Positions 1 to 64,000 of a stretch of DNA of 64,000 nucleotides are shown in pieces. The number at the start of each line of letters is the position of its first letter. The first letter of the stretch is position 1. A program made the position numbers and the translations under genes. Source of the DNA: Ceratodon purpureus (taxonomy: Eukaryota > Streptophyta > Bryopsida > Pseudoditrichales > Ditrichaceae); the NCBI GenBank assembly GCA_014871385.1, contig CM026426.1, positions 38,967,799-39,031,798 on the forward strand, in the 5' to 3' direction. The notes beneath the pieces are model-generated. The model worked only from the letters and a program-made list of their open reading frames with translations, searched no databases and was not told where the DNA came from.

Positions 1-9
1 TACAAGGAC

Positions 10-1256
10 ATGGACAGAAACAGGGACAAGGAAAGGAGAAGGGGAAGGGGAGGGGGAAGGGGAAAAAGAAGGGGACGGTTTAGGGATAGGGGAAGGTGGG
101 GGGGAGGAGGGGACGGGGAAAAGGGAGGGGAAGGGGGAGGGGAAGGGGACGGGGAAGGGGACGGGTCTCCTAACAAATCCCGGTTCCCTAGATTGTTGTC
201 TCCTGTAGTGCAATTTGCAGGGTCTAGGCGAGACAAAGTGGTTCGGACAGCAGAAGCTGCTGCTGCATTGCTTACACTAGAGGATGTCACTAACATTCAC
301 CCTGCCCCACGGCATCAGCCTGTATCAGGATTATATACTCTCCTCAGAGAAGGGCCTGTTCCAGTTGTAGACAAGGCACTACTGCTTGAACCGGAGAAAT
401 GCATGCAGCATCTCTACAAGTTGGAAAGCGATGGACTCCTCTCGGATAAGATCCTTGGAGCGCTGGGACCCTGGATCCACTGGCGTTGTGCTAAATTGCT
501 GCAGGTAAACACAACCTGGGTAGATTGTATCGATTTGTAGTGCAGCATTCTATGTAGTGTGTAGTAAATATTGTATGACCGCTTTCTAATATGTTCGTAG
601 TATTTTTCCTTTCGCTGTGCAGGAACCATCTAATGTTCCATATCGGGAAGAGAATATACGGGCTGCATTGCACTATGCAATAGGTAGTTGGAATCCATAC
701 ACGAGAAGGAAGGATAAGGAAGGAAAAGACACAGAACTCCGAAAGCTTCATGGGTACTTACACCACCAACGCGAGCTTAGGGAGTACGAGGTTTACAAGG
801 AGAGTGCACTGTAGGAAGCCCGAGAGTTGTACGTTAAGAAAGCTATAGAAGAGTTCGAGTCCTTGGAACGGGCTTCGGTGGACGAGGACAAGAGGTGGTC
901 TTGGTCGCCTCTATACCAGGCCCTACTCAGGGACCCTCTAGGAGATGGACCCAAGCGCCCCTGGAAGCACACCCAGGACGAACTGGAAGAGGTAATGAGA
1001 ATTTTGGGAGAGGAAGTTGGGTCATTTAAGTCGAGTTTGGAGTCAGAGTGCCCTCATGTGGTGCGTGCTTTGAAATTGTATATGAGGGTGACAGAGGGCC
1101 GTGGTGAAGACACAAATTCTGATCCGCCTGGCCACCACGATGTTCATAAGCAGTTTGAGGACGCTCTGCGAACCGCTGAAGAGTTACAAGAGATTGCGCG
1201 AATAGGTCCAATGAGGACACTGATGAGGCCGACTTTGCAGATAGCATAGTCAAGGC
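10..1256 (+). pseudogene. CACTA transposase gene, N-terminal exons (broken)
   Basis: The first exon runs from before or near base 10 to 504. It begins with a low-complexity Arg/Gly/Glu-rich stretch from purine-rich DNA (about 20-170). A GT donor at 505 and an AG acceptor before 623 join it in frame, Leu-Leu-Gln to Glu-Pro-Ser. The second exon (623-1256) is charged and helical, with one TAG stop near 812 and a frameshift near 1205. After the shift the frame runs through an acidic stretch into the TNP2 N-terminal region. I do not recognise a domain in the first 380 residues; membership in the CACTA transposase gene is inferred from frame continuity and order. The true start may lie upstream of the window. 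Confidence 0.5.
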
Positions 1257-1588
1257 GTTGGAGTTACTTTACTCGGAGGCCTCACATCCAGTGTATCTAG
1301 GTAGTCTTGTGAGCCTAATTTCAGCAGTGGTTGTCATCATGACATTGTGCACGACGCACGGGGTGAGCAACGCATTTGTAACTGAGCCACTTCATTACCT
1401 GTCGAGGAAGCTTCTTCTAAAAGAAAACGTCTTGCCTGCAAAGCACTACAACTTGAAGAGAATGCTGCAGGCACTTGGACTAGCGTACAATGTTATACAT
1501 GCTTGTCTTGCAGGTTTTGTTCTATTTTGTGGTGAGCACGAGGACTGCGAATCATGTCTCTGCTGCGGGAAAAGCAGATACAGAGAAG
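1205..1588 (+). pseudogene. CACTA TNP2 transposase, N-terminal conserved region with zinc-binding cysteines
   Basis: This stretch reads as the region before the TNP2 catalytic domain. It has an acidic lead, then LLYSEASHPVYLGS, a hydrophobic segment, LPAKHYNLKRMLQALGL, then YNVIHACLAGFVLFCGEHED and a closing CxxCG motif (ESCLCCGKSRY). In the family this block is followed by the Transposase_21 domain, as it is here after an intron full of repeats (1600-1860). The cysteine pattern H-A-C...CxxC is preserved. The reading frame is entered through a frameshift at about 1205, so the copy is not intact. Confidence 0.75.
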
Positions 1589-1599
1589 GTAGTGTGTAT

Positions 1600-1860
1600 C
1601 ATTTGTAACGCAATGTATGTCGTTTGGAGGTCAATGTGTTTTATCCGTAACGCACCTTATGTCATCTGCAACTTAGTTTTCTACATCTGTAACGCAGTAT
1701 ATGTCATGTCAAACGTAATGAATGTCATCAATAACTCAATGTATGTCATTTGAAATGCACTTTATGTCTCCCTTAAGGATGCATTGATGTCATTTTAGAC
1801 GCATTGTTTGTCTTCACTAACACAATTTGTGCCATCTGTAACGTAATGTAGTGTTCGCTG
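1600..1860. repeat. CACTA intronic repeats, TGTAACGCAxTGTATGTCAT type
   Basis: About ten degenerate copies of a unit near 25-30 bp, with core TGTAACGCAATGTATGTC, follow one another with little spacing. Related copies are scattered at 2830-2960, 3480-3720 and 4400-4560 and, beyond element A, at 44690-45560. CACTA elements are known for short repeats that bind transposase-encoded factors. Their presence inside introns as well as near the end is unusual. Confidence 0.6.
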
Positions 1861-1890
1861 TATCTGTATGAAGGTACGAAGACAGCACCG

Positions 1891-2597
1891 ATGAAGGTTG
1901 GAAGGCACTTTCCCCTCATTCCGAGGTTGAGACGCATGTTTGGCTCTCCTGCAATTACAAAGCTTCTGAAATGGCATTCAGAGCGTAGAGTGACCACAAA
2001 CGGGGATGGCGAGGTCGTAATGGAGACCGTCATTGACAGTCTTGCTTGGAAACACATTGGAGTCATAGATCCCACATTTCAAGCGGAAAACCGGAACGTG
2101 CGCATGGCACTGTCACTTGATGGACTGAACCCTTTTCGGTTCGGAGTACGTCACATTCAACGTGGCCTGTTCTTTTGATAATTTACAACCTATTGCCGTG
2201 GTTACTCACAAAACGCTTTTTCATCATGCTGAGCATTTTAATTTTGGGCAAAGTGTCACCAACGCACAAGAACATAGATGTTTTCATTGCGCCACTTTTG
2301 GAAGAATTGCATGCCCTGTGGAGAGGCGTACCATTCGTAGACGCTTTAGCAGATGGCGCAGAGAGGTCCTTTACCCTCCGTGGCCTGTTATTATGGACAA
2401 TCATGAATTTTCCCGCTTATGGCTTGATGTCTGGACATAAAAACCAAGGGCTACAAAGCTTGCCCAGTTTGTGGTCCGAACATTGTTTCCTGAAGCGCGA
2501 GGGGCCCGAAGACCCAAAAGATAGTGTACGTATGTGCACGCCAACATCTTCGGGAGGACCATGCGTTCCGTACCGATCTGCGGTTCAATTGTTTTGA
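1891..2597 (+). pseudogene. CACTA TNP2 transposase catalytic region (Transposase_21 family)
   Basis: The protein starts with FPLIPRLRRMFGSPAITKLL and WHSERRV, continues with DSLAWKHIG and NVRMALSLDGLNPF. After a one-base frameshift near 2145 it goes on with the WPVLLIIYNLLPWL block, then NIDVFIAPLLEELHALW, FTLRGLLLWTIMNFPAYGLM and SGHKNQG. These blocks and their order are diagnostic of the TNP2 transposase of plant CACTA elements. It would have cut the element at its CACTA termini. The frameshift and the loss of the cysteine-rich follow-up show that this copy is dead. The downstream gap to 3800 holds repeats and no convincing coding exon. Confidence 0.85.
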
Positions 2598-2599
2598 AG

Positions 2600-3780
2600 A
2601 GAAAGGTTGTTCCTGTTCAAGGATGACTGACAATGACAACTGCGGTTTGCACGAGAAAGGGAGGCGTACATTGCCTCTGGAAGAAGGGTAGACGGTCAAC
2701 GCAATCCCGTGAGGAGGCACGGAGTGAAGAGAATTTTCGCGCTTTTCTCCCTTCTATATTGGAAGGTGTGGGCCATGTCACTTACTGCTTTTTATTTTTG
2801 CTTGACTCCTCAATATGTTAAAGTGCTGGAGACGCAGCGTAACATAGAACTCTGTTAACCCGCATCTCCACGATGTCATATGTAACATGAATTTGTGCCG
2901 TAGAGTGTTGTCATTCTAAACACAAAACACCGTTTAACTCTGTCAACCTACGTCACTTGAAAACGTCACTTTTTGCATTCGATAGAAATATATAAAATTA
3001 TAGAATTTTGACCATGACCGTCAATGTGGTGCAGGACTTGCTTATGAGGCATACCTTGGACGTCATGCATTGCAAGATAAACCTTTGTGAAAATATAATA
3101 AAAACTCTATTTGCGGAGATTAACTTTCCTCGAGGACGCATGGACTTCAAAGATATGGGAGTGAGGTCTAACTTATAGTTGAGACAGACCAACGGCAGAG
3201 ACGGCCGGCTATTCATGCCACACGCACCTTATGTTCTCTTACCACTAGTGATGATTGACATGCTTGCCGTAATATGATCGACGAAGGTGCCACAAAATTA
3301 TGCAAGAGCCATTTACAAAAGGGTGTGTGAAGGAAGAGTGAGATTTCTTAAATCCCATGACTTTCACATACTAATGCAATAGGTAAACAAATTTCAATTC
3401 TACGTTGCTATTATGTTTAAGTTGATGTATTGAATGTGTGTCAGCTATAGAGATATAAGCAATATGTTACTTCTCGTCAATAGAATGTTTTAGTTAACGC
3501 CAAGGCATGTTCCTTCATGTTAAGCTAAATTCCTTGGAAACGCAGTGTAATGTTACTTGAAACAATGAGTAACATAATTTTGACGTCAGAAGATGTTACT
3601 TCATGTTATTTTAAACTTGATGAAACATAGTGCCACGTTACTGGAAACAAAGAGTAACGCCAGGTTAACGACAAAGCACGTATCTAGATTAATGTCCCTT
3701 ATAATCAATGAGCCGTCATGTGCCATAGTGTAGTATAGAAACAAAATATTAATTCCATACTTTCTCACACTCTAATTGAC
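2600..3780. other. Non-coding interval within the CACTA element
   Basis: This AT-rich stretch contains copies of the CACTA repeat family (about 2830-2960 and 3480-3720, with AACGCAGTGTAATGTTACTT units). I find no exon here that continues the transposase. It probably represents intron plus degraded coding sequence. Confidence 0.4.
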
Positions 3781-3800
3781 TTGCTGCCGGTGCATTTGCA

Positions 3801-4272
3801 GATACTACCCGTGTCACTGAGGAATGTCGATATGAATCGCAAAGTCCGGACCTACATTATGAGAGTCAGGAGGGTATTTAGACGCTTGTGTAGTCGCACG
3901 GTCAACTCGTCTAAAGAACAAGAGTGGATTGCATACGCAAATGAGACGCTTTGTATGATTGAGCGTGAGCTCCTTCTAGGTTCAATGGTCATCATGGCGC
4001 ACCTTCTTGTGCATCTTATGGAGGAGCTATTTCTATGCGGCCTAGTTCAGAGCCGTTTGATGTATCCAATGGAGAGATATATGAAGACCCTCAAGGATTA
4101 TGTGCGTACATACGCTCGGCCCGAGGGTTGCATGGCAGAGGCATACTCTATGGAAGAAACACTTGGATTCTGCTCAGAGTATATGGAACGTTACTGCGCT
4201 ACATCCCGCAGAGTGTGGGATGCAAACGAGATCAAGCAATGCACGATGAAATGGTGGAGGGCAAGGGAGTAA
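3801..4272 (+). pseudogene. CACTA transposase C-terminal exon with DUF4218-type domain
   Basis: After an AG acceptor at 3800 the frame reads ILPVSLRNVDMNRKVRTYIM, later LCMIERELLL, IMAHLLVHLMEEL, GLVQSRLMYPMERYMKTLK, DYVRTYARPEGCMAEAY and ETLGFCSEYME. This is the characteristic DUF4218 block that follows the catalytic domain in CACTA TNP2 proteins, including the H-L-x-x-H-L-x-x-E and R-x-MYP-x-ERYMK signatures. The exon is about 157 codons and open throughout. It is followed by repeats and then the DUF4216-like exon. Confidence 0.85.
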
Positions 4273-4837
4273 GGCGAGTAATGTCCCGCACTCTTCGTGA
4301 ATGGATTCACAACTTTGTAGTCACAAATGCCGCCTCATTTCAGCACTACAGACTGTGCCACCCTAAACAATGTCTGTGACCCTTCCCTACTTTTTTTCCC
4401 CTTCATATGTCAACGTCCGTAAACATGAACTAATGTCTTCAGAAACATGAGTTTACGTTCACGTCACCAGAATTTATGTTAACACCCGTTAAAATGGCTG
4501 CGAATGAGTTAAAACGTGTCACTATGTACATTGTTTCCCTTAAATCTAACGCAACAGCTCTGACAATGTCTCCATAATTGCGCACTTCAGAGCGTACGAG
4601 GTGGAAGAGGAGTCAAGGTCGTCACTACGCCGCCAGCGCCATCGTGGAAGACCTTCTCGAAGGAGACAGAGGCCCTCTGATATGCGTAAAGAGCTGCGGG
4701 CTTTGCAACCCTTTCGAGATTGGCTAACTGCCGCGGTTGCCACCAACCGTGCCACTGGTGACTGGGTTGAGGCGCATCGACTAAACCACGTTTGATTTGT
4801 CGAGGCCTCCATCGTTTAATGCAACCGCTTATCATAA

Positions 4838-5116
4838 ATGAAGGCTTATGGCATGCACTTTCGTTGCCGCTCAGTTGAAGCTTCAAACACCACCATGGAT
4901 AGTGGAGTGCATGCATCCTTCACAGATGATGGAAGGGCAAAGACAGAGGAGTACGTGGGCCATGTTGAAGAAATACTCAAATTAGACTACATGCGTACGT
5001 GCGTCGTAGTTCTTGTATGTTCATGGGTTTAAGGAAGAATAGGAGGTGCTGCTCCTACAATGAAGCGGGATGAACACGGATTCCTTTCCGTGAACTTCTC
5101 AGATCACTACAAAGCA
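4838..5116 (+). pseudogene. CACTA transposase DUF4216-like terminal region, cut by element A
   Basis: The frame reads AYGMHFRCRSVEASNTTMDS then SGVHASF, EEYVGHVEEILKLDYM, VVVLVCSWV, a TAA stop at about 5030, and then further coding-like sequence with EHGFLSVNFSDHYKAPL. The pattern (variable NG-x-RF block, NSGV, YxGxxxEIxxLxY, VxLxxCxW, then DxxxFxxVN) fits the DUF4216 domain at the C-terminus of plant CACTA transposases. The match breaks off at the target duplication of element A (5117-5126). Confidence 0.65.
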
Positions 5117-5126
5117 CCTCTTGGTC
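5117..5126. repeat. Target-site duplication of element A, left copy
   Basis: CCTCTTGGTC here matches CCTCTTGATC at 44673-44682 with one mismatch. A 10-bp duplication fits the 8-11 bp typical of Mutator-like elements. Directly inside both copies lie inverted termini. Confidence 0.75.
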
Positions 5127-5195
5127 AGGAAAAGCTATTTAGTGAGCATTGAGCGTTGAGCGGTGAGCAGTAACTTTTCAATGATTTTGATGATT
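5127..5195 (+). repeat. Left terminal inverted repeat of element A
   Basis: It begins AGGAAAAGCTATTTAGTGAG, then has short GAGC-containing repeats (gagcattgagcgttgagcggtgagc), then AGTAACTTTTCAATGATTTT. It pairs with 44605-44672 and resembles element B's left end (GGTGAGCAGTAAATTGG), showing that the two elements are related. Confidence 0.75.
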
Positions 5196-5199
5196 TTGG

Positions 5200-6320
5200 C
5201 AGAATGACAGGGTACCTATGACCGTGGGAATGGTCTTAATTTTTTAGAAATCTCTATCATCAAATTATGTAGAGAGCAACGTTTCTTAAGAAGTTTAAAT
5301 GAGTTTTAGCATTACATTAATCTACTGCCTCTTTGAATGTTGGTCAATTACATGCATACATGTACAAATTGATACTTGGACAAATGACTTGGGTTACTCC
5401 AAGATACATAAACGACAAAGATCAGATGAAGCAAAGCATGCCCTTCTGTGAACTAGAGAGGCTTGAGAAAGCATTCCTCACAATCTGTAAAGGAGTATGA
5501 CATGACATATGGAGGGTTGAATCAATTATACACGGTAGTTTTGAGACAACACGAGCGATCTTGACATCTAGAAATGAGATAACTGCTGGTGGAGTCTAGG
5601 AATGTGTTTCAGAGCAACCCATTAAATCCTACCTGCAGAGGATTTCTAAATATTATTGTCTACCCACAATTACGACATAACTTTGAGAAATGTACATAAT
5701 TCCAATTCTTCCATTTTTATTCTTTCATTTCTATCTATCTTCTCAAATTTTGATTCTTCCATTCCACTTCCATTATTTATTTTTTTTATATTTTTTCATT
5801 TTTCAATTAATCTTCCATTCAATCTTTTCAATTTTATATTCTTCCATCCTTCTTCCAGTGTTACTGTTTTTTATTTTATGGAACAATTTGTGTCCCATTC
5901 TATCTATCTTCTAACTTCTTAATTCTTTCATGCATTTTCCATTTATGTTTTATTTTATTTATTCTTCCATTCGTCTCCCATTCTATCTATCTCTTCATTT
6001 TTTATTCTTCCAGTGTGGAACATTATTGATTTCTCTTTTACTCTTCCATATGTCTCCCATACTATCTTCTCATTTAAGGTAGTTATTTTTTTTCCATCAT
6101 TTGTCTTTTTTATTTTATTTTTTTATTTTCGACTGTTTTTACTTCTTAAAAATGTGGAGGTATTTTTTATTTTTCATTTTAATTCTTTTGTTTTCGTTTC
6201 ATGTTTTTTTTTTTTTGATTCTCTGCTCTTTGTTACATGTTTTGATCTAATTTACCGTTTTTTTTTTTTTTTTTTCGAAGTGTTTTAAATTTTATTACAT
6301 TGATAATATTAATATAAAAA
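5200..6320. other. AT-rich left arm of element A
   Basis: No gene is supported. From 5640 to 6310 the + strand is strongly T-rich, with ATTCTTCCATT-type repeats and poly-T runs, followed by a poly-A run near 6318. Open frames here are only low-complexity Phe/Ile/Ser stretches. It lies just downstream of the methyltransferase pseudogene, as the AT-rich stretch at 22500-22990 does in element B. Confidence 0.4.
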
Positions 6321-8699
6321 AAAAAAAACAGAGTTCAAACAACTTCAAAGATCTCAATTATGCACAAGGAGTCAACGCATTTGAAGAAAGGTTCACGATT
6401 ATTCGAAGAGACTGACAAAACAACAAAGAATATGATTAGTGGACGCCGAGTGATTATAGTGTGCAAATGTGTTAAAACGAAACAAATTCATAAACTTTAT
6501 TTATTATACCAGTATTGAAAACAGAGGACTATCAGTCATTCAAAGTCGCTGATATCCGATGCCGATGGAGAGACTTGAGAATTTGGAACACTTGCATCCA
6601 TGGAGGATTCCTTGTCCGATTCCAAGGCCTCTGAATCAATGTACTCTAATCGTTTTTTTGAATAATACTTAGGTATTGTAGTTCTATAGGAGCCCTCAAC
6701 TAGTCAATTAGCAACATTAGTAGTGTATGTAGGAAGTTCCCAAGACTTTGGAGGGCTTGGCAGAAAATTAGGGTTACAAAAAAAGGTTGGTCGATAGGAT
6801 ACCTCAAGTTACCGCATCTGCAAATGAAAATGGCAACATGTTGATAAAACCGCTACATATGTATGCAATTCAGAAAGGATAACACTAATAGTAGAAATTG
6901 TAGCTATACTCACTTATTAAACCTCGTCTTCTTCACGATCTTCAGAACAACAATGATATCGCTATCCGGATCCTTTGATATGACAGTGTCTCTTGATTTC
7001 ACTTTTATGGCAGGAGCAGATCAAACTAGAGAAGCAATCAAGGCATCAAAAATTGCCTTATCAGCCTCTAATGCCGCAATGTGGCGGTTCACATTGCGGC
7101 AGGCATGAATAGAAGCTCCTGCAAAATAAGAAAAAAATGAAGTTCAGTTTTTAAACAAAATAAAAATTAAATAACATGAAATGATCAATATACTTGTATA
7201 TCAACATGAAGAGATGTTCAACCTACCCGTACCTATAGAACAATCAAAAACAATATCCCTGGGCAAAGTAGATGCCTGAATGAGCATCTGCATAAGGGCC
7301 AAGGATTTTTCACGAGGACCATGCCATAGAATGGATCCATCCATTAACTGATCCTCCTTTGACACCAAGTTCTAGAGGTAGTCATCCCGTGCCACATCAA
7401 CCCCATAACGGTCCAGTGCAGGGATGTGTTAAAAACAAAATCTGGAATCAACCTCCCCCGGGATGCTCCTCACAATTAAGGTTATGCCAAACCTCATGGT
7501 CTACAGATTACAAAAACAGTGAATTAGTTCACTTAGAAAAGAAGATATAAATCACTATAAACATTCCAGCAAATGAAATGTTTTCAACTAGATGTAGCAT
7601 CAAGCAAGGCCTAGTCAAATTTAAATGACATACACTCACTATCTAGGAGTAACTTACTGTCCAACTCAGTATCCAGGAGTAACGTACTGTCTAGATCTTC
7701 AAGTTCCAATGTCCCTCAGTGATCCAACTCACTATCAATTCAGTCCGTGTGCACTGAGACTCACATCAAACCATGTGCATAGACCATGTGCATAGTGCAT
7801 GTGCATGTCCAACCACAATAAAATTAATCAAGGCTATAAGCAAATGAAATTACAAATAATCAAAGTGAGTACAAACTAAGTAATGGACATCTGCCTGCAC
7901 ATAGTCTATCCATTTAATATCTTATGTGGGGTAGCTAATATTATGTAACAAAAGATACAACTATCAACCATCCTACCAATAAGTCATATTAAAAAAAAAA
8001 ATCATTTAAAAAAACAAAATCATATCAACAAATAAACTCACAGGCAAGTCTCGATTAATAGGCGACGACATGTGAAGCTTGTTCATCCCCCACCATTCCT
8101 TGCGAACAGTAAATCCACATGACTCACAATACCCAAATATGGTAGACTTTGTAGAGATACAAAAAGTATGGAACAAAATTATCGCCCCATCATCTTGGAG
8201 GTGATGGTCAGCAGAATCGAAGATTGACTGAAACCAATCCTTGGATTCTATGTTCCATGCGGGAACAGACGATGGTGGATTCGATATTCCTAGAACATGA
8301 AGGCCCTCTAGAAGATCTCTAAGAATCAAGTCCACACAGGGTACTTCCGAAACAGAACCCTTATAGCGTCGGCCTTTGTCACTTAAGTGCTGCACATTTA
8401 AAAATACACTATCAAAACTCAGACAAAAAAAATTGAAAAGTGCACACATTCTAACTTGAAACTGTTCTAACTTACAAAGATTCACTAATCTTGAAGCACT
8501 AGTCAGATGAATTATTTCAAAGAACAATTGAAGTTAAAATCAGAGTGATCAAAGAAAAGATGTTTTGATGGATAAGTCTTCACTGGTAAAAACTCAATCT
8601 GACTGGTTTATTGGTTAAAACTTAATCTGACATAGAGTATCATCTTGGTTAGCTAGTTTTTTTTAGCAGTAACTAGAAAATCATGTGGTTAGCATGAAA

Positions 8700-9000
8700 A
8701 CAATAACAAGAAAATCATGAATAGTTCAGGCTATGTTCATCAACAAAAGGAGTATCATCTGCATCATGTGGATAGCTAGGCTGTGTTCATTAACAAAAGC
8801 AGTATCACTTGCATCATGTGGTTAGCTAGAAGAAGTTACTTGACATCATGCTAAACATCATGCTGAGAACATCTAATGTCATGAACATGCTGTGAACAAT
8901 TATGTCAAGAAACTTCTTCTAGCTAAACATGCTGTGAACATCATGCTCTGACATCATGTTAGAACATCTAACTGAACATCATGCTAAACATCATGCAAGA
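8700..9000. repeat. Short tandem duplications in an intron of the element A methyltransferase gene
   Basis: A unit of about 65 bp containing AACAAAAGxAGTATCA and GCATCATGTGGxTAGCTAG is duplicated. It is followed by several AACATCATGCT units. No coding potential was seen. Confidence 0.5.
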
Positions 9001-12000
9001 ACAGGTCACTTGACTATTAAGAGTACAGACTCCATTGTTTCAGAGTCAGAATTATACTAAAACAGTAATAAAGCAAAGGTGTTGAGCAATATGATACCTT
9101 AGAAATGAAGCTCTTTAACTCGTCAAATAATGGACTCAAGGTGCCCATGTTGCCACCAAGTATTTGCTCTAGTGAGAAGTTCTTAATCCACTCCCCAACT
9201 TGGCCATCATGCTCCTGAGCCGATGTTAAAACATGGATTCCTTGGCTTAACTGCTCATAGGAGGAACCGCATTTGGTTCCTCTCGTCTGAGTTGGAGCAT
9301 GAGAACCAGAGTCATATGTAGGACTAGTGTCGGCTGGTGACTTTTGTCTTTGTTCAGGAGGAGAATTTTTTTCTTCTTGCCCCTCCTAGTACCCTTTTTT
9401 AGGGACTTCTTCAACATCTCCAGCTCTTTCGGCTCAGCTTTCTCCTCAGCTTCCATCACACACAAGGCCTTCTTTTGATCTTCTTCAAGTCTTCTCTTCA
9501 CTGCCTTGGCACGCTCATTCTCATCTTCTATACTCTGCAAGTCCACCATCTCGATACCCGATTCTCCAATCATGTCTCTTGACTTCCTCAGCTCAACGTC
9601 AAAAGATGGGATGAAACTTGAAGGACAGTCAAGATACCAAGCACCACCAGTTAAATGAGAAGTGGACCACGTCCGTTGCTTAGATGCCCATAACATGCAA
9701 GATGAATGAGACCGATCAACCCATATGCCCAAGAAAATAGGAAGGGCTTCTCTGGAAATAGCTCCTTTTGCAAGAAGCTCATATTTGAAGTACACGTAGA
9801 GGAAGAGGACAAGCAATTCATAACAACTAGTAGAATATGTTTCTACTAAGCCTTTAAGTCTATACAAGTTCAATGTAAAGAAGTCACCGTACCACCAAGT
9901 CAGATCCCTTGAATTCCTTGAAGTCAATGGTTTTATTGAAAGCTTCAGTTCCTTTGAAAAAAAAGAGAAAGGCATGCTTCCAAAGCTTCATCCTACAGTC
10001 TACCACACAAGCCACTAGACTGAGTGGTTCTATAGGGACTTTCATGTCGATTAGAATGCGGTCATGCCGCAAGATTTCGTCCAAAGTCGTGGATGCTTCC
10101 TCTGATAACTATAAAGCCAACAAAGCAAACCATAAATTACAACAAAATGTAAATGCGAAATGGCAATTCATTTAATGTAAACATGCATAAAACTTAACAT
10201 GGTAATTTTTACGAGGAGGTACACTCACCACCGCCCAAAAACATGCCTTAGCTAGCCAGGTTGTAAGCTTGGCTTTGTTGACTGGTTTTACTCGTAACAT
10301 TTGAGCTTTCCTTGTGGCTGCTGATGAGTTGAAGAACTCAAGCCATTTAATCTTTGAGGCCAGCGAGGCCTTCGCTGTTGCAATGAGCTAAAGTTTTCTA
10401 TATTCAACTCTGGATTGGTGGAATTTTGTGAGTAGTGTCGCTCAATCTGCAAGGAGCAATTGTGCAAAGGTTTACAATCATATCCAGAAATTAAATAGAG
10501 CACATAAATGAATGCACACATGCTAAGGTAACATACCTCACGAAGCCATCCTGGTGTTAGCTCCGGATTAGCAATTGAACATAATTTGCCCATCTTCCCA
10601 ATTAACTTGTCAATCTTCTTCTGAACAGCCAATTTCATAGCAGATGCTTTGTCCGCTTCATTTACTTCTCCATCTGCTTGCTCTATGAAAGCCTGAAGAC
10701 CCTCATCTGATGCTCTGCCAATTTCGTGCTACAATTACATCATCATTGAATTAGTGAAGCACAAAGGGACATTATTATGTGTGCCATCAATTAGTCACCA
10801 ACAGAAACATGTGTAACAAAATGTGAGGACGAACTCATTGAGCTTCTGAATTCTACTAGTTGAGGAAATTAGAGTACTCATTATCCTCGCAGCCATGAAA
10901 TCACGTCAATGCACACCTAGATGAGTATGAACAATAATGTTAATCAACACTTACTAGCCGATTGTACTAACCAACAATAATATACATCACTAGTTGACTA
11001 TACTAACCAACATACATTACAGTCAAGAATATCATCACTCACTAAAAGACTCACTATTCAACACTCCAAAACCAACACTCCACAACAAACCATATAGACT
11101 GAGTAGAACATCTATAAATGATTCCAATGGAATGTCCAGAAATTTGATGATTAAGCAAGACATGGCAAGCAGTAACAAAATCAGACATCTTAAGTACATT
11201 AGAGTATGAAAACCAGACATCTCAAATATGCCTTGGTATATAATCACATTGTAATGTAAATTCAAATAAATATATTAATGTCATAGTTAATGCTAGTCTT
11301 ACCTAGTAGATAAAACTTGTGAACACGTTCATAGGTAAAGTATACCAAGTACTGTGTTTAGTCTTTCTGCACCGTTTCAAATCTGAAGTGGACAATATTT
11401 CCTTAAATTGTTCAAATGGCATAAGTCCATACTTCTGACCCTGAAAAAGGTGTGGACATCATTGGTCTTTACATGAGAGTTCTCTGTATGCCTATCCAAA
11501 AACACCTAAGAATTAGTAAATTGTAAACCAAAATCATGTAATAATTGGAGAAATAGTCATGACTTAAATTTCAATGAAGTAGTAAACTCATTTGTTAATA
11601 TTATGCATGACCTGCATAACTAAGCCAATTCTGCCCTTAGTGTCCAAAAGAATGGAGTTCACCAAATAATGCCATGACTGATCAAACTTGTGTAGCTGCT
11701 CTACATGGTTTAAGTATGCTTAACAACGATGATTTCCATCACATACAAAGAACATCACATTTGTTAAAGCTGCTAACTCATGGACAGAGAGGAGAAAGGT
11801 ATTAAACTTTTCATTCTTCTCATTCCAGATTGGTCCCCATCTAGCTTTATCAGCTTCTGATACCTCCTTAGTCTTTCCATCTTCATCTGTAGTTGTCAAA
11901 TAGAAAATCGATGCACCCTTACGATACCAATGTGCAAAATCCTCCTCAAGTTTAGGGAGGTCACATTGTATCATCGAGCAAACCATTGGCATAGCTTGCA

Positions 12001-12296
12001 TTCTACATAAAGGAATTTCAAATCTTGATGAACTAAATGGCTTCATTCAGAGACTTGAGATACTGGCAACAGAGGATGTCAAGCTCGAATCTCATCTTCA
12101 TCTCCAATAAATGCATCATCTTCTTCAATAGAGTCCTCTTCTTCCTTGTAAAATCCTTGTGTCTAGTGTATGGCTCTTTGGGAAGAACCTTCATACCTAT
12201 CCTCCTCATGTTCCTACAACATCAACAAGGGGTAGAGCTTATTACAAAGAATGCTTACAACACTATTAATGTACCAATCAAGCGCGTCGACTGAAG

Positions 12297-14880
12297 TATC
12301 TTTGGCACAGAAGAGAGTTACATAAACCTGCTAAAGCTAATTAACATTGACCCTGTTGCGCAATTCAAGCTGCCATTACAGCAAACAAGAACACCTGTTT
12401 ATGTATCTTCGGCACCGAAGCGAGTTTACTAGGTCCTCATGAGCTCAAAATCTGAACAACAATGCAATATTCTAGCAGCAAGGGTATCAATCAAGAGCGC
12501 CCACTAAAGTCTCTTCGGCACCGAAGAGAATTATCGAACCTGCAAGAGATAATAAAAATTGAGCCTGCTGCGCAATTCACGCAGCAAACCAAAACACCTA
12601 TACATGTATCTTCAGCACCGAAGAGAGATGACCAGGTCCTCGTGAGCTCACAACCAGAGCAACAAACGAACCAATGATGAGAGCCTACTCAAGTGTCTTC
12701 GGCACCGAAGAGAGTTCAAGACACAAACAACGATGCTTCACCTAAACTAATCAAGACCACCTAAAGCGTATTCTCCTCTAAGTTGTGCTCTCCAGGCACA
12801 ACTTAAGCTGCGAATGTACATACTCATGTCAACTTTAGAACATAGAATCACATCAAGTGAGAAGTTAAAAATGAAATACAACAAATCGGTGGTCCCAAAC
12901 AGAATATAGTTTGTTAATTTTCCTGAACGTTTGTGGCTGTTGTGTTGACTCTCTCATCTACTCCACACAATTTGGATGGGCCAGCGCTTGAAGTCTTTGA
13001 GCTCTTGACCTTTGATGCCTTCTCAAATGGTCCAAGCAAATGAAAGATGGCGTCAATAACCAGGTAGCTTTATACATTAAAAAGAAAAAGCTTCCAAAGC
13101 AAAACCCATTAAACTATGTTCAGCTCCGAAGCAACATGTCAAGGGTCTGAAGTAAACCTCCGGAGTCAGGCTAGAGCATCCCAAGATCAGTCTTCGGCAC
13201 CGAAGAAACTAGTCTAGTTGCTTTCAATGAAAATTTTGATTTATTTGGGAGCATCCCAGGAACTCTCTTCGGCACCGAAGGAACTTGTCCAGGCACCAAA
13301 CAAACTTGACCTACGTCGAAAACCAGAACAATCTCACGAAACACAGAACTAAGATACCATCAATGATGCTTTATTGCTTCTGTTCACACCAAGAGATTCA
13401 ACCCCGGGGCCAACACCTACCAATGAATCGTTGAGGTTACAAAGAAAGTAATCTCTTCCATATTGTGCATGGAGGTGGAGGCTTCTGACCCTTCCCCTGG
13501 GGAAGGGCCATGAATTTTGCATTCTTCCTAGAACTCAGGCAAATCCTAATCCTCTAATCTCAGGCCCTTTCATTGAAAAACTCTCAGACCATCCTCATTT
13601 TACAATAACTTGCTTTCACATGCAACTAAATACAATACTATCTTATGCTGTACCTACTATGTGTCTCCTTATCATAAGCAGAACACTCAAGGTTTATGTT
13701 TTGTCTCGCGCACAGGAATAACATTCCAAGGCTAGCATACAAGATCACTAGACCTGAATTTCATGAGAGTTCAGTATTCACAACACTACTTAAATCCTGT
13801 GACAAAATTCCTAGCCTACTATTTCGTTGAAAAGTTGGCTATTGTAGGGTTTCCGGAATTCAAAAGCTTCTCTTCCCAATCAATCCAGACAGTCCCTCAA
13901 TTTGCCCCTACTCACAACCCAATGTCCCCGCACCCTAACTCACAACACCTTCACCAAAACACATTCGCCCCGTTCTCAAGACCAATCAGCGACGAGGCCA
14001 AGAAGCGTAGCTCGAATCATACCCAGGGAGCATTCCAGAAAGTTCCTTCGGCACCGAAGGAACTTTTCCAGGCACCGAATTGTAATTGCTAGAACTTTTC
14101 CAGGCACCGAATTGTAATTGCTAGAACTGAAAGTGTCTATACCGAAACCAGTGAACAGTTTGAAAGTAGAAATACCTTCACGATCTAGTGCTCAACAAGG
14201 ATTGTTACAATATCGACACCAAGATGAGAAACTGAATGGCAAAGAATAGCGATTCAACTAATAGCAGCTCAAAGAACGGATGCTCATACACCAACCATCC
14301 AACCAAGTCCAAAAAAAATACCTGATTTCCAATCCCAATTAACAAAAAACGATCCTGAAACGCACCACCAGGTTCAATCTCGAAAACAGAGCACTCCATG
14401 CCATGGACGTGAGCCCAGCTCAGATTCGCAACTTAACGACAACAGAAAAAACTCACATACTAGAGCCACCAATTAGACCCACTCCGCCTACGAGATCTAG
14501 CAACTCTACGCTCAATTCCTCGTCCCCCTCCTATTAAAAAAAATAAAATCCTCGTCTCCCTTTTCAAAACTGATTAAACCTCAAATCGACCTCCCCAAAA
14601 ACACCAACCCGCATTGATCTCCAACTCCTACCATCTCATATTCTCCCATTCCCTCCTCAGCTCCTCTACTCACTCTCTTCACTCAATCGATCACCCACTC
14701 AACAAAACGAAATACCACAAGCCCAAAATCTATCCAAAACTAGTCTGCAAAGAATGCTGCGAGAAATGGCCATCGGTATCTTGATAAAACCCTTGTTTGT
14801 ACTCTAGAGTACAGACTTGCAACTAAAACGACAGTGTGCTCCTAAAGTAGCTTCGGCCCCGAAGAAACATTTGGCTTCAC
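12297..14880. repeat. Dispersed palindromic repeats TCTTCGGCACCGAAGA in element A
   Basis: About nine copies of CTTCGGCACCGAAG or close variants occur near 12298, 12405, 12510, 12607, 12695, 13190, 13264, 14045 and 14858. The first five are part of a longer tandem unit of about 190 bp that also contains GAGCCTGCTGCGCAATTCA. Read on the + strand the palindrome always codes for a Ser-Ala-Pro-Lys peptide, so a decayed repeat-protein exon is an alternative to a DNA-site function. The core resembles the CTCGGTACCGAG palindromes of element B. Confidence 0.65.
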
Positions 14881-16386
14881 AGAGAAAGCGTAGAAATGCT
14901 TACAGGTTTGTCTCCGCTTGGCTTCGCCTTTGCTTGCGCTTGCCTAGCTCCAATCGCAGAATCCATCTCCTCTTCTGCGGCATTATCCCCCAAATTTTGC
15001 AAACCAAATTGGAAGACCAGTTATTGAATAGAGCAGTTATTGAACTCCGGATCATCAAAGCAGATCAATGAAATCTTAATGCCCTCGGACACTCAAGATG
15101 AAATCAGAATCTAGTAAGGCGGCTTGCCGCCCCTTCCCGTAACCCTAGACCTGCATTACCTCTTCTTTGTGGCTGGATGTTGTTGATGAACTTGTCGCCT
15201 CCACAACCCGACGAGCACCCTACTAGATCAGAGAATAGTCATTACTGAAAATAGCAGTTCTGTGTTGTATCGCATAAGTAGATGAATATGTGATATCCAA
15301 TGAAAAACTAGGATGGTATAACATTTACCTCTTTGTTCTCACAAGCAGACATCACGTCCAGTCAAGACAATTTGGACCATATTTGTCTAGTTGTGTACAC
15401 TAAATTTTACATAGCTATGCTGAATGGGAACTATTATATCATCATAAAAATGCATATGACAAAAAACTAGACTACCCGTTTATCAATTTCAAGTCATCAT
15501 GGTCCAGCTGATAATAATAATACTAACACCTTAGCCTAGTTTAGTCACTAGAATTTCTCATCCACACCATATACTGTCAAATGATGTAAGTCAAGTGAAA
15601 AGAGACACTCACATCCGTAAGGTGATGATTGTAATTCACGGATAAAACTACACATCTATTGAAGCAATATTGTTGACCATGTTTTGAAAATGATCACTAA
15701 CTCTCTATATAGAAAGTAAAAGAGAGCATGAATGATCATACCTTACCAACGGGCACCTTGATGGGGGTCCCGTCTTTGTAACATGTTAATAGGTTCCGTG
15801 GTGAAACATCGTCCCGTCCAATTGATCCTGCGCCCCGCTTAGGTTGTACCGTTGTCCCCTTGCTAGAATTCCCACCCTTCTTCCCCATCCTAGAACGCAA
15901 GTTGTACGGGGTTTCAATGTCCTCTCTAAATGCTAATCTGTGCTTTCTGTCAATACGCTTCTAGTTCTCTATTGTCCTGCTCAATTCAATCTGAGCTCTT
16001 GCAACAAACCGAGTGATCATCTCTATGTTCTTTAAGCCATTAGGACCACTACATATGTGCTTCAAACAATCACAATGGGCAAATCTATGACCTCTTCAGA
16101 TGTTCATAATTCCATATGTCTAGAAATGCGGATTTCATTATTGGACTGCGTGTTATAAATGGCTCTCACATCATGTGCACTAAATAAATTTCAGAAAATT
16201 AAATGTGCTCTACTTCCTGTCCACATCCTAGAGCCGGCGCCTACACATACCCCTTCATTATGTGGGGTCACTGCTTTTTAAGGGACACAGATATTTGAAG
16301 CTGCTAGTTGTTACATTCAAGTATAAGATCGGAGCCTATTCGGGACCACTGTAAGTCTATTCGATTGTACCTATTACATCTCAAGT

Positions 16387-16848
16387 ATGACAGGTGTTAG
16401 AGGCACTAGTACTGTAGACGTGGTTCTGCCAATTGAGCCGATTTCGATTGATCAGTTTCAAAGCCTTTCTGAGCACGTTCCTCTAGGTGCTGTCAGTAAG
16501 GGCATGGGTCATATTTCAATAGATGACAATTGTATTGCAGACTTGAACCTTGTACAACCTGAGTCTACGATTGAGATTAAGGTAGTAGAAAATTCCAAGC
16601 CGGTGCTGCATGCCTACTCTAATGTTGGAGTCATCAAGCTAGGGACGTACACGAGCGCTTTACTAAGAGGCCATCCTAAACCTAGAGAAGTCAGGCTCAA
16701 GATGCCACGTTGTGAATCATTGTGGAGTACTGCTGCACACCCTCGAGAATGTCTAGGGCCACCTAACGATGGACCTAGTAAAGCACATGACGAGGACAAT
16801 TACAAAGAAGATGGAGAAGCAGCCGTCAAGCGCTGTCGCCTTTACTAA
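16387..16848 (+). CDS. Small unknown gene of element A (153 aa), related to 41185-41715
   Basis: This is an uninterrupted frame starting at an ATG and ending in a Lys/Arg-rich tail (AAVKRCRLY). I recognise no known domain. A segment reading LHAYSNVGVIKLGTY then a short stretch and VRLKMPR matches the other element's small gene (HAYSRVGRIPPVTY ... VIKIPR) in sequence, spacing and position within the protein. Finding it in two diverged elements suggests an element-encoded accessory protein rather than a chance frame. In element A it lies between the methyltransferase gene and the transposase gene, in the transposase's direction. Function unknown. Confidence 0.55.
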   Translation: MTGVRGTSTVDVVLPIEPISIDQFQSLSEHVPLGAVSKGMGHISIDDNCIADLNLVQPESTIEIKVVENSKPVLHAYSNVGVIKLGTYTSALLRGHPKPREVRLKMPRCESLWSTAAHPRECLGPPNDGPSKAHDEDNYKEDGEAAVKRCRLY

Positions 16849-17511
16849 ATAACACTAACTATTGTAGCCTCCAATTTGAGATGATTGACAGCAATTTGCT
16901 ACAATACACTTAATACTAGTTAGGGTCATATTCACCGATGACAGATAAATCGGATCTTTTCTTGTTCTAAATATAATATAAGATTAATACAAATCTATCC
17001 CGCCGGCATTTTATTCCTTCTGAATAGAAATCTTCTATTCTGGTCTTCAAAAATAGTGTCGTACTAGACAATCTTGTTTATTGGTACGCGCAGTTACTTT
17101 GTTTCTAATATCTATCCCCTCACCTGCTTTTTATGACATTATTAATTATCTTATTTTGTGTACTTATTTTGTTATCCTTTATATACCATCTATCATGAAC
17201 CATGACGCCGTCAACCTCATACCAAAATAATGTTATACAGTATAACGACTCAGTGTTGTTCTTAATCAAATGTCATTTTCAAAATTTCACGCAATCCTTT
17301 GTTGAAATCGGTAAACCGTCAAAGAAATCTCTCAGATATCTGCAAGACACGTGTTGTATGTGCTTAGTTAAATACTTTTGATTTCGTGAAATTTACTTTC
17401 ATCTCCTAGCCTATTAATTTATGAGTGTATATATATTTTTCAAACTCTCAATGAAGTCCCTTTCCTGATTCAAACTCTCTCCCGCGCAAGTACCTAGTGG
17501 GTTTTTTAGCA
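16849..17511. promoter_or_regulatory. AT-rich region upstream of element A transposase, with TATA box
   Basis: The stretch has no coding potential. A TATA-type run (TATATATAT) lies at 17428-17436, about 75 bases before the transposase ATG at 17512. Element B has a TATA box at a very similar distance (38111-38116 for the ATG at 38195), which supports it. Confidence 0.45.
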
Positions 17512-19107
17512 ATGGCCCTTGTTCGTTCTGATTTCCATTCAGTGCTGGTGTTGTTTCCATTAGCAAAGGATGGTCATGCTGCTGTTACCAGTACTACATT
17601 GAGTCTTTGTTTTCTCTTCCGTGAAAACACAATCTTCGTTGAAGAAGAAGTTTTTGATGATCAAACCGGTCTACTTTTCCATGTTGTAGGTCTAACAAGA
17701 GAAGAGAATGATGTGGGTACGTTCTGGTTGCTGAAGCCTGGAAAGTATCGGGTGTACGGAGTTAGAGAGTCTTTGCTAGATGGCTCGACACAAATTCTAA
17801 CTCCTAAGGAGTCCTCCACTATTGGCATTGAGAGACCCGTGCTGTCTAGGGTAAAGATTGAGCCCGGTCTAGAAACAATTTATGAGTTGAGTGATGATTC
17901 CGACAGTGAGGTTGAAGTTCTTCGATCAGAGAGTAAAGTACAACCTGAGCAGGTTCCACAAGAACATTGCAAGGAAACTCTTCCTCTTGTTGATCCATCT
18001 CCAACTCCTTGTCAGTCCGCAGTTGGGGCAAGTCAAGTTGTGAGTATCATCCATTCATTGATGCGTCTTGGAGCTCGTAAACGGTCCAAAAATGTCTTGT
18101 CTCGCTAAAAACTTTGAGGCCATCAAGCTCCAGCAGGTGGATCACCTTCCCCCTCGTTATGATGGGGAGGTTGTCTTTGAATTTCCACCATTAGGTGACC
18201 ATGGCCACAACACAATGACCAAGCATTTTCGTGGAATGGATAGAAGGTACCATGGACATGTTTGGTCTCGTACAATCACATCTAACATTCAGAATGATCT
18301 AAATCTTCTATTTCGTACATCGTCATGTTTGGGCCATCTACGTTGCAGCAACAGTAACTGTGAATATCTTCAACGAGACCACAGGACTTCCACTGTCAAT
18401 GAGACAGAGTGGGACGGACTTTCCGACAAGGTGTTTGTGGTAGGGTTGAAACCTCTCACTAGTTCAACAGTGGTTTGCAAATCTTGTAACATCCCTCCCA
18501 CTTGTGTTGTTGTCTGCCCTGCCAAGATTTATTATGTTACTCCGACACCTCACATGACGAGGGCTTGTGTGCACCTCGGATCTCATGACCATCCGGTCAA
18601 GTCCGGTGAACATCGGGACTTCATCAAACTGGCAGACAGTTTAATTGAGGAACAAGTCGAACGCACTCCATCCGCCACTCGCTCGGCTATTGTGCTTGAA
18701 ACTGCAAAGGAAGTGTTGGGGCCACTCCTGCTTGCTCAAGAAGGATAGCCTCGAAAGATCTTGGAACTAGACAAACTGCATGGTATTTTTGATAAATGTA
18801 AGCACCTCACTTCCCTCAACATCCGTAACACAGTCAATACGTTTAATACCTATCGTCGTTATGGAGTCATGGACAGTATTACCAAGTTACGCGGTGCAAG
18901 CAATTGGAAGTTTGTACAGCAGAATAAGTTTCCAGGGCAAGGGCGGATATAGACAAGATCTATATCTTTAAGATGTCTGAAGTTGGACCGGGAAGCGGAG
19001 TCGACCTGGTGAAACGAATGCAAATTGGTGGTGACTTCGAAAACTCTTGGATTATGTTCGACCATGTCAGGCGTGTCAGGCCATGGTCAACAATGGCTTG
19101 TCATGTG
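17512..19107 (+). pseudogene. Element A MULE transposase, 5' part, cut by element B
   Basis: The start ATG at 17512 (MALVRS) aligns with the start of the element B transposase (MALPVP). Residues about 100-160 hold LSRVKIEPG (a psi-K-x-E SUMO-attachment consensus), then YELSDDSDSE (acidic, SUMO-interaction-like). The GCM/WRKY-type zinc finger follows (CLGHLRCSNSNCEYL ... CKSCNIPPTCVVVCPAKIYYV ... ACVHLGSHDHPV), and then DKLHGIFDKCKHL and YRRYGVMDSITKLRG. Damage includes a frameshift near 18085, a TAG near 18747 and a frameshift near 18945. The gene ends abruptly at TMACHV, exactly at the 11-bp target duplication of element B. The remainder is at 42025-44099 in the matching frame. Confidence 0.85.
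19097..19107. repeat. Target-site duplication of element B, left copy
   Basis: CTTGTCATGTG is repeated perfectly at 42014-42024. The 11-bp length fits Mutator-like elements. The two halves of element A's transposase meet at this site. Confidence 0.9.
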
Positions 19108-19180
19108 GGGGAAAGGTCGTATATGAGCGGAGAGCGGAGAGCGGAGAGCAGAAAACCGGTGAGCAGTAAATTGGAAATTT
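19108..19180 (+). repeat. Left terminal inverted repeat of element B
   Basis: It starts GGGGAAAGGTCGTATATGAG and continues with three GAGCGGA units and GAGCAGAAAA, then GGTGAGCAGTAAATTGG, which resembles the inner part of element A's terminus (GGTGAGCAGTAAC). Confidence 0.85.
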
Positions 19181-19690
19181 TAGGACCAGTTCAGGGTTTA
19201 GTGTCGCCTTAGACTGCGCATATTAAGCTCATATTTTGAAACATTTTTCAAGAGATGTCACTCTAGGTTTGGGTGTTGTGAACATATCCGCATAAAAAAA
19301 GATGTCACATGTGCAGACATACTCTCTTTCTGGTACAAAAATTAGGGCTGACGTCATCATGACCTCATGGTTTAGGGATTGTATATCATCCCCTCCATAT
19401 CTAAACCCTTCCATATCTTTGAACCTGCTTGCACATTATCATCCACCAAAATCAACACAAAAAGTAACTTCCAATTATGCTTGAAACCTGAAAACAAAAT
19501 GCAATGGACACACCACATACTAAGCAATTAGCTAAGAAACTTGCGGATCCAGAACAATGAAGCCGCAAGCGTTTCATCTTGTTCAATTGTGCCTCTCCAT
19601 TAATCGATGATAAAACTTGTACATAATATTGGCCGACCGGCGCTAGCACAATTAGGACAAATCTGGTCTTTAATTACTAGCTACACCAAA
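19180..19690. other. Left arm of element B without a supported gene
   Basis: Mixed-composition sequence. Several short frames exist on both strands, but none is conserved against element A or shows a recognisable domain. Confidence 0.35.
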
Positions 19691-19691
19691 G

Positions 19692-19961
19692 CTAGGCCAA
19701 GCTAAACCTAGAAGAACCCCCGATATGGGTTAGCTCTGCGGATGGCGGCTCCCAGGTGTACTTGCAGATGTCGACAAGTCGAGAAAACGCAATGCCTGCC
19801 TCATAGTTCCAAATTGCAGTGAGGTCCTTGGAATACACGATGTTCTCTCTCAGAATCCGAGAGTACTCCTCCACCTCAGCCTCAATCTCCAGAATGACTC
19901 CGATGAAACGCACGTCCCCAAAGAAGCTCTTCATCTCCACCTCCAACTGCGGCCGCTCCAT
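19692..19961 (-). CDS. Small unknown minus-strand gene in element B left arm (89 aa)
   Basis: From the ATG at 19961 (MERPQLEVEMKSFF) the protein is acidic and helical, with GVILEIEAEVEEYSRIL, then DLTAIWNYEAGIAFSRLVD and a short tail. No family is recognised. A pyrimidine-rich leader lies upstream on the minus strand and a TATA-like TTTATAAGG occurs near 20089-20097. The gene faces away from 21001-21509 across the palindrome array, so the two may share a bidirectional control region. It could also be a captured host gene fragment, as is common in MULEs. Confidence 0.45.
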   Translation of the reverse strand: MERPQLEVEMKSFFGDVRFIGVILEIEAEVEEYSRILRENIVYSKDLTAIWNYEAGIAFSRLVDICKYTWEPPSAELTHIGGSSRFSLA

Positions 19962-20099
19962 CCTGAAGTTCGAAAAAACAGAAATAGAAGCAAAGAGGGA
20001 GAGGAATGAGAGGAGGGGAGAGCACAGAAAGGAGAGAGTATGAGAAGGGAGGAAGGAGAGATTGTGAGGAAAGGGGAGGAGGGGCGCCCTTATAAAGGG

Positions 20100-20800
20100 G
20101 GCCCTTCTCACCCAGGGTTAGGTCAGAAAAGGGGGCGCCGCAAGGGGCGCCCCTCTCATCCAGGGTTAGGTCAGGATGAGTGGCCCCCTTCATCAAGGAG
20201 GGTGCCCATGAACCCCATTGAAGAGGGCTCTCGGTGCCGAGAGCCCTATGGCCGCAAGGGACGCCCGTAACCGAGAGCCCCTATGAAGGGGCTCTCGGTC
20301 ACGGAGGCCCTTGCGGCCATAGGGCTCTCGGCACCGAGAGCCCTATTGCTGGGAGGGACCCTCGGTACCGAGAGCCCCTATGAAGGGGCTCTTGGTATCG
20401 GGTGCCCCTCTTGGCCATAGGGCTCTCGACACCAAGAGCCCTATGATCGCAGGGGGCCCTCGGTACCGAGAGCCCCCATGGTGATAGGGCTCTCGGTACC
20501 GAGAGTCCCCACTAGGGACCCTCGGTACCGAGAGCCCCATCACCATGGGGGCTCTCGGTACCGAAAGCCCTTAGGGCGAGGCCGCCTTAGGGTGGCCACC
20601 GCCCCAAGGCGGTGGCCGCTGCCTAAGGAAGGCGGCGGCCTCCTCTCCTCCCTTGAGGGTTGGAAGGGTGGCGCCCTTCCAACCCTAGGAGGGGGCTCCC
20701 TTCCTTGTGATTGGGAAGGAGCGACCTTCCCAGCCCTAAGGAGGGGGGGCTTCTCCCAGGGTTGGGAGGGAGCCGCCTCCCAGCCCTAGAAAGAGGAGGC
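20100..20800. repeat. Array of CTCTCGGTACCGAGAG palindromes in a GC-rich block
   Basis: Between 20227 and 20575 there are about ten copies of a palindrome with core CTCGGTACCGAG (variants with GGCACC and GGTGCC). They are often extended by GGGCTC/GAGCCC and spaced 25-50 bp apart. The flanks to 20100 and 20800 are rich in GGGCGCCCCT and GGTTGGGAGG inverted repeats. Single related palindromes occur in the intron of the ParB-methyltransferase gene (25758 and 25878). The block lies between two divergent TATA boxes (20089-20097 and 20823-20830). It is not a CRISPR array: the spacers are repeats themselves and the repeats are perfect palindromes. Confidence 0.8.
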
Positions 20801-20822
20801 GGCCGAGAGGGCTCGGCGGGGC

Positions 20823-20830
20823 CCATATAA
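20823..20830 (+). promoter_or_regulatory. TATA box for the gene at 21001
   Basis: CATATAAGG is followed by a CT-rich leader of about 170 bases that ends at the ATG at 21001. The leader composition is typical of plant 5' untranslated regions. Confidence 0.5.
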
Positions 20831-21000
20831 GGGGTCCCACTCCCCCTCAAAACTCACACTTCTCTCCTCACTTCTCTCTCTCACTCTCTCTTTCACTCTC
20901 TCCTCTCCATTCGGACTCCTCTCTCCTCTCCCTCTCTTCTTCTCTCTTCTTCTTCAATCTTCTCTTCCTTCCTCCTCTCCTCTCCCTCCTTTTCCTCAAG

Positions 21001-21509
21001 ATGGTTCGCAAGGTGGTGAAGGTGGCTTCCAAGGGGCAGTGCTCGAAGACTATTGGCAAGAAGAGGGGAAGGGGAGAATCCATTTCTGGAGGATCTATGG
21101 TGGAGGTGCCGAAGGTGGAGGTTCCTAAGGTGGAGATGCCCAAGGTGGAGGTGCCCAAGGAGATGGTGCCGAAGGTGGAGGTGCCAAAGGTGGAGATGCC
21201 CAAGGTGGAGGTGCCGAAGGAGGAGGTGCCGAAGGAGGAGGGAAATTTCGATGGAGCTCAATGGGTGCCTTATGGACGTAGGGGAGATGACCTCATTCAA
21301 CCATCGTTGAATATGAAGGGGAGACTGTCCATATGCAGATGGATGATGCTGAAGACTATGATTCCGATTCTCATCTCCATTGGTTGGGCTTCGAAGATGA
21401 GGAGGCGGCACAGGCTTATCGGCGGAAGTTGGAGGAAGATGCAACGGATGTGGTGGAGATCATAGCCCCGGAAAACAAAGCAGATGTAGTTGAGGATGGT
21501 GTAGCCTAG
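21001..21509 (+). pseudogene. Unknown gene with VPKVE pentapeptide repeats in element B left arm (frameshifted)
   Basis: The ATG at 21001 opens a basic N-terminus (MVRKVVKVASKGQCSKTIGK). Nine or so pentapeptides of the V/M-P-K-V/E-E type follow (about residues 34-80). The frame then reads FDGAQWVPYGRRGDD. From about 21290 the better coding frame is the neighbouring one: VEYEGETVHMQMDDAEDYDS, then HLHWLGFEDEEAAQAYRRKL, ending in an acidic tail at TAG 21507-21509. So there is one frameshift near 21250-21290, or a missed splice. I recognise no domain; the basic, repeat-rich start and acidic end suggest a nucleic-acid or chromatin protein, but that is a guess. Confidence 0.5.
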
Positions 21510-21827
21510 ACATTTGAAGGTGGTAGCCTAGAAATGTGTGCAAATTATCGGGGTACCGTGTTGCTTAGTGGAGTGGCGCCTCTTTGGCAGGTTCAACGCC
21601 CTTGTGTAGAGGATTTTGTAAACTGTGTACCATTTTGTAAGTACTATAAATGCAAGTCATAATGACAACCTTAAAGTTGTTATGTCTTTAATCTTAAATT
21701 TTTTTGATCATTTTAATCTTTAATTTATTGATTTTAATCTCCTTTTCTTCCCCTTTATTATGCTATTTGATTAATGTTTTTACTTTTATTTTTTATTCTT
21801 ATTTTTGCTTTGGTTCTGTAAATTAAA
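21510..21827. other. AT-rich stretch downstream of the VPKVE gene
   Basis: T-rich sequence with no gene seen. It probably contains the 3' end of the preceding transcript. Confidence 0.3.
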
Positions 21828-22120
21828 CGAGTCCTGAGACCCGAGTCCTGAGACCTGAGTCCCGAGACCCGAGTTCCGAGACCCAAGTCCCAAGTCCCGA
21901 GTCCTGAGTCCCGAGTCCCGAGTCCCAAGTCCCGAGTCCCAACACCCGAGTCCCATGACCCGAGTCGCCACTCCCGACTCTCGACTCCCGACTCCCGACA
22001 CCCCAGTTGCGAGCCCCGACTGTCGCCGCGACGCGGGACAAAGAGTCCCGCCGCGAGCAGGGACATGGAGTCCCGCCGCGAGCAGGGACATGGAGTCCCG
22101 CCGCGACGGGGGACAAGGAA
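21828..22120. repeat. GAGTCCC minisatellite
   Basis: Roughly twenty degenerate copies of the heptamer GAGTCCC (variants GAGACCC, AAGTCCC, GAGTCCT) occur in a row. Longer GGGACATGGAGTCCCGCCGC units follow from about 22030. Open frames on both strands here are artefacts of the repeat. Confidence 0.8.
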
Positions 22121-22295
22121 CCCTTCCCCCACATAGTACTCTCTGTGGGATTCGGCAGGCCCCCCCCCCCTCTTGGGTCTAAGAGAGTTCCGAGACACAC
22201 TTTTTTTTGGAAGACCACCCACCCTCCCTCTCTACCCCCCCCCCCTCCTGTCCCGACGCGACTCCGGACCCCTGTCCCTCTCCCTCGCGGTCACT

Positions 22296-22478
22296 CCCTC
22301 CCTCCCTCCCTCTCCCTCTCCCTCTCCCTCTCCCTCTCCCTCTCCCTCTCCCTCTCCCTCTCCCTCTCCCTCTCCCTCTCCCTCTCCCTCTCCCTCTCCC
22401 TCTCCCTCTCCCTCTCCCTCTCCCTCTCCCTCTCCCTCTCCCTCTCCCTCTCCCTCTCCCTCTCCCTCTCCCTCTCCC
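22296..22478. repeat. (CCCTCT)n microsatellite
   Basis: About 30 near-perfect copies of a pyrimidine hexamer form a strand-asymmetric tract. Pro-Ser or Leu-Pro and Glu-Gly frames of more than 100 codons over it are meaningless. Confidence 0.95.
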
Positions 22479-22499
22479 TGTTCTTCTCTCCCAGTGGGT

Positions 22500-22990
22500 G
22501 TCCCGGCTCTATGGTTTTTCATTTTCTTTTTTTAAATCTTAACTCTTCGGTGTCTTTTTGATTCAAGACCTTTCACCGTTTTTGTTTTTGTTTTTGTTTT
22601 TGTTTTTTTTTTTTTTTTTTTTGTTTTATTTGTAATTTTTCTTCTTTGAGAAGGGGTTCTACTTCTCATTTTATTTTAATTTTTAAATTGTTACCCCTCC
22701 ACTGTTTGGCGTCTCCCGGTGTCTAGAACTTTTGTGGTAGGATGGGAGGGGAATTCAGAAATTGGAATTCGAATATTGGAAGAATGGAATCCAATGGAGA
22801 TGGGTTAATGGGATACCTATGCAACAAGGAATGGTACAACATAGGACAGTAACCAACATAATCATGACTAATTGGATCACTAATCATGATTCACATAACC
22901 CTCCATTCCTCTTTTATTTTTAATTTTTTAATTTTTACAACAATACCAAAATTTTAAATTAAGTAAATATTGGTGTCAATAAAATAGTTT
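22500..22990. other. T-rich region with poly-T, downstream of the element B methyltransferase gene
   Basis: It includes (TTTTTG)n leading into a poly-T tract at about 22579-22622 and AT-rich sequence thereafter. No gene is supported. It is positionally equivalent to 5640-6320 in element A. Confidence 0.4.
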
Positions 22991-22994
22991 GGTC

Positions 22995-25900
22995 TTAATA
23001 TCGACAGTATGTTTCATAATAGTCTGAGTCTTCATCACCTAGATGCAATGTATTATCAACTGCAGCCTGCAAATGTAGGTACTCCTTAACTGCCTGGTCA
23101 TATCTCCGCTTCGTCTTCCGTTTCTTTGGGGAAGGTAATGCAGCCTGGTGTCTTGCTGCCTGCTCAGCGTAAACAGGCATGCGGATGACCGTAGCTGCCG
23201 GCGACAAGGGAACACAGGCCACTCTGCATACGAAGGCAGTACCTGAGAAAAGACGATTCTAAGCCTGATTGTTAGAATCACAAAATGTTCAAAATTTCTG
23301 TCTAATACGAGACCTGACAACTACACTCACTGCCTGCTCTTCGGTCGGATTTCCGGAGGATGGTAAGCTAGATCTTCTTCTCCAAGCAGGATTGGAGGAA
23401 CCTCGTCATCGTCGTCGTCGTCTTCGTCTTCTTGGTCACTGTGATGGCCCCCGGCAGGTGCACGGGGAACCAAGTCAGATCTCATCGGAGCAAGAAGTTC
23501 CTTAAATATGTCCTCGTCCTCCTCAATAGCGACAATGTGACGGCCACGATTGCGACAGACTTGTATGGAGTCGCCTACAAAAGTCGACAAAGAAGGGAGT
23601 TAGTATTAAGGCGAACTACAATCTAGAAGTACGGAAAAGTCAGTATCATAAGATTGTAAGGCCGTACCTGTTCCCGCCGTGAGGTCAACCACAATGCCTC
23701 CAGGCGATGTGCAAGACAAGACGAGGCAGCACCAGAAATACTCATCAAGTTCCTTAGGACCACGCCAAGGCCGATTGCCGTTCATCTTCACAGTCTTGGC
23801 GTTAGCCGAGTTCATAAGGACGTTTCCCTTAACAACGTCAATATCTCCACTCTGGGTTGGCTTCAGAGTGAAGGCAGAGTTCCGAGTGCCGGAGGAGAGA
23901 GATGCTGGCCTCGGATCCGTAGTGCATCTGACATAAAGACCGACCCTAAAAAGGTTAGTGGTCTCAACCCTAGATGGAACCCGAAGCGGCAGTATGTTGA
24001 AGCCGGTCCACTCCTTAAACATCTTGAACCCGAGGCTTGGGCAAAAGGACCTGATAGTCTTTCTTGTGGAGTTATCGTCAATGTAAACAAAGACAAGGGC
24101 GCCATCATCGTGCAAGAAATTATGGGCAAACACAAACGTGTTCTTGAACCAGTCCTTGTGAAGGACATTCCACTTAGGGACATCCGAGGCCGTTCTTGAT
24201 ATGCCTGGTACTGGAGAGTTGTCTGGAACCTGGGCTACTACAAGGTCCACCATTCCGTCCTTCATCTGATTCCTCCCATAAACCCGGCAGGTTCTATCAT
24301 AATTGCACTGGCTCGCGAACTTGTACACCGCATCGAACTTAGATTTATCGATCATACCATTCATGATCAAATCGAAAGTATAGGAGTTCCCTAATGGCAA
24401 AGGTCCATCCAGTCTACGTTTGGACTTGGGAGATTTAGGGGACTGCTGTCCTCTTCGTTTATCACCCGGTGACCCTACAACTGAACCAGTACCACCGTCT
24501 TGTGATGCAGTGGTCCTCTGCGCTACGCGTCTTCCTAGCTGCGCCTGCGATTTCTTTCTCCTCTGACCAACTTTCAGGTCCTCCGGTGCAGCCTCTTTGA
24601 CATCAGGTACTTCCTCCGGAGTGGCGTTAACAACACCTAGTTGTCTCTTCAGATCTTCCTTGTCGGCGGGGCAGAAAGTCTTTGCACACTCGATGTACCA
24701 ACCGCATTCCTTCAGATGCGCTAACGGAAATGTGATCTTCTGATACTCCGTGAAGATGAACATGTCATGGCCAGGCTCAGTTTGGGTATCCATCCAATCT
24801 GGTTCTTCCGTGATAGCCTTCTTTGGCATCAACTCCCTCTTGTAGTATCTATAAAACAGAGGGAATTGGGTCAGATTTCTTTATCTGCGCAAAGGCCAAA
24901 CTAAACAAAAGCCGACCAAGGTTTTGATACTCACCGATAGATAAACCGGCTTACGATGAGATGGCCCTTAGGCACCTGGTCCCAAGTGTCGTTCCGCTGG
25001 AATGTATGTTTCCCACCAAAGACAGCTGGAAAAGCTTTTTGCCAAACCTTCTTCTTCTAGTAGTTTAGGTACACTTGCCAGGACTTCACTTCCTTAGTCC
25101 AGACTGGAACCGGATCTTCAACCATGATAGGCTCAATCTTCTCCGTGATCTCGTCCTCCAGCAGCGCATAGAAGCATGCTTTGTGCAGCCAAGCATGAAG
25201 TTGAGACTCACTGCACGAAGACCTCGGAAAACTGTTTGCAGCCCTGGTATTATCAGAGCCGTTCCACATCTTCAGCCAACGCACTTTATACAACTCCTTC
25301 ACGTTGGTGGTCGCAATAAGCTGTAGTTTGTCTAGCCCCATCTCGCACTTCTGATTAGGGCGATGGTTGTAATGGTTCCGTATCTGAAAGGACGTACACC
25401 CAAACAACCTAAGAATCAAAGTCATGCAATAACAAACGCTCATCAGGCCATTCCACCGTTGCAGCTACACCACATCCTGGAGGCGTTAAATAACGTCAGT
25501 GACCAAAACAATCGATCCTTCGAGGAAATCTGCAAATTCAAATGGCTTATCAATGCCGAACATGACGAGCCACCTGTCTTTGCAGCTCCCCTACAGGGTC
25601 AAAATAATTTGGACAGTAACGTTCTACTGGTCATCATTTGAAATTTAAACACATCCTACCTAAAGTTCTAACTCATCAAGCAACAATCAAGTAGCAATAT
25701 AACACCAAAAAATGACTAAGTGGCTAGAAACTCGACCGCGCCTCTAAGGCACGGCAGGGGTTCTCGGTACCGAGAGACCCTTCCCAGCCTCGAAGGCGCG
25801 GTCGGGATTTGGTACCCAGGGACATCTTCGGCCCCTTCGGGCCGTAAACCCGACCGCGCCTCTGAGGCCCGGAAGGGCTTCTCGGCCCGAGAGCCCCTTC

Positions 25901-28900
25901 CAGGCCTCAGTGGAGCGGTCGGGTTTCTAGCCCCCTTTTATTGTAAAAGGGGACGGAATGGCCCATCAGGCATAAAGAACTCCATTATTGGGTTGTGAAT
26001 TAGCCTGGTGGGCCCTTTAAGCCCCCTTTGAGCTCAGAGGGGTCCGTTAAGGCCCCTTCGGGCCGAAAACCCGACCGCGCCCTTGAGGCTCGGAGGGGCT
26101 TCTCGGCACCAAACCAGACCTAAGGCACGGTCGAGGTAGTAGAAGTAAGGGCCTCGACTGGGCCTCAATAAGGAAAAATATACTTACTTGCAGAAATCTA
26201 AGTAAAGAAAGACTAGAAATTGCATACCTCTTCAATAAAACCCTTCTGTTAGCTGGGATACCACATGGAGATACTGGGTAAGGGGTTAGGAGAGCGTAAG
26301 GGGAGGGTCCGAGACGGGTTAGGGGGCAACAACGGTCTTCAGGTAGGGTCACGGTCACCAAGGGTTCAACAGGCTTGGTCTTAGGGCCAGGTGTTACCCA
26401 GTCACCAATGGAGGCAACTGTCCCGATACTGGGACCCAGACCGTTGGTAGTCGTAGCGAACCAAGGCAGCCCTTGAAGGGGAGGTGCCAAGACGAGGTGC
26501 GGCTTGTCCTTGGGAGCAAGTCTTTGGAAACCGTGGAAACCCTGAGCAGGCAAAGAGCCCGAAACCCCAGAGAGAGGTGATACAACAGAGAAGATGGAAA
26601 GACGAGTAATAAAGGAAGTCAGGGGGTTAGGGCTGTGTGCGTGTATAGGATCAATGCAGCAGTGTAACAAAGAGTAAGCTGGAAGGAGAGTAGAGTGTAT
26701 TATCAAAGAGTAAAAGGGTTTATAGCATAGCAATCAGTCATGGACACTCAGGGTGTGGGCACCGTCTAAGCTGTGACTCGACTCAACTAACAAAATATCA
26801 AAAGAGTGTTTCCCTGTTCCTAGCTACCCTGCTTTATACTTGCGTGTACTCCTTGTTTTCCTGGCTAACTGCTACTTGCTATGGGCAACTGCTACTTGTT
26901 CTACCAGTCTGAACAGCATTCCTTGTTTCCCTTGGTTGATCGCGGATGTTGCCTTGTAACATTTAGCCCTCCCTTGAAGCTTGCAATCCGTCCCGGATTG
27001 TAGGTCAGCCACGCGAGCGTTGGTATGCGGGTCTTCTATCCGGTCTGGTTTCCTCCCTCGGTAGCTGGGCGCGGCGTCGTGGGGGTGCTTGATGCCCATA
27101 AATGGCAGCTATGGCGTGGGATTAATTTGGCTTGGTGCAGCTTGTGGTGGTGCTTGCAGGCGTGGCGAAGGCTGTGGCGTGTCGTCCTGGTCGGTGAGGT
27201 GTTCCGGGATATCCACGCGCTCCGCTTGGTCAGCAAGGTTGATATGGGCCGGGCTGACTGGGTGTAGATTCTCCTGCAAGGGTGGCACTGGACTGGAGGT
27301 GTGCGGATTCACCTGCGGTGGCTGTTTTGGGTTGGGTGGTGGTGCGATGTCCATGGCTGGCTGCGGGAGCAGGGACAGGGCCTCCATGTCATCGTTGTCG
27401 AGGTCCAAGTTCTCCATATCCATGTTTTCCCACGCATTTTCGGACTGCTCCAATTCCAGTGTGGTTAGGGCATCATCAATGCAATGGTCAAGGAACTCCT
27501 TGGGTGGATCTGCCGAGGTGGAGGGATGATCCAGTAGCCATTTGTATGCGTTGGTGGCGATTAGATTGGCTGCACTATGAACCCAACCCACCTTGTTGGC
27601 CTCGAAGTCTTGCATGGACTGTTCCACCGCGATTCGCTGCTCCTGTAGGTGCGTACTATCCTCGGCCTCCTGTGAATGGTGTCCTTGTCTGATCGTGTCA
27701 TTGTGAGCTGTTAAGGCTTTGAATCGTGCAAGATACTCCTGACTCTGCTGCTCTAATTTTTGAGCTCTTTCTACGGCATTTGCTTTCTCCTTGAACAGCA
27801 CGTCCACATGATCCTGTGTAGCCCGTAGCTCGAGTTCCAAACTCGCCACCTGGTGCCTGAGATTGGTCAATGTCTGTTCTTTTTCCTCCAGCTGCTGTCG
27901 AAAATCTGTGCTCGTGTGCTTTAGGGTGCGCTGTGCCTGGTCTCGGACTCCTTGGATAGCAGTAGTCATCTTGCGGTTGTATCTCTCCTCGATGTCCTTG
28001 TGCTCCTTGAGTAAGGTCTCATGCTCCTGCTCGGTGGTGTTGATCCATTGGAGCATTTCTCCCACGCAGTTGGCGAGAGCAGTACTCTGTGCTGCGAATT
28101 TCGTGGCGCATGGTCCCATGGTGATGGCGGTCCCTGGTTCCTTGGATGGCCCTGTACTCCGTTGGCGCTTGCTGGGACCGGGCAGCTCTGGATCCCGTGC
28201 TGCAGCTGCCACAATGTCGCGCTGAACATCGTGGAATGTGCCCATGAGGGGACCCCGGTTATGGCGCTGATAGAACGCGAGATAATTGGCAATTTAGGAG
28301 GTGAGAAAAGGGCCAATGGGACTGCTGTAATCTGTGCGCTGCCTGTGTCCCCGCAGCTGGTTCATGAAGTTCTCCTCGACCATGAGGCCCCAGTTGACCT
28401 TGGCGCCTTGATCAGCCAGGAGCAGGAGGCTCAATTGCTCCGGCAGAATGCCGTTGCAATTATTTTGGAAATATACTTGACTCAGGACTCCACGCATACG
28501 AGAAAACCAATGGTCCTTCATGTGGTTCCCCAATGCAAAAACATCGTACCTGCCATCATCCTTGAGCTGAAGGGTGCCCACGCGGGCTGCAATGTAGGGC
28601 TTCGGATGACCACACTCCTCGCTCCATGCCGTGATGCCCATGCCATCCCAGCCAAAACATTTATGCAAGTAGCGACTGGAGAACTGAACCTCTATGCCCT
28701 CTACCACTCCTGAAGGGAATTGCTCGGTCTCACTACGGGTACGCATGGAGGAGACGAATTCGGTGCAATGCTTAGTGTTCACCTTGGGCTCGCAGAGGGA
28801 GAAGTAACGTGCTAATCCTACCCCGGTAAGCCAGATGAGATCAGGCTGGCGCTTCCACTCAGGTATCATTCGGGGAACATGGAACGTTGGTGTGATTTTC

Positions 28901-31900
28901 TTGCGTTCCATGGGATCTAACTCGTGGGTGAGAGGGGCGGGGTGCAGATGAGGAGCGCGAAGACAGGGAGGCAGGCTGCGAGAGAGGTGTTCAGCAGAGT
29001 TCTGGAGGAGAGAGAGGAAGAAGACAGCCCAAGGTGCCAAGGGAATAGGGAGGGGATGGTGCCTTGGCGGCCTGGATGTGACAAGGAGGGATCTCCATGG
29101 ATTACCGAGGGCGATGGCTGGGTATCCTTGAAGGTGATGAGTAGCTAGCGCTGTTGGTGGCGGCTGAGGCCCCATGATGCGGAAGCTAGGAGAGACTAAA
29201 GCTGTCCCTTTGATGGGATGTTCCATGGAGTCCCGGTTGTCACAGAGGCTGACCTGGACCATGCTTACATGGACTGCCATGGTGTCCATGTCCTCTTGGG
29301 AATCTGTGGTAGCCTGGGTGTCTTCTGTGTCTGCTATAGCTTGCGCCTCGGTTGCCAAGGTCTTGTAAACTTCTCCTAAACTGAGTTGAGGAGTATTTGT
29401 GGGATTGTCCGAATGATAATGTTTTAATTTGGTTGAGTTGACAATGGTTGCGTGACTGTCAAAATTTTCCTTGTTTACCAAGAGCACAGTATTATTAGGT
29501 AATACTAATTGGACCCTATATGGTCCATGCCATATAGACTCGAATTTAGTCTTGCGTATTTTGGGGTCCCTGGGACACCACAAAACTTGGTCGCCCTTCT
29601 GAAAAATTCACGGGGGCTTGGTGGCCTGAAAATACCGGGCAGTCAATTCTTGTTTGAGAGCGATATTTTTGATGGCGAATGCCCGAACTTCTTCCAATGC
29701 ATGGATGTCTTGGACCCGGGCAGCCAGGACGCGATGTGGATTATAATCTTTTGGCTGCAAGGTTTGAAAAGTGGGAGCTATATACTTTGTAGGCAAAAGC
29801 GGCTGAGTTCCATAAACCATCTCAAAAGGACTGACCTGAGTTGCAGTCTTAGTTGCCACGCGATACGCCCACAAGGCTGCTGGGAGACAGTCTCCCCAGT
29901 CGGACTGGTTTGCATGGATAAATCTGCGCAACATGTTAATCAAGGTTTTGTTGGTAGACTCGGCTTGGCCATTTCCCTGGGGGTAATAAACTGTACTGGT
30001 TCGATGCTTTATGATGTGATTTTCCATCAGGTCATCAATGACTGCATTAACAAAATGGGAGCCTTGGTCGGATATGATTTCCAAGGGGCAACCAAAACGT
30101 GTGATAATGTTTTCATATATGAAGGCCGCGGTTACCATGGCAGTATTAGTTCGTAAGGGTTTAGCCTCCACCCATTTGGTGGTGTAATCCGTGGCAACTA
30201 GGATATATTTGTACCCTTGTCTGGTTGCAGGTTTAATTGGTCCAAGAAAATCAAGACCCCAGCGTTGGAAGGGACCGAGGGGTGGGATGGATTTCAAAGG
30301 GACACGTCCTTGGTATTGGAAATTCGTCGTAGAAACTTGGCAAGCGTGGCAGTTTCTAATATATTCATGTACGTCTTTGTGCAGTGTGGGCCACCAGTAA
30401 CGAGCAGCTAAAATCTTTTTGATTGTTGTATCTGGACCTTGGTGTCCTCCGGCTGGGCCGTCATGGAGGATGGCTATGAGGTTTTGTTCCTGCCCTGTTG
30501 GAACGCAAAGTCTGATTTCCTGATCTATACCTCGGCGATAAAGTTGTCCCTGGACCATGGTATAAGGTAAGGCGCTGCGCACAAAACTAACCCGTCTAGT
30601 GCCTGAGAGGCCAAGGGGAATCGTACCTGTAGTTAGATACTTGATGAGTTCACCCCGCCAGTCTGTGGGGATGTCTATGTCCAGGCTTGCGGCTTGAATA
30701 TATGATTCATTAAAGGAGTCATCGATACCTTCCTCGGTAGCCTTGGAATCCCTGGATAAATAATCTGCAACTATGTGTCGCTTTCCGGGTACATAGACTA
30801 CCTCGAAGTCATATTCCAAGAGTATCATGATCCACCTTGCTACACGTCCGGTCACCAGGGGCTGATTTACCAGGTATGATAGACTGTGATGGTCTACCAT
30901 GAAACGGAACTTATTTCCTAACAGGTAGTGTCTGAATTTTTTAACTGCATAGATCATGGCTAAGGCTTCTCTTTCCGTTGTTGAATAATTCCTTTCTGCT
31001 TGATTTAACAGGCGGCTGGCATACGCAACAGGCTGATCATACTTGCCATTTACATTCTAGGCTAACATAACTCCCACGGCAATATTGGATGCATCAGTGT
31101 GCACATGGAAAGGTTTGGTCCAGTCAGGGGCTATTAAAATGGGCGCATTAGAATATGCAACCTTGATTTTATCCAAGGCTGCCTGGGCTGCAGGGGTCCA
31201 ATCTTGAGGATATTTATACTTGGCATGGTTGAGTGCGGTTATAGGTGCAGTAATGTGAGCCAATTTTTCAATGTATATGCGATTGAACTGTGACAACCCT
31301 AGGAGCCTTTGAATACCTTTCTGATCCGTGGGAGGCGTGATTTCCAGGATGTCCTTGATCTTTTCAACGTCTGGAAGCTTCCCCTATTTGCATACGATGT
31401 ACCCCAAGATTACCCCAGCAAAAAATAAAAACATACATTTCTCGGCGTTTAAACTTACCCCATTAGCTCGGCATGCGTGAAAAATTTGCCGAAGGTGAGT
31501 AATATGATCCTTCATCTGTCCATAAACGGTACCATCATCTAAATAAATTCTAAAAAATCTCTTCAAATAAGGCCTAAAGATTAACTCCATGACCCTTTGA
31601 AATGTCATGGGAGCGTTTTTGGCCCCAAATGGCATTCTTTCAAAATGGTAAGGTCCCCATTTGGTGGAGAAAGCGGTTTTATTTTTGTCTTGTTCTGCCA
31701 TGGCTACTTGGTAGTATCCTGAAAAACAATCTAAAAAAGAATACATTTCATGGCCGGCTACTTCATCGATAATTTCTTCCATGTATGGCAGGGGGTAATG
31801 ATCCTTCTTGGTTGCAGCATTGAGTTTCTGGAAATCAACACAGATCCGGAGCGTTCCGTTTTTCTTCGGAATAATAACCATGGGAGATAACCAGGGGGCA

Positions 31901-34900
31901 GCATCCACTGGAGAGATGAATTTAGCTTTAAGCAGTTTATCTAATTCTGCTTTGACTCTTTCTGCGTAATTGGGGTTCATGCGATACCTGCGCTGTTGTA
32001 CAGGGGTCGCATTAGGTACCAGATGGATGGTATGCTCTGCAAGTGTGCTTGGAATCCCTTTTAAGTCCTCATGTCCCCATGCGAAAATGTCCTGGTATTC
32101 ATGGAATAGTTCAATTGCTGCCTTTTTGACATGATCGGGGGCATCTGCATTAATCTTAATGTTTCTGGGATTTTCCAAGGTCCCTAGGTTTACTAGCTCT
32201 ACTCGATCCTTGGCTCCATGGGTCCACCCGGTAACAACTTTGTTTTGCAGGGCCTGATTAGCAGGTATGGCCTGGATTGCGACTGTTTCTTGAATTTCTT
32301 GGGAGAAATGTGGGGGTATGTCTAGTTTTTCCTGGTCGGCCACCAAGCTTGCTAAATGGATTTCTGCCAAAGGAATCAGGTCGGGGTTAGCCTGGAATAC
32401 CATGGCTTCCTGTTTTGGGGAGAGACCCTGTACCCAATTGGTGCCGGCTTTGCTACGGATTTGGTTGGCTTTAGCCTTGGTGATGCAGCTATCAACAGGA
32501 ATGATGACTGTTTTGCCTTGGCGTTGTATGCGAATTTGGTTTCGAGACCAGTCATGGATAGCATTCATGTCACGTAACCAAGTTCGGCCCAGGATTACCG
32601 GGAAGTTGCTACTGTCGGGCATGTCTATGACCACAAAGGTGGCCGGTGTAGAGACCCCATGAGTGGTAATAGCAACCGTGGACAGTATGCCCAGAGGTGT
32701 AACCGGGGCATCATTTGCAATACGGAGTATAAACTGAGCGAGTTTGGGGGAGGGTAAGCCCAACTGCTTTCTAAGGTGGTTGCTCATGACATTCACACCT
32801 GACCCACCATCGACTAATACGTTGGTTAATTCATGGTTTCCAAGCTGTAAGTGAATTACTGCGGCATCAGGATCTAACGTAGTGGCATTTACTTCGATGA
32901 CCGCAGGATCTTCCGTTCCTCTGGGCGACGAAGCTTGTTGTAAGTATTTTTGAAGTTCTGGGCTTAACTGTAATAACTTGGATAAGGTAATTGTCACATT
33001 AGTATCTTCTAAAATCTGCTGTATGGGCAAGTCTTTGTTGGTGCTTTCCAATCCGGCTTGCAAATCCTGACGGATTCGGTGAAGGCGATTCCAATGATTT
33101 TCTGCAAATGGTTTCCTGGGCTCTATCACATGTTCATCTGGGGTACCCTTGGATCGAGTAGTTACTACGGCAGTACTGATTGTAGATACTCTGGTTTCGG
33201 TTCCATGTACTTCTGTAAGAGTAACGCCTCCTCTCCTTGGATTACCAGGGGGTTTGGCATTGTCTTGGATGCCTTGATTTCCTGGGTTGGAACGGTACTG
33301 TGCCCACCTTTGATGCAATTGGGGGCAGTCCCGGCGTCTATGGTTTGTAGACCCACACTCCCAACACGCGTCACTCCTACCTGGCTGAAAAACATCAACA
33401 TTGATCTCCTCGGGGTATACGGCTGCCGTGGTAGATCGAGGGCGTCGGTTATCTTCTGGTCGAGTTTGATTTCCTGCATACCAACATCGACCACCATGGA
33501 TTTGTCCACAATTGGAACATGGTACCAGGGCGGGTCGGCTTTCTATGCGTACATTGGGCAAGGGCAGCAGTGGAGCCTGGATCTTGTTCAAGGCCCCTAT
33601 TCTCTACTAATGTCATTAGCTGCGCTCAAGATATCTTGCAGGGTTTTAACTCCACGGATTACTATTCCCTGCTGTATCCAAGGTAATAGTCCCTTTTTAA
33701 ACCACTCACATAAATAATCTTCCTCGGGTCGTTGGCTCAGTTTGTCAGCCAACTGCTTGAATCGATCGTAAAATTTATCGACTGGTTCGCTCTTTTCTTG
33801 GGTAATGCTCCCCAGAGCTCGTAATACTTCTGAACTAGTTTTAAGTTTTCTGAATTTGTGCAAAAAACTCTGCTCCATTTCCTCCCACGTGGCCTGGGAA
33901 TGTTCAGTTTCAAAATCAATATACCAGTTGATATGATTTCCTTGGAGAGTTGTACCAAAGATGTTCTGTAAATCTTTAGTATTTGTGACGCCATTTGTGC
34001 GAGCAATGACTTTGAATCTTCTGACGTGCCAATCTGGGTCTCCGGATTCATCAAACACTGGGTATGATATCTTGGGAAATTTAGAGTTTTTGTGTGTGTC
34101 ACTTTGGCTAGGCAGCGTGGCAGCTGTATGGTTTTCTTGAGGAATAGTGGTCGATCTAAGTGCCTCAGGGAGAGCTTGGGAAGCTTGTGGTGTAGTGTTG
34201 ATAGCTTCCTGGTTTCTGCTTTCCTGCAATGTTTGATACTGGGCACTAAGTGTCTCCAGTCTAGCGTTAGTAGCCTCATTCTTGGCTACTAGGTCCGTCA
34301 TCTGCTGCCTCATCCATACCAAAAATTCCTTGGTCGTTTCTCGCTCATCTTGGTTGGCAGCTTCTTCAGCTTCGTTTATTCTTTCTAGGAGAGATGTTTT
34401 CGGGGAGGCATGGTATATTTTTGATTTGAGGGGAAGGATTGTTGAGCCACCTCAGTATTCCATCCCCAGCATGGTCGCCAAAATGTTAGCTGGGATACCA
34501 CATGGAGATACAAAGTAAGGGGTTAGGAGAGCGTAAGGAGAGGGTCCGAGACGGGTTAGGGGGCAACCACGGTCTTCAGGTAGGGTCACGGTCACCAAGG
34601 GTTCAACAGGCTTGGTCTTAGGGCCAGGTGTCACCCAGTCACCAATGGAGGCAACTATCCCGATACTGGGACCCAGACCGTTGGTAGTCGTAGCGAACCA
34701 AGGCAGCCCTTGAAGGGGAGGTGCCAAGACGAGGTGCGGCTTGTCCTTGGGAGCAAGTCTTTGGAAACCGTGGAAACCCTGAGCAGGCAAAGAGCCCGAA
34801 ACCCCAGAGAGAGGTGATACAACAGAGAAGATGGAAAGACGAGTAATAAAGGAAGTCAGGGGGTTAGGGCTGTGTGCGTGTATAGGATCAATGCAGCAGT

Positions 34901-37677
34901 GTAACAAAGAGTAAGCTGGAAGGAGAGTAGAGTGTATTATCAAAGAGTAAAAGGGTTTATAGCATAGCAATCAGTCATGGACACTCAGGGTGTGGGCACC
35001 GTCTAAGCTGTGACTCGACTCAACTAACAAAATATCAAAAGAGTGTTTCCCTGTTCCTAGCTACCCTGCTTTATACTTGCGTGTACTCCTTGTTTTCCTG
35101 GCTAACTGCTACTTGCTATGGGCAACTGCTACTTGTTCTACCAGTCTGAACAGCATTCCTTGTTTCCCTTGGTTGATCGCGGATGTTGCCTCGTAACACC
35201 TTCCCGTTCTTAGGATTTGCAACGGCTTGGAGCTTGCTAAAAAGCTTGTTGAGGGCTTGTTTTTTCTTCAGAATCGAATTGAATATAACCTCACGTAAAC
35301 GCTCCCCTGTTTGCTTATTCAGCGGCGTCGTCTGCTTGTAGTGATTGCATGCTTCCTCGCCTGCACCTGCTATCTCTTCCTGCCGCATTCAACCAAGAAA
35401 GTTAGTTTATTTAATTATTTCGACATACTCTATAAATCAGACAGGAGTGAAAAAGTTTAAGGGATTTACCGAGAAGAGGTGGTTGACCATCGTCTCTGAA
35501 GACAATGGATACCAAGTACTGGTCGACTTGTTCTTCTCCCTCAGGTACTCTTCCTTGCTGAGGATATTCTCAAAATACGTTATGGGTAGCAGCCCATACT
35601 TGTGCACCATCTTGATCTGGTGCAAGACATTTGTCTTGACATGCGCCTGCTCATTTGACCTGTCACGTCGTATGATATTAGATATCACGAACTTCATCTA
35701 ATGAAATCGACGACTTAGCATTGAGTAAGAACTTTAAGATCTAGTCTCGGAATGGTACTTACTTGTTAACTGAATGCATGGCCCTGAGAATACTTGGATA
35801 CAGATTCTTATGGATCTCAAGGACCAAGCAATCTGGCATACCGTGAAGGCGATGCCAGTCCATGTTGCCCATCTTAGCTTCATCGATGTAGCGCTTCTAG
35901 GCCGTGTAGCGGTGATTGCTATCGTAAATGAAAAACATCTTTCCGCAAAGTGGCTTCGAATCGGGGTCAGAATTCAATTCTAACTCGAATTCATTATCCA
36001 ACTGATCCCATGCAGAACTCCATTCCTGTCTGATTTCATCTGTAACCAGCTGCTCCCTCCCTTTCGTATTGGTCAGAGCCACATAGAACACTACTGACCC
36101 TACTCTGTACGCGGACCGGAACTCGCTCTGCAATCGTAAGACCTCAGACTCCAACACTGGCCTGACTTCGGGCATACTAACCATGCGGCATAAAGGAATT
36201 CTCAACCTCGAGAACTTCTTTATCGGCAGTTTCCGACTCCGGTTGACTGCAACAAAGGTGTCGTTCTCGAACTCCTTGATCATCCGAGCCTCTATCTCCG
36301 CTGATGTCACACCCTCGTCCTTTCCTAGAGGGTTTTCTGGCAATTCCTCCCCCTTCTTAACCCGCGGCCATGTCAGCTTAGCCGGCGGCGTGTCTGCATC
36401 GTCCTCCTCTTCCTCCTCTTCATCCACCAAGGGATCTTTCTCTTCCGCCTCCACTTTGGCTGTCTCCGCCCTCTTCGATGAAGGTGTACTCTCCAATGTA
36501 TGCGCCGCACCATCGTTCACGCCCTCGGCCATGGCCGTCTCCTTGTTGACATCGCCTCCCAGTTCCTCCCGTTCAGACTGCTCCGTCGCCTGCACGTCCA
36601 TGCTCTCGTCCTGCCCCTCCCCTCCTTGCCTCTGCCCAGCAGCCAGGACCTGCGTCTCTTCTACAGCCGCCTTCTGCGTCTCCTCCACAGCCGTCTCCTG
36701 CGCCTCCTCCTCTCCTTCTTCCTGCAACAATGTGTCGCAACCTAACTAGTCAGCTGAGTTGAACCCTTTCTAAAACCCTAGATACATACTTAGAAACTGG
36801 ACGCTCTGACAATGCCCTAATACCTTTTCCCGCCCTTACTTCAAGGAGTACTATCTTACCTGCTCTCGCTGGACAGCGGAGTCCGCAATTCTAACCTTCT
36901 TAGACTTCTTGTGCTTTTCTGGACGCTCCTCCCTACTTGGCCGCTTCTTACTTTTCCTTTCACTTTCTGATGACCTCTCATCTCCAGCCCTCTTCTTTGT
37001 ACCCTTCTTCTCACTTCCTGGTGACTTCTCATTCCCCGACAACCTCTCCTCCCCATGGCCCTTCTTCGACCTACCCTTCTTCACCTTCCCTCCATACTTA
37101 GGGTTAAACATGGAGACAAACTATGTAGACCGACCCGCACCCTACAAACCCTAACGACGTCACCCTAAACCGAACCCTGACTGCACTACACTCACACACA
37201 CAAAAACCGCAACGCAGTGTAAGCCAGGCACAGCAAGGCTGCGAGCTAAGAACACCACGAGGGGGCACAGAGAGACTGAGCATGGAGCTTCTCCCCCTTC
37301 TTATACCTGCTTTCAAGAACAAGGGCGCACAAACTAATGATGTCTACAATTAACACACGTACCTCTAAGCACTCAGGTATGGTGAGGGGAATTGATTGCT
37401 GGAGCGGCGTCACATACTGCGATGGCGATGTCTCACACAACCCGCCCCCCTTTGCTACTCGAGGTACTGCTATGACGGGAAGTTTTTCGAAGTCCTTACT
37501 CAATGCCTTCACGGTCCCGCCAAACCCCTCAACACGTCGCCTCCGTTCCTCAGCCTGTCTCATCCTCGAAGCTGTCAGCTGCTTTGAATTTGAAAACAGC
37601 TTGTCTCTCCCCTTCCTCTTTCTCTTTCTCTCTTTCACAGGAGTGGCGACCACTTCAGTTGAATCATCGACATGCAT
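22995..37677 (-). CDS. ParB-like domain / beta-class N4/N6-type DNA methyltransferase fusion (element B cargo gene, disrupted by a retrotransposon)
   Basis: Model exons, 5' to 3' on the minus strand: 37363-37677 (ATG 37677; basic), 36860-37096 (Lys/Ser/Glu-rich), 35763-36721 (acidic, then [20 protein letters not shown] and FFIYDSNHR, a ParB/sulfiredoxin-like G-x-HR box), about 35466-35700, 35204-35384 with its last bases at 26230-26246, 24935-25383, 23668-24848, about 23338-23574, and 22995-23241. The methyltransferase part has motif IV position ([14 protein letters not shown]), then [20 protein letters not shown], then after about 130 residues motif I ([14 protein letters not shown], with an intron in the GTG) and [16 protein letters not shown]. 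Motif IV before motif I is the beta-class order of CcrM-like enzymes, not MT-A70. The DPPY position reads QVPD. Lesions: TAG after NHRYTA and TAG after YLNY. The gypsy element splits the exon at 35204. Activity is doubtful; domain assignment is by motif only. Confidence 0.65.
25735..26130. repeat. GC-rich inverted-repeat block in an intron of the ParB-methyltransferase gene
   Basis: Repeated CGACCGCGCCTCTGAGG units, GGGCTTCTCGGCCCGAGAGC palindromes and GGCCCCTTCGGGCCG palindromes alternate over 400 bp. They include TTCTCGGTACCGAGAGAC at 25757, which has the same core as the array at 20227-20575. It may be a small foldback element; no clear terminal repeats or target duplication were found. 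Confidence 0.55.
26242..26246. repeat. Target-site duplication of the Ty3/gypsy element, left copy
   Basis: CCTTC here is repeated at 35199-35203, directly outside the TG...CA ends of both LTRs. Confidence 0.9.
26247..26961 (-). repeat. 3' LTR of the Ty3/gypsy element
   Basis: A 715-bp direct repeat of 34484-35198 that begins TGTTAGCTGGGATACC and ends GTAACA on the + strand. The long minus-strand frame at 26047-26733 lies in the LTR (it recurs in the other LTR) and is not a gene. Confidence 0.95.
26962..26980 (-). other. Candidate polypurine tract
   Basis: Just upstream of the 3' LTR on the minus strand the sequence reads CAAGGGAGGGCTAAA. Position and purine content fit the priming site for plus-strand DNA synthesis. 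Confidence 0.55.
27109..28245 (-). CDS. Coiled-coil protein region downstream of pol in the Ty3/gypsy element
   Basis: This is a 378-codon open frame with ATG at 28245. It has a Lys/Arg-containing start ([17 protein letters not shown]), a long central coiled coil with many Glu/Gln/Leu heptads (about residues 60-210), an acidic segment ([20 protein letters not shown]) and a Pro/Gln-rich tail. It is in the same frame as pol and separated from it by a single TAA, with open sequence between, so it may once have been the C-terminal part of the polyprotein. Such a protein is not part of the standard gag-pol set. Function unknown; a structural or chromatin-targeting role is possible. Confidence 0.6.
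   Translation of the reverse strand: MGTFHDVQRDIVAAAARDPELPGPSKRQRSTGPSKEPGTAITMGPCATKFAAQSTALANCVGEMLQWINTTEQEHETLLKEHKDIEERYNRKMTTAIQGVRDQAQRTLKHTSTDFRQQLEEKEQTLTNLRHQVASLELELRATQDHVDVLFKEKANAVERAQKLEQQSQEYLARFKALTAHNDTIRQGHHSQEAEDSTHLQEQRIAVEQSMQDFEANKVGWVHSAANLIATNAYKWLLDHPSTSADPPKEFLDHCIDDALTTLELEQSENAWENMDMENLDLDNDDMEALSLLPQPAMDIAPPPNPKQPPQVNPHTSSPVPPLQENLHPVSPAHINLADQAERVDIPEHLTDQDDTPQPSPRLQAPPQAAPSQINPTP
28294..29607 (-). CDS. Pol C-terminal extension after integrase, with GPY/F-like module and an unknown domain
   Basis: Directly after the integrase, and behind one in-frame TGA (29605-29607), the frame continues with [31 protein letters not shown] and [10 protein letters not shown], the usual GPY/F-like module at the integrase end. 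About 340 further residues follow that I do not recognise. The later part is well ordered ([56 protein letters not shown]). No chromodomain was seen. It ends at TAA 28294-28296. Confidence 0.6.
   Translation of the reverse strand: MFQKGDQVLWCPRDPKIRKTKFESIWHGPYRVQLVLPNNTVLLVNKENFDSHATIVNSTKLKHYHSDNPTNTPQLSLGEVYKTLATEAQAIADTEDTQATTDSQEDMDTMAVHVSMVQVSLCDNRDSMEHPIKGTALVSPSFRIMGPQPPPTALATHHLQGYPAIALGNPWRSLLVTSRPPRHHPLPIPLAPWAVFFLSLLQNSAEHLSRSLPPCLRAPHLHPAPLTHELDPMERKKITPTFHVPRMIPEWKRQPDLIWLTGVGLARYFSLCEPKVNTKHCTEFVSSMRTRSETEQFPSGVVEGIEVQFSSRYLHKCFGWDGMGITAWSEECGHPKPYIAARVGTLQLKDDGRYDVFALGNHMKDHWFSRMRGVLSQVYFQNNCNGILPEQLSLLLLADQGAKVNWGLMVEENFMNQLRGHRQRTDYSSPIGPFLTS
29608..31296 (-). pseudogene. 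Pol: RNase H and integrase of the Ty3/gypsy element
   Basis: RNase H shows [13 protein letters not shown], then a TAG (31057-31059), then [20 protein letters not shown] and the VDHHSLSYL block. The integrase has a zinc-binding H...H...CHAC region ([25 protein letters not shown]) and the catalytic residues in [19 protein letters not shown] and [10 protein letters not shown], the D, D, E triad with the usual spacing. Order RNase H then integrase directly after the reverse transcriptase identifies Ty3/gypsy. The only defects are in-frame stops. Confidence 0.9.
31384..33591 (-). pseudogene. Pol: zinc knuckles, aspartic protease and reverse transcriptase
   Basis: The frame opens just after gag, shifted by one reading frame. 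Residues about 23-100 hold cysteine clusters ([26 protein letters not shown], a CCHC knuckle). A retropepsin-like site [12 protein letters not shown] lies near residue 265 and [11 protein letters not shown] follows. The reverse transcriptase shows [60 protein letters not shown] and YLDD. The frame stops at TAG 31384-31386 and resumes unchanged at 31383. Synthesis from gag would need a frameshift or an equivalent device. Confidence 0.92.
33597..34322 (-). CDS. Gag of the Ty3/gypsy element
   Basis: The protein begins with a helical segment ([20 protein letters not shown]), then a Gln/Thr/Ala-rich linker and the retrotransposon capsid region: [79 protein letters not shown] and [14 protein letters not shown]. 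The zinc knuckles lie in the pol frame. Coding-like sequence continues upstream of this ATG in frame (to about 34420), but no better in-frame start codon is visible, so the true start is unsure. Confidence 0.85.
   Translation of the reverse strand: MVWMRQQMTDLVAKNEATNARLETLSAQYQTLQESRNQEAINTTPQASQALPEALRSTTIPQENHTAATLPSQSDTHKNSKFPKISYPVFDESGDPDWHVRRFKVIARTNGVTNTKDLQNIFGTTLQGNHINWYIDFETEHSQATWEEMEQSFLHKFRKLKTSSEVLRALGSITQEKSEPVDKFYDRFKQLADKLSQRPEEDYLCEWFKKGLLPWIQQGIVIRGVKTLQDILSAANDISRE
34464..34483 (-). other. Candidate primer-binding site
   Basis: Three bases inside the 5' LTR, the minus strand reads TGGCGACCATGCTGGGGA. It starts with TGG as expected for pairing with a tRNA CCA end. The complement resembles the 3' end of a plant tRNA-Arg (…CATGGTCGCCA); that identity is from memory and is uncertain. 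Confidence 0.55.
34484..35198 (-). repeat. 5' LTR of the Ty3/gypsy element
   Basis: A 715-bp repeat of 26247-26961, with about eight differences seen by eye, including three adjacent ones near the end (TACTGGG against TACAAAG). It is followed by the CCTTC duplication at 35199-35203. Confidence 0.95.
35199..35203. repeat. Target-site duplication of the Ty3/gypsy element, right copy
   Basis: CCTTC, identical to 26242-26246. The interrupted exon of the ParB-methyltransferase gene resumes on either side. Confidence 0.9.
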
Positions 37678-38194
37678 CTGTGACACTATCTTGCTCTCTT
37701 GTTATACTAAACATCCCGCAGAATGCCGCTCCATGCTTTAATATATCTCTCGTCATGATGAGTACACTTATTTATGACGCTTCCAACTCTTTTGGCGCCC
37801 TTCCAAATAAAGATTTCCTTAACTCAAAATTCCTAGAATTGGCGGCTGAGATCCCTCCCCTTTTTCCCATGTCAGGGAATTTACTCTGACACGGTGGACC
37901 AGCCCTAATTATATTCAGTGGCAGTCAAGAGACGGCTAGCCCTTATTATAGAGCCTTGTTGTGGCTGGTGATTTGTCGCATGATCGTCCTTTCAAGTAAA
38001 CATAGGGGGCCCGTAAACCCAGTCATCATCCCCTTTGAGTCCGTCAGGAATTCATCCTCTCTTCAACATTTGTCTCTGATATGACAAGTTCAGATTAGCA
38101 AATTCAAACGTATAAATGCAGTGGAAAATGCTGCGACAACCCTCTCAATTCTGCACTTCGTTGATTGTGTCGCTCTTTCTGAACTCCCTACGCC
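37678..38194. promoter_or_regulatory. Bidirectional promoter region of element B
   Basis: This interval of 517 bp separates the divergent start codons of the ParB-methyltransferase gene (37677, minus) and the transposase gene (38195, plus). On the + side a clear TATA box (TATAAA, 38111-38116) lies 79 bases before the ATG. On the minus side ATATATTAAAG (37738-37748) lies about 65 bases before its ATG. Sharing one region would couple expression of transposase and methyltransferase. Confidence 0.55.
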
Positions 38195-40963
38195 ATGGCG
38201 CTACCTGTCCCGGCTCAGTTCCTAGGTTCCATTTTTCTTTACGCACATGGCGTTGGAATTCCGCTTACGTTTTGGGTAGATGATGATGGGTACGCTCTTG
38301 TTTCATGTCAGCGTCTTAGTCTTAGGTTCCAGTATCAAGAGGACTCCATTAGCGTTGAGGAGGAGATTTGTGATGACCTCACTGGAGAGATCACACATAC
38401 ACTAGGCCAGGTCTCATTCGTGGACGAGAGGGATTGTAAGATGTGGAGGCTCACGCCTGGTAGGTTTAGAGTCTACGGTCTCACGGATTCCCAGATGGCT
38501 GCGTCCACCGAGATCCTGACCCCCAGACGGTCCTCTCCTTGCACCATCCAGACACCAGGAGCGGTGGACGTGAAGTTGAAGACCGACTCTGCCTCAACTA
38601 CGCCTCTCCTTGCCAAAGTTAAAGTCGAGCCGGGCTTAGATACCCCGGTTATCAATCTCTCCTCTGACGATGACGGGAGCCCGCGGACTCGAAAGTCAGC
38701 CGGATATATTCCCGCCAAAGAACTTGTCCGTCACGAGGCGGCTGTGGACACTCGCGCTTCAGATCTCATGGCAATGCCCCCTTCTTTGGACGAGTCCGTC
38801 AGTATTGTATGGTTGTTGAAGAAGCTTACTTCGCGGCCGGGTAAGAAGAACCTCCTGAAGAAGTTAGACTACGACTCCATCCGACATGAGAGAGTGGAGT
38901 ATCTGCCGGCGGAGTTCAACGGCGACGTCATCTTCAAACTGCCACCTGTCGGATCCTCTGCCTCACGATCAGCCGCCAAGTCCATGCAAGGCATGGATAA
39001 GAGGTACGATCGGCACGTGTGGACGAAGACGATCACCACCAACATCTCCAACAATATGGGCCTCTCTTTTTGGTCGTCTTCATGTGCGGGCCATTTGCGG
39101 TGCGAGAACAAGGACTGCGGGTACCTTGAGCGCGACCATCGCATCTTTGACGTGAATGAGACCGAATTTGACGGATGCACGTTGCAGGCGTTTGTTGTGG
39201 GTGAAGAGGCTCTGAAGGAATCCACTTTGGTCTGCAAGGTATGTAAGGAACCTCCCGTATGCGTTGCCACTTGTAGAGCAAGGATATTTTATGTTTCGGG
39301 CAAGGGCAATAGGACACGGGCGTGCATCCACGTAGGATGCCACAAGCACCCTGTCAAGGTGGGAGACTACCGAGACATTAAGGTAGAGATAAGTAGTTTG
39401 ATAGAAAATCAGATCAAGAACACGCCCAAGGCTACGAAGAGCGCCGTTGTACTAGAGGCCAGCAAGGACCTGATTGGTAGTTTTTTATTACGATCGGAGG
39501 ACGATCCACCGAAGACGCTCACCGTTCAAGAGCTTTACCCGGTGCTCGATAGGTGCAAAGATATGGCGTTGCCTAACATTCGAAACAAGGTCGTTACTTT
39601 TAGGTACCTCAGAAGGTATGGGGTAATGGACAGCATAACGAAACTGCGGGGACTCAGCACATGGGATTTCGTACAGAACAACATGTTCCCTAGCCAAGGG
39701 TCAGAATTTGACAAGGTCTACGTGTTCAAAATGTCCAAGCTTGGGCCCGCGAGTGGTGTCGATCTTGTGAAGAGAATGCAGCCGACGGGGGATCTGGAGC
39801 TTTCGTGGATGATGTTTGACCACGTCAAGCGCGTGCGAAATTGGACAACCATGGCATGCCACGTGTATGACTCCACGTACTGCCGGGTTATGACGATCGC
39901 ATGCTGCAACATGCAATCTGAAGACGCCGAAGCCCAGATGGTGTTCTGGAAGAACCTCAACGCAGTCATGAAGAGACACGGCGTGGAGAAGCGGAACTTC
40001 AAGGGCTTCATGGCGGACAGCGCCTAGGCTAATTGGAATGCGGTCCGGGTGGTATACGGCAATGGCAACAAGGAAGATCAAATGGAGGACCGGGAGAGGA
40101 CCTGTCAATTTCATTGGACCCAGTCCATTGTGAATCATACTGAGAAATACGTCGCCGAAGAGTTGTGGGATCAACACAAAAAGATGTGTCAGCAATACAG
40201 GAAGGCAAGATCAATGGCGGAGGTCGATGCTCTTTATCACGGGATAAGGGCTTGGTGGGCATCTGCGGGGGCAGTGTGCGAATCTGCCTTATCGAAACTT
40301 GACTTATGGCTCTCATTCAGGCATTATCGATATCGCCAATGGGGTGGGTTCATGACCGAGGTAACCACGCCACCCACTATTGTTTTCTCTTTCCCCGTAC
40401 ATGCTCATCGTAGTGACTCATTAATTGTTCATCCGTTGTTGGATCTCAGAAATTCTCGGAGGCGGAACTCGCGGAGATGCCGTCCTGCAACCTCGCGGAG
40501 ACGGTTCACAACAAGTGGCTTCAAGCATCCGGCAATAATGGCAGTGATCTGTGCGTCGCCACCGTCGACAACTTTATCCGTGCTTTTCTACAGGTTGTGA
40601 ATTATTACCAGTACCTAAAGGGCGACGTGGGGGGTTCTGGCCCCAGCAAGAAGGAGCTGAGGCTACGATCCGCAGAACGTAGGGCGAAGAAAACGGGCGA
40701 TCCAAAGGTTCTGGAGGACCCCATGCTGGGCATGCCTGGCGCCGATGAGTTTTGTACGCGTGTCCCACATCTGCCAGTTCCGTGGGAGGGTTCAATTTAC
40801 ATACTGCAAGCATATGTATTACGTCCTCTTAAAGGTATGCCTGCGTGACCCGGATGTGGAACTTTTCATCCATGCACCGACCTTTAGCTTCAACGAAGTG
40901 AAGTTACTCCTCGAGAGTGGAATCTTGACACACCCCTTCGCGGAGCCCTACAAGACAGTCTAG
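38195..40963 (+). CDS. Element B MULE transposase with GCM/WRKY-like zinc finger (one stop, internal deletion)
   Basis: Exon 1 is 38195-40360 and exon 2 starts at 40450; the intron position is conserved in element A. The N-terminal domain (about residues 1-110) is unknown. Residues about 146-165 hold AKVKVEPGL (SUMO consensus) and VINLSSDDD (SUMO-interaction motif). The zinc finger is CAGHLRCENKDCGYLERDH ... CKVCKEPPVCVATCRARIFY ... ACIHVGCHKHP. The MULE catalytic part has VYDSTYCRVMTIACCNM (first Asp), FKGFMADSA (second Asp), CQFHWTQS (the C-x2-H motif) and the acidic SEDAEAQMVFW. A TAG at 40025-40027 replaces a Gln codon found in element A. About 1 kb present in element A is missing near 40760-40790, after which the frame shifts into YCKHMYYVLL and the C-terminus. 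Confidence 0.85.
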
Positions 40964-41184
40964 AATTTGCCCCTTCTAATTTAGACCATCACGACGTCGC
41001 AGTGATACACTGCTTTTGTTTTTAATCGAGTCTGACTATGACTCAGTAATACATGATTTGATTTGTCATTAATGTTAAAAAGAAGTGACACCTGGCCGAG
41101 TAATTGTCGTCGCACATCTTGTCCACCATTCAGTTTCCACAAATAATTACTTTATTACCATGCACTTTCTTAAAGAATATTACA

Positions 41185-41715
41185 TCACATGAATCGGATG
41201 CGGCTTGGCCGTCCTCTTGATATTTCTACATAGCTACTTTTAGGTTCCATCGGACGGACGACGCATTCATCCAGACGTGGACCTGAGGAAGAACCTCGAC
41301 CAGACCGAGGAATTTTAATGACTGGACTGGACCCCACACGTCCACAGATTGCGGATCTCGAATAAGTCACCGGAGGAATTCTGCCAACCCTGGAATAAGC
41401 ATGGCTTGGAAGGGACTTGGACTCAACCTCCTTAGTGGGCGATTTGTCGAGCGCCCCCGTAACAGTAGATGGCACCACATCAAGCCCACCGCTATGTCCA
41501 CCTTCTACCGGTTTAGGAGGCGATGGTCGTGGCTTCAGCAACAACTCGTCACCATCATCTTCTAGAAAAGGTTCAAATGGCCCACCCTCATCACCTAGGG
41601 ATACAACCCCAAAACCGACTTCCTCCATGGCGAGAACGGTATGCACCCCACCCCAAACCCTGAACATTCCACCAGCTAACAAACGAGAGTGAGAGAGCAA
41701 AGGCCCCAGGGTCAT
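41185..41715 (-). CDS. Small unknown gene of element B (176 aa), related to 16387-16848
   Basis: A minus-strand frame convergent with the transposase. It is Gly/Pro/Ser-rich with an acidic stretch (FLEDDGDELLLKP). The segment SHAYSRVGRIPPVTYSR ... VIKIPR matches the element A small protein (LHAYSNVGVIKLGTYTS ... VRLKMPR). The start could be the first ATG (41715) or an internal Met (MEEVGFGVV). No known domain was recognised. In element A the gene sits in a different place and orientation, so it has been rearranged, but it was kept in both elements. Confidence 0.5.
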   Translation of the reverse strand: MTLGPLLSHSRLLAGGMFRVWGGVHTVLAMEEVGFGVVSLGDEGGPFEPFLEDDGDELLLKPRPSPPKPVEGGHSGGLDVVPSTVTGALDKSPTKEVESKSLPSHAYSRVGRIPPVTYSRSAICGRVGSSPVIKIPRSGRGSSSGPRLDECVVRPMEPKSSYVEISRGRPSRIRFM

Positions 41716-42013
41716 CCATTTATTCCAATGAAATCAGAGAAGACCCCGTCATTCACGCCCTGCTGTACAATTTCGAGACCGGTAGTTGGTGTGCAGACCA
41801 GAAAAACCCTTTAATAAAACCCGGAAAGTATCCCACATTCAAGGAATATTACTAGGAATATTCGAAAAGATTCTCTTTTCATCATCTTTTATTCTATATT
41901 TAGTTTTAAAAAATCCATTTTTAGAATCTACTCTCCATTTTCCGCTCTAAGAGCAGAAAATCTCTGCTCTCCGCTCTCCGCTCTCCGCTCACCGCTTACA
42001 TACAAGCTTCCCT
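41716..42013. repeat. Right arm and right terminal inverted repeat of element B
   Basis: The last 65 bases hold TTCCGCTCTAAGAGCAG, then CTCTCCG heptamers and CACCGCTTACATACAAGCTT, ending CCCT at 42013. Read from the other strand this matches the left end of the element. The 11-bp duplication follows directly. Confidence 0.85.
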
Positions 42014-42024
42014 CTTGTCATGTG
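42014..42024. repeat. Target-site duplication of element B, right copy
   Basis: CTTGTCATGTG, identical to 19097-19107. Confidence 0.9.
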
Positions 42025-44099
42025 TACGATACGACATATTGCCGAGTCATGACAATCGCAACATGCAACATGCAGTTTGAAGACACCGCAGCCCCGTCAG
42101 TTGTATGGAACAATCTCAACGCCCTCATGGCTGACCATTGAGTGGACAATGTCAATTTCAAAGGCTTCATGGCCGACGGTGCCCAAGCCAACTGGAATGC
42201 TGTTTGAATAATATATGGAAGTAGAGATGCATCTGTATTGATGAAGGACAAAGAAAGAACGTGTTTTTTCCATTGGACGCAATCCTTGGAGAAACATACC
42301 AAGGACGATATCCGTCAAGACCTGCAATCTCAGCATCAAAGACTTTGCCAACAATACAAGAATGCAAAATCCATGGCCGAGGCCGAGACGAAATATATAG
42401 CGATTTGAGCTAGGTGGATGTCATCTAGTGCAGCAACTGGACAAGCGCTTCCTCAACTAGATCAGTGGCTGGCCTTCTGGCATTTTTGCTAGCGCCAGTG
42501 TGGTGGATTTATGGAATTGGTAAGTCTGAAATCCAGTGACTAGTTTAGTTTTCCTCTCGCTTTCATTCTATATTTTTATAACCACTGTAATTCCTCCATT
42601 ATTCTAATTTGAGCATGTTACTTCCTTTGTAGGGTCTCAATGAAGACGAACTAGCGGAAATGCCGTCCTTTAACCTTGCAGAAACCATACATAACAAGTG
42701 GAAGCAGCAATCTGGCGATAGAGGTAGCGACCTCTATGTGGCAACTGTAGATGACTTCGTCCGCGCTTTCATGCAGTGTTCAGCATATTACCAATTCCTC
42801 AAGGAAGCAAACCCTGGTATAGGACCGTTGAAGGAAGAATTGAAGCTAAGGAGTGCTCAGAGGTCAGTGGCAAGAACAGGAAATTCCAAACCGCTTCATG
42901 AGGCCATCTTAAAAATGCCTGGCGGAGACTAGTGGTGCACCCAGACTCCCCATTTGGAAGGGGAGGAGGTGTGTGTTTCTCTGAAGCGGAAACCGAATAT
43001 TGCTTTTGGAGACGAATGTGAATCTCACAGGCTAGACAAGATCAATATATCCTGACCACGCGTCCAAACCAGATCAGCCCAAATCAACGACTCTCCACCT
43101 CCTCTGAAAACTTCTGACTCTTCATCAACTACAGATGAAAAGCAACCGCAACTTCCAACCCATGATGCTCCGCAGCACATCAATAGCTACCACGTCACCG
43201 CAATTGAGGAGACAACATGTAACCCTGCTCATTGGCACATTGCACGTCAGCCTAAGACTTCCGCAAAGGCTTTCTTTGCTCTGCAAGCAATCACCAAGAA
43301 GAAGTGCGTTGCTCAGATTCTACAAGACGGGAAGAGCACCGCTGCACCTACGTACTCGGGCCTCATGAAGAACTATCGGAAGAATAGAAACGTCCCCATG
43401 GACTTCTTCGTCTGCAACGACGATATTGAGAGATGCGTCAAGGGTACAAAGAGGAAGTGGGTTCTCTCAGTGCCGACCATTCCAAAGATATGGCCAGTTA
43501 AGTTGGGGACCAACTTAACCTGCAAAGAGATCCACTCTTTGGAAAACGTAGGCTTTAGACTGCCCCAGCGGAAGGAGATGGCACCTACAAGAATTTTTTC
43601 AGGACCACCCGTTGCCTGTGGACCTAACAAGCTATACGACTCTTGCATTTCCGGATGAATATCCCACCTGGCGTTCAGAGAAGTTGATTCGGCGCAACAA
43701 GAGCGCTCCGTCAACAAAGCTCACCAATAACTTATAAGGCTCACCAATAACTATAATAGCCCTATTATTGAAGGGCAGAGTGCGCAAATTGTGCATGCTT
43801 CCAGCCTTTGCCTTAGGATGCATTGTCTCATTGGATTCCGGCACGCCCCCGAAGGTACAACAGTATTTCTTGACCATTTCGCAGCTGCCGGCATGCAGTT
43901 TCCTAATTTCAAAGAGATGGCTATTAAAGCTATTGGAAAACGGGGTCAGTGGGCGAACTGTAAACATCTGTACTTTTTGTTTAGTGTAGTATGTGATTTG
44001 GACTCAGAATCAGACACATTCATTCATGCTGCAAGTTTTAGCTTCAACAAAGTGGAGCGAGTTTTACAAGGTGGTTTTCTGAACTACCTTGAGTCTTAG
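42025..44099 (+). pseudogene. Element A MULE transposase, 3' part
   Basis: This continues, in the right frame, the piece that ends at 19107: YDTTYCRVMTIATCNMQ, FKGFMADGAQANWNAV, TCFFHWTQSLEKHT. Exon boundary at 42519, next exon from 42633 (ELAEMPSFNLAETIHNKW), as in element B. It then covers about 1 kb that is deleted from element B, including FFVCNDDIERCVKGTKRKW and a SWIM-like end (GQWANCKHLYFLFS), and finishes FIHAASFSFNKVERVLQGGF at TAG 44097-44099. Stops occur near 42209, 42407, 42490 and elsewhere, so the gene is dead even without the insertion. Confidence 0.8.
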
Positions 44100-44604
44100 A
44101 GTTTTCTGTTTCTTCAGACGGACACATAGATGGAGGGTTTGTTATAATCATGATGTAGTGAGACTAAAAGGGCCACTACAAGATATTTGACTCACCACAT
44201 GTATTTCATTATTCCAAAATTGCTTGACCCTTTTGGAGTACTTATAATTATCAATATATTGAAGCTGTTTGTTTTTAACTTGACTCAGTACGTTTTTTAA
44301 TTACTGATCCAATAACACTCAATTTCCTATAACAGTAATACTCATTCACCAAAACATAAATTTGTATCATATAACTAATACACTTATACATTACCTTAGT
44401 CATATAATAAATTTCATTTTAAAGTATATTTTTTATTGTTAAATTTACCACATTTACCACTTTTTTCACTGATATATTTTAATTCTTTTCAGTATCAAAG
44501 CCCGTACTCATCCACATTTATAGGTCCTAAAATGTACTATTATTAGAAGAAAAAATTTATTAATGATGGTTAGTCAAAAAATACCTTAAACTTATTGCTT
44601 AAAG
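44100..44604. other. AT-rich right arm of element A
   Basis: No gene or repeat of note. Sequence is strongly AT-rich up to the terminal repeat. Confidence 0.35.
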
Positions 44605-44672
44605 TTTCATTTTCATCAAAAAATCTCTGAAGTTACCGCTCACGGCTCTACGCTCGCAAAATAGCTTCGCTC
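44605..44672 (-). repeat. Right terminal inverted repeat of element A
   Basis: Read from the other strand it starts GAGCGAAGCTATTTTGCGAG and continues CGTAGAGCCGTGAGCGGTAA, CTTCAGAGATTTTTTGATGA, matching the left end at 5127-5195. The target duplication CCTCTTGATC (44673-44682) follows. Confidence 0.75.
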
Positions 44673-44682
44673 CCTCTTGATC
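44673..44682. repeat. Target-site duplication of element A, right copy
   Basis: CCTCTTGATC against CCTCTTGGTC at 5117-5126. Confidence 0.75.
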
Positions 44683-44689
44683 CCTAGTC

Positions 44690-45560
44690 GTTTGCGTTTA
44701 AGTTAACGTGCGCGTCAATTAGACGCGTTTTTATGTCACTCAAAAGGCGCGCGTCACTATTGACACCCCCTAGGACATAGACTTGGTCAAAACCTAGCAG
44801 CCACGTCATCCATAGCATACATGCATAGGGGACACGTCAATTATGCCCATATGTTTCTTGAAACGCAATGTGACACGTTTTCATGTCATCCAAAACGCGG
44901 GCATCACTATTGACACCCCCTAGGATGTAGACGAGGTCGTAACCTAGCTGCCACGTCAACAATACCTAACATGCACAGAGGACTCGTCATCTATGTCATT
45001 ATGTTTCTTGAAATGCAGTGGGACGCATTTTATGTCACCCAAAACGCGGGCGTCACCATTGACACCCCCTAGTATCCGAACCCTACGTTCTAAGTCAACC
45101 ATATCGTCCACGCCTTTGTCCCTAGTTAGCAGGGCCATCTTCGTCGGATCTGTTAAAATGTTTTTAATAATACAGTTGAACGTTTCATATGTCACCCTAA
45201 ACGCCCTCTACATTATAAGTAACGTGATGACGTGAGATGTGACTGAATTCATCCATTTAAAAAAACTACTGTAAGGTAAAAAACTCTCTGGAAAAGTTAC
45301 CTTCCACAAAGCAGAACTCTGTTTAAGTTGACGCGATGTCACTCATGTTGTTATTTTTAACGTTGAACCATCACTTCAAAATTCAAGTTGACACTCTTTG
45401 ACAGAAGCCGTTAAAGCAACGTCAAAAGTGACGCGTGCACGTTAAAACGTTTAACGTGTAGTATGTTTATTCGTATCACATTTCCACACTAATTTCCATA
45501 AGTCTAGATTTACGTTTTGGATGACGCAGTTTAACGTAGGACAGAATGATGTTCTGCTCT
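44690..45560. repeat. CACTA repeat region right of element A
   Basis: Several longer units of about 120 bp repeat here (…TATGTTTCTTGAAACGCAATG, GACACGTTTTCATGTCA, AACGCGGGCATCACTATTGA, CACCCCCTAGGA), with CACGTCA and GTTAACG motifs. They share the AACGCAxTG...ATGTCA core with the repeats at 1600-1860 and 3480-3720. No gene. Confidence 0.6.
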
Positions 45561-45692
45561 AATATTAGTTTTTGCAAAAATAAAAAAACGCACCAATCAT
45601 AGTATCATTTTCATCTCACAGCGTTGTAGTAGAAAGAAAACGGAGATCGAAGGATATCATAATCTACCATACTTTATTCACTACTGACACTT

Positions 45693-46473
45693 GAATCAGA
45701 GAGGGGGCTGGGAAACATAGAATGCAGTTCCTTTAATCTTTTTTTTGGAACCGGTAGGGCAAACGTAAATCAAATGCTCCGTCCCCCACATCACCATTGC
45801 CTCGTCTGAATACTTAGCGTCCATGACATCGCCAAGGTTTTCACCTCTCGGTTTCGCTAATTCATGGGATGCATCACCTTCACTCCCGACAGAAATACCT
45901 TAACGACTTCTACAATCTGCATTCTTGGATCCCACTTAAGCGCCCTCCACGGAGAGAACTGCAACTTCAACTTTTTGATCTTGAAGCTGTAGCCAGTTTT
46001 ACACAACGCTACTAGTCCGTTTAATCTAGTTGGTTGTATTATCCAAACATCCTTGTTAATACCAAGGGGGTTATTTTTCTGCATTCACAGCGTCACGTTT
46101 TAAAGTAGTCAATTATAACAGAATCTAAATCACTTAAAAATTATAAAACAACAGGTTTTAGTTCCATGACAAGTACCTGAAGCCCAATCGGTGTAACCAG
46201 GGTCGGTGGTACACGGTCTTCAAACTTGCTTCTCTTCTTCAGAGGTCGCTGATTAGGTAAGGTCTCCTTGCTTTTTTTCTCTGCCGTAATATCACAAGCA
46301 ATCACACCGGCCTTACCTAAAAGTGGTCCACCACCCTCACCGGTTTCACTTTCCTTTTGAAGTGGTTCTTCATCCTTAGTTGTAGGACTGTCCTTTTCAA
46401 CCAGAACCGCGTAATACAGTGGACCTCAGAATGGCTCCCTTCTTCCGCTTCTTCCCCGCCGCCCCGCCGCCCC

Positions 46474-46506
<33 letters not shown>

Positions 46507-47290
46507 CGCCCCCTGCGCCCCCTGATGCCTGGAACAACACACAGAGCCCTAAACGGTCATTCTCACTGAAGCACTCGACACATTGGCCTTTCATGGTTGA
46601 CATTACTATTCACCATAATTCAGGAAGGTTTTTCACACTTGGTTATTCACGTATTTGCTTCATGTCGTATTTTGTCACGTTTACAGCCAATCTCAGCCGC
46701 CTCATATTCAGGCAAAGAAGCCATCGCTGAGTTCAGTTATTCAGTCCATTTCAAATGAGTAAGTTAAAAGCTTATTTACTTGATCACAATTGCTCACACG
46801 ACATACCATAGCACGAAGATTTTAATTTATTTTCACTCACCTGCTAGATCCACACCTACACATGTCCCCATCGTTGACGGTGTCTCCAACCCAGCTTTGT
46901 ACCTACCTCTTTTGATTTGACTCATGTTTCGAACCTATGAGTCCACATTTGGAATGGAGGATGTATTACCTTGAGACGTTTTACCTTTGTCCTCTTCATA
47001 AATCACTATGTTCTCCTCTATTATGTTTTCTACCAATGTATTGGCCTTCAGAGATGTCGGCGTATGAGTAACGGGTAAGGTTGACACATGATCAGCCTTG
47101 CAGGTCCGATGCCCGCTGAAGTCAAACGCATTTTCCTCTTCCGTGAGTACATTTTTAACTTTCTCCAGGACTTAAGGAAAATCGTCGTAAGATGTCAGGC
47201 CGCTCATAATGTCTGAGAGATTCTTCCGAAGCAGACCAACTTCGTCATCGCTCACACGCTGACGACCTCGGCCAACATCTACAGAATCAA
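45693..47290 (-). pseudogene. Unknown spliced minus-strand gene remnant, possibly the second CACTA gene
   Basis: Three coding-like blocks are seen. About 46846-47290: VGRGRQRVSDDEVGLLRKNL, then ENAFDFSGHRTCKADHVSTL, with two in-frame stops and a donor after VGVDLAG. About 46178-46400: EPLQKESETGEGGGPLLGKA, then KKRSKFEDRVPPTLVTPIGL with a donor. About 45693-46083 after an acceptor: KNNPLGINKDVWIIQPTRLN, GYSFKIKKLKLQFSPWRALK, and, after a frame change near 45870, KPRGENLGDVMDAKYSDEAM up to FYVSQPPL and a stop at 45693. Splice phases join the last two blocks. No family recognised. Position beside CACTA repeats suggests, but does not prove, that it belongs to that element. Confidence 0.4.
46475..46505. 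repeat. Poly-C tract of 31 bases
   Basis: An uninterrupted run of 31 C, flanked by GCC-rich sequence, lies within the minus-strand gene remnant. Proline or glycine frames over it are artefacts. Confidence 0.95.
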
Positions 47291-47660
47291 GTTGATTCGG
47301 AAAGTTTCTAATACAATCCAGCTATTATCCCCTTTTCGATAAAAGCATTCGGTAATTTTGTATGATACCTACATGATACCTAGGTGATACCCCTGTGATA
47401 CTTAGGTAATATTTAAAATACTTGTCGGAAAAAATCCTAACTCTTTCGAATTGAATCGGTAATTTGACAACTTCATTCGGCTGATTTACAACTGACTGCC
47501 GGATCTCCCCGATCATTGGAATCAACAAGCGGTGATGATTGTCGGTTCGCGTACTCACGCTACAAACGGAAAACAACATCAGGACTGGACAGGCAAGAGT
47601 AATATGCATCGATAAATTCGACATGGATATCACAATAGCCTTAACTGTGGAATGCGTGAA
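47290..47660. other. Interval without a supported gene
   Basis: AT-rich sequence with a few ATACCT(A/G)-type repeats near 47360-47410. A 102-codon minus-strand frame exists (47325-47633) but shows no domain. Confidence 0.3.
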
Positions 47661-47664
47661 AGCA

Positions 47665-47849
47665 CACTAGTGCAAAACAGTGTTGAAACACTATCTCAAT
47701 CACTATCTACATAGTGTTTCAACCGCTCTCAAGAATTTTCTTGAACCGGTTGAAACACTATGTAGATAGTGTTTGGGATAGTGTTTCAAAGGTAGTGTTT
47801 CAACCATGTTGAAACACTACTATGTTGAAACACTATTTTTGCAATAGTG
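47665..47849. repeat. CACTA-type foldback: small CACTA element or right terminus of the large CACTA
   Basis: The segment starts CACTAGTGCAAAA and ends TTTTTGCAATAGTG, i.e. inverted CACTA-type ends. Between them GTTGAAACACTA occurs about eight times in both orientations, and a CTATGTAGATAGTGTTT hairpin is formed. No 3-bp target duplication is visible (GCA on the left, TTT on the right), which slightly favours the view that it is the terminus of the larger element. Confidence 0.6.
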
Positions 47850-47879
47850 TTTCAACATCTTCCCATTTTGTAGATATAG

Positions 47880-48265
47880 CTCCAATAGTGTTTTAACTTA
47901 TTGACATTCATAGATATTAGATCCCCAGTAAGAATCTACATTTCTGTGGATTACAGTATCTAAAATCTTAGCACTCCAATGTCTCATATTCCTAGATTTT
48001 TAGTATTTTGGACCCGTAGATTCTGAATACGATATTTGTACATGTTGGTTGTCAAAGCATAGATTATAGACCTACAAATCGTAGATATTCGACCATTGAA
48101 TCCGTAGATATGCAGGCATTCAATCCATACATTCTAAACACTTGAGGAATGGAATTCAAACATTTTATTCCTATATTTCACAGTTATAATCTAGATCTTA
48201 CGAACTTGTAATCCATAGATTACAGGCTTCCTACATCTAAATACCCGTAGATTTCTAAAATGTAA
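47880..48265. repeat. Degenerate TAGAT-rich repeats
   Basis: Many copies of (A)ATCCGTAGATxT-like units on both strands in AT-rich sequence. No gene. Confidence 0.4.
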
Positions 48266-48485
48266 AAATATTCCGTCACGTCGACAGATTGAGATCGCTC
48301 AAGCATATCAAGCTGATGTTGCCAACGACATCAGCAGCCTGCATCGCACCCCAGAGAGTGAGAAAAGCTTGAGGATGGTTCTTCAAAAGCCACTAGGAGC
48401 AGAGTACTATGAGTGCACGGTCTACACTGTCTAGTGACTGTCAAAACACGTGCATAATTCACACAATTATTAGTGACAATCAAAC

Positions 48486-49668
48486 CTGAAGGTACTCCAA
48501 AATTGCTTCGTGGCCGAATTGCTCTGGATTCTTTGGTGGTGTAGCGAAACACTCTGGGTGCTCAGCCCTCCGTGGCGGGAACCCTGAAAGGCATCGCAGG
48601 CAGTGCAGCATTTGTCACCTCTGCAAGGTTCGAACACTTCGTAGGCTTTTGATGAGAGCTGGCTCCTTCTGAATGATGTCCAGGAGCAAGGTGAGAGGGA
48701 ACAAGCGATCCTACTGTTACCACAACGGGGATGGAAGAAGGCTGGAGAGCCTGTGGTCGAGCACTTTCTTGATGAGCTAGAACGGAGCCAGGAGTGATTT
48801 CAGGTGAAGTACTAGATGATGGTGCTGCACACGATGCACTTGGTCCAGGTGCTTGCGCATTAGGATTTACGTTTGATCTCTCAGCAAACAGCATGATGAA
48901 GTGCGCCTGTATCAGCCAGAAAACAGAGTAGTAAGAATTTGCACATAGTCAGAACCAGCCAGGAGTGATTTGAACATGTAAAATAGAGTACTGTACAAAG
49001 AACACTTCCTTGCTGCACAACAATCCGGATCAGGGGTGTATTCCACATGAAATATAGATCTAGTTACTACCAAGAACAGAAGGATAATGAGATCATCTAA
49101 GCTGGTTTACCTTGTCTTCCGGAACGTTATCGCACACGTTTACTTTGCCATCATAAAAGATCGTTAAAGGTGCAGTTCGACGTCCTGCTGAACTAATCGT
49201 CGGGGCAGCCCTGTTGAGACATCACAAATATTAGAAACGTATACTAATCGTCACCACATCTATCACTACAATGAAACACATAACAAGATGGAACTTAAGC
49301 AATATAAATTGGTGATAAAGGCCTTACATTACTCCTGATGATGTGGGTGGTTTGTCTTACAAAGGGGTTTGTCGAGAAACAGCTATTCTCGGATCTGCTG
49401 ACTGTGAAATAAGCACAGGTAGATCTCTTGCTGCTCTAGTTTTTGAAAATTGTTGTGTTGTCAACTTTGGAGCTAGCATGATTCCAGCAGGTCTGCCATA
49501 TCGGTCAGGAGTCTGTGCAAGCGCTTCTAATGCCCGACTCGTGAGCAACTTTAAAGTGTCCTGTCCTAGTGAAATATCAGGATTTCTGCTCAGACGCTGC
49601 GAATGATGGTCAAGATCCAAAGCTTCAATACGTGAACTTCTATCTTTCATCACGCCTTGCTGTTTCAA
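48486..49668 (-). CDS. TIFY (ZIM) domain protein gene, JAZ-like
   Basis: Exons on the minus strand: about 49361-49668 (N-terminal region, ALDLDHHSQRLSRNPDISLG then RYGRPAGIMLAPKL), 49111-49210 (RTAPLTIFYDGKVNVCDNVP then EDK), and 48486-48906 (AHFIMLFAERSN, then Pro/Ser-rich). Joined, exons 2 and 3 give a complete TIFY domain: TIFY-x-G, V-x-V-x-D-x-VP-x-x-K-A and IMLFA. Splice phases agree. TIFY proteins are land-plant transcriptional repressors; JAZ members act in jasmonate-type signalling through a C-terminal Jas motif. I cannot find a Jas motif: the third exon meets a TGA at about 48560, though another frame continues (TPPKNPEQFGHEAILEYLQ). Either the C-terminus is frameshifted or this is a TIFY member without Jas. 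Upstream exons may be missing. Confidence 0.7.
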
Positions 49669-49769
49669 AAGACCAAGCAGTATTTCAAAAATTTGAAATC
49701 ATGAAAGGAACTTCGTACATCAACATAAGAAGATATTTATTCAACTTCAAACACTGACAAGAAACGAGT

Positions 49770-51990
49770 CTGCAAAATCAGAAATACTTAAAGACAGGCT
49801 CCCTCGTCATTAAGAAAACTTACAGGTGATTGTAATGCCGTTGTTCTGTTCCAACCAGGCCAGCGCTTTCCTACATAAACGACAAACTCCCATAAACATC
49901 TGTAAACAGGTACAGCAAAACCTGGACCAGTGAAGCCCTTGCAAAAACTATGCAAACGATACAAAAAGACTGAGTACAACCGAACCTTGATAAGTATTAA
50001 CGGTTGGGAGCATACTTCTTGTTAAAACTTAGGGAATAGTAACACTTAACACTCATTGAGGGCAATGCCAATGATTTGTAACACTTATAAAAAATAATAC
50101 TTAGAGTAAATAAAAAAGTAAATACATAACATTTACATAAAAAATGGATATATATTCTATGTATGAAGTTCACAACACAAATAATATGTAATAATATATT
50201 ATATAACCACCACTCCCTTCTTATATCATTTCCACCTTGCCTACTTGATTTTATTTTTAAGTTTATAAACTTAAAAGTACACTTATCTTTTACTTTATGA
50301 ACTTAAAATATATGATCTTTTACTTTAGGGTCTCAAAAATAAATGTACCAATCAATTTGTTTCTAAGATGGAAACTTGAAACTATTGCTTGACCTCAAAA
50401 TAATCTCTCTCCAAATTATGGTTCTTACAAAAGTCCCTTTTTAGAAAGTTATCACTTATCGAGGTAAAATTAACAAAGTTCGAAGCACAACATTACATAA
50501 TACTTAACACATAACACTTACTAGTCTTAATTTAAAGGGATCAGAAATCTCCGTAATACATGTAGAGTTTTAACACTTACCGAGGTAACACTTATCAAGG
50601 TCTGACTGTAATGCTGTTGTGCACAAACATCACGAAATCTCTGACGTAAGCAAGTATCTTCCACTTCAGAACTGTATTTTAAAATCTCGTATATGGAGAT
50701 AGGATCAAGCCAAAAAATCCCCTTATTCAACAAGGTGCAGCGAATAACATATAAAACGTCACTCAGTAGAAAGAGACACTATGAAGAAAACCCCTTGGCA
50801 CCTCACAACTTATCAGAACTCAAGAATATGTTTGAGGAAATTGAGCAATGATTCGACATCGACCTAGTGAGACAAAAGCAACGCAACCCAATCCCATTCT
50901 AAATTCCACACTCTAAAATGTGGTCCGATTGTGAAAACGATGTCAGCAACAAACAGCTAATAAGGCAAGAGTAACACTGTACTATAGACCTTAATGGTGA
51001 AAAAATCTCACGAAAGAATTGCTAACCTTGACGAGCAAAAGCTATCTGTTTGGAAGCGTTACTGCAAGAGGATTTGAGTGTCTGTCACAGGGAAAGACAT
51101 CAAAACTGGCACCAGTTGAAATGTTCAAAATGACGTACTCGCGCTTGATGCCTAAACATAGTAAGTCTCCAACTCAGTCCAAGCACTTGACCACATCAGG
51201 AGCAGGTAAGCTGTTTTCATCTCTGCAAAATCTCTATCTCATGAAACAAAAACGGAATTCGACATTGGTCAGGAAAAAGATGTTGATCTCGTTCAATCAT
51301 CACATTATCATTAAGATGACCCGACTTGTGTATCCTATGGTGGATTAATGACGACTAATGAAGCAACATGCATACACAAAAGCTCTCAACGAATTTCCAC
51401 ATACGTATGAACATTCAACACAGCCGAATGACGAGACGGAGTTCCGACGTACCATCATACTTGTATATAAAGAGTTTTTTGGCGATTGCAACGCAGAGCA
51501 TTCCTCTCTGCTCATCCCAAGCATACAAATCTGGTCTTGGTCAGATATGCAAGACATCGAACTCCGGCAAAGAATGAATTGCAACGCCATTAGACAGTGA
51601 GATCAGCAAGTTCCGTGATTGCAAAACATTCATAGATGTCACTGCCCACTTCGCAAACCCAATCCGTGTATCTTTAATTGTGTACGATACAGCCGACAGG
51701 TCGGTCTCTTTGAAAGTAAATCAATTCACTTAGATTACTTCAGTGCTATTGTGAAAGTTAAGCTTAGTAATAAAAGTAAACTATGTACGTTTGTATTTGT
51801 TGATTGAAACTCACAAAGACATAAACTAGTATTTGAAAATTTCAAATATTCCTATAGAAGATTGATATATTTTAGCATACTTATAATTTGTATAGATTCC
51901 ACTATTTCACACAAAGAGGCCCTCTAATCTGATATTCCTTCTCAATTGCTTGGTAAATTGAACGTGTGTTATTGTTTGATTAAGGAAAGC
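49770..51990. other. AT-rich interval between the divergent TIFY and Ulp1-like genes
   Basis: Repeated ACACTTA...ACACTTATCGAGGTAA-type motifs occur at 50040-50600. Frames at 51019-51348 and 51358-51600 are open but show no domain on either strand. I see no RNA gene. Confidence 0.35.
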
Positions 51991-51997
51991 AAGAACA

Positions 51998-53858
51998 ATG
52001 TCCTCCTCAAATGTAAACAAACGTAAAGGGAAGGAAATTGTCGAAGAAGAGCAGCACTTTGCAGACAATCCGGTACACAAGAAACCAAAAGATGAAAAAT
52101 ATTTTGAGGTTGTTGCACGTAAGTGATATTGAAGATAACTTTAGTTTTATGTTTATTTTCAATAAAAGTTATTCTGAAACATGCATGTGTTCTTTTAAAA
52201 AAACTGAAATACTAATTTTTTTGATTTGTTCATTTTTCAGCTCGGAGAAATTTAGATAATTTAAATTTGCTAGAACGCTTGGCATCAGAAGAGCCTTCTC
52301 CACCTCAAACTTCTGAGTTTTCATTGCTCTATTCTCTGGACGAAAAAGACGAATTGAACATCACAAAAAGTGATTTGGATTGCTTAATGCCGACAGTTTA
52401 TTTGAACGACAACATCATTAATTTTTATTTGATGTAAGATGCTCTTTCTTTTGTATCATCATTTTTTTGTTTTGTTTTCTATTATGAACTTCACTTGCCA
52501 CGTAAAAGTGTAAGAGACACAATTGTTGAGAAAATAGAATTTTTCATTTACAATATCGTGGTTACAAAATGGATATATATTTCATGGAAATAAAAGTTTA
52601 TGTTTATGTTTATGTTTATGTTTATGTTTATGTTTATGTTTAAATATGTTCATGTATTGTGGGTTCTTGAAAAAAACATTAGTTTCGCAAATGCCTCATA
52701 ACAGGTTCCATATTTTGAACACCTTTTGGTTTATAAGGTTTAAATCAACATATGAAACTACCAAAAGACAAGAGCATAGAAAGTACAAAGCTGCATTTGA
52801 TTCAGTTTCAAATTGGAATTCTAAGATTTCTATTTTTGAGCTGGACTATTTGATGGTCCCTATACATGAAGGGTATGTTAATAACTGATTAACTTTTAGT
52901 TGTTTTTAATATCTTCTTTTAAATCTTCTAAATAGTAAATACAAACCTCTTTATTTATTCTAAAGTTCAAAGTGATTCAGGTTACATTGGAGTCTCATTA
53001 TGATATGCCACCCTCCTCTTATGGATGTGAACTTTTATCTTCTATTTTATTTAACATCGGCTTTGATAAATTGTGTACCATGTGTGCAGTTTCTTAATAT
53101 TTGCATGGAAACAAGAGCATATTGGAGAAACTCTTGAGAATGTGAGGAAAAAGTTTTTGACCATGAAATTTCTGGAAGTGGAGGTACAGATTTACATTTT
53201 ATATTTATATTTATTTCAAGCACTACATGAAAAATAATAAAAAATAAATTTCACTAAATCTTGAGAGTAGAAAAGGTGTACAACTACATCAAAGATGAAC
53301 TACAAAAAATGACTAATTACACCGAAAAATTCTAATTCATTAGTGTGCTTGGTCATTTTTGGGTGTTCATCTTTGGTGTAGTTGTACACCTTTTCCACTA
53401 GTGATGTGCATGCAAATGTAGTATGAAGGTTCTCATAGAAATGAGACATTAAAGGGTTAGATACATGCATTCATACATGTAATGTGCAGGTACCACAACA
53501 ACAAAATGGATATGACTGTGGACCATTCATATTACACTATGCTGAATTGTTCATAAAACAAGCTCCTCCAATTTTTAATTGGCGAGAAAATGAATTGTTC
53601 CCTAAAAATGTAAGTGAAATTTCATCACATTTAAATATGAATTTTTTGTGATTATATATATTATATTCAAATAATGCTATTTGATGCAATTGTCAATTCA
53701 TTTGAATAATCATGTTATAAATTCTATTGAACGTACATGTTGGATGTAAGTAACAGACAACGAAATTATGGTTTGAAGATTTGGAAATAAACTCAAAGAG
53801 AGATCACATCCTCAAGTTGCTGTACAATTTACATGAATCAAAAACCGAAAGTATTTGA
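51998..53858 (+). CDS. Ulp1/SENP-like SUMO protease (C48 family), seven exons, catalytic Asp segment not found
   Basis: Exons that join in phase: 51998-52118, 52241-52433, 52705-52872, 52981-53026, 53090-53183, 53490-53609, 53757-53858. The start is MSSSNVNKRKGKEIVEEEQH, basic then acidic. The protease core begins ITKSDLDCLMPTVYLNDNII then NFYLM, goes on with FHILNTFWFIRF and YLMVPIHEGLHWSLIMICHP (catalytic His in HWS), FLTMKFLEVEVPQQQNGYDC then GPFILHYAELF (oxyanion Gln and catalytic Cys), and ends KRDHILKLLYNLHES. Such enzymes mature and remove SUMO. The IxHLDS strand with the catalytic Asp should lie between exons 4 and 5; neither that segment nor a phase-consistent junction is seen there. 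So a short exon is missing or degraded, and the copy may be inactive. Confidence 0.75.
52597..52644. repeat. (GTTTAT)n microsatellite
   Basis: About eight copies of GTTTAT in an intron of the Ulp1-like gene. The unit is not the plant telomere repeat. Confidence 0.9.
53262..53404. repeat. Small foldback (MITE-like) element in an intron of the Ulp1-like gene
   Basis: The left side reads GTAGAAAAGGTGTACAACTA then CATCAAAGATGAACTAC. The right side read from the other strand is CACTAGTGGAAAAGGTGTAC followed by AACTACACCAAAGATGAACA. The arms of about 45 bp pair around a short loop. The CACTAGTG end suggests a CACTA-derived MITE. A precise target duplication was not identified. Confidence 0.6.
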
Positions 53859-53859
53859 G

Positions 53860-54237
53860 TATATGGAGAATTGTTTTTCTTATCTATACTATGAGTTTTC
53901 TATACTTCTACATGTGTTTGATAACTCATGTTGCACACTAATAATTGCATATATCAAAAAATCAAAATTCTTGTCATGTAACCTCTTCACAACTTTTGGT
54001 AGTTCCTTTCTTAAAAAAGTTTGCAATGTGTGGTATGTAATTGATTGCATATACAGTATTTAACAAAAATCTAAAAAGGCTCAATACTTCAAGCCACTAA
54101 GGTTCATGTGATGTATTGCATGATATTTCCAAATTTCCCATATGCACATAATATATTTTAATTTTAATTGCTGAGTGGCATTGATATGAAAAAATCAATA
54201 TACATTGATAGTAAAAAATTAATATAAGTCAAGAATA
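53860..54237. other. AT-rich interval between the Ulp1-like gene and the Harbinger element
   Basis: No gene or ordered repeat is visible. Confidence 0.35.
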
Positions 54238-54776
54238 TAATACCCCTTTCCCACATGGAGGTGGGAAGTAGGCACCGAGACAGTTACGTCGTAGTTACGT
54301 ACTAGGCCCTTCACACTGTGAAAGGGTGTTAGTATCCGATCCTAGTCATAAGCCCATGTGGCAGGGGTTTAGCTACAGCCTAGCTACAGTGGCAGTGTCG
54401 TGGGAGGAAAGAGTTACAACTGAGGTTTGGAAAGTACTCGAGGCCCTTTAATAGTAAAGAATTTGAGCTACAGGCGAACGTATGGACAACGAAACTTTTA
54501 CAGCAGTTTAATGGGAGGTCTGTGACTACAACACTTCCAGTAAAAATAGGGATTTACAAGATATTGCGGACTGAAAGTAGCTGCCCACGGTGCTGCCCAG
54601 TAGAACTACCCGGGATTCAAATTAAAATTCGGCACAACATAAAAACCTGATATTGACATTGGTGAAACTCTCTTCTACTTCTACAGTGCTACTGTTCACT
54701 ACAGTGCTCTACTGTGCTCCTGCGTCCTGTACGCTCCGGGCTCCATTCACCTTGACGGCGTAGCAGCGTCGACAGT

Positions 54777-56568
54777 ATGGCAGAGCTGGTTGTGAACCTG
54801 TCACAGGGAACCGCCCCTCAAAGTAAGTGCATCTTTCAATTCTGAATCATTTTTAAGCATTCTGTACAGTGGTTTATAATTGAAGACCTCATGTTTCTAA
54901 TGATTTAAGGAACTGCGACACTTGTAGAGGACTGCCAAGCATAGTGTTATGAGTTTTAGAATTAACCTGAATTCATTGCTCAAGCGGAAGTTGTAGGCTG
55001 CCTTTCCCTTGGCCTTTTAGCTTCGATTTGTAGCATTCGAATTCCTCCTTAGTCTTGCCACATCCCTGCACACACACAAGAAGACACTTCGATGATAAAG
55101 TAAGTACAATGTGGAGTTGAAAAACTTGGAACCGGCACTCTAACATGCGCATTATTGCAGACAGTACAAGTTCCCAATCGTCCCAGCAGAGGAGGGCTCC
55201 TGCAAGGGCACCGAGGAGAGCTAGAGTAGCAGATGATGAAGCAGGCGCTTCAAGCAAGAAGGATAGAGATTCCAACTGGACCAAGGTTGAGATTCTGAAT
55301 TTAATAGAAGCAAAAAGAAAAGAGTATATTGAGGAGATGACAGTAAAGGACGTCAGAGAGTTGATGTTCCCAGAGTTGGGCAAGTGGGGTAAAATAGCAC
55401 TTATCCTCAACGCTACAAAGAGTGAAGGTGATGTAGAGAGAGGAGGGGAAGCCTGCAAGTACAAATGGAACACATTGCTCTCGGACTTCAAAAAAATTTG
55501 GGACTATCATGCTAGAACAGGTAGGAACTCCAAGGAGTACTTTAAAGAGACCACTGCGGAAGAGAAGAAAACACATAAGCTTCCGAAAACTTTCTACCTG
55601 TCGGCTTACAAAAATATGGCGGAATGGTTGCGTGACAAGGCGACCATGAATCCCCCGCATGCGAGGGATACCATAGATTCCAATGACGGGAATTATAATG
55701 CATCGCATGAGATGGGACCCGGCACTGGATTCTTCGACAACATGTCAGAGGAAGGGTGGGTTGCACGTCCCGGGAGGGCAGCATCACACATCGACCTCAC
55801 AGCCGAAACGTCTCCTGCCGTTTCCTCTGCCCAGAGCATGCACGGTATGTCTGGACATATGGTAGGGGGATTGTTTAGAGCCGCGCCTCCCCCCACTGCT
55901 TCGACAGCAGACATAAGTAGGAACATCGGGGAGCTACGGAGCCCCAGGCGCATGGTGCAGGACATGGATCTGAACGGTCCACCCGCACCAGCAGGTACCC
56001 CCCCCCCCAGCATCAGGCTCAAGGACCGAACCCCCCCATGGCGCCCACATCGTCACCGGTGGCCAAGGGCGGTTCGGGTTAGGTGGAGACTGTCCCTGCC
56101 GTGTTTAGGCAGGGCCGTTGGGAGGTGGAGTACCACGTACTCTCTTCAACAGCAACTTCTGGAGCTGTTGAATTGAGGAACGCGATAGGGAGCACAGGGC
56201 ATCGGCGCAAGAGGCTGGCAGATTTGAGTAGCATAGCAGATGGAGTGACTAAAAGTGCTGAAAAAATGGTTAAGGTACTCAGTGACATTAACGAAACGCA
56301 GAGAGCAACAGAGAAGGAGAAGCTGGAGATACATTCACGGCAATTCCAGGAGAGCCTTGACTACAAGAGGGAGAGAGATCGGGTTAGCATGGAAAATGTT
56401 AGAATTGCACAGGAACATACAAGACTCGGGTTGATGAATCAACAAATGGTGGTCACGGCCATCGCAAACCTGGTGTCGGCGATTTCAAGGACCGTTACTC
56501 CACCGAAGGCATCAACTGGAGACCCGAAAACTACACTGGACGACTCCAACAATCCACCTCCCATCTAA
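54777..56568 (+). CDS. Harbinger Myb/SANT-like DNA-binding protein (ORF1)
   Basis: A short first exon, ATG 54777 to 54822 (MAELVVNLSQGTAPQ), splices in phase to 55161. The Myb/SANT-like domain lies at about residues 45-170: SNWTKVEILNLIEAKRKEY, GKWGKIALILNATKS, RGGEACKYKWNTLLSDFKKI then WDYHARTGRNSKEYF and FYLSAYKNMAEWL. A long Ser/Pro-rich linker follows to about 56000. The C-terminal part (56120-56568: WEVEYHVLS, coiled-coil with TEKEKLEIHSRQFQESLDYK) is in another frame. The shift lies at or just after a run of nine C near 55998. This may be a real one-base indel, a sequencing error in the C run, or a small unrecognised intron. ORF1 binds element ends and brings the transposase to the nucleus. 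Confidence 0.75.
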
Positions 56569-57105
56569 AGACGCTACCGTTATGCCTGTTTCAGGTGGAA
56601 ACTAGTTAGGAATCATAGTACAAGTATGTTCATCTTTAACTTGAATGTGACTGCATTTGAAAGAAGTTTATCATGTTTAGTTTTTGCTTACCTGCTACTA
56701 TACTCCCCCCATCGACATGGGGGGAAGCACAATAAAGTGGACCACCAAGTGCAATATGTGATGTATCTGCTCCGCAGCATTCCTACCTGTATGCATGAAA
56801 ATATACAAGGTATGTAGTCAGTGAACAGGGTAGCAGCAATATGTAGTGTGGAGCCTTGTAGGCTCAAAAAAAAAATCATCTTGTTCGTCATCTCTGTTTC
56901 CCTACACTATTGTGTTTTTTATTAATAAAACTATGATTCCATGAACATTACATTGTCGACACAACAGGAGAAGGTCAGTCTCAACTTACCAGCTCTCCAA
57001 GGTAACGAAGCCGGTCATATCCCCCCCACCCGCCCCTTCAGTCGCAGTGCCGCACATCACATACCACATCGCCAAATGCCGCGGTATCCACCATGTCCCT
57101 CGCAA

Positions 57106-58311
57106 TCAACCTCTGTCGTGAACCAGAAATGCCGCCAACTGCCCACGCTTTGTGTTACCAAGCGTCTCGTCTGCCGGTGGTCCGTCTTCTCTAGGACGTT
57201 CCTCAGCCGGGTCCTCATCCACTGCGGGTTGCATGCCCTCACGTTGGAGCATCTCCAAGAGACGATCCACCTGTTCCCTACTCTGGCCGAGTAGCAGATT
57301 GTGGAGTATGGAACAGCATACTACGACATCAGGGAGTAGTGTCACATGGAGGTCGGAAGCGGAGTGCAATTCCCGGAAGGTCATCTTCAATATTCCAAAG
57401 GCATTTTTGACAACTGACCTGGCCCTTGAAAGCTTCCTGTTAAACAATGTTTCCTGCACAGATCTTCTTGCCCCTGCCACTTCCCGGTAAGGGGTAATCA
57501 ACCACGGGAATATGGGGTAGCCTTTGTCCCCCACAAGGTAGGGGACAAAGCCATCAACGGCGTCAGCAGGGTTGAAAAGATTGGTGGTCGTTGCACGCCG
57601 ATAAAGCATCGACCTCCTGAGCTGTCTAGAGTCATTAGTTGAACCGGGCATCCCCACTGAGATATCGATGAACCTGCGGCTGCGATCAACAACCGCCTGG
57701 CATTGCATCGTGTATCCACCTGACTTAAAATAAAAGTAGTCTTGGGGGCTGTCATTTGGCTTCCGAATATGAAAGTGAGTGCCGTCAATAGCCCCAACGA
57801 TCCCAGGCAATCCCGAGAACTCGCGGAACTGGGCCATGTTCACCTGCAACTTATTTCCCGTGGGCCAGGAAATCTCATCCTTGAGCTCGTCATTAACAGC
57901 CCAAACAACATCCCGAATAATGCCCGACGCAGTACTGACACCAATGGCAAAAAACTCTGAACAGAGGAGGAGGCTAGCCCCTTGACAGAGTTTGAAAAGT
58001 GTACATGCCACTCGGACAATGGGGGGAATTGCAAGTCTGTACCGAGTGTTTTGTCTTTCAATATGCGGCCTTAGGAGATTTGTCAGGCTGAACACCGAGG
58101 CTTTAGTCATGCGGAAATTGGCAAGCCATCGGGCGTCGTCATACTCCTGTATCACGAATCTTGAGAACCAAGAGGTCGAACGCGGAAGCAGCCACCAACT
58201 AAGCTCCTGGTCTAGGAGGGTAGTGGCGTGCGCAATACGGAAATCATGAAGAACTGAGGAGACAATCGAGTTCATGTTGATCAGGGTGGAGTGAACCTCC
58301 CCAATCTGCAC
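57106..58311 (-). CDS. Harbinger transposase (DDE_Tnp_4 family)
   Basis: An uninterrupted frame of 401 codons. The N-terminal half has FSRFVIQEYDDARWLANFRM (helix-turn-helix-like region). The catalytic core shows VGAIDGTHFHIRKP (first Asp), VGMPGSTNDSRQLRRS, LVGDKGYPIFPWLITPY (second Asp) and NRKLSRARSVVKNAFGILK (Glu region in NA-x-G-x-LK), then VVVCCSILHNLLLG. This order is that of plant PIF and animal HARBI1-like nucleases. It cuts and joins the element at TWA sites with ORF1. A second Met at residue 13 is an alternative start. Confidence 0.92.
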   Translation of the reverse strand: MQIGEVHSTLINMNSIVSSVLHDFRIAHATTLLDQELSWWLLPRSTSWFSRFVIQEYDDARWLANFRMTKASVFSLTNLLRPHIERQNTRYRLAIPPIVRVACTLFKLCQGASLLLCSEFFAIGVSTASGIIRDVVWAVNDELKDEISWPTGNKLQVNMAQFREFSGLPGIVGAIDGTHFHIRKPNDSPQDYFYFKSGGYTMQCQAVVDRSRRFIDISVGMPGSTNDSRQLRRSMLYRRATTTNLFNPADAVDGFVPYLVGDKGYPIFPWLITPYREVAGARRSVQETLFNRKLSRARSVVKNAFGILKMTFRELHSASDLHVTLLPDVVVCCSILHNLLLGQSREQVDRLLEMLQREGMQPAVDEDPAEERPREDGPPADETLGNTKRGQLAAFLVHDRG

Positions 58312-58319
58312 TCAATTGT

Positions 58320-59340
58320 CTCCCTCGTCCGGGGGGACAGCCTCTGGAGGCCGGAACATAATATCCACCACATTCTGAAGGAGCAGTACCAAAGACGGAA
58401 GGAAATAGGCCACGTTGTCGGGGTCCAAGCGCTGGTCCATCGCAACTAGGTATGGAGAAGGCGCTCTCAAAAAAATTTGAGCAGCAAACTGAAAGGATGA
58501 CTCGCGGCAATTGACTCACCGCAAAAAGGAACTACGTAATCAAACTGAACCCCCGAGTAAGAGGGAACGTACCTTGTTTCCTTCAGAGGAAACTCTGAGA
58601 ACGGAACCCTAATTGAACACTAAAGGATCGCCCCTGTCTGCGACGAGAACATTGAATCACCCACAACCTGCACAATCACCGTCGCCAACTGTTAGAACTA
58701 TGTGGGAATAATGTATTAATTTCAAATGTAACGGAATTCAATTTCGAAACAACAACGACTAAATGCACACCTGAATGTGGAGATTAAGCGCAGACAGTTC
58801 ATGCAATGCAATCGACGGCGCCCTCCCAATCGCGCAACTCCCCAAGCAGAGATCGAACAGAATTCCACCCTTCAACGAAACAACAATGCAATACTGGCCA
58901 CGGCAACGGCTTTGACGAGCACAGAAGAGAAACCAACAATAACGAGAAAGTGCAATGAAATCATAACTCCCTACACGATTGACGCATCAACACAGCAAGG
59001 CGTGAGAGAGAAGAAGAGAAGTGTTCGTTGCGAGAGACAAGGGGAGAACATCGGGGAAGGAGATGATCTGGGTTTTACACGGGCTGCCCAATGCACCACC
59101 CAACACTGCCCGGTTACCCGAATGAAAAATTTCCAGATTGTCACTTCAGTTCGACCCGGCAATTCCTGTTCCGTCACATCCGCAGCAGTGATGAGTGTTA
59201 ACGTGGTGATTCGTATCCACGTTGATGTGAAACTCGTAGTCCATAAATCTGTCACCTCCAAGCCCACCATTCCAAAATATCCATTTGTACCCGAGCCAAG
59301 TGTGAACTACTTCTGGTTATTTAGGTATGTGTATAGTTAG
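58320..59340. other. Right arm of the Harbinger element
   Basis: Contains the likely 5' leader and promoter of the minus-strand transposase gene. A 187-codon plus-strand frame (58777-59340) has no recognisable domain and overlaps a comparable minus-strand frame, so I do not call it a gene. Confidence 0.4.
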
Positions 59341-59388
59341 CACAGAGATAGGCGGAAAATCCCACCTCCATGTGGGAAGGGGGTATAA

Positions 59389-60470
59389 GTGAAGCAAGCC
59401 ATCACAGGAAGTTTACGTGACAGTTCAGCGAGCGATAGGGTTGCCGGCGCTCCTCCCTGCTGCAGCGGTCTCCTTTTAGCATATCCCGTGGCTGCTCGAG
59501 CTGCTTTATTGGCGGTCTATGCTACTTTTGACGAACGGAAATCTCTCAGATTGCTTCTTCATTGGTTTGCTTTGTACAGTTTTCTCCCTTCTGTTCAGTC
59601 GCTGTATGGACAGAATTTGGTTGAAGTCCTTTGCTGTTTGTGCGTGGAATTTCTTCCACTTGTTTATTCACCTGCCACGGTGATGGTGTCCCGGTCCCAC
59701 AGCTACGCTCACACGCTTGACGCCCTTGACCCACCCATCCCGATGGGCTAACCAGCGATGCAATGTGAGCGATGGAATGTGAACGACGTGCTTCGTTTCC
59801 TTTGTTGCGTCCCAGATAGTCAAAAAGGACCAACTCCTGATTTGGGCAACAATCATCCAGGAAAAGCTAGGGAGACTGATGAGGCGGAGATTGGTGTGAA
59901 ACTTACTGGTTGACGGTGGATTGTCGTAACCTGAGACAGGTCGCTCGTTGTGCGGAAACCCAAGCTCTGGCATGAGGTGAAGTAGCTTTGAGCTGGTTGG
60001 TGGGTTGTCTGCCTTTCAAGCGAGCAAGCTTGTGAAGAAGCTTTGGGTAGTCCACAAAGGCGCGTTTACTTGACAACAGAGAGAGCGAGTTCGAGGTCAC
60101 TATTCGATTTCAAACGTCTTCCAGCAATTGGGGTCTACTTAAAATTTGCCCAAGTTAGCAAAAAATTACCTCTATGCGCCCCGGTTGTAATTTTCCTATT
60201 AAGTTAGGAGTGCAAACAACGACAGAATACTCGAACGTTGCTTGTGTTTGTTCGAGTTCAAAGTTTGAAGAGGCCGGGTGGGTTCAGAAGAGCAAGAGGT
60301 GATTCTGTTTAGATTAGTCTCTTATGGGTTTAGTAAGTTTAGTTTCGACGCTGTTCGAATTCGGTACTTGCCATCGCGTTTACGTGTCATGTGAAGTTGT
60401 GCACTTTGTACATAGTGCTTTCTGAGTGAATTCTGAATACAGAGGCAGCCACAGCAGCCCCGTGAGCCAA
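59389..60470. other. Interval without a confident gene
   Basis: Short open frames exist on both strands (for example 59389-59751 plus), without a recognisable domain or a good splice context. It could contain the promoter and leader of the following gene. Confidence 0.3.
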
Positions 60471-60800
60471 TATGAGTCAAAAAGAAGGGGAGGAAGAAGA
60501 AAGGGGTGACAACTCTGAAGCATCGTGTGGAGTCTTCATTCTAGGGCTATGTTTCCGAATTTTAGTTTCATGGTTTTGATTTCGGATTTCATGCCCAATT
60601 CTATGCCTGTTGGGTTCTCTGGGTCTTTAACTGTCTCGAATTTTTGGTCTTTTACTCAAGGATTGAGTTCTGTTTTTGAGGAATGTTAGTTTACGTGATG
60701 GATTTCAAGATTGCTCTTTAGGGGATGGTCTATTTCGAGGATTGAGGTAAGGATTTTTTCCTTCTGTAGTAGTGGATTTTGATGATGGGGCGCTTTGTGT

Positions 60801-61632
60801 AGGTTGAGGAGGAGCACGTTGAGAAGGAAGAGACCGCCACTGAGGTAAATGGGATTCTCTGTGTTGATTGTCGTTTTGGTTTTGTAGTTTCTGAGAATGT
60901 TTGTTTATTTTGTAAGTGTGAATGGGAAATGTGTCGCAATTTGGGTGTTTAAGGGTGATTTCGAATAGATTCTCATGGAGCTTCTGGATGTAACATTCTT
61001 TTTGTAAGGTTTTTAATTGGAGTTAATCACAACCATGGCACTGATATGTTTCTATTTGTCAGGTATGGGACTACATCCATTTCCCGTTGTATGAGCCCCA
61101 CCTGAGGGATTTTGCTGCTGAATTCAATGCAGTTGCGCCATCACAGAGCCTAACTGGTTCAATCGTATCCTAGGCAAGCTCGTTGCCTTCCTTCTCTCTT
61201 CATTTGTGTATCTTGGAATAATGGTTAGAACCAGGCAGTCACCTGCCTCTTGCACAACAGTTTTAAGTCCTCAGCATTGCCCTGATTTGTATCGAGACGC
61301 TTTGGCAGGCAACTGGCAAAGTGTTTTTTGCTAGCATGATTATAACAAGCCATGTTGCAGGGCGGGGTGCTTACAATGAGTAAGTGAGTGATATGTACAA
61401 GCAGCATGACATATCATGGTTTACACTAGTGGAGGTTTTTCAGGCGATTTTATTTCATTCACTTTTCAAATGAGCCTAAAGAAACGAGAATATAATGAGG
61501 TTTCGATGTAATGTTGACCGCTTGAAATTCTCAACTGTTATACTTCTGCTTGCAGTGCTGCAGCCATGGTTTGATCTTACGGTTGCTGAGTACATTCGGC
61601 GGACGATTGATCCTCTATCTCCGCTGAAGTAA
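60801..61632 (+). CDS. Unknown spliced gene, C-terminal exons
   Basis: Exon about 60801-60844 (VEEEHVEKEETATE), exon 61063-61156 (VWDYIHFPLYEPHLRDFAAE then FNAVAPSQSLT), exon 61556-61632 (VLQPWFDLTVAEYIRRTIDP then LSPLK and TAA). Each junction has GT/AG borders and the phases agree. The glutamate-rich part may follow a start near 60472 (MSQKEGEEEERG), but that junction is not resolved. The protein would be small and acidic at its N-terminus. I do not recognise the family. Confidence 0.45.
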
Positions 61633-61639
61633 TGTATTA

Positions 61640-62360
61640 GTTATACGACCAGGATGTGCAATGATTCTACAAAAATCCTGAGGTTCCTACTGTCTCGTTA
61701 GAATGTTTGTCGCTTGCTCGAATTGGTCGTTCCACCGCCTCCAGTCTCCTGGGCGGACACAAATGCATAGACTGGAGCAAAGATATGGAGATTTCTCCTG
61801 GATGCGTTACACCATAGTATACCAGAATAGATACTGTTCATTAAGAGGTAGTAGAGCTATCGGTACTCTGTTTCTTGGCTCAATGTTTATCGCTCCAGGT
61901 CTTGTTTAGTATATACGGTAACGATTTGTTTTTTTGGTTTCACCTGGCAGTGTATTTGGTCACGGTTTGGGTTGCTGGAAGCAGGAAGAGTGACCGTGTA
62001 ACATGAGTTTAAAGCTCACACCGGTCAACAGCTGGGTCGTTCAGTCATGTCTCCTGTCGAACTTGATCTGGCGTGTAGCAGATAGTTGATCAAGTACCCC
62101 GTCGACTAGCTCTCTGATCGCCAAGTGTTGTCATGAATTGTTCTTGGAGAATATGCTGGACAGAGAGCGTGAACAGTGCTGTTACATTGCTGCATGTGGA
62201 GATTCAGACTTTTATCTTTAATCAAGTAAAAGGGGTGCATTTGTTATGCCTCCAAACGTTTTGGGATTGAATTTTGCCTATTTTCGTGGAATGTCAATAA
62301 CATGGGTGATGTTTTCTATTCACAAATTGAATGAATTATGTATATTCTTGAATGCTTGCA
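61640..62360. other. Interval without a supported gene
   Basis: Mixed sequence, one short open frame near 61703-61909 without features. It probably contains introns or spacer. Confidence 0.3.
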
Positions 62361-62361
62361 G

Positions 62362-63305
62362 ATGGATCCGCATGGGCTAATTTCCACATTGAAGGAAATT
62401 GCAGAAGCAAAGAAAATTCCGTTGACCCCCAAATCTTTTGTGAATTTAGCACTTCACAATTTAAATTTCAGGTATACGTTTCCCCCCATGTACATGTGAT
62501 TGTGTTTTGTAGCATGTTTAGTTGATCAAAGTTGAAGTATGATTCATGTTAATTTATATCATCTTCATCATATTTTCCTTTTCTTTTCATCCTTTCAATG
62601 TACTTATTACTTTATTATTTGTGATGTGAATGTTGCAGTGTTAGAGATTTTTGGAATGATTATAAAATCTACCTTGTAGGGGCTTATGGCAAATCACCCT
62701 CTCATCTCAAGGATTTCATTGCTACCAAAATGGGTGAGTAAAATATATTTAGGAGCTACATTCTTTAATGACACTGCCTTCGGTGAATTAACATCTCATT
62801 TCAATATGAATTTGAATTTGTGCAAGGAACATTTCAACCGCTTATGGAACATTTTTGGGCATTGAGGTGAATTTTGAAGCGGTCGTGCGTGATGTGCTCA
62901 TGTACATGGAGATGTATTTTGAGGCAGAGTACGGGTCTGACATCAAGAACTTGGGATCTTTGGTGAACCGTTTCGAAGACAAAGTTGAATTTTTAAAAGG
63001 AGAGTGTGGCCGCATTGTAGGGGACGTTATTCAGGTGATCTTTAAATTTGAGTGTATGTTTTTGTATTGAACTAAACTTATTTCAGCATTGTATATATTT
63101 ATTACAGTTTCAAAATAGTTTCCCAATTTTTATGTCTTAGTAAAAATTATTTAATCTTATAAACTCTGATATGTCACAATATATGATCTTTTAGTGATTA
63201 TTGTTTGTTAAATTGATTTTTTTTTTTTTTTAGTTGCACACGGAATTGGATAGGGAGAATTGGATGGAAGAAAACATCAAGATTGATTACATTTCTCATG
63301 AATGA
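62362..63305 (+). CDS. Unknown spliced gene
   Basis: Exons 62362-62471 (MDPHGLISTLKEIAEAKKIP then LTPKSFVNLALHNLNF) and 62639-62733 (SVRDFWNDYKIYLVGAYGKS then PSHLKDFIATKM) join in phase. A long exon at about 62826-63033 (GTFLGIEVNFEAVVRDVLMY then FEAEYGSDIKNLGSLVNRFE) is followed, in phase, by 63234-63305 (LHTELDRENWMEENIKIDYI, SHE, stop). The junction between exon 2 and the long exon is out of phase by one base, so there is either a frameshift or another border. A different frame (MNDDVIVVERTESIPDMEP) is open from 63302 with its own donor near 63406. No family recognised. Confidence 0.45.
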
Positions 63306-63410
63306 TGATGTTATTGTCGTGGAGCGTACCGAATCAATACCTGACATGGAACCATGCTCAGAAAAAGAAGCTACTGATCCATGGTCTTCTGACGAAGCAG
63401 CAGAGGTATG

Positions 63411-63512
63411 TGTATTATTACATCCAGTAGCACATAGCTGAAGCGAAGGAGGGAGAGTTGTGTATTATTACATCGTCAATAGCACATAGCTGAAGCGAAG
63501 GAGGGAGAGTTG
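63411..63512. repeat. Tandem duplication of about 50 bp
   Basis: The unit TGTATTATTACATC...AGCACATAGCTGAAGCGAAG...GAGAGTTG occurs twice in a row with few differences. Confidence 0.85.
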
Positions 63513-63519
63513 TATTTTG

Positions 63520-64000
63520 GGGTGCAGTTGTGAAGCGCTTTGGTTTGGCGGTAGTTGAAGTTTTTCCTCTATTACGGTGACGTTGAGACAACATTTAGTG
63601 TCGCAGGTTAACTCTGAGGAGTGTCTGTCGTTGTTAACGTAGTCTGTGCAATTATAAGGAGTGGTTTTTGAGGTGTCACGGTATGGTTTGGATTCGCAAT
63701 GTCGAGTGAGTGCTGATTAGGAGGCTGGGAGATTATGTTGACGTTGAAGTTTACTTTGGTGCCATGATTGTTTGTTGTGCGATTGCGTTTCGGTTGGAGG
63801 TATGAGGGTAGGTGCTCGTTTGTGTTTAAGGAGCTTTGGGTATATCTTGGTGATATTCTTTGAATGCAATTGTGACGAGGTTAGATGAGCTTGGACTCTC
63901 CCCTGATCCGGCGATGTTACGGCATCATTCGAACCTGCAAATTATGGGATCGAGATAGAAATTTGCGAAGAGAAAGTTAGTTGAAGGTAGGGGTTTGCTT
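63520..64000. other. Right edge of the window without a supported gene
   Basis: GT-rich sequence with no clear frame; it may be an intron or a leader of a gene continuing outside. Confidence 0.25.

What the first reader, a model, noticed from the sequence alone, without database searches (positions are those of the whole stretch)
22995..37677. A eukaryotic transposon that carries a ParB-like domain fused to a prokaryotic-type DNA methyltransferase
The long minus-strand gene of element B joins a region with IPLCRM...FFIYDSNHR, which looks like the ParB/sulfiredoxin G-x-HR fold, to a methyltransferase in which the catalytic-motif position ([10 protein letters not shown]) precedes the SAM-binding motif (VVDLTAGTG, then [16 protein letters not shown]). 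That is the beta-class order of CcrM-like N4/N6 DNA methyltransferases, different from the MT-A70 type of most eukaryotes. ParB-methyltransferase fusions are known from bacteria and phages. Here the gene is spliced into many exons, is divergently paired with a MULE transposase and is bounded by the element's terminal repeats. I know of no description of such a cargo in plant MULEs. A role in marking element DNA or in protecting or recruiting the transposase is pure inference.
Basis: partly seen in the sequence, partly recalled or inferred. Interest (0 to 1): 0.95.

Follow-up and report, generated by a model that had tools for sequence, protein, structure and literature searches.

The report
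Jumping gene carrying phage-type methyltransferase partner
Two nested, moss-like transposons each carry, back to back with their transposase, a gene for a ParB-like domain fused to a DNA methyltransferase of the kind bacterial viruses use, but with its catalytic motif replaced; similar cargo has been reported in algal transposons, so the class is known while this version appears to be new.

Summary
The gene (37111 to 22995, minus strand) has 8 exons joined by 7 GT-AG introns and 1232 codons, but this copy is dead: two TAG stops and a 9-kb Ty3/gypsy element in exon 4. It lies inside element B (19108-42014), with inverted termini and a perfect 10-bp target duplication. B is inserted in the transposase gene of a second, diverged element (A) that carries the same gene pair. 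The methyltransferase fold is secure: profile match to phage ParB-methyltransferases, E 9e-11, 0 of 100 shuffles as good. The ParB match is marginal but consistent: E 0.004, 0 of 100 shuffles. All 13 phage fusions examined have DPPY; none of 8 transposon copies has it, and 5 of 5 uninterrupted ones outside B's subfamily have D-x-P-E. A conserved non-catalytic or altered enzyme fits better than self-marking. 309 related proteins were found; one relative is from the moss Ceratodon purpureus. The class is not new: a 2025 Ectocarpus paper reports such a gene opposite a Sola1 transposase and cites green and red algal cases. New here: MULE-like host element, moss lineage, lost DPPY.

The parts
19108..42014. 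MULE-like element B (22,907 bp; about 13.95 kb without the nested retrotransposon)
   Evidence: Inverted termini GGGGAAAGG.. / GAGGGAAGC.. (alignment score 29, best of 200 shuffles 17) and flanking TTGTCATGTG, found only at these two places on either strand of the window
19098..19107 (+). left target-site duplication of B, TTGTCATGTG
42015..42024 (+). right target-site duplication of B, TTGTCATGTG
   Evidence: A's transposase frame resumes here (CHVYDTTYCRV)
22995..37111 (-). ParB-methyltransferase gene of element B: exons 37111-36860, 36721-35763, 35659-35470, 35379-35199 plus 26241-26228 (exon 4, split by the retrotransposon), 25383-24935, 24848-23668, 23574-23331, 23223-22995; in-frame TAG at 35897-35899 and 25057-25059
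   Evidence: splice model, all seven introns GT-AG, 1232 codons. P0001 and P0002 (94% and 91% identical) cover the place of the first stop and read W there; no close relative that I saw covers the place of the second
35765..36310 (-). ParB-like domain with the G/S-N-H-R motif (here DSNHR; DGNHR in 119 of the 120 listed relatives)
23331..24400 (-). methyltransferase region, beta order: motif IV position QVPD, then motif [10 protein letters not shown] split by an intron, then the acidic residue of IEED
38195..40963 (+). transposase gene of B, also broken: TAG at 40025-40027 (A has Q there), one intron near 40362-40447, and a frame change near 40.8 kb before the last conserved stretch
   Evidence: only NCBIfam match is IS256 transposase, E 0.021
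26247..35198 (.). Ty3/gypsy LTR retrotransposon inside exon 4 (LTRs 26247-26961 and 34484-35198; target duplication CCTTC)
5128..44674 (.). MULE-like element A, host of the B insertion; ends approximate, degraded 9-bp target duplication TCTTGGTCA (5119-5127) / TCTTGATCC (44675-44683), 7 of 9 alike
6940..12030 (-). decayed ParB-methyltransferase gene of element A (CDGNHR; VDLILRDLLEG; IVFDCSIGTG)
   Evidence: Pfam N6_N4_Mtase 9.2e-9, 36 bits against cut-off 26.7
17455..19107 (+). transposase gene of element A, 5' part, decayed and interrupted by B
   Evidence: 51% identical to B's transposase over the longest segment, 31% and 67% over two others; E 1.8e-131
42015..44099 (+). transposase gene of element A, 3' part, with several stops
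   Evidence: 55% and 60% identical to B's over two segments
19125..19149 (+). terminal heptamer array GAGCGGA, left end of B (inverted copies at 41966-41990; related arrays at A's ends, 5151-5168 and 44645-44655)
   Evidence: 9 matches to GAGCGKWGAGC in the window, all at the four element ends, expected 0.03; the pattern was written after seeing the arrays

Best explanation
It is a standing accessory gene of a family of large MULE-like DNA transposons, not a passing capture. Its product fuses a ParB-like domain to a beta-class amino-methyltransferase fold, related to that of phage ParB-methyltransferase fusions. In the transposon family the DPPY catalytic motif has become D-x-P-E (Q-V-P-D in B's subfamily), while the acidic residue after motif I that usually holds the SAM ribose (recalled) is kept in the three copies that cover it. 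I think the protein binds the element's own ends, probably the inverted GAGCGGA arrays, and works as a DNA-binding, perhaps SAM-binding, non-catalytic factor that helps transposition or keeps host silencing off the element, as VANC proteins do in Arabidopsis VANDAL elements. Shown: the pair, its boundaries, the homology, the shared terminal arrays, the conserved motif change. Inferred: DNA binding, the target site, loss of catalysis, and the role.
For: Same divergent pair in two elements whose methyltransferase regions are 33-35% identical and whose transposases are 31-67% identical by segment. Limits of B fixed by nesting, inverted termini and a perfect 10-bp duplication. Methyltransferase: hhalign 97%, E 9.4e-11 over 192 columns with D-V-P-E laid on D-P-P-Y, 0 of 100 column shuffles as good; Pfam 9.2e-9 for A; PDB profile hits to DpnA-type and CcrM enzymes, 1.2e-6 and 0.004. 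ParB: hhalign E 0.0043, 0 of 100 shuffles, similar with four other anchors. Motif change: 0 of 8 copies with DPPY against 13 of 13 phage fusions. Terminal arrays confined to the four ends.
Against: No direct evidence of DNA binding, SAM binding or any role. ParB membership rests on a weak profile match (probability 7.9%) and a motif; Pfam, NCBIfam and PDB gave no ParB match. Motif I is altered too (DLTAGTG, DCSIGTG, DCTAATG, DITASTG), so SAM binding is doubtful. The methyltransferase is below the Pfam cut-off in B and P0126, and unmatched in the exons of L002, P0125 and P0127; PHROGs matched A but not P0121 or L002. D-x-P-E might still catalyse something. Heptamer arrays are equally explained as transposase sites. 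Both copies in this window are broken.
Confidence: 0.5

Rival explanations
1. Active self-marking enzyme: the protein binds the element and adds N4-methylcytosine or N6-methyladenine to it, to protect it or signal to the transposase, as proposed for the algal proteins.
For: Beta-class methyltransferase fold, with the acid after motif I kept in A, B and L002. PMC12477816 proposes for its algal relative that it binds and epigenetically modifies its own transposon sequence (passage read).
Against: DPPY missing in 8 of 8 copies covering that site, including 5 of 5 uninterrupted ones outside B's subfamily. In the rotifer N4CMT, changing SPPY to APPA abolished 4mC addition (PMC8885841, passage read).
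Confidence: 0.2
2. Passenger: a gene captured once by chance and carried without selection, like a Pack-MULE fragment.
For: Both copies here are broken; MULEs often pick up genes (PMC6446971, passages read).
Against: Colinear pair retained in both A and B despite about 65% divergence; uninterrupted relatives elsewhere, DGNHR in 119 of 120 listed and conserved D-x-P-E surroundings; at least three intron positions with the same phase shared by B and L002.
Confidence: 0.1
3. Host gene, possibly domesticated, beside which transposon parts inserted.
For: One relative is an annotated gene of Ceratodon purpureus, and an intron-bearing homologue covering all parts sits on a contig with no visible transposase (L002).
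Against: In the window both copies lie between matched termini, B's with a perfect target duplication; 309 related proteins. L002 is only 4691 bp, too short to decide; no GAGCG array is in it.
Confidence: 0.08
4. The first domain is not ParB-like; the NHR pattern is convergence, and only the methyltransferase part is prokaryotic.
For: No ParB match in Pfam, NCBIfam or PDB; hhalign probability only 7.9%; PHROGs gave a ParB family for L002 only at E 0.25.
Against: 0 of 100 shuffles reach the score, NHR is laid on GHxR with all five anchors tried, and the domain order is that of the phage fusions (Pfam shows both domains in the WO protein, its ParB_N at 22.9 bits being itself under the cut-off of 26.3; the 12 others were chosen by tblastn).
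Confidence: 0.12

Closest known systems
ParB-like plus N4/N6 DNA methyltransferase accessory protein of Sola1-1_Ec32 (Ectocarpus; [quoted passage not shown] neither held, neither read)
   Same: Two prokaryote-type domains in one protein of similar size (1104 residues against 1232 codons), on the strand opposite the transposase, in a giant DNA transposon (21.5 kb)
   Different: Host element there is Sola1 in a brown alga; here a MULE-like element of a moss-like plant.
Phage ParB-methyltransferase fusions (e.g. the putative DNA methylase of Wolbachia phage WOVitA1, ADW80149.1)
   Same: Domain order and beta-class motif order; methyltransferase profile match 9.4e-11
   Different: WO protein has 404 residues and no introns; DPPY in 13 of 13; no transposase partner known to me
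VANC anti-silencing proteins of Arabidopsis VANDAL (MULE) elements (PMC5735166, abstract read)
   Same: Accessory gene of a MULE; VANC targets often form tandem repeats, as the GAGCGGA arrays here do
   Different: No sequence relation tested; anti-silencing not shown here
mudrB of maize MuDR (PMC6446971, passages read)
   Same: Accessory gene beside a MULE transposase
   Different: mudrB is described there as a protein of unknown function apparently required for integration; no methyltransferase is mentioned in that paper (term count 0)
Bdelloid rotifer N4CMT (PMC8885841, abstract and passages read)
   Same: Permuted bacterial amino-methyltransferase fixed in a eukaryote and linked to transposons
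   Different: Host gene with chromodomain, catalytic SPPY, deposits 4mC at transposons to silence them

Membership tests
ParB/sulfiredoxin N-terminal domain (PF02195-like) | Significant match to the family profile | tested here: inconclusive
   No ParB-family Pfam match among 52 members scanned, none in NCBIfam or PDB, PHROG ParB-like 0.25 for L002; profile-profile to 15 phage ParB domains E 0.0043, probability 7.9%, 0 of 100 shuffles
ParB/sulfiredoxin N-terminal domain (PF02195-like) | G-x-H-R motif in register | tested here: met
   DGNHR in 119 of 120 listed relatives; D, N, H, R in all 38 rows of A8 and G in at least 90% (B itself has S); aligned on GHxR
N6/N4 DNA methyltransferase, beta order (PF01555) | Profile match above cut-off | tested here: met
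   A: 36 bits against 26.7. Below it in B, 21.3 bits, and P0126, 15.9; none in the exons of L002, P0125, P0127
N6/N4 DNA methyltransferase, beta order (PF01555) | Catalytic region before SAM-binding motif I | tested here: met
   One colinear 192-column alignment to phage enzymes
N6/N4 DNA methyltransferase, beta order (PF01555) | Catalytic (D/N/S)PP(Y/F/W) | tested here: not met
   0 of 8 copies covering the site; D-x-P-E in five, Q-V-P-D in B and P0121, D-L-L-E in A
N6/N4 DNA methyltransferase, beta order (PF01555) | Methyl transfer to DNA | not testable with these tools
   needs an assay
Mutator-like element (MULE) | 8-11 bp target-site duplication (range from PMC6446971, passage read) | tested here: met
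   B 10 bp perfect; A 9 bp, 7 of 9
Mutator-like element (MULE) | Terminal inverted repeats | tested here: met
   about 43 bp in B, above 200 shuffles; A weaker, score 27 against shuffle maximum 23
Mutator-like element (MULE) | MULE/IS256-type DDE transposase by profile | tested here: inconclusive
   No Pfam transposase match; only NCBIfam match of B's protein is IS256 at E 0.021, A's fragment has none to it; D-S-T-Y, FMAD and C-x-F-H-W pattern seen in sequence, the MULE reading of it recalled
Transposon ParB-methyltransferase accessory proteins (PMC12477816) | Both domains in one protein opposite the transposase within element termini | tested here: met
   ParB part with the reservation above

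The most novel reading that the evidence does not exclude
A phage-type DNA methyltransferase has been turned, inside a land-plant transposon family, into a conserved non-catalytic (D-x-P-E) or chemically altered DNA-reading protein that recognises the transposon's own terminal arrays and controls its silencing or movement.
Probability: 0.35. Interest if true: 0.85.

Novelty: new variant of a known kind. Interest (0 to 1): 0.62.

Why it matters
The accessory class is in print for algae, with a proposed but, in the passages I read, untested role. The copies here point to a land-plant branch in which the catalytic motif is replaced yet conserved, which splits the question: enzyme that marks its own DNA, or a reader built from an enzyme. 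Intact relatives and short terminal arrays make both testable with one protein and one DNA fragment. It would also show that one prokaryote-type fusion protein has been used by unrelated transposon superfamilies (Sola1 in a brown alga, MULE-like here).

Tried and rejected
A one-nucleotide frameshift at the exon 2/3 junction, noted early, was an error of my first splice model; moving the acceptor to 35659 removes it and agrees with P0064. The first single-sequence protein search found nothing, probably because relatives are stored as single exons; exon-sized profiles worked. Viral contigs gave one ordinary phage methyltransferase with DPPY in a 219-residue frame (L001) and no ParB relative; genome contigs gave no methyltransferase relative and one ParB relative, L002. 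Phage tblastn with the L002 methyltransferase exon and with the first transposase frame of B found nothing. Rfam found no RNA family in the window at gathering scores. P0126 does not cover motif IV and P0127 reads out of frame there, so both were left out of the count of 8. Pfam DUF1015 matched 7 of 52 ParB-region proteins at best E 0.028; not used as evidence. The terminal array pattern was also looked for in the 18 fetched loci: one match, in a phage (L005), none in L002.

No genome-wide copy count, synteny check or identification of the window's organism could be made.

Full report
WHAT IS THERE. The window is eukaryotic, plant-like DNA holding three nested mobile elements. The innermost is a Ty3/gypsy retrotransposon (26247-35198): LTRs of 715 bp, 98.9% identical, a CCTTC target duplication, and gag, protease, RT, RNase H and integrase matches. 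It sits in exon 4 of the gene in question. Around it is element B (19108-42014). B has inverted termini (alignment score 29; best of 200 shuffles 17) and is flanked by TTGTCATGTG, a 10-mer found only at these two places on either strand of the window. B in turn splits the transposase frame of element A, which reads ...TMACHV up to 19107 and resumes CHVYDTTYCRV at 42015. A's own termini are near 5128 and 44674. They are weaker: score 27 against a shuffle maximum of 23, and a 9-bp duplication alike at 7 of 9 positions.

THE GENE. On the minus strand, 37111 to 22995, eight exons joined by seven GT-AG introns give 1232 codons with two internal TAG codons and no frameshift. P0001 and P0002, 94% and 91% identical to this copy, cover the place of the first stop and read W there (NHRYTAWKRY). 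No close relative that I saw covers the place of the second. P0121, 93% identical, covers the methyltransferase exon without a stop. This copy is a pseudogene of a gene whose exons exist uninterrupted elsewhere. A carries the same gene, more decayed, in the same orientation to its transposase (12030 to 6940): tblastn E 1e-20 for the ParB part and 1e-15 for the motif IV part. The regions align at 32-35% identity, against 31-67% by segment for the transposases.

METHYLTRANSFERASE. B alone scores 21.3 bits for Pfam N6_N4_Mtase, below its cut-off of 26.7; A scores 36 bits, E 9.2e-9. P0126 scores 15.9 and the exons of L002, P0125 and P0127 nothing. PHROG DNA methyltransferases match A (1.3e-7) but not P0121 or L002. 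A two-sequence profile of A and B finds DpnA-type enzymes (1.2e-6) and CcrM (0.004) in the PDB. As a harder test I assembled phage ParB-methyltransferase fusions, starting from the DNA methylase of Wolbachia phage WOVitA1 (Pfam N6_N4_Mtase 9.4e-28; ParB_N 22.9 bits, itself under its cut-off of 26.3). tblastn found 610 phage records, 40 listed; I fetched 14 of them, 12 fusions and 2 ParB-only proteins, giving 13 fusions with WO. A profile of ten transposon sequences anchored on L002 matches the 13 methyltransferases with hhalign probability 97.0%, E 9.4e-11, 192 columns. None of 100 column-shuffled profiles exceeds 22.3 against 75.3 observed. The match runs through both halves in beta order.

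THE CATALYTIC MOTIF. In that alignment DPPY falls on D-V-P-E. All 13 phage fusions have DPPY. Of the transposon sequences, eight cover the site: A, B, P0121, P0122, P0123, P0124, P0125 and L002; none has it. The five uninterrupted ones outside B's subfamily (P0122-P0125, L002) read VDIPEG, ADLPEG, ADIPEG, VDMPEG and FDVPED, followed by LP(V/I)PG(I/F). B and P0121 read AQVPDN; A reads RDLLEG. P0126 (does not reach the site) and P0127 (out of frame) were not counted. The substitution is thus conserved, not decay. In rotifer N4CMT the change SPPY to APPA abolishes activity (PMC8885841, passage read). The acid after motif I (IEED in B, LEAD in A, LEED in L002) is kept in these three, the only ones that cover it; that it binds the SAM ribose is recalled. 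Against SAM binding, motif I itself departs from the phage D-P-F-x-G-x-G type: DLTAGTG, DCSIGTG, DCTAATG, DITASTG.

THE PARB-LIKE DOMAIN. Sequence libraries do not recognise it: no ParB match in Pfam for any of 52 members, none in NCBIfam or PDB, and PHROG ParB-like only at E 0.25 for L002. A profile search of 5.8 billion proteins found 309 relatives among 1362 candidates (120 listed, 51 of them used in A5, all 120 in the hhalign profile). DGNHR is in 119 of the 120 listed. Against 15 phage ParB domains hhalign gives E 0.0043, probability 7.9%, score 24.6; 100 shuffles reach at most 18.3; NHR is placed on GHxR. Four other anchors give 24.0 to 25.2. Cross controls (ParB profile against methyltransferase references and the reverse) scored 14.5 and 10.5. 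I call the domain ParB-like with about 85% confidence. A structure prediction would settle it but the tool was off.

THE TRANSPOSASE. The 10-bp duplication, the termini and the pattern D-S-T-Y / F-M-A-D / C-x-F-H-W suggest a MULE (pattern recalled). Pfam found no transposase family. The only NCBIfam match of B's protein is IS256, the bacterial relatives of MULEs (recalled), at E 0.021; A's fragment does not match it. I therefore write MULE-like. B's transposase is broken too, by a TAG at 40025 and a frame change near 40.8 kb.

TERMINAL ARRAYS. GAGCGKWGAGC, a pattern written after seeing the arrays, occurs nine times in 64 kb, expected 0.03. All nine lie at the four ends of A and B, plus strand at left ends and minus strand at right ends. 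The arrays are shared by two elements whose proteins have diverged widely, so they are candidates for binding by the transposase or the ParB-like domain.

DISTRIBUTION. Relatives come from sources labelled jgi, ena, lgn and ncbi. One (P0122) is a hypothetical protein of the moss Ceratodon purpureus, tag M758_UG251900, on a 112-Mb contig; reading UG as the U sex chromosome is my inference. L002, 4691 bp filed under a cyanobacterial MAG, carries an intron-bearing homologue that covers all parts, most likely contamination from a plant or alga. At least three of its introns match B's in place and phase: after ..NK, after ..(E/K)E, and inside motif I. The motif I intron is also in A. One L002 intron (near 2128) has no counterpart in B. 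The gene has therefore probably been eukaryotic for a long time. The window's own organism was not identified; the genome tool was unreachable (12 attempts).

MECHANISM. The retained pair, the conserved but probably non-catalytic motif and the terminal arrays fit best with a DNA-binding accessory factor of the transposon that no longer methylates. Two roles remain open: helping synapsis or integration, or keeping host silencing off, as VANC does for VANDAL elements, whose targets often form tandem repeats (PMC5735166, abstract). I cannot separate them. The self-marking proposal of the Ectocarpus authors remains possible for algae and less so here.

NOVELTY. Ten paper searches were made. They show one direct precedent, PMC12477816 (passages read), which cites Iyer 2011 and Petroll 2025 (neither held). 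No title or abstract beginning in the listings, which are capped, showed a moss or MULE case. Most subscription papers are not in the library, so this is a limited negative.

Noticed in passing
window 26247-35198: Young Ty3/gypsy LTR retrotransposon (LTRs 98.9% identical) with gag, protease, RT, RNase H and integrase, inserted in the methyltransferase gene.
   Followed up: partly
window 55121-58311: Pair of a Myb/SANT-like protein (+, 23.4 bits, below Pfam cut-off 27) and a DDE_Tnp_4 transposase (-, E 3.7e-33); Harbinger-like from memory.
   Followed up: partly
window 3739-4272: DUF4218 match (E 2.6e-26) just outside element A's left end; DUF4218 is, from memory, often found with CACTA-type transposons.
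   Followed up: no
window 20206-20570: Dense GC-rich direct and inverted repeats (97-bp unit), followed up to about 22480 by GGTGGAGGTGCCGAA, CGAGTCC and CCCTCT arrays, all inside element B.
   Followed up: no
window 12271-12716 and 13120-14130: Repeated CTTCGGCACCGAAG-type palindromic stretches upstream of element A's methyltransferase gene, inside A.
   Followed up: no
window 44716-45075: Tandem 150-bp repeat (2.3 copies) just right of element A.
   Followed up: no
window 35897-35899, 25057-25059 and 40025-40027: The three nonsense codons in B's two genes all read TAG. Relatives have W at the first and Q at the third (A); the second has no informative relative. Consistent with C-to-T decay of methylated cytosine.
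   Followed up: partly
L002 1-4691: Intron-bearing eukaryotic gene on a contig deposited as part of an uncultured Synechococcales genome (CADCWO010000058.1): probable contamination in a public MAG.
   Followed up: partly
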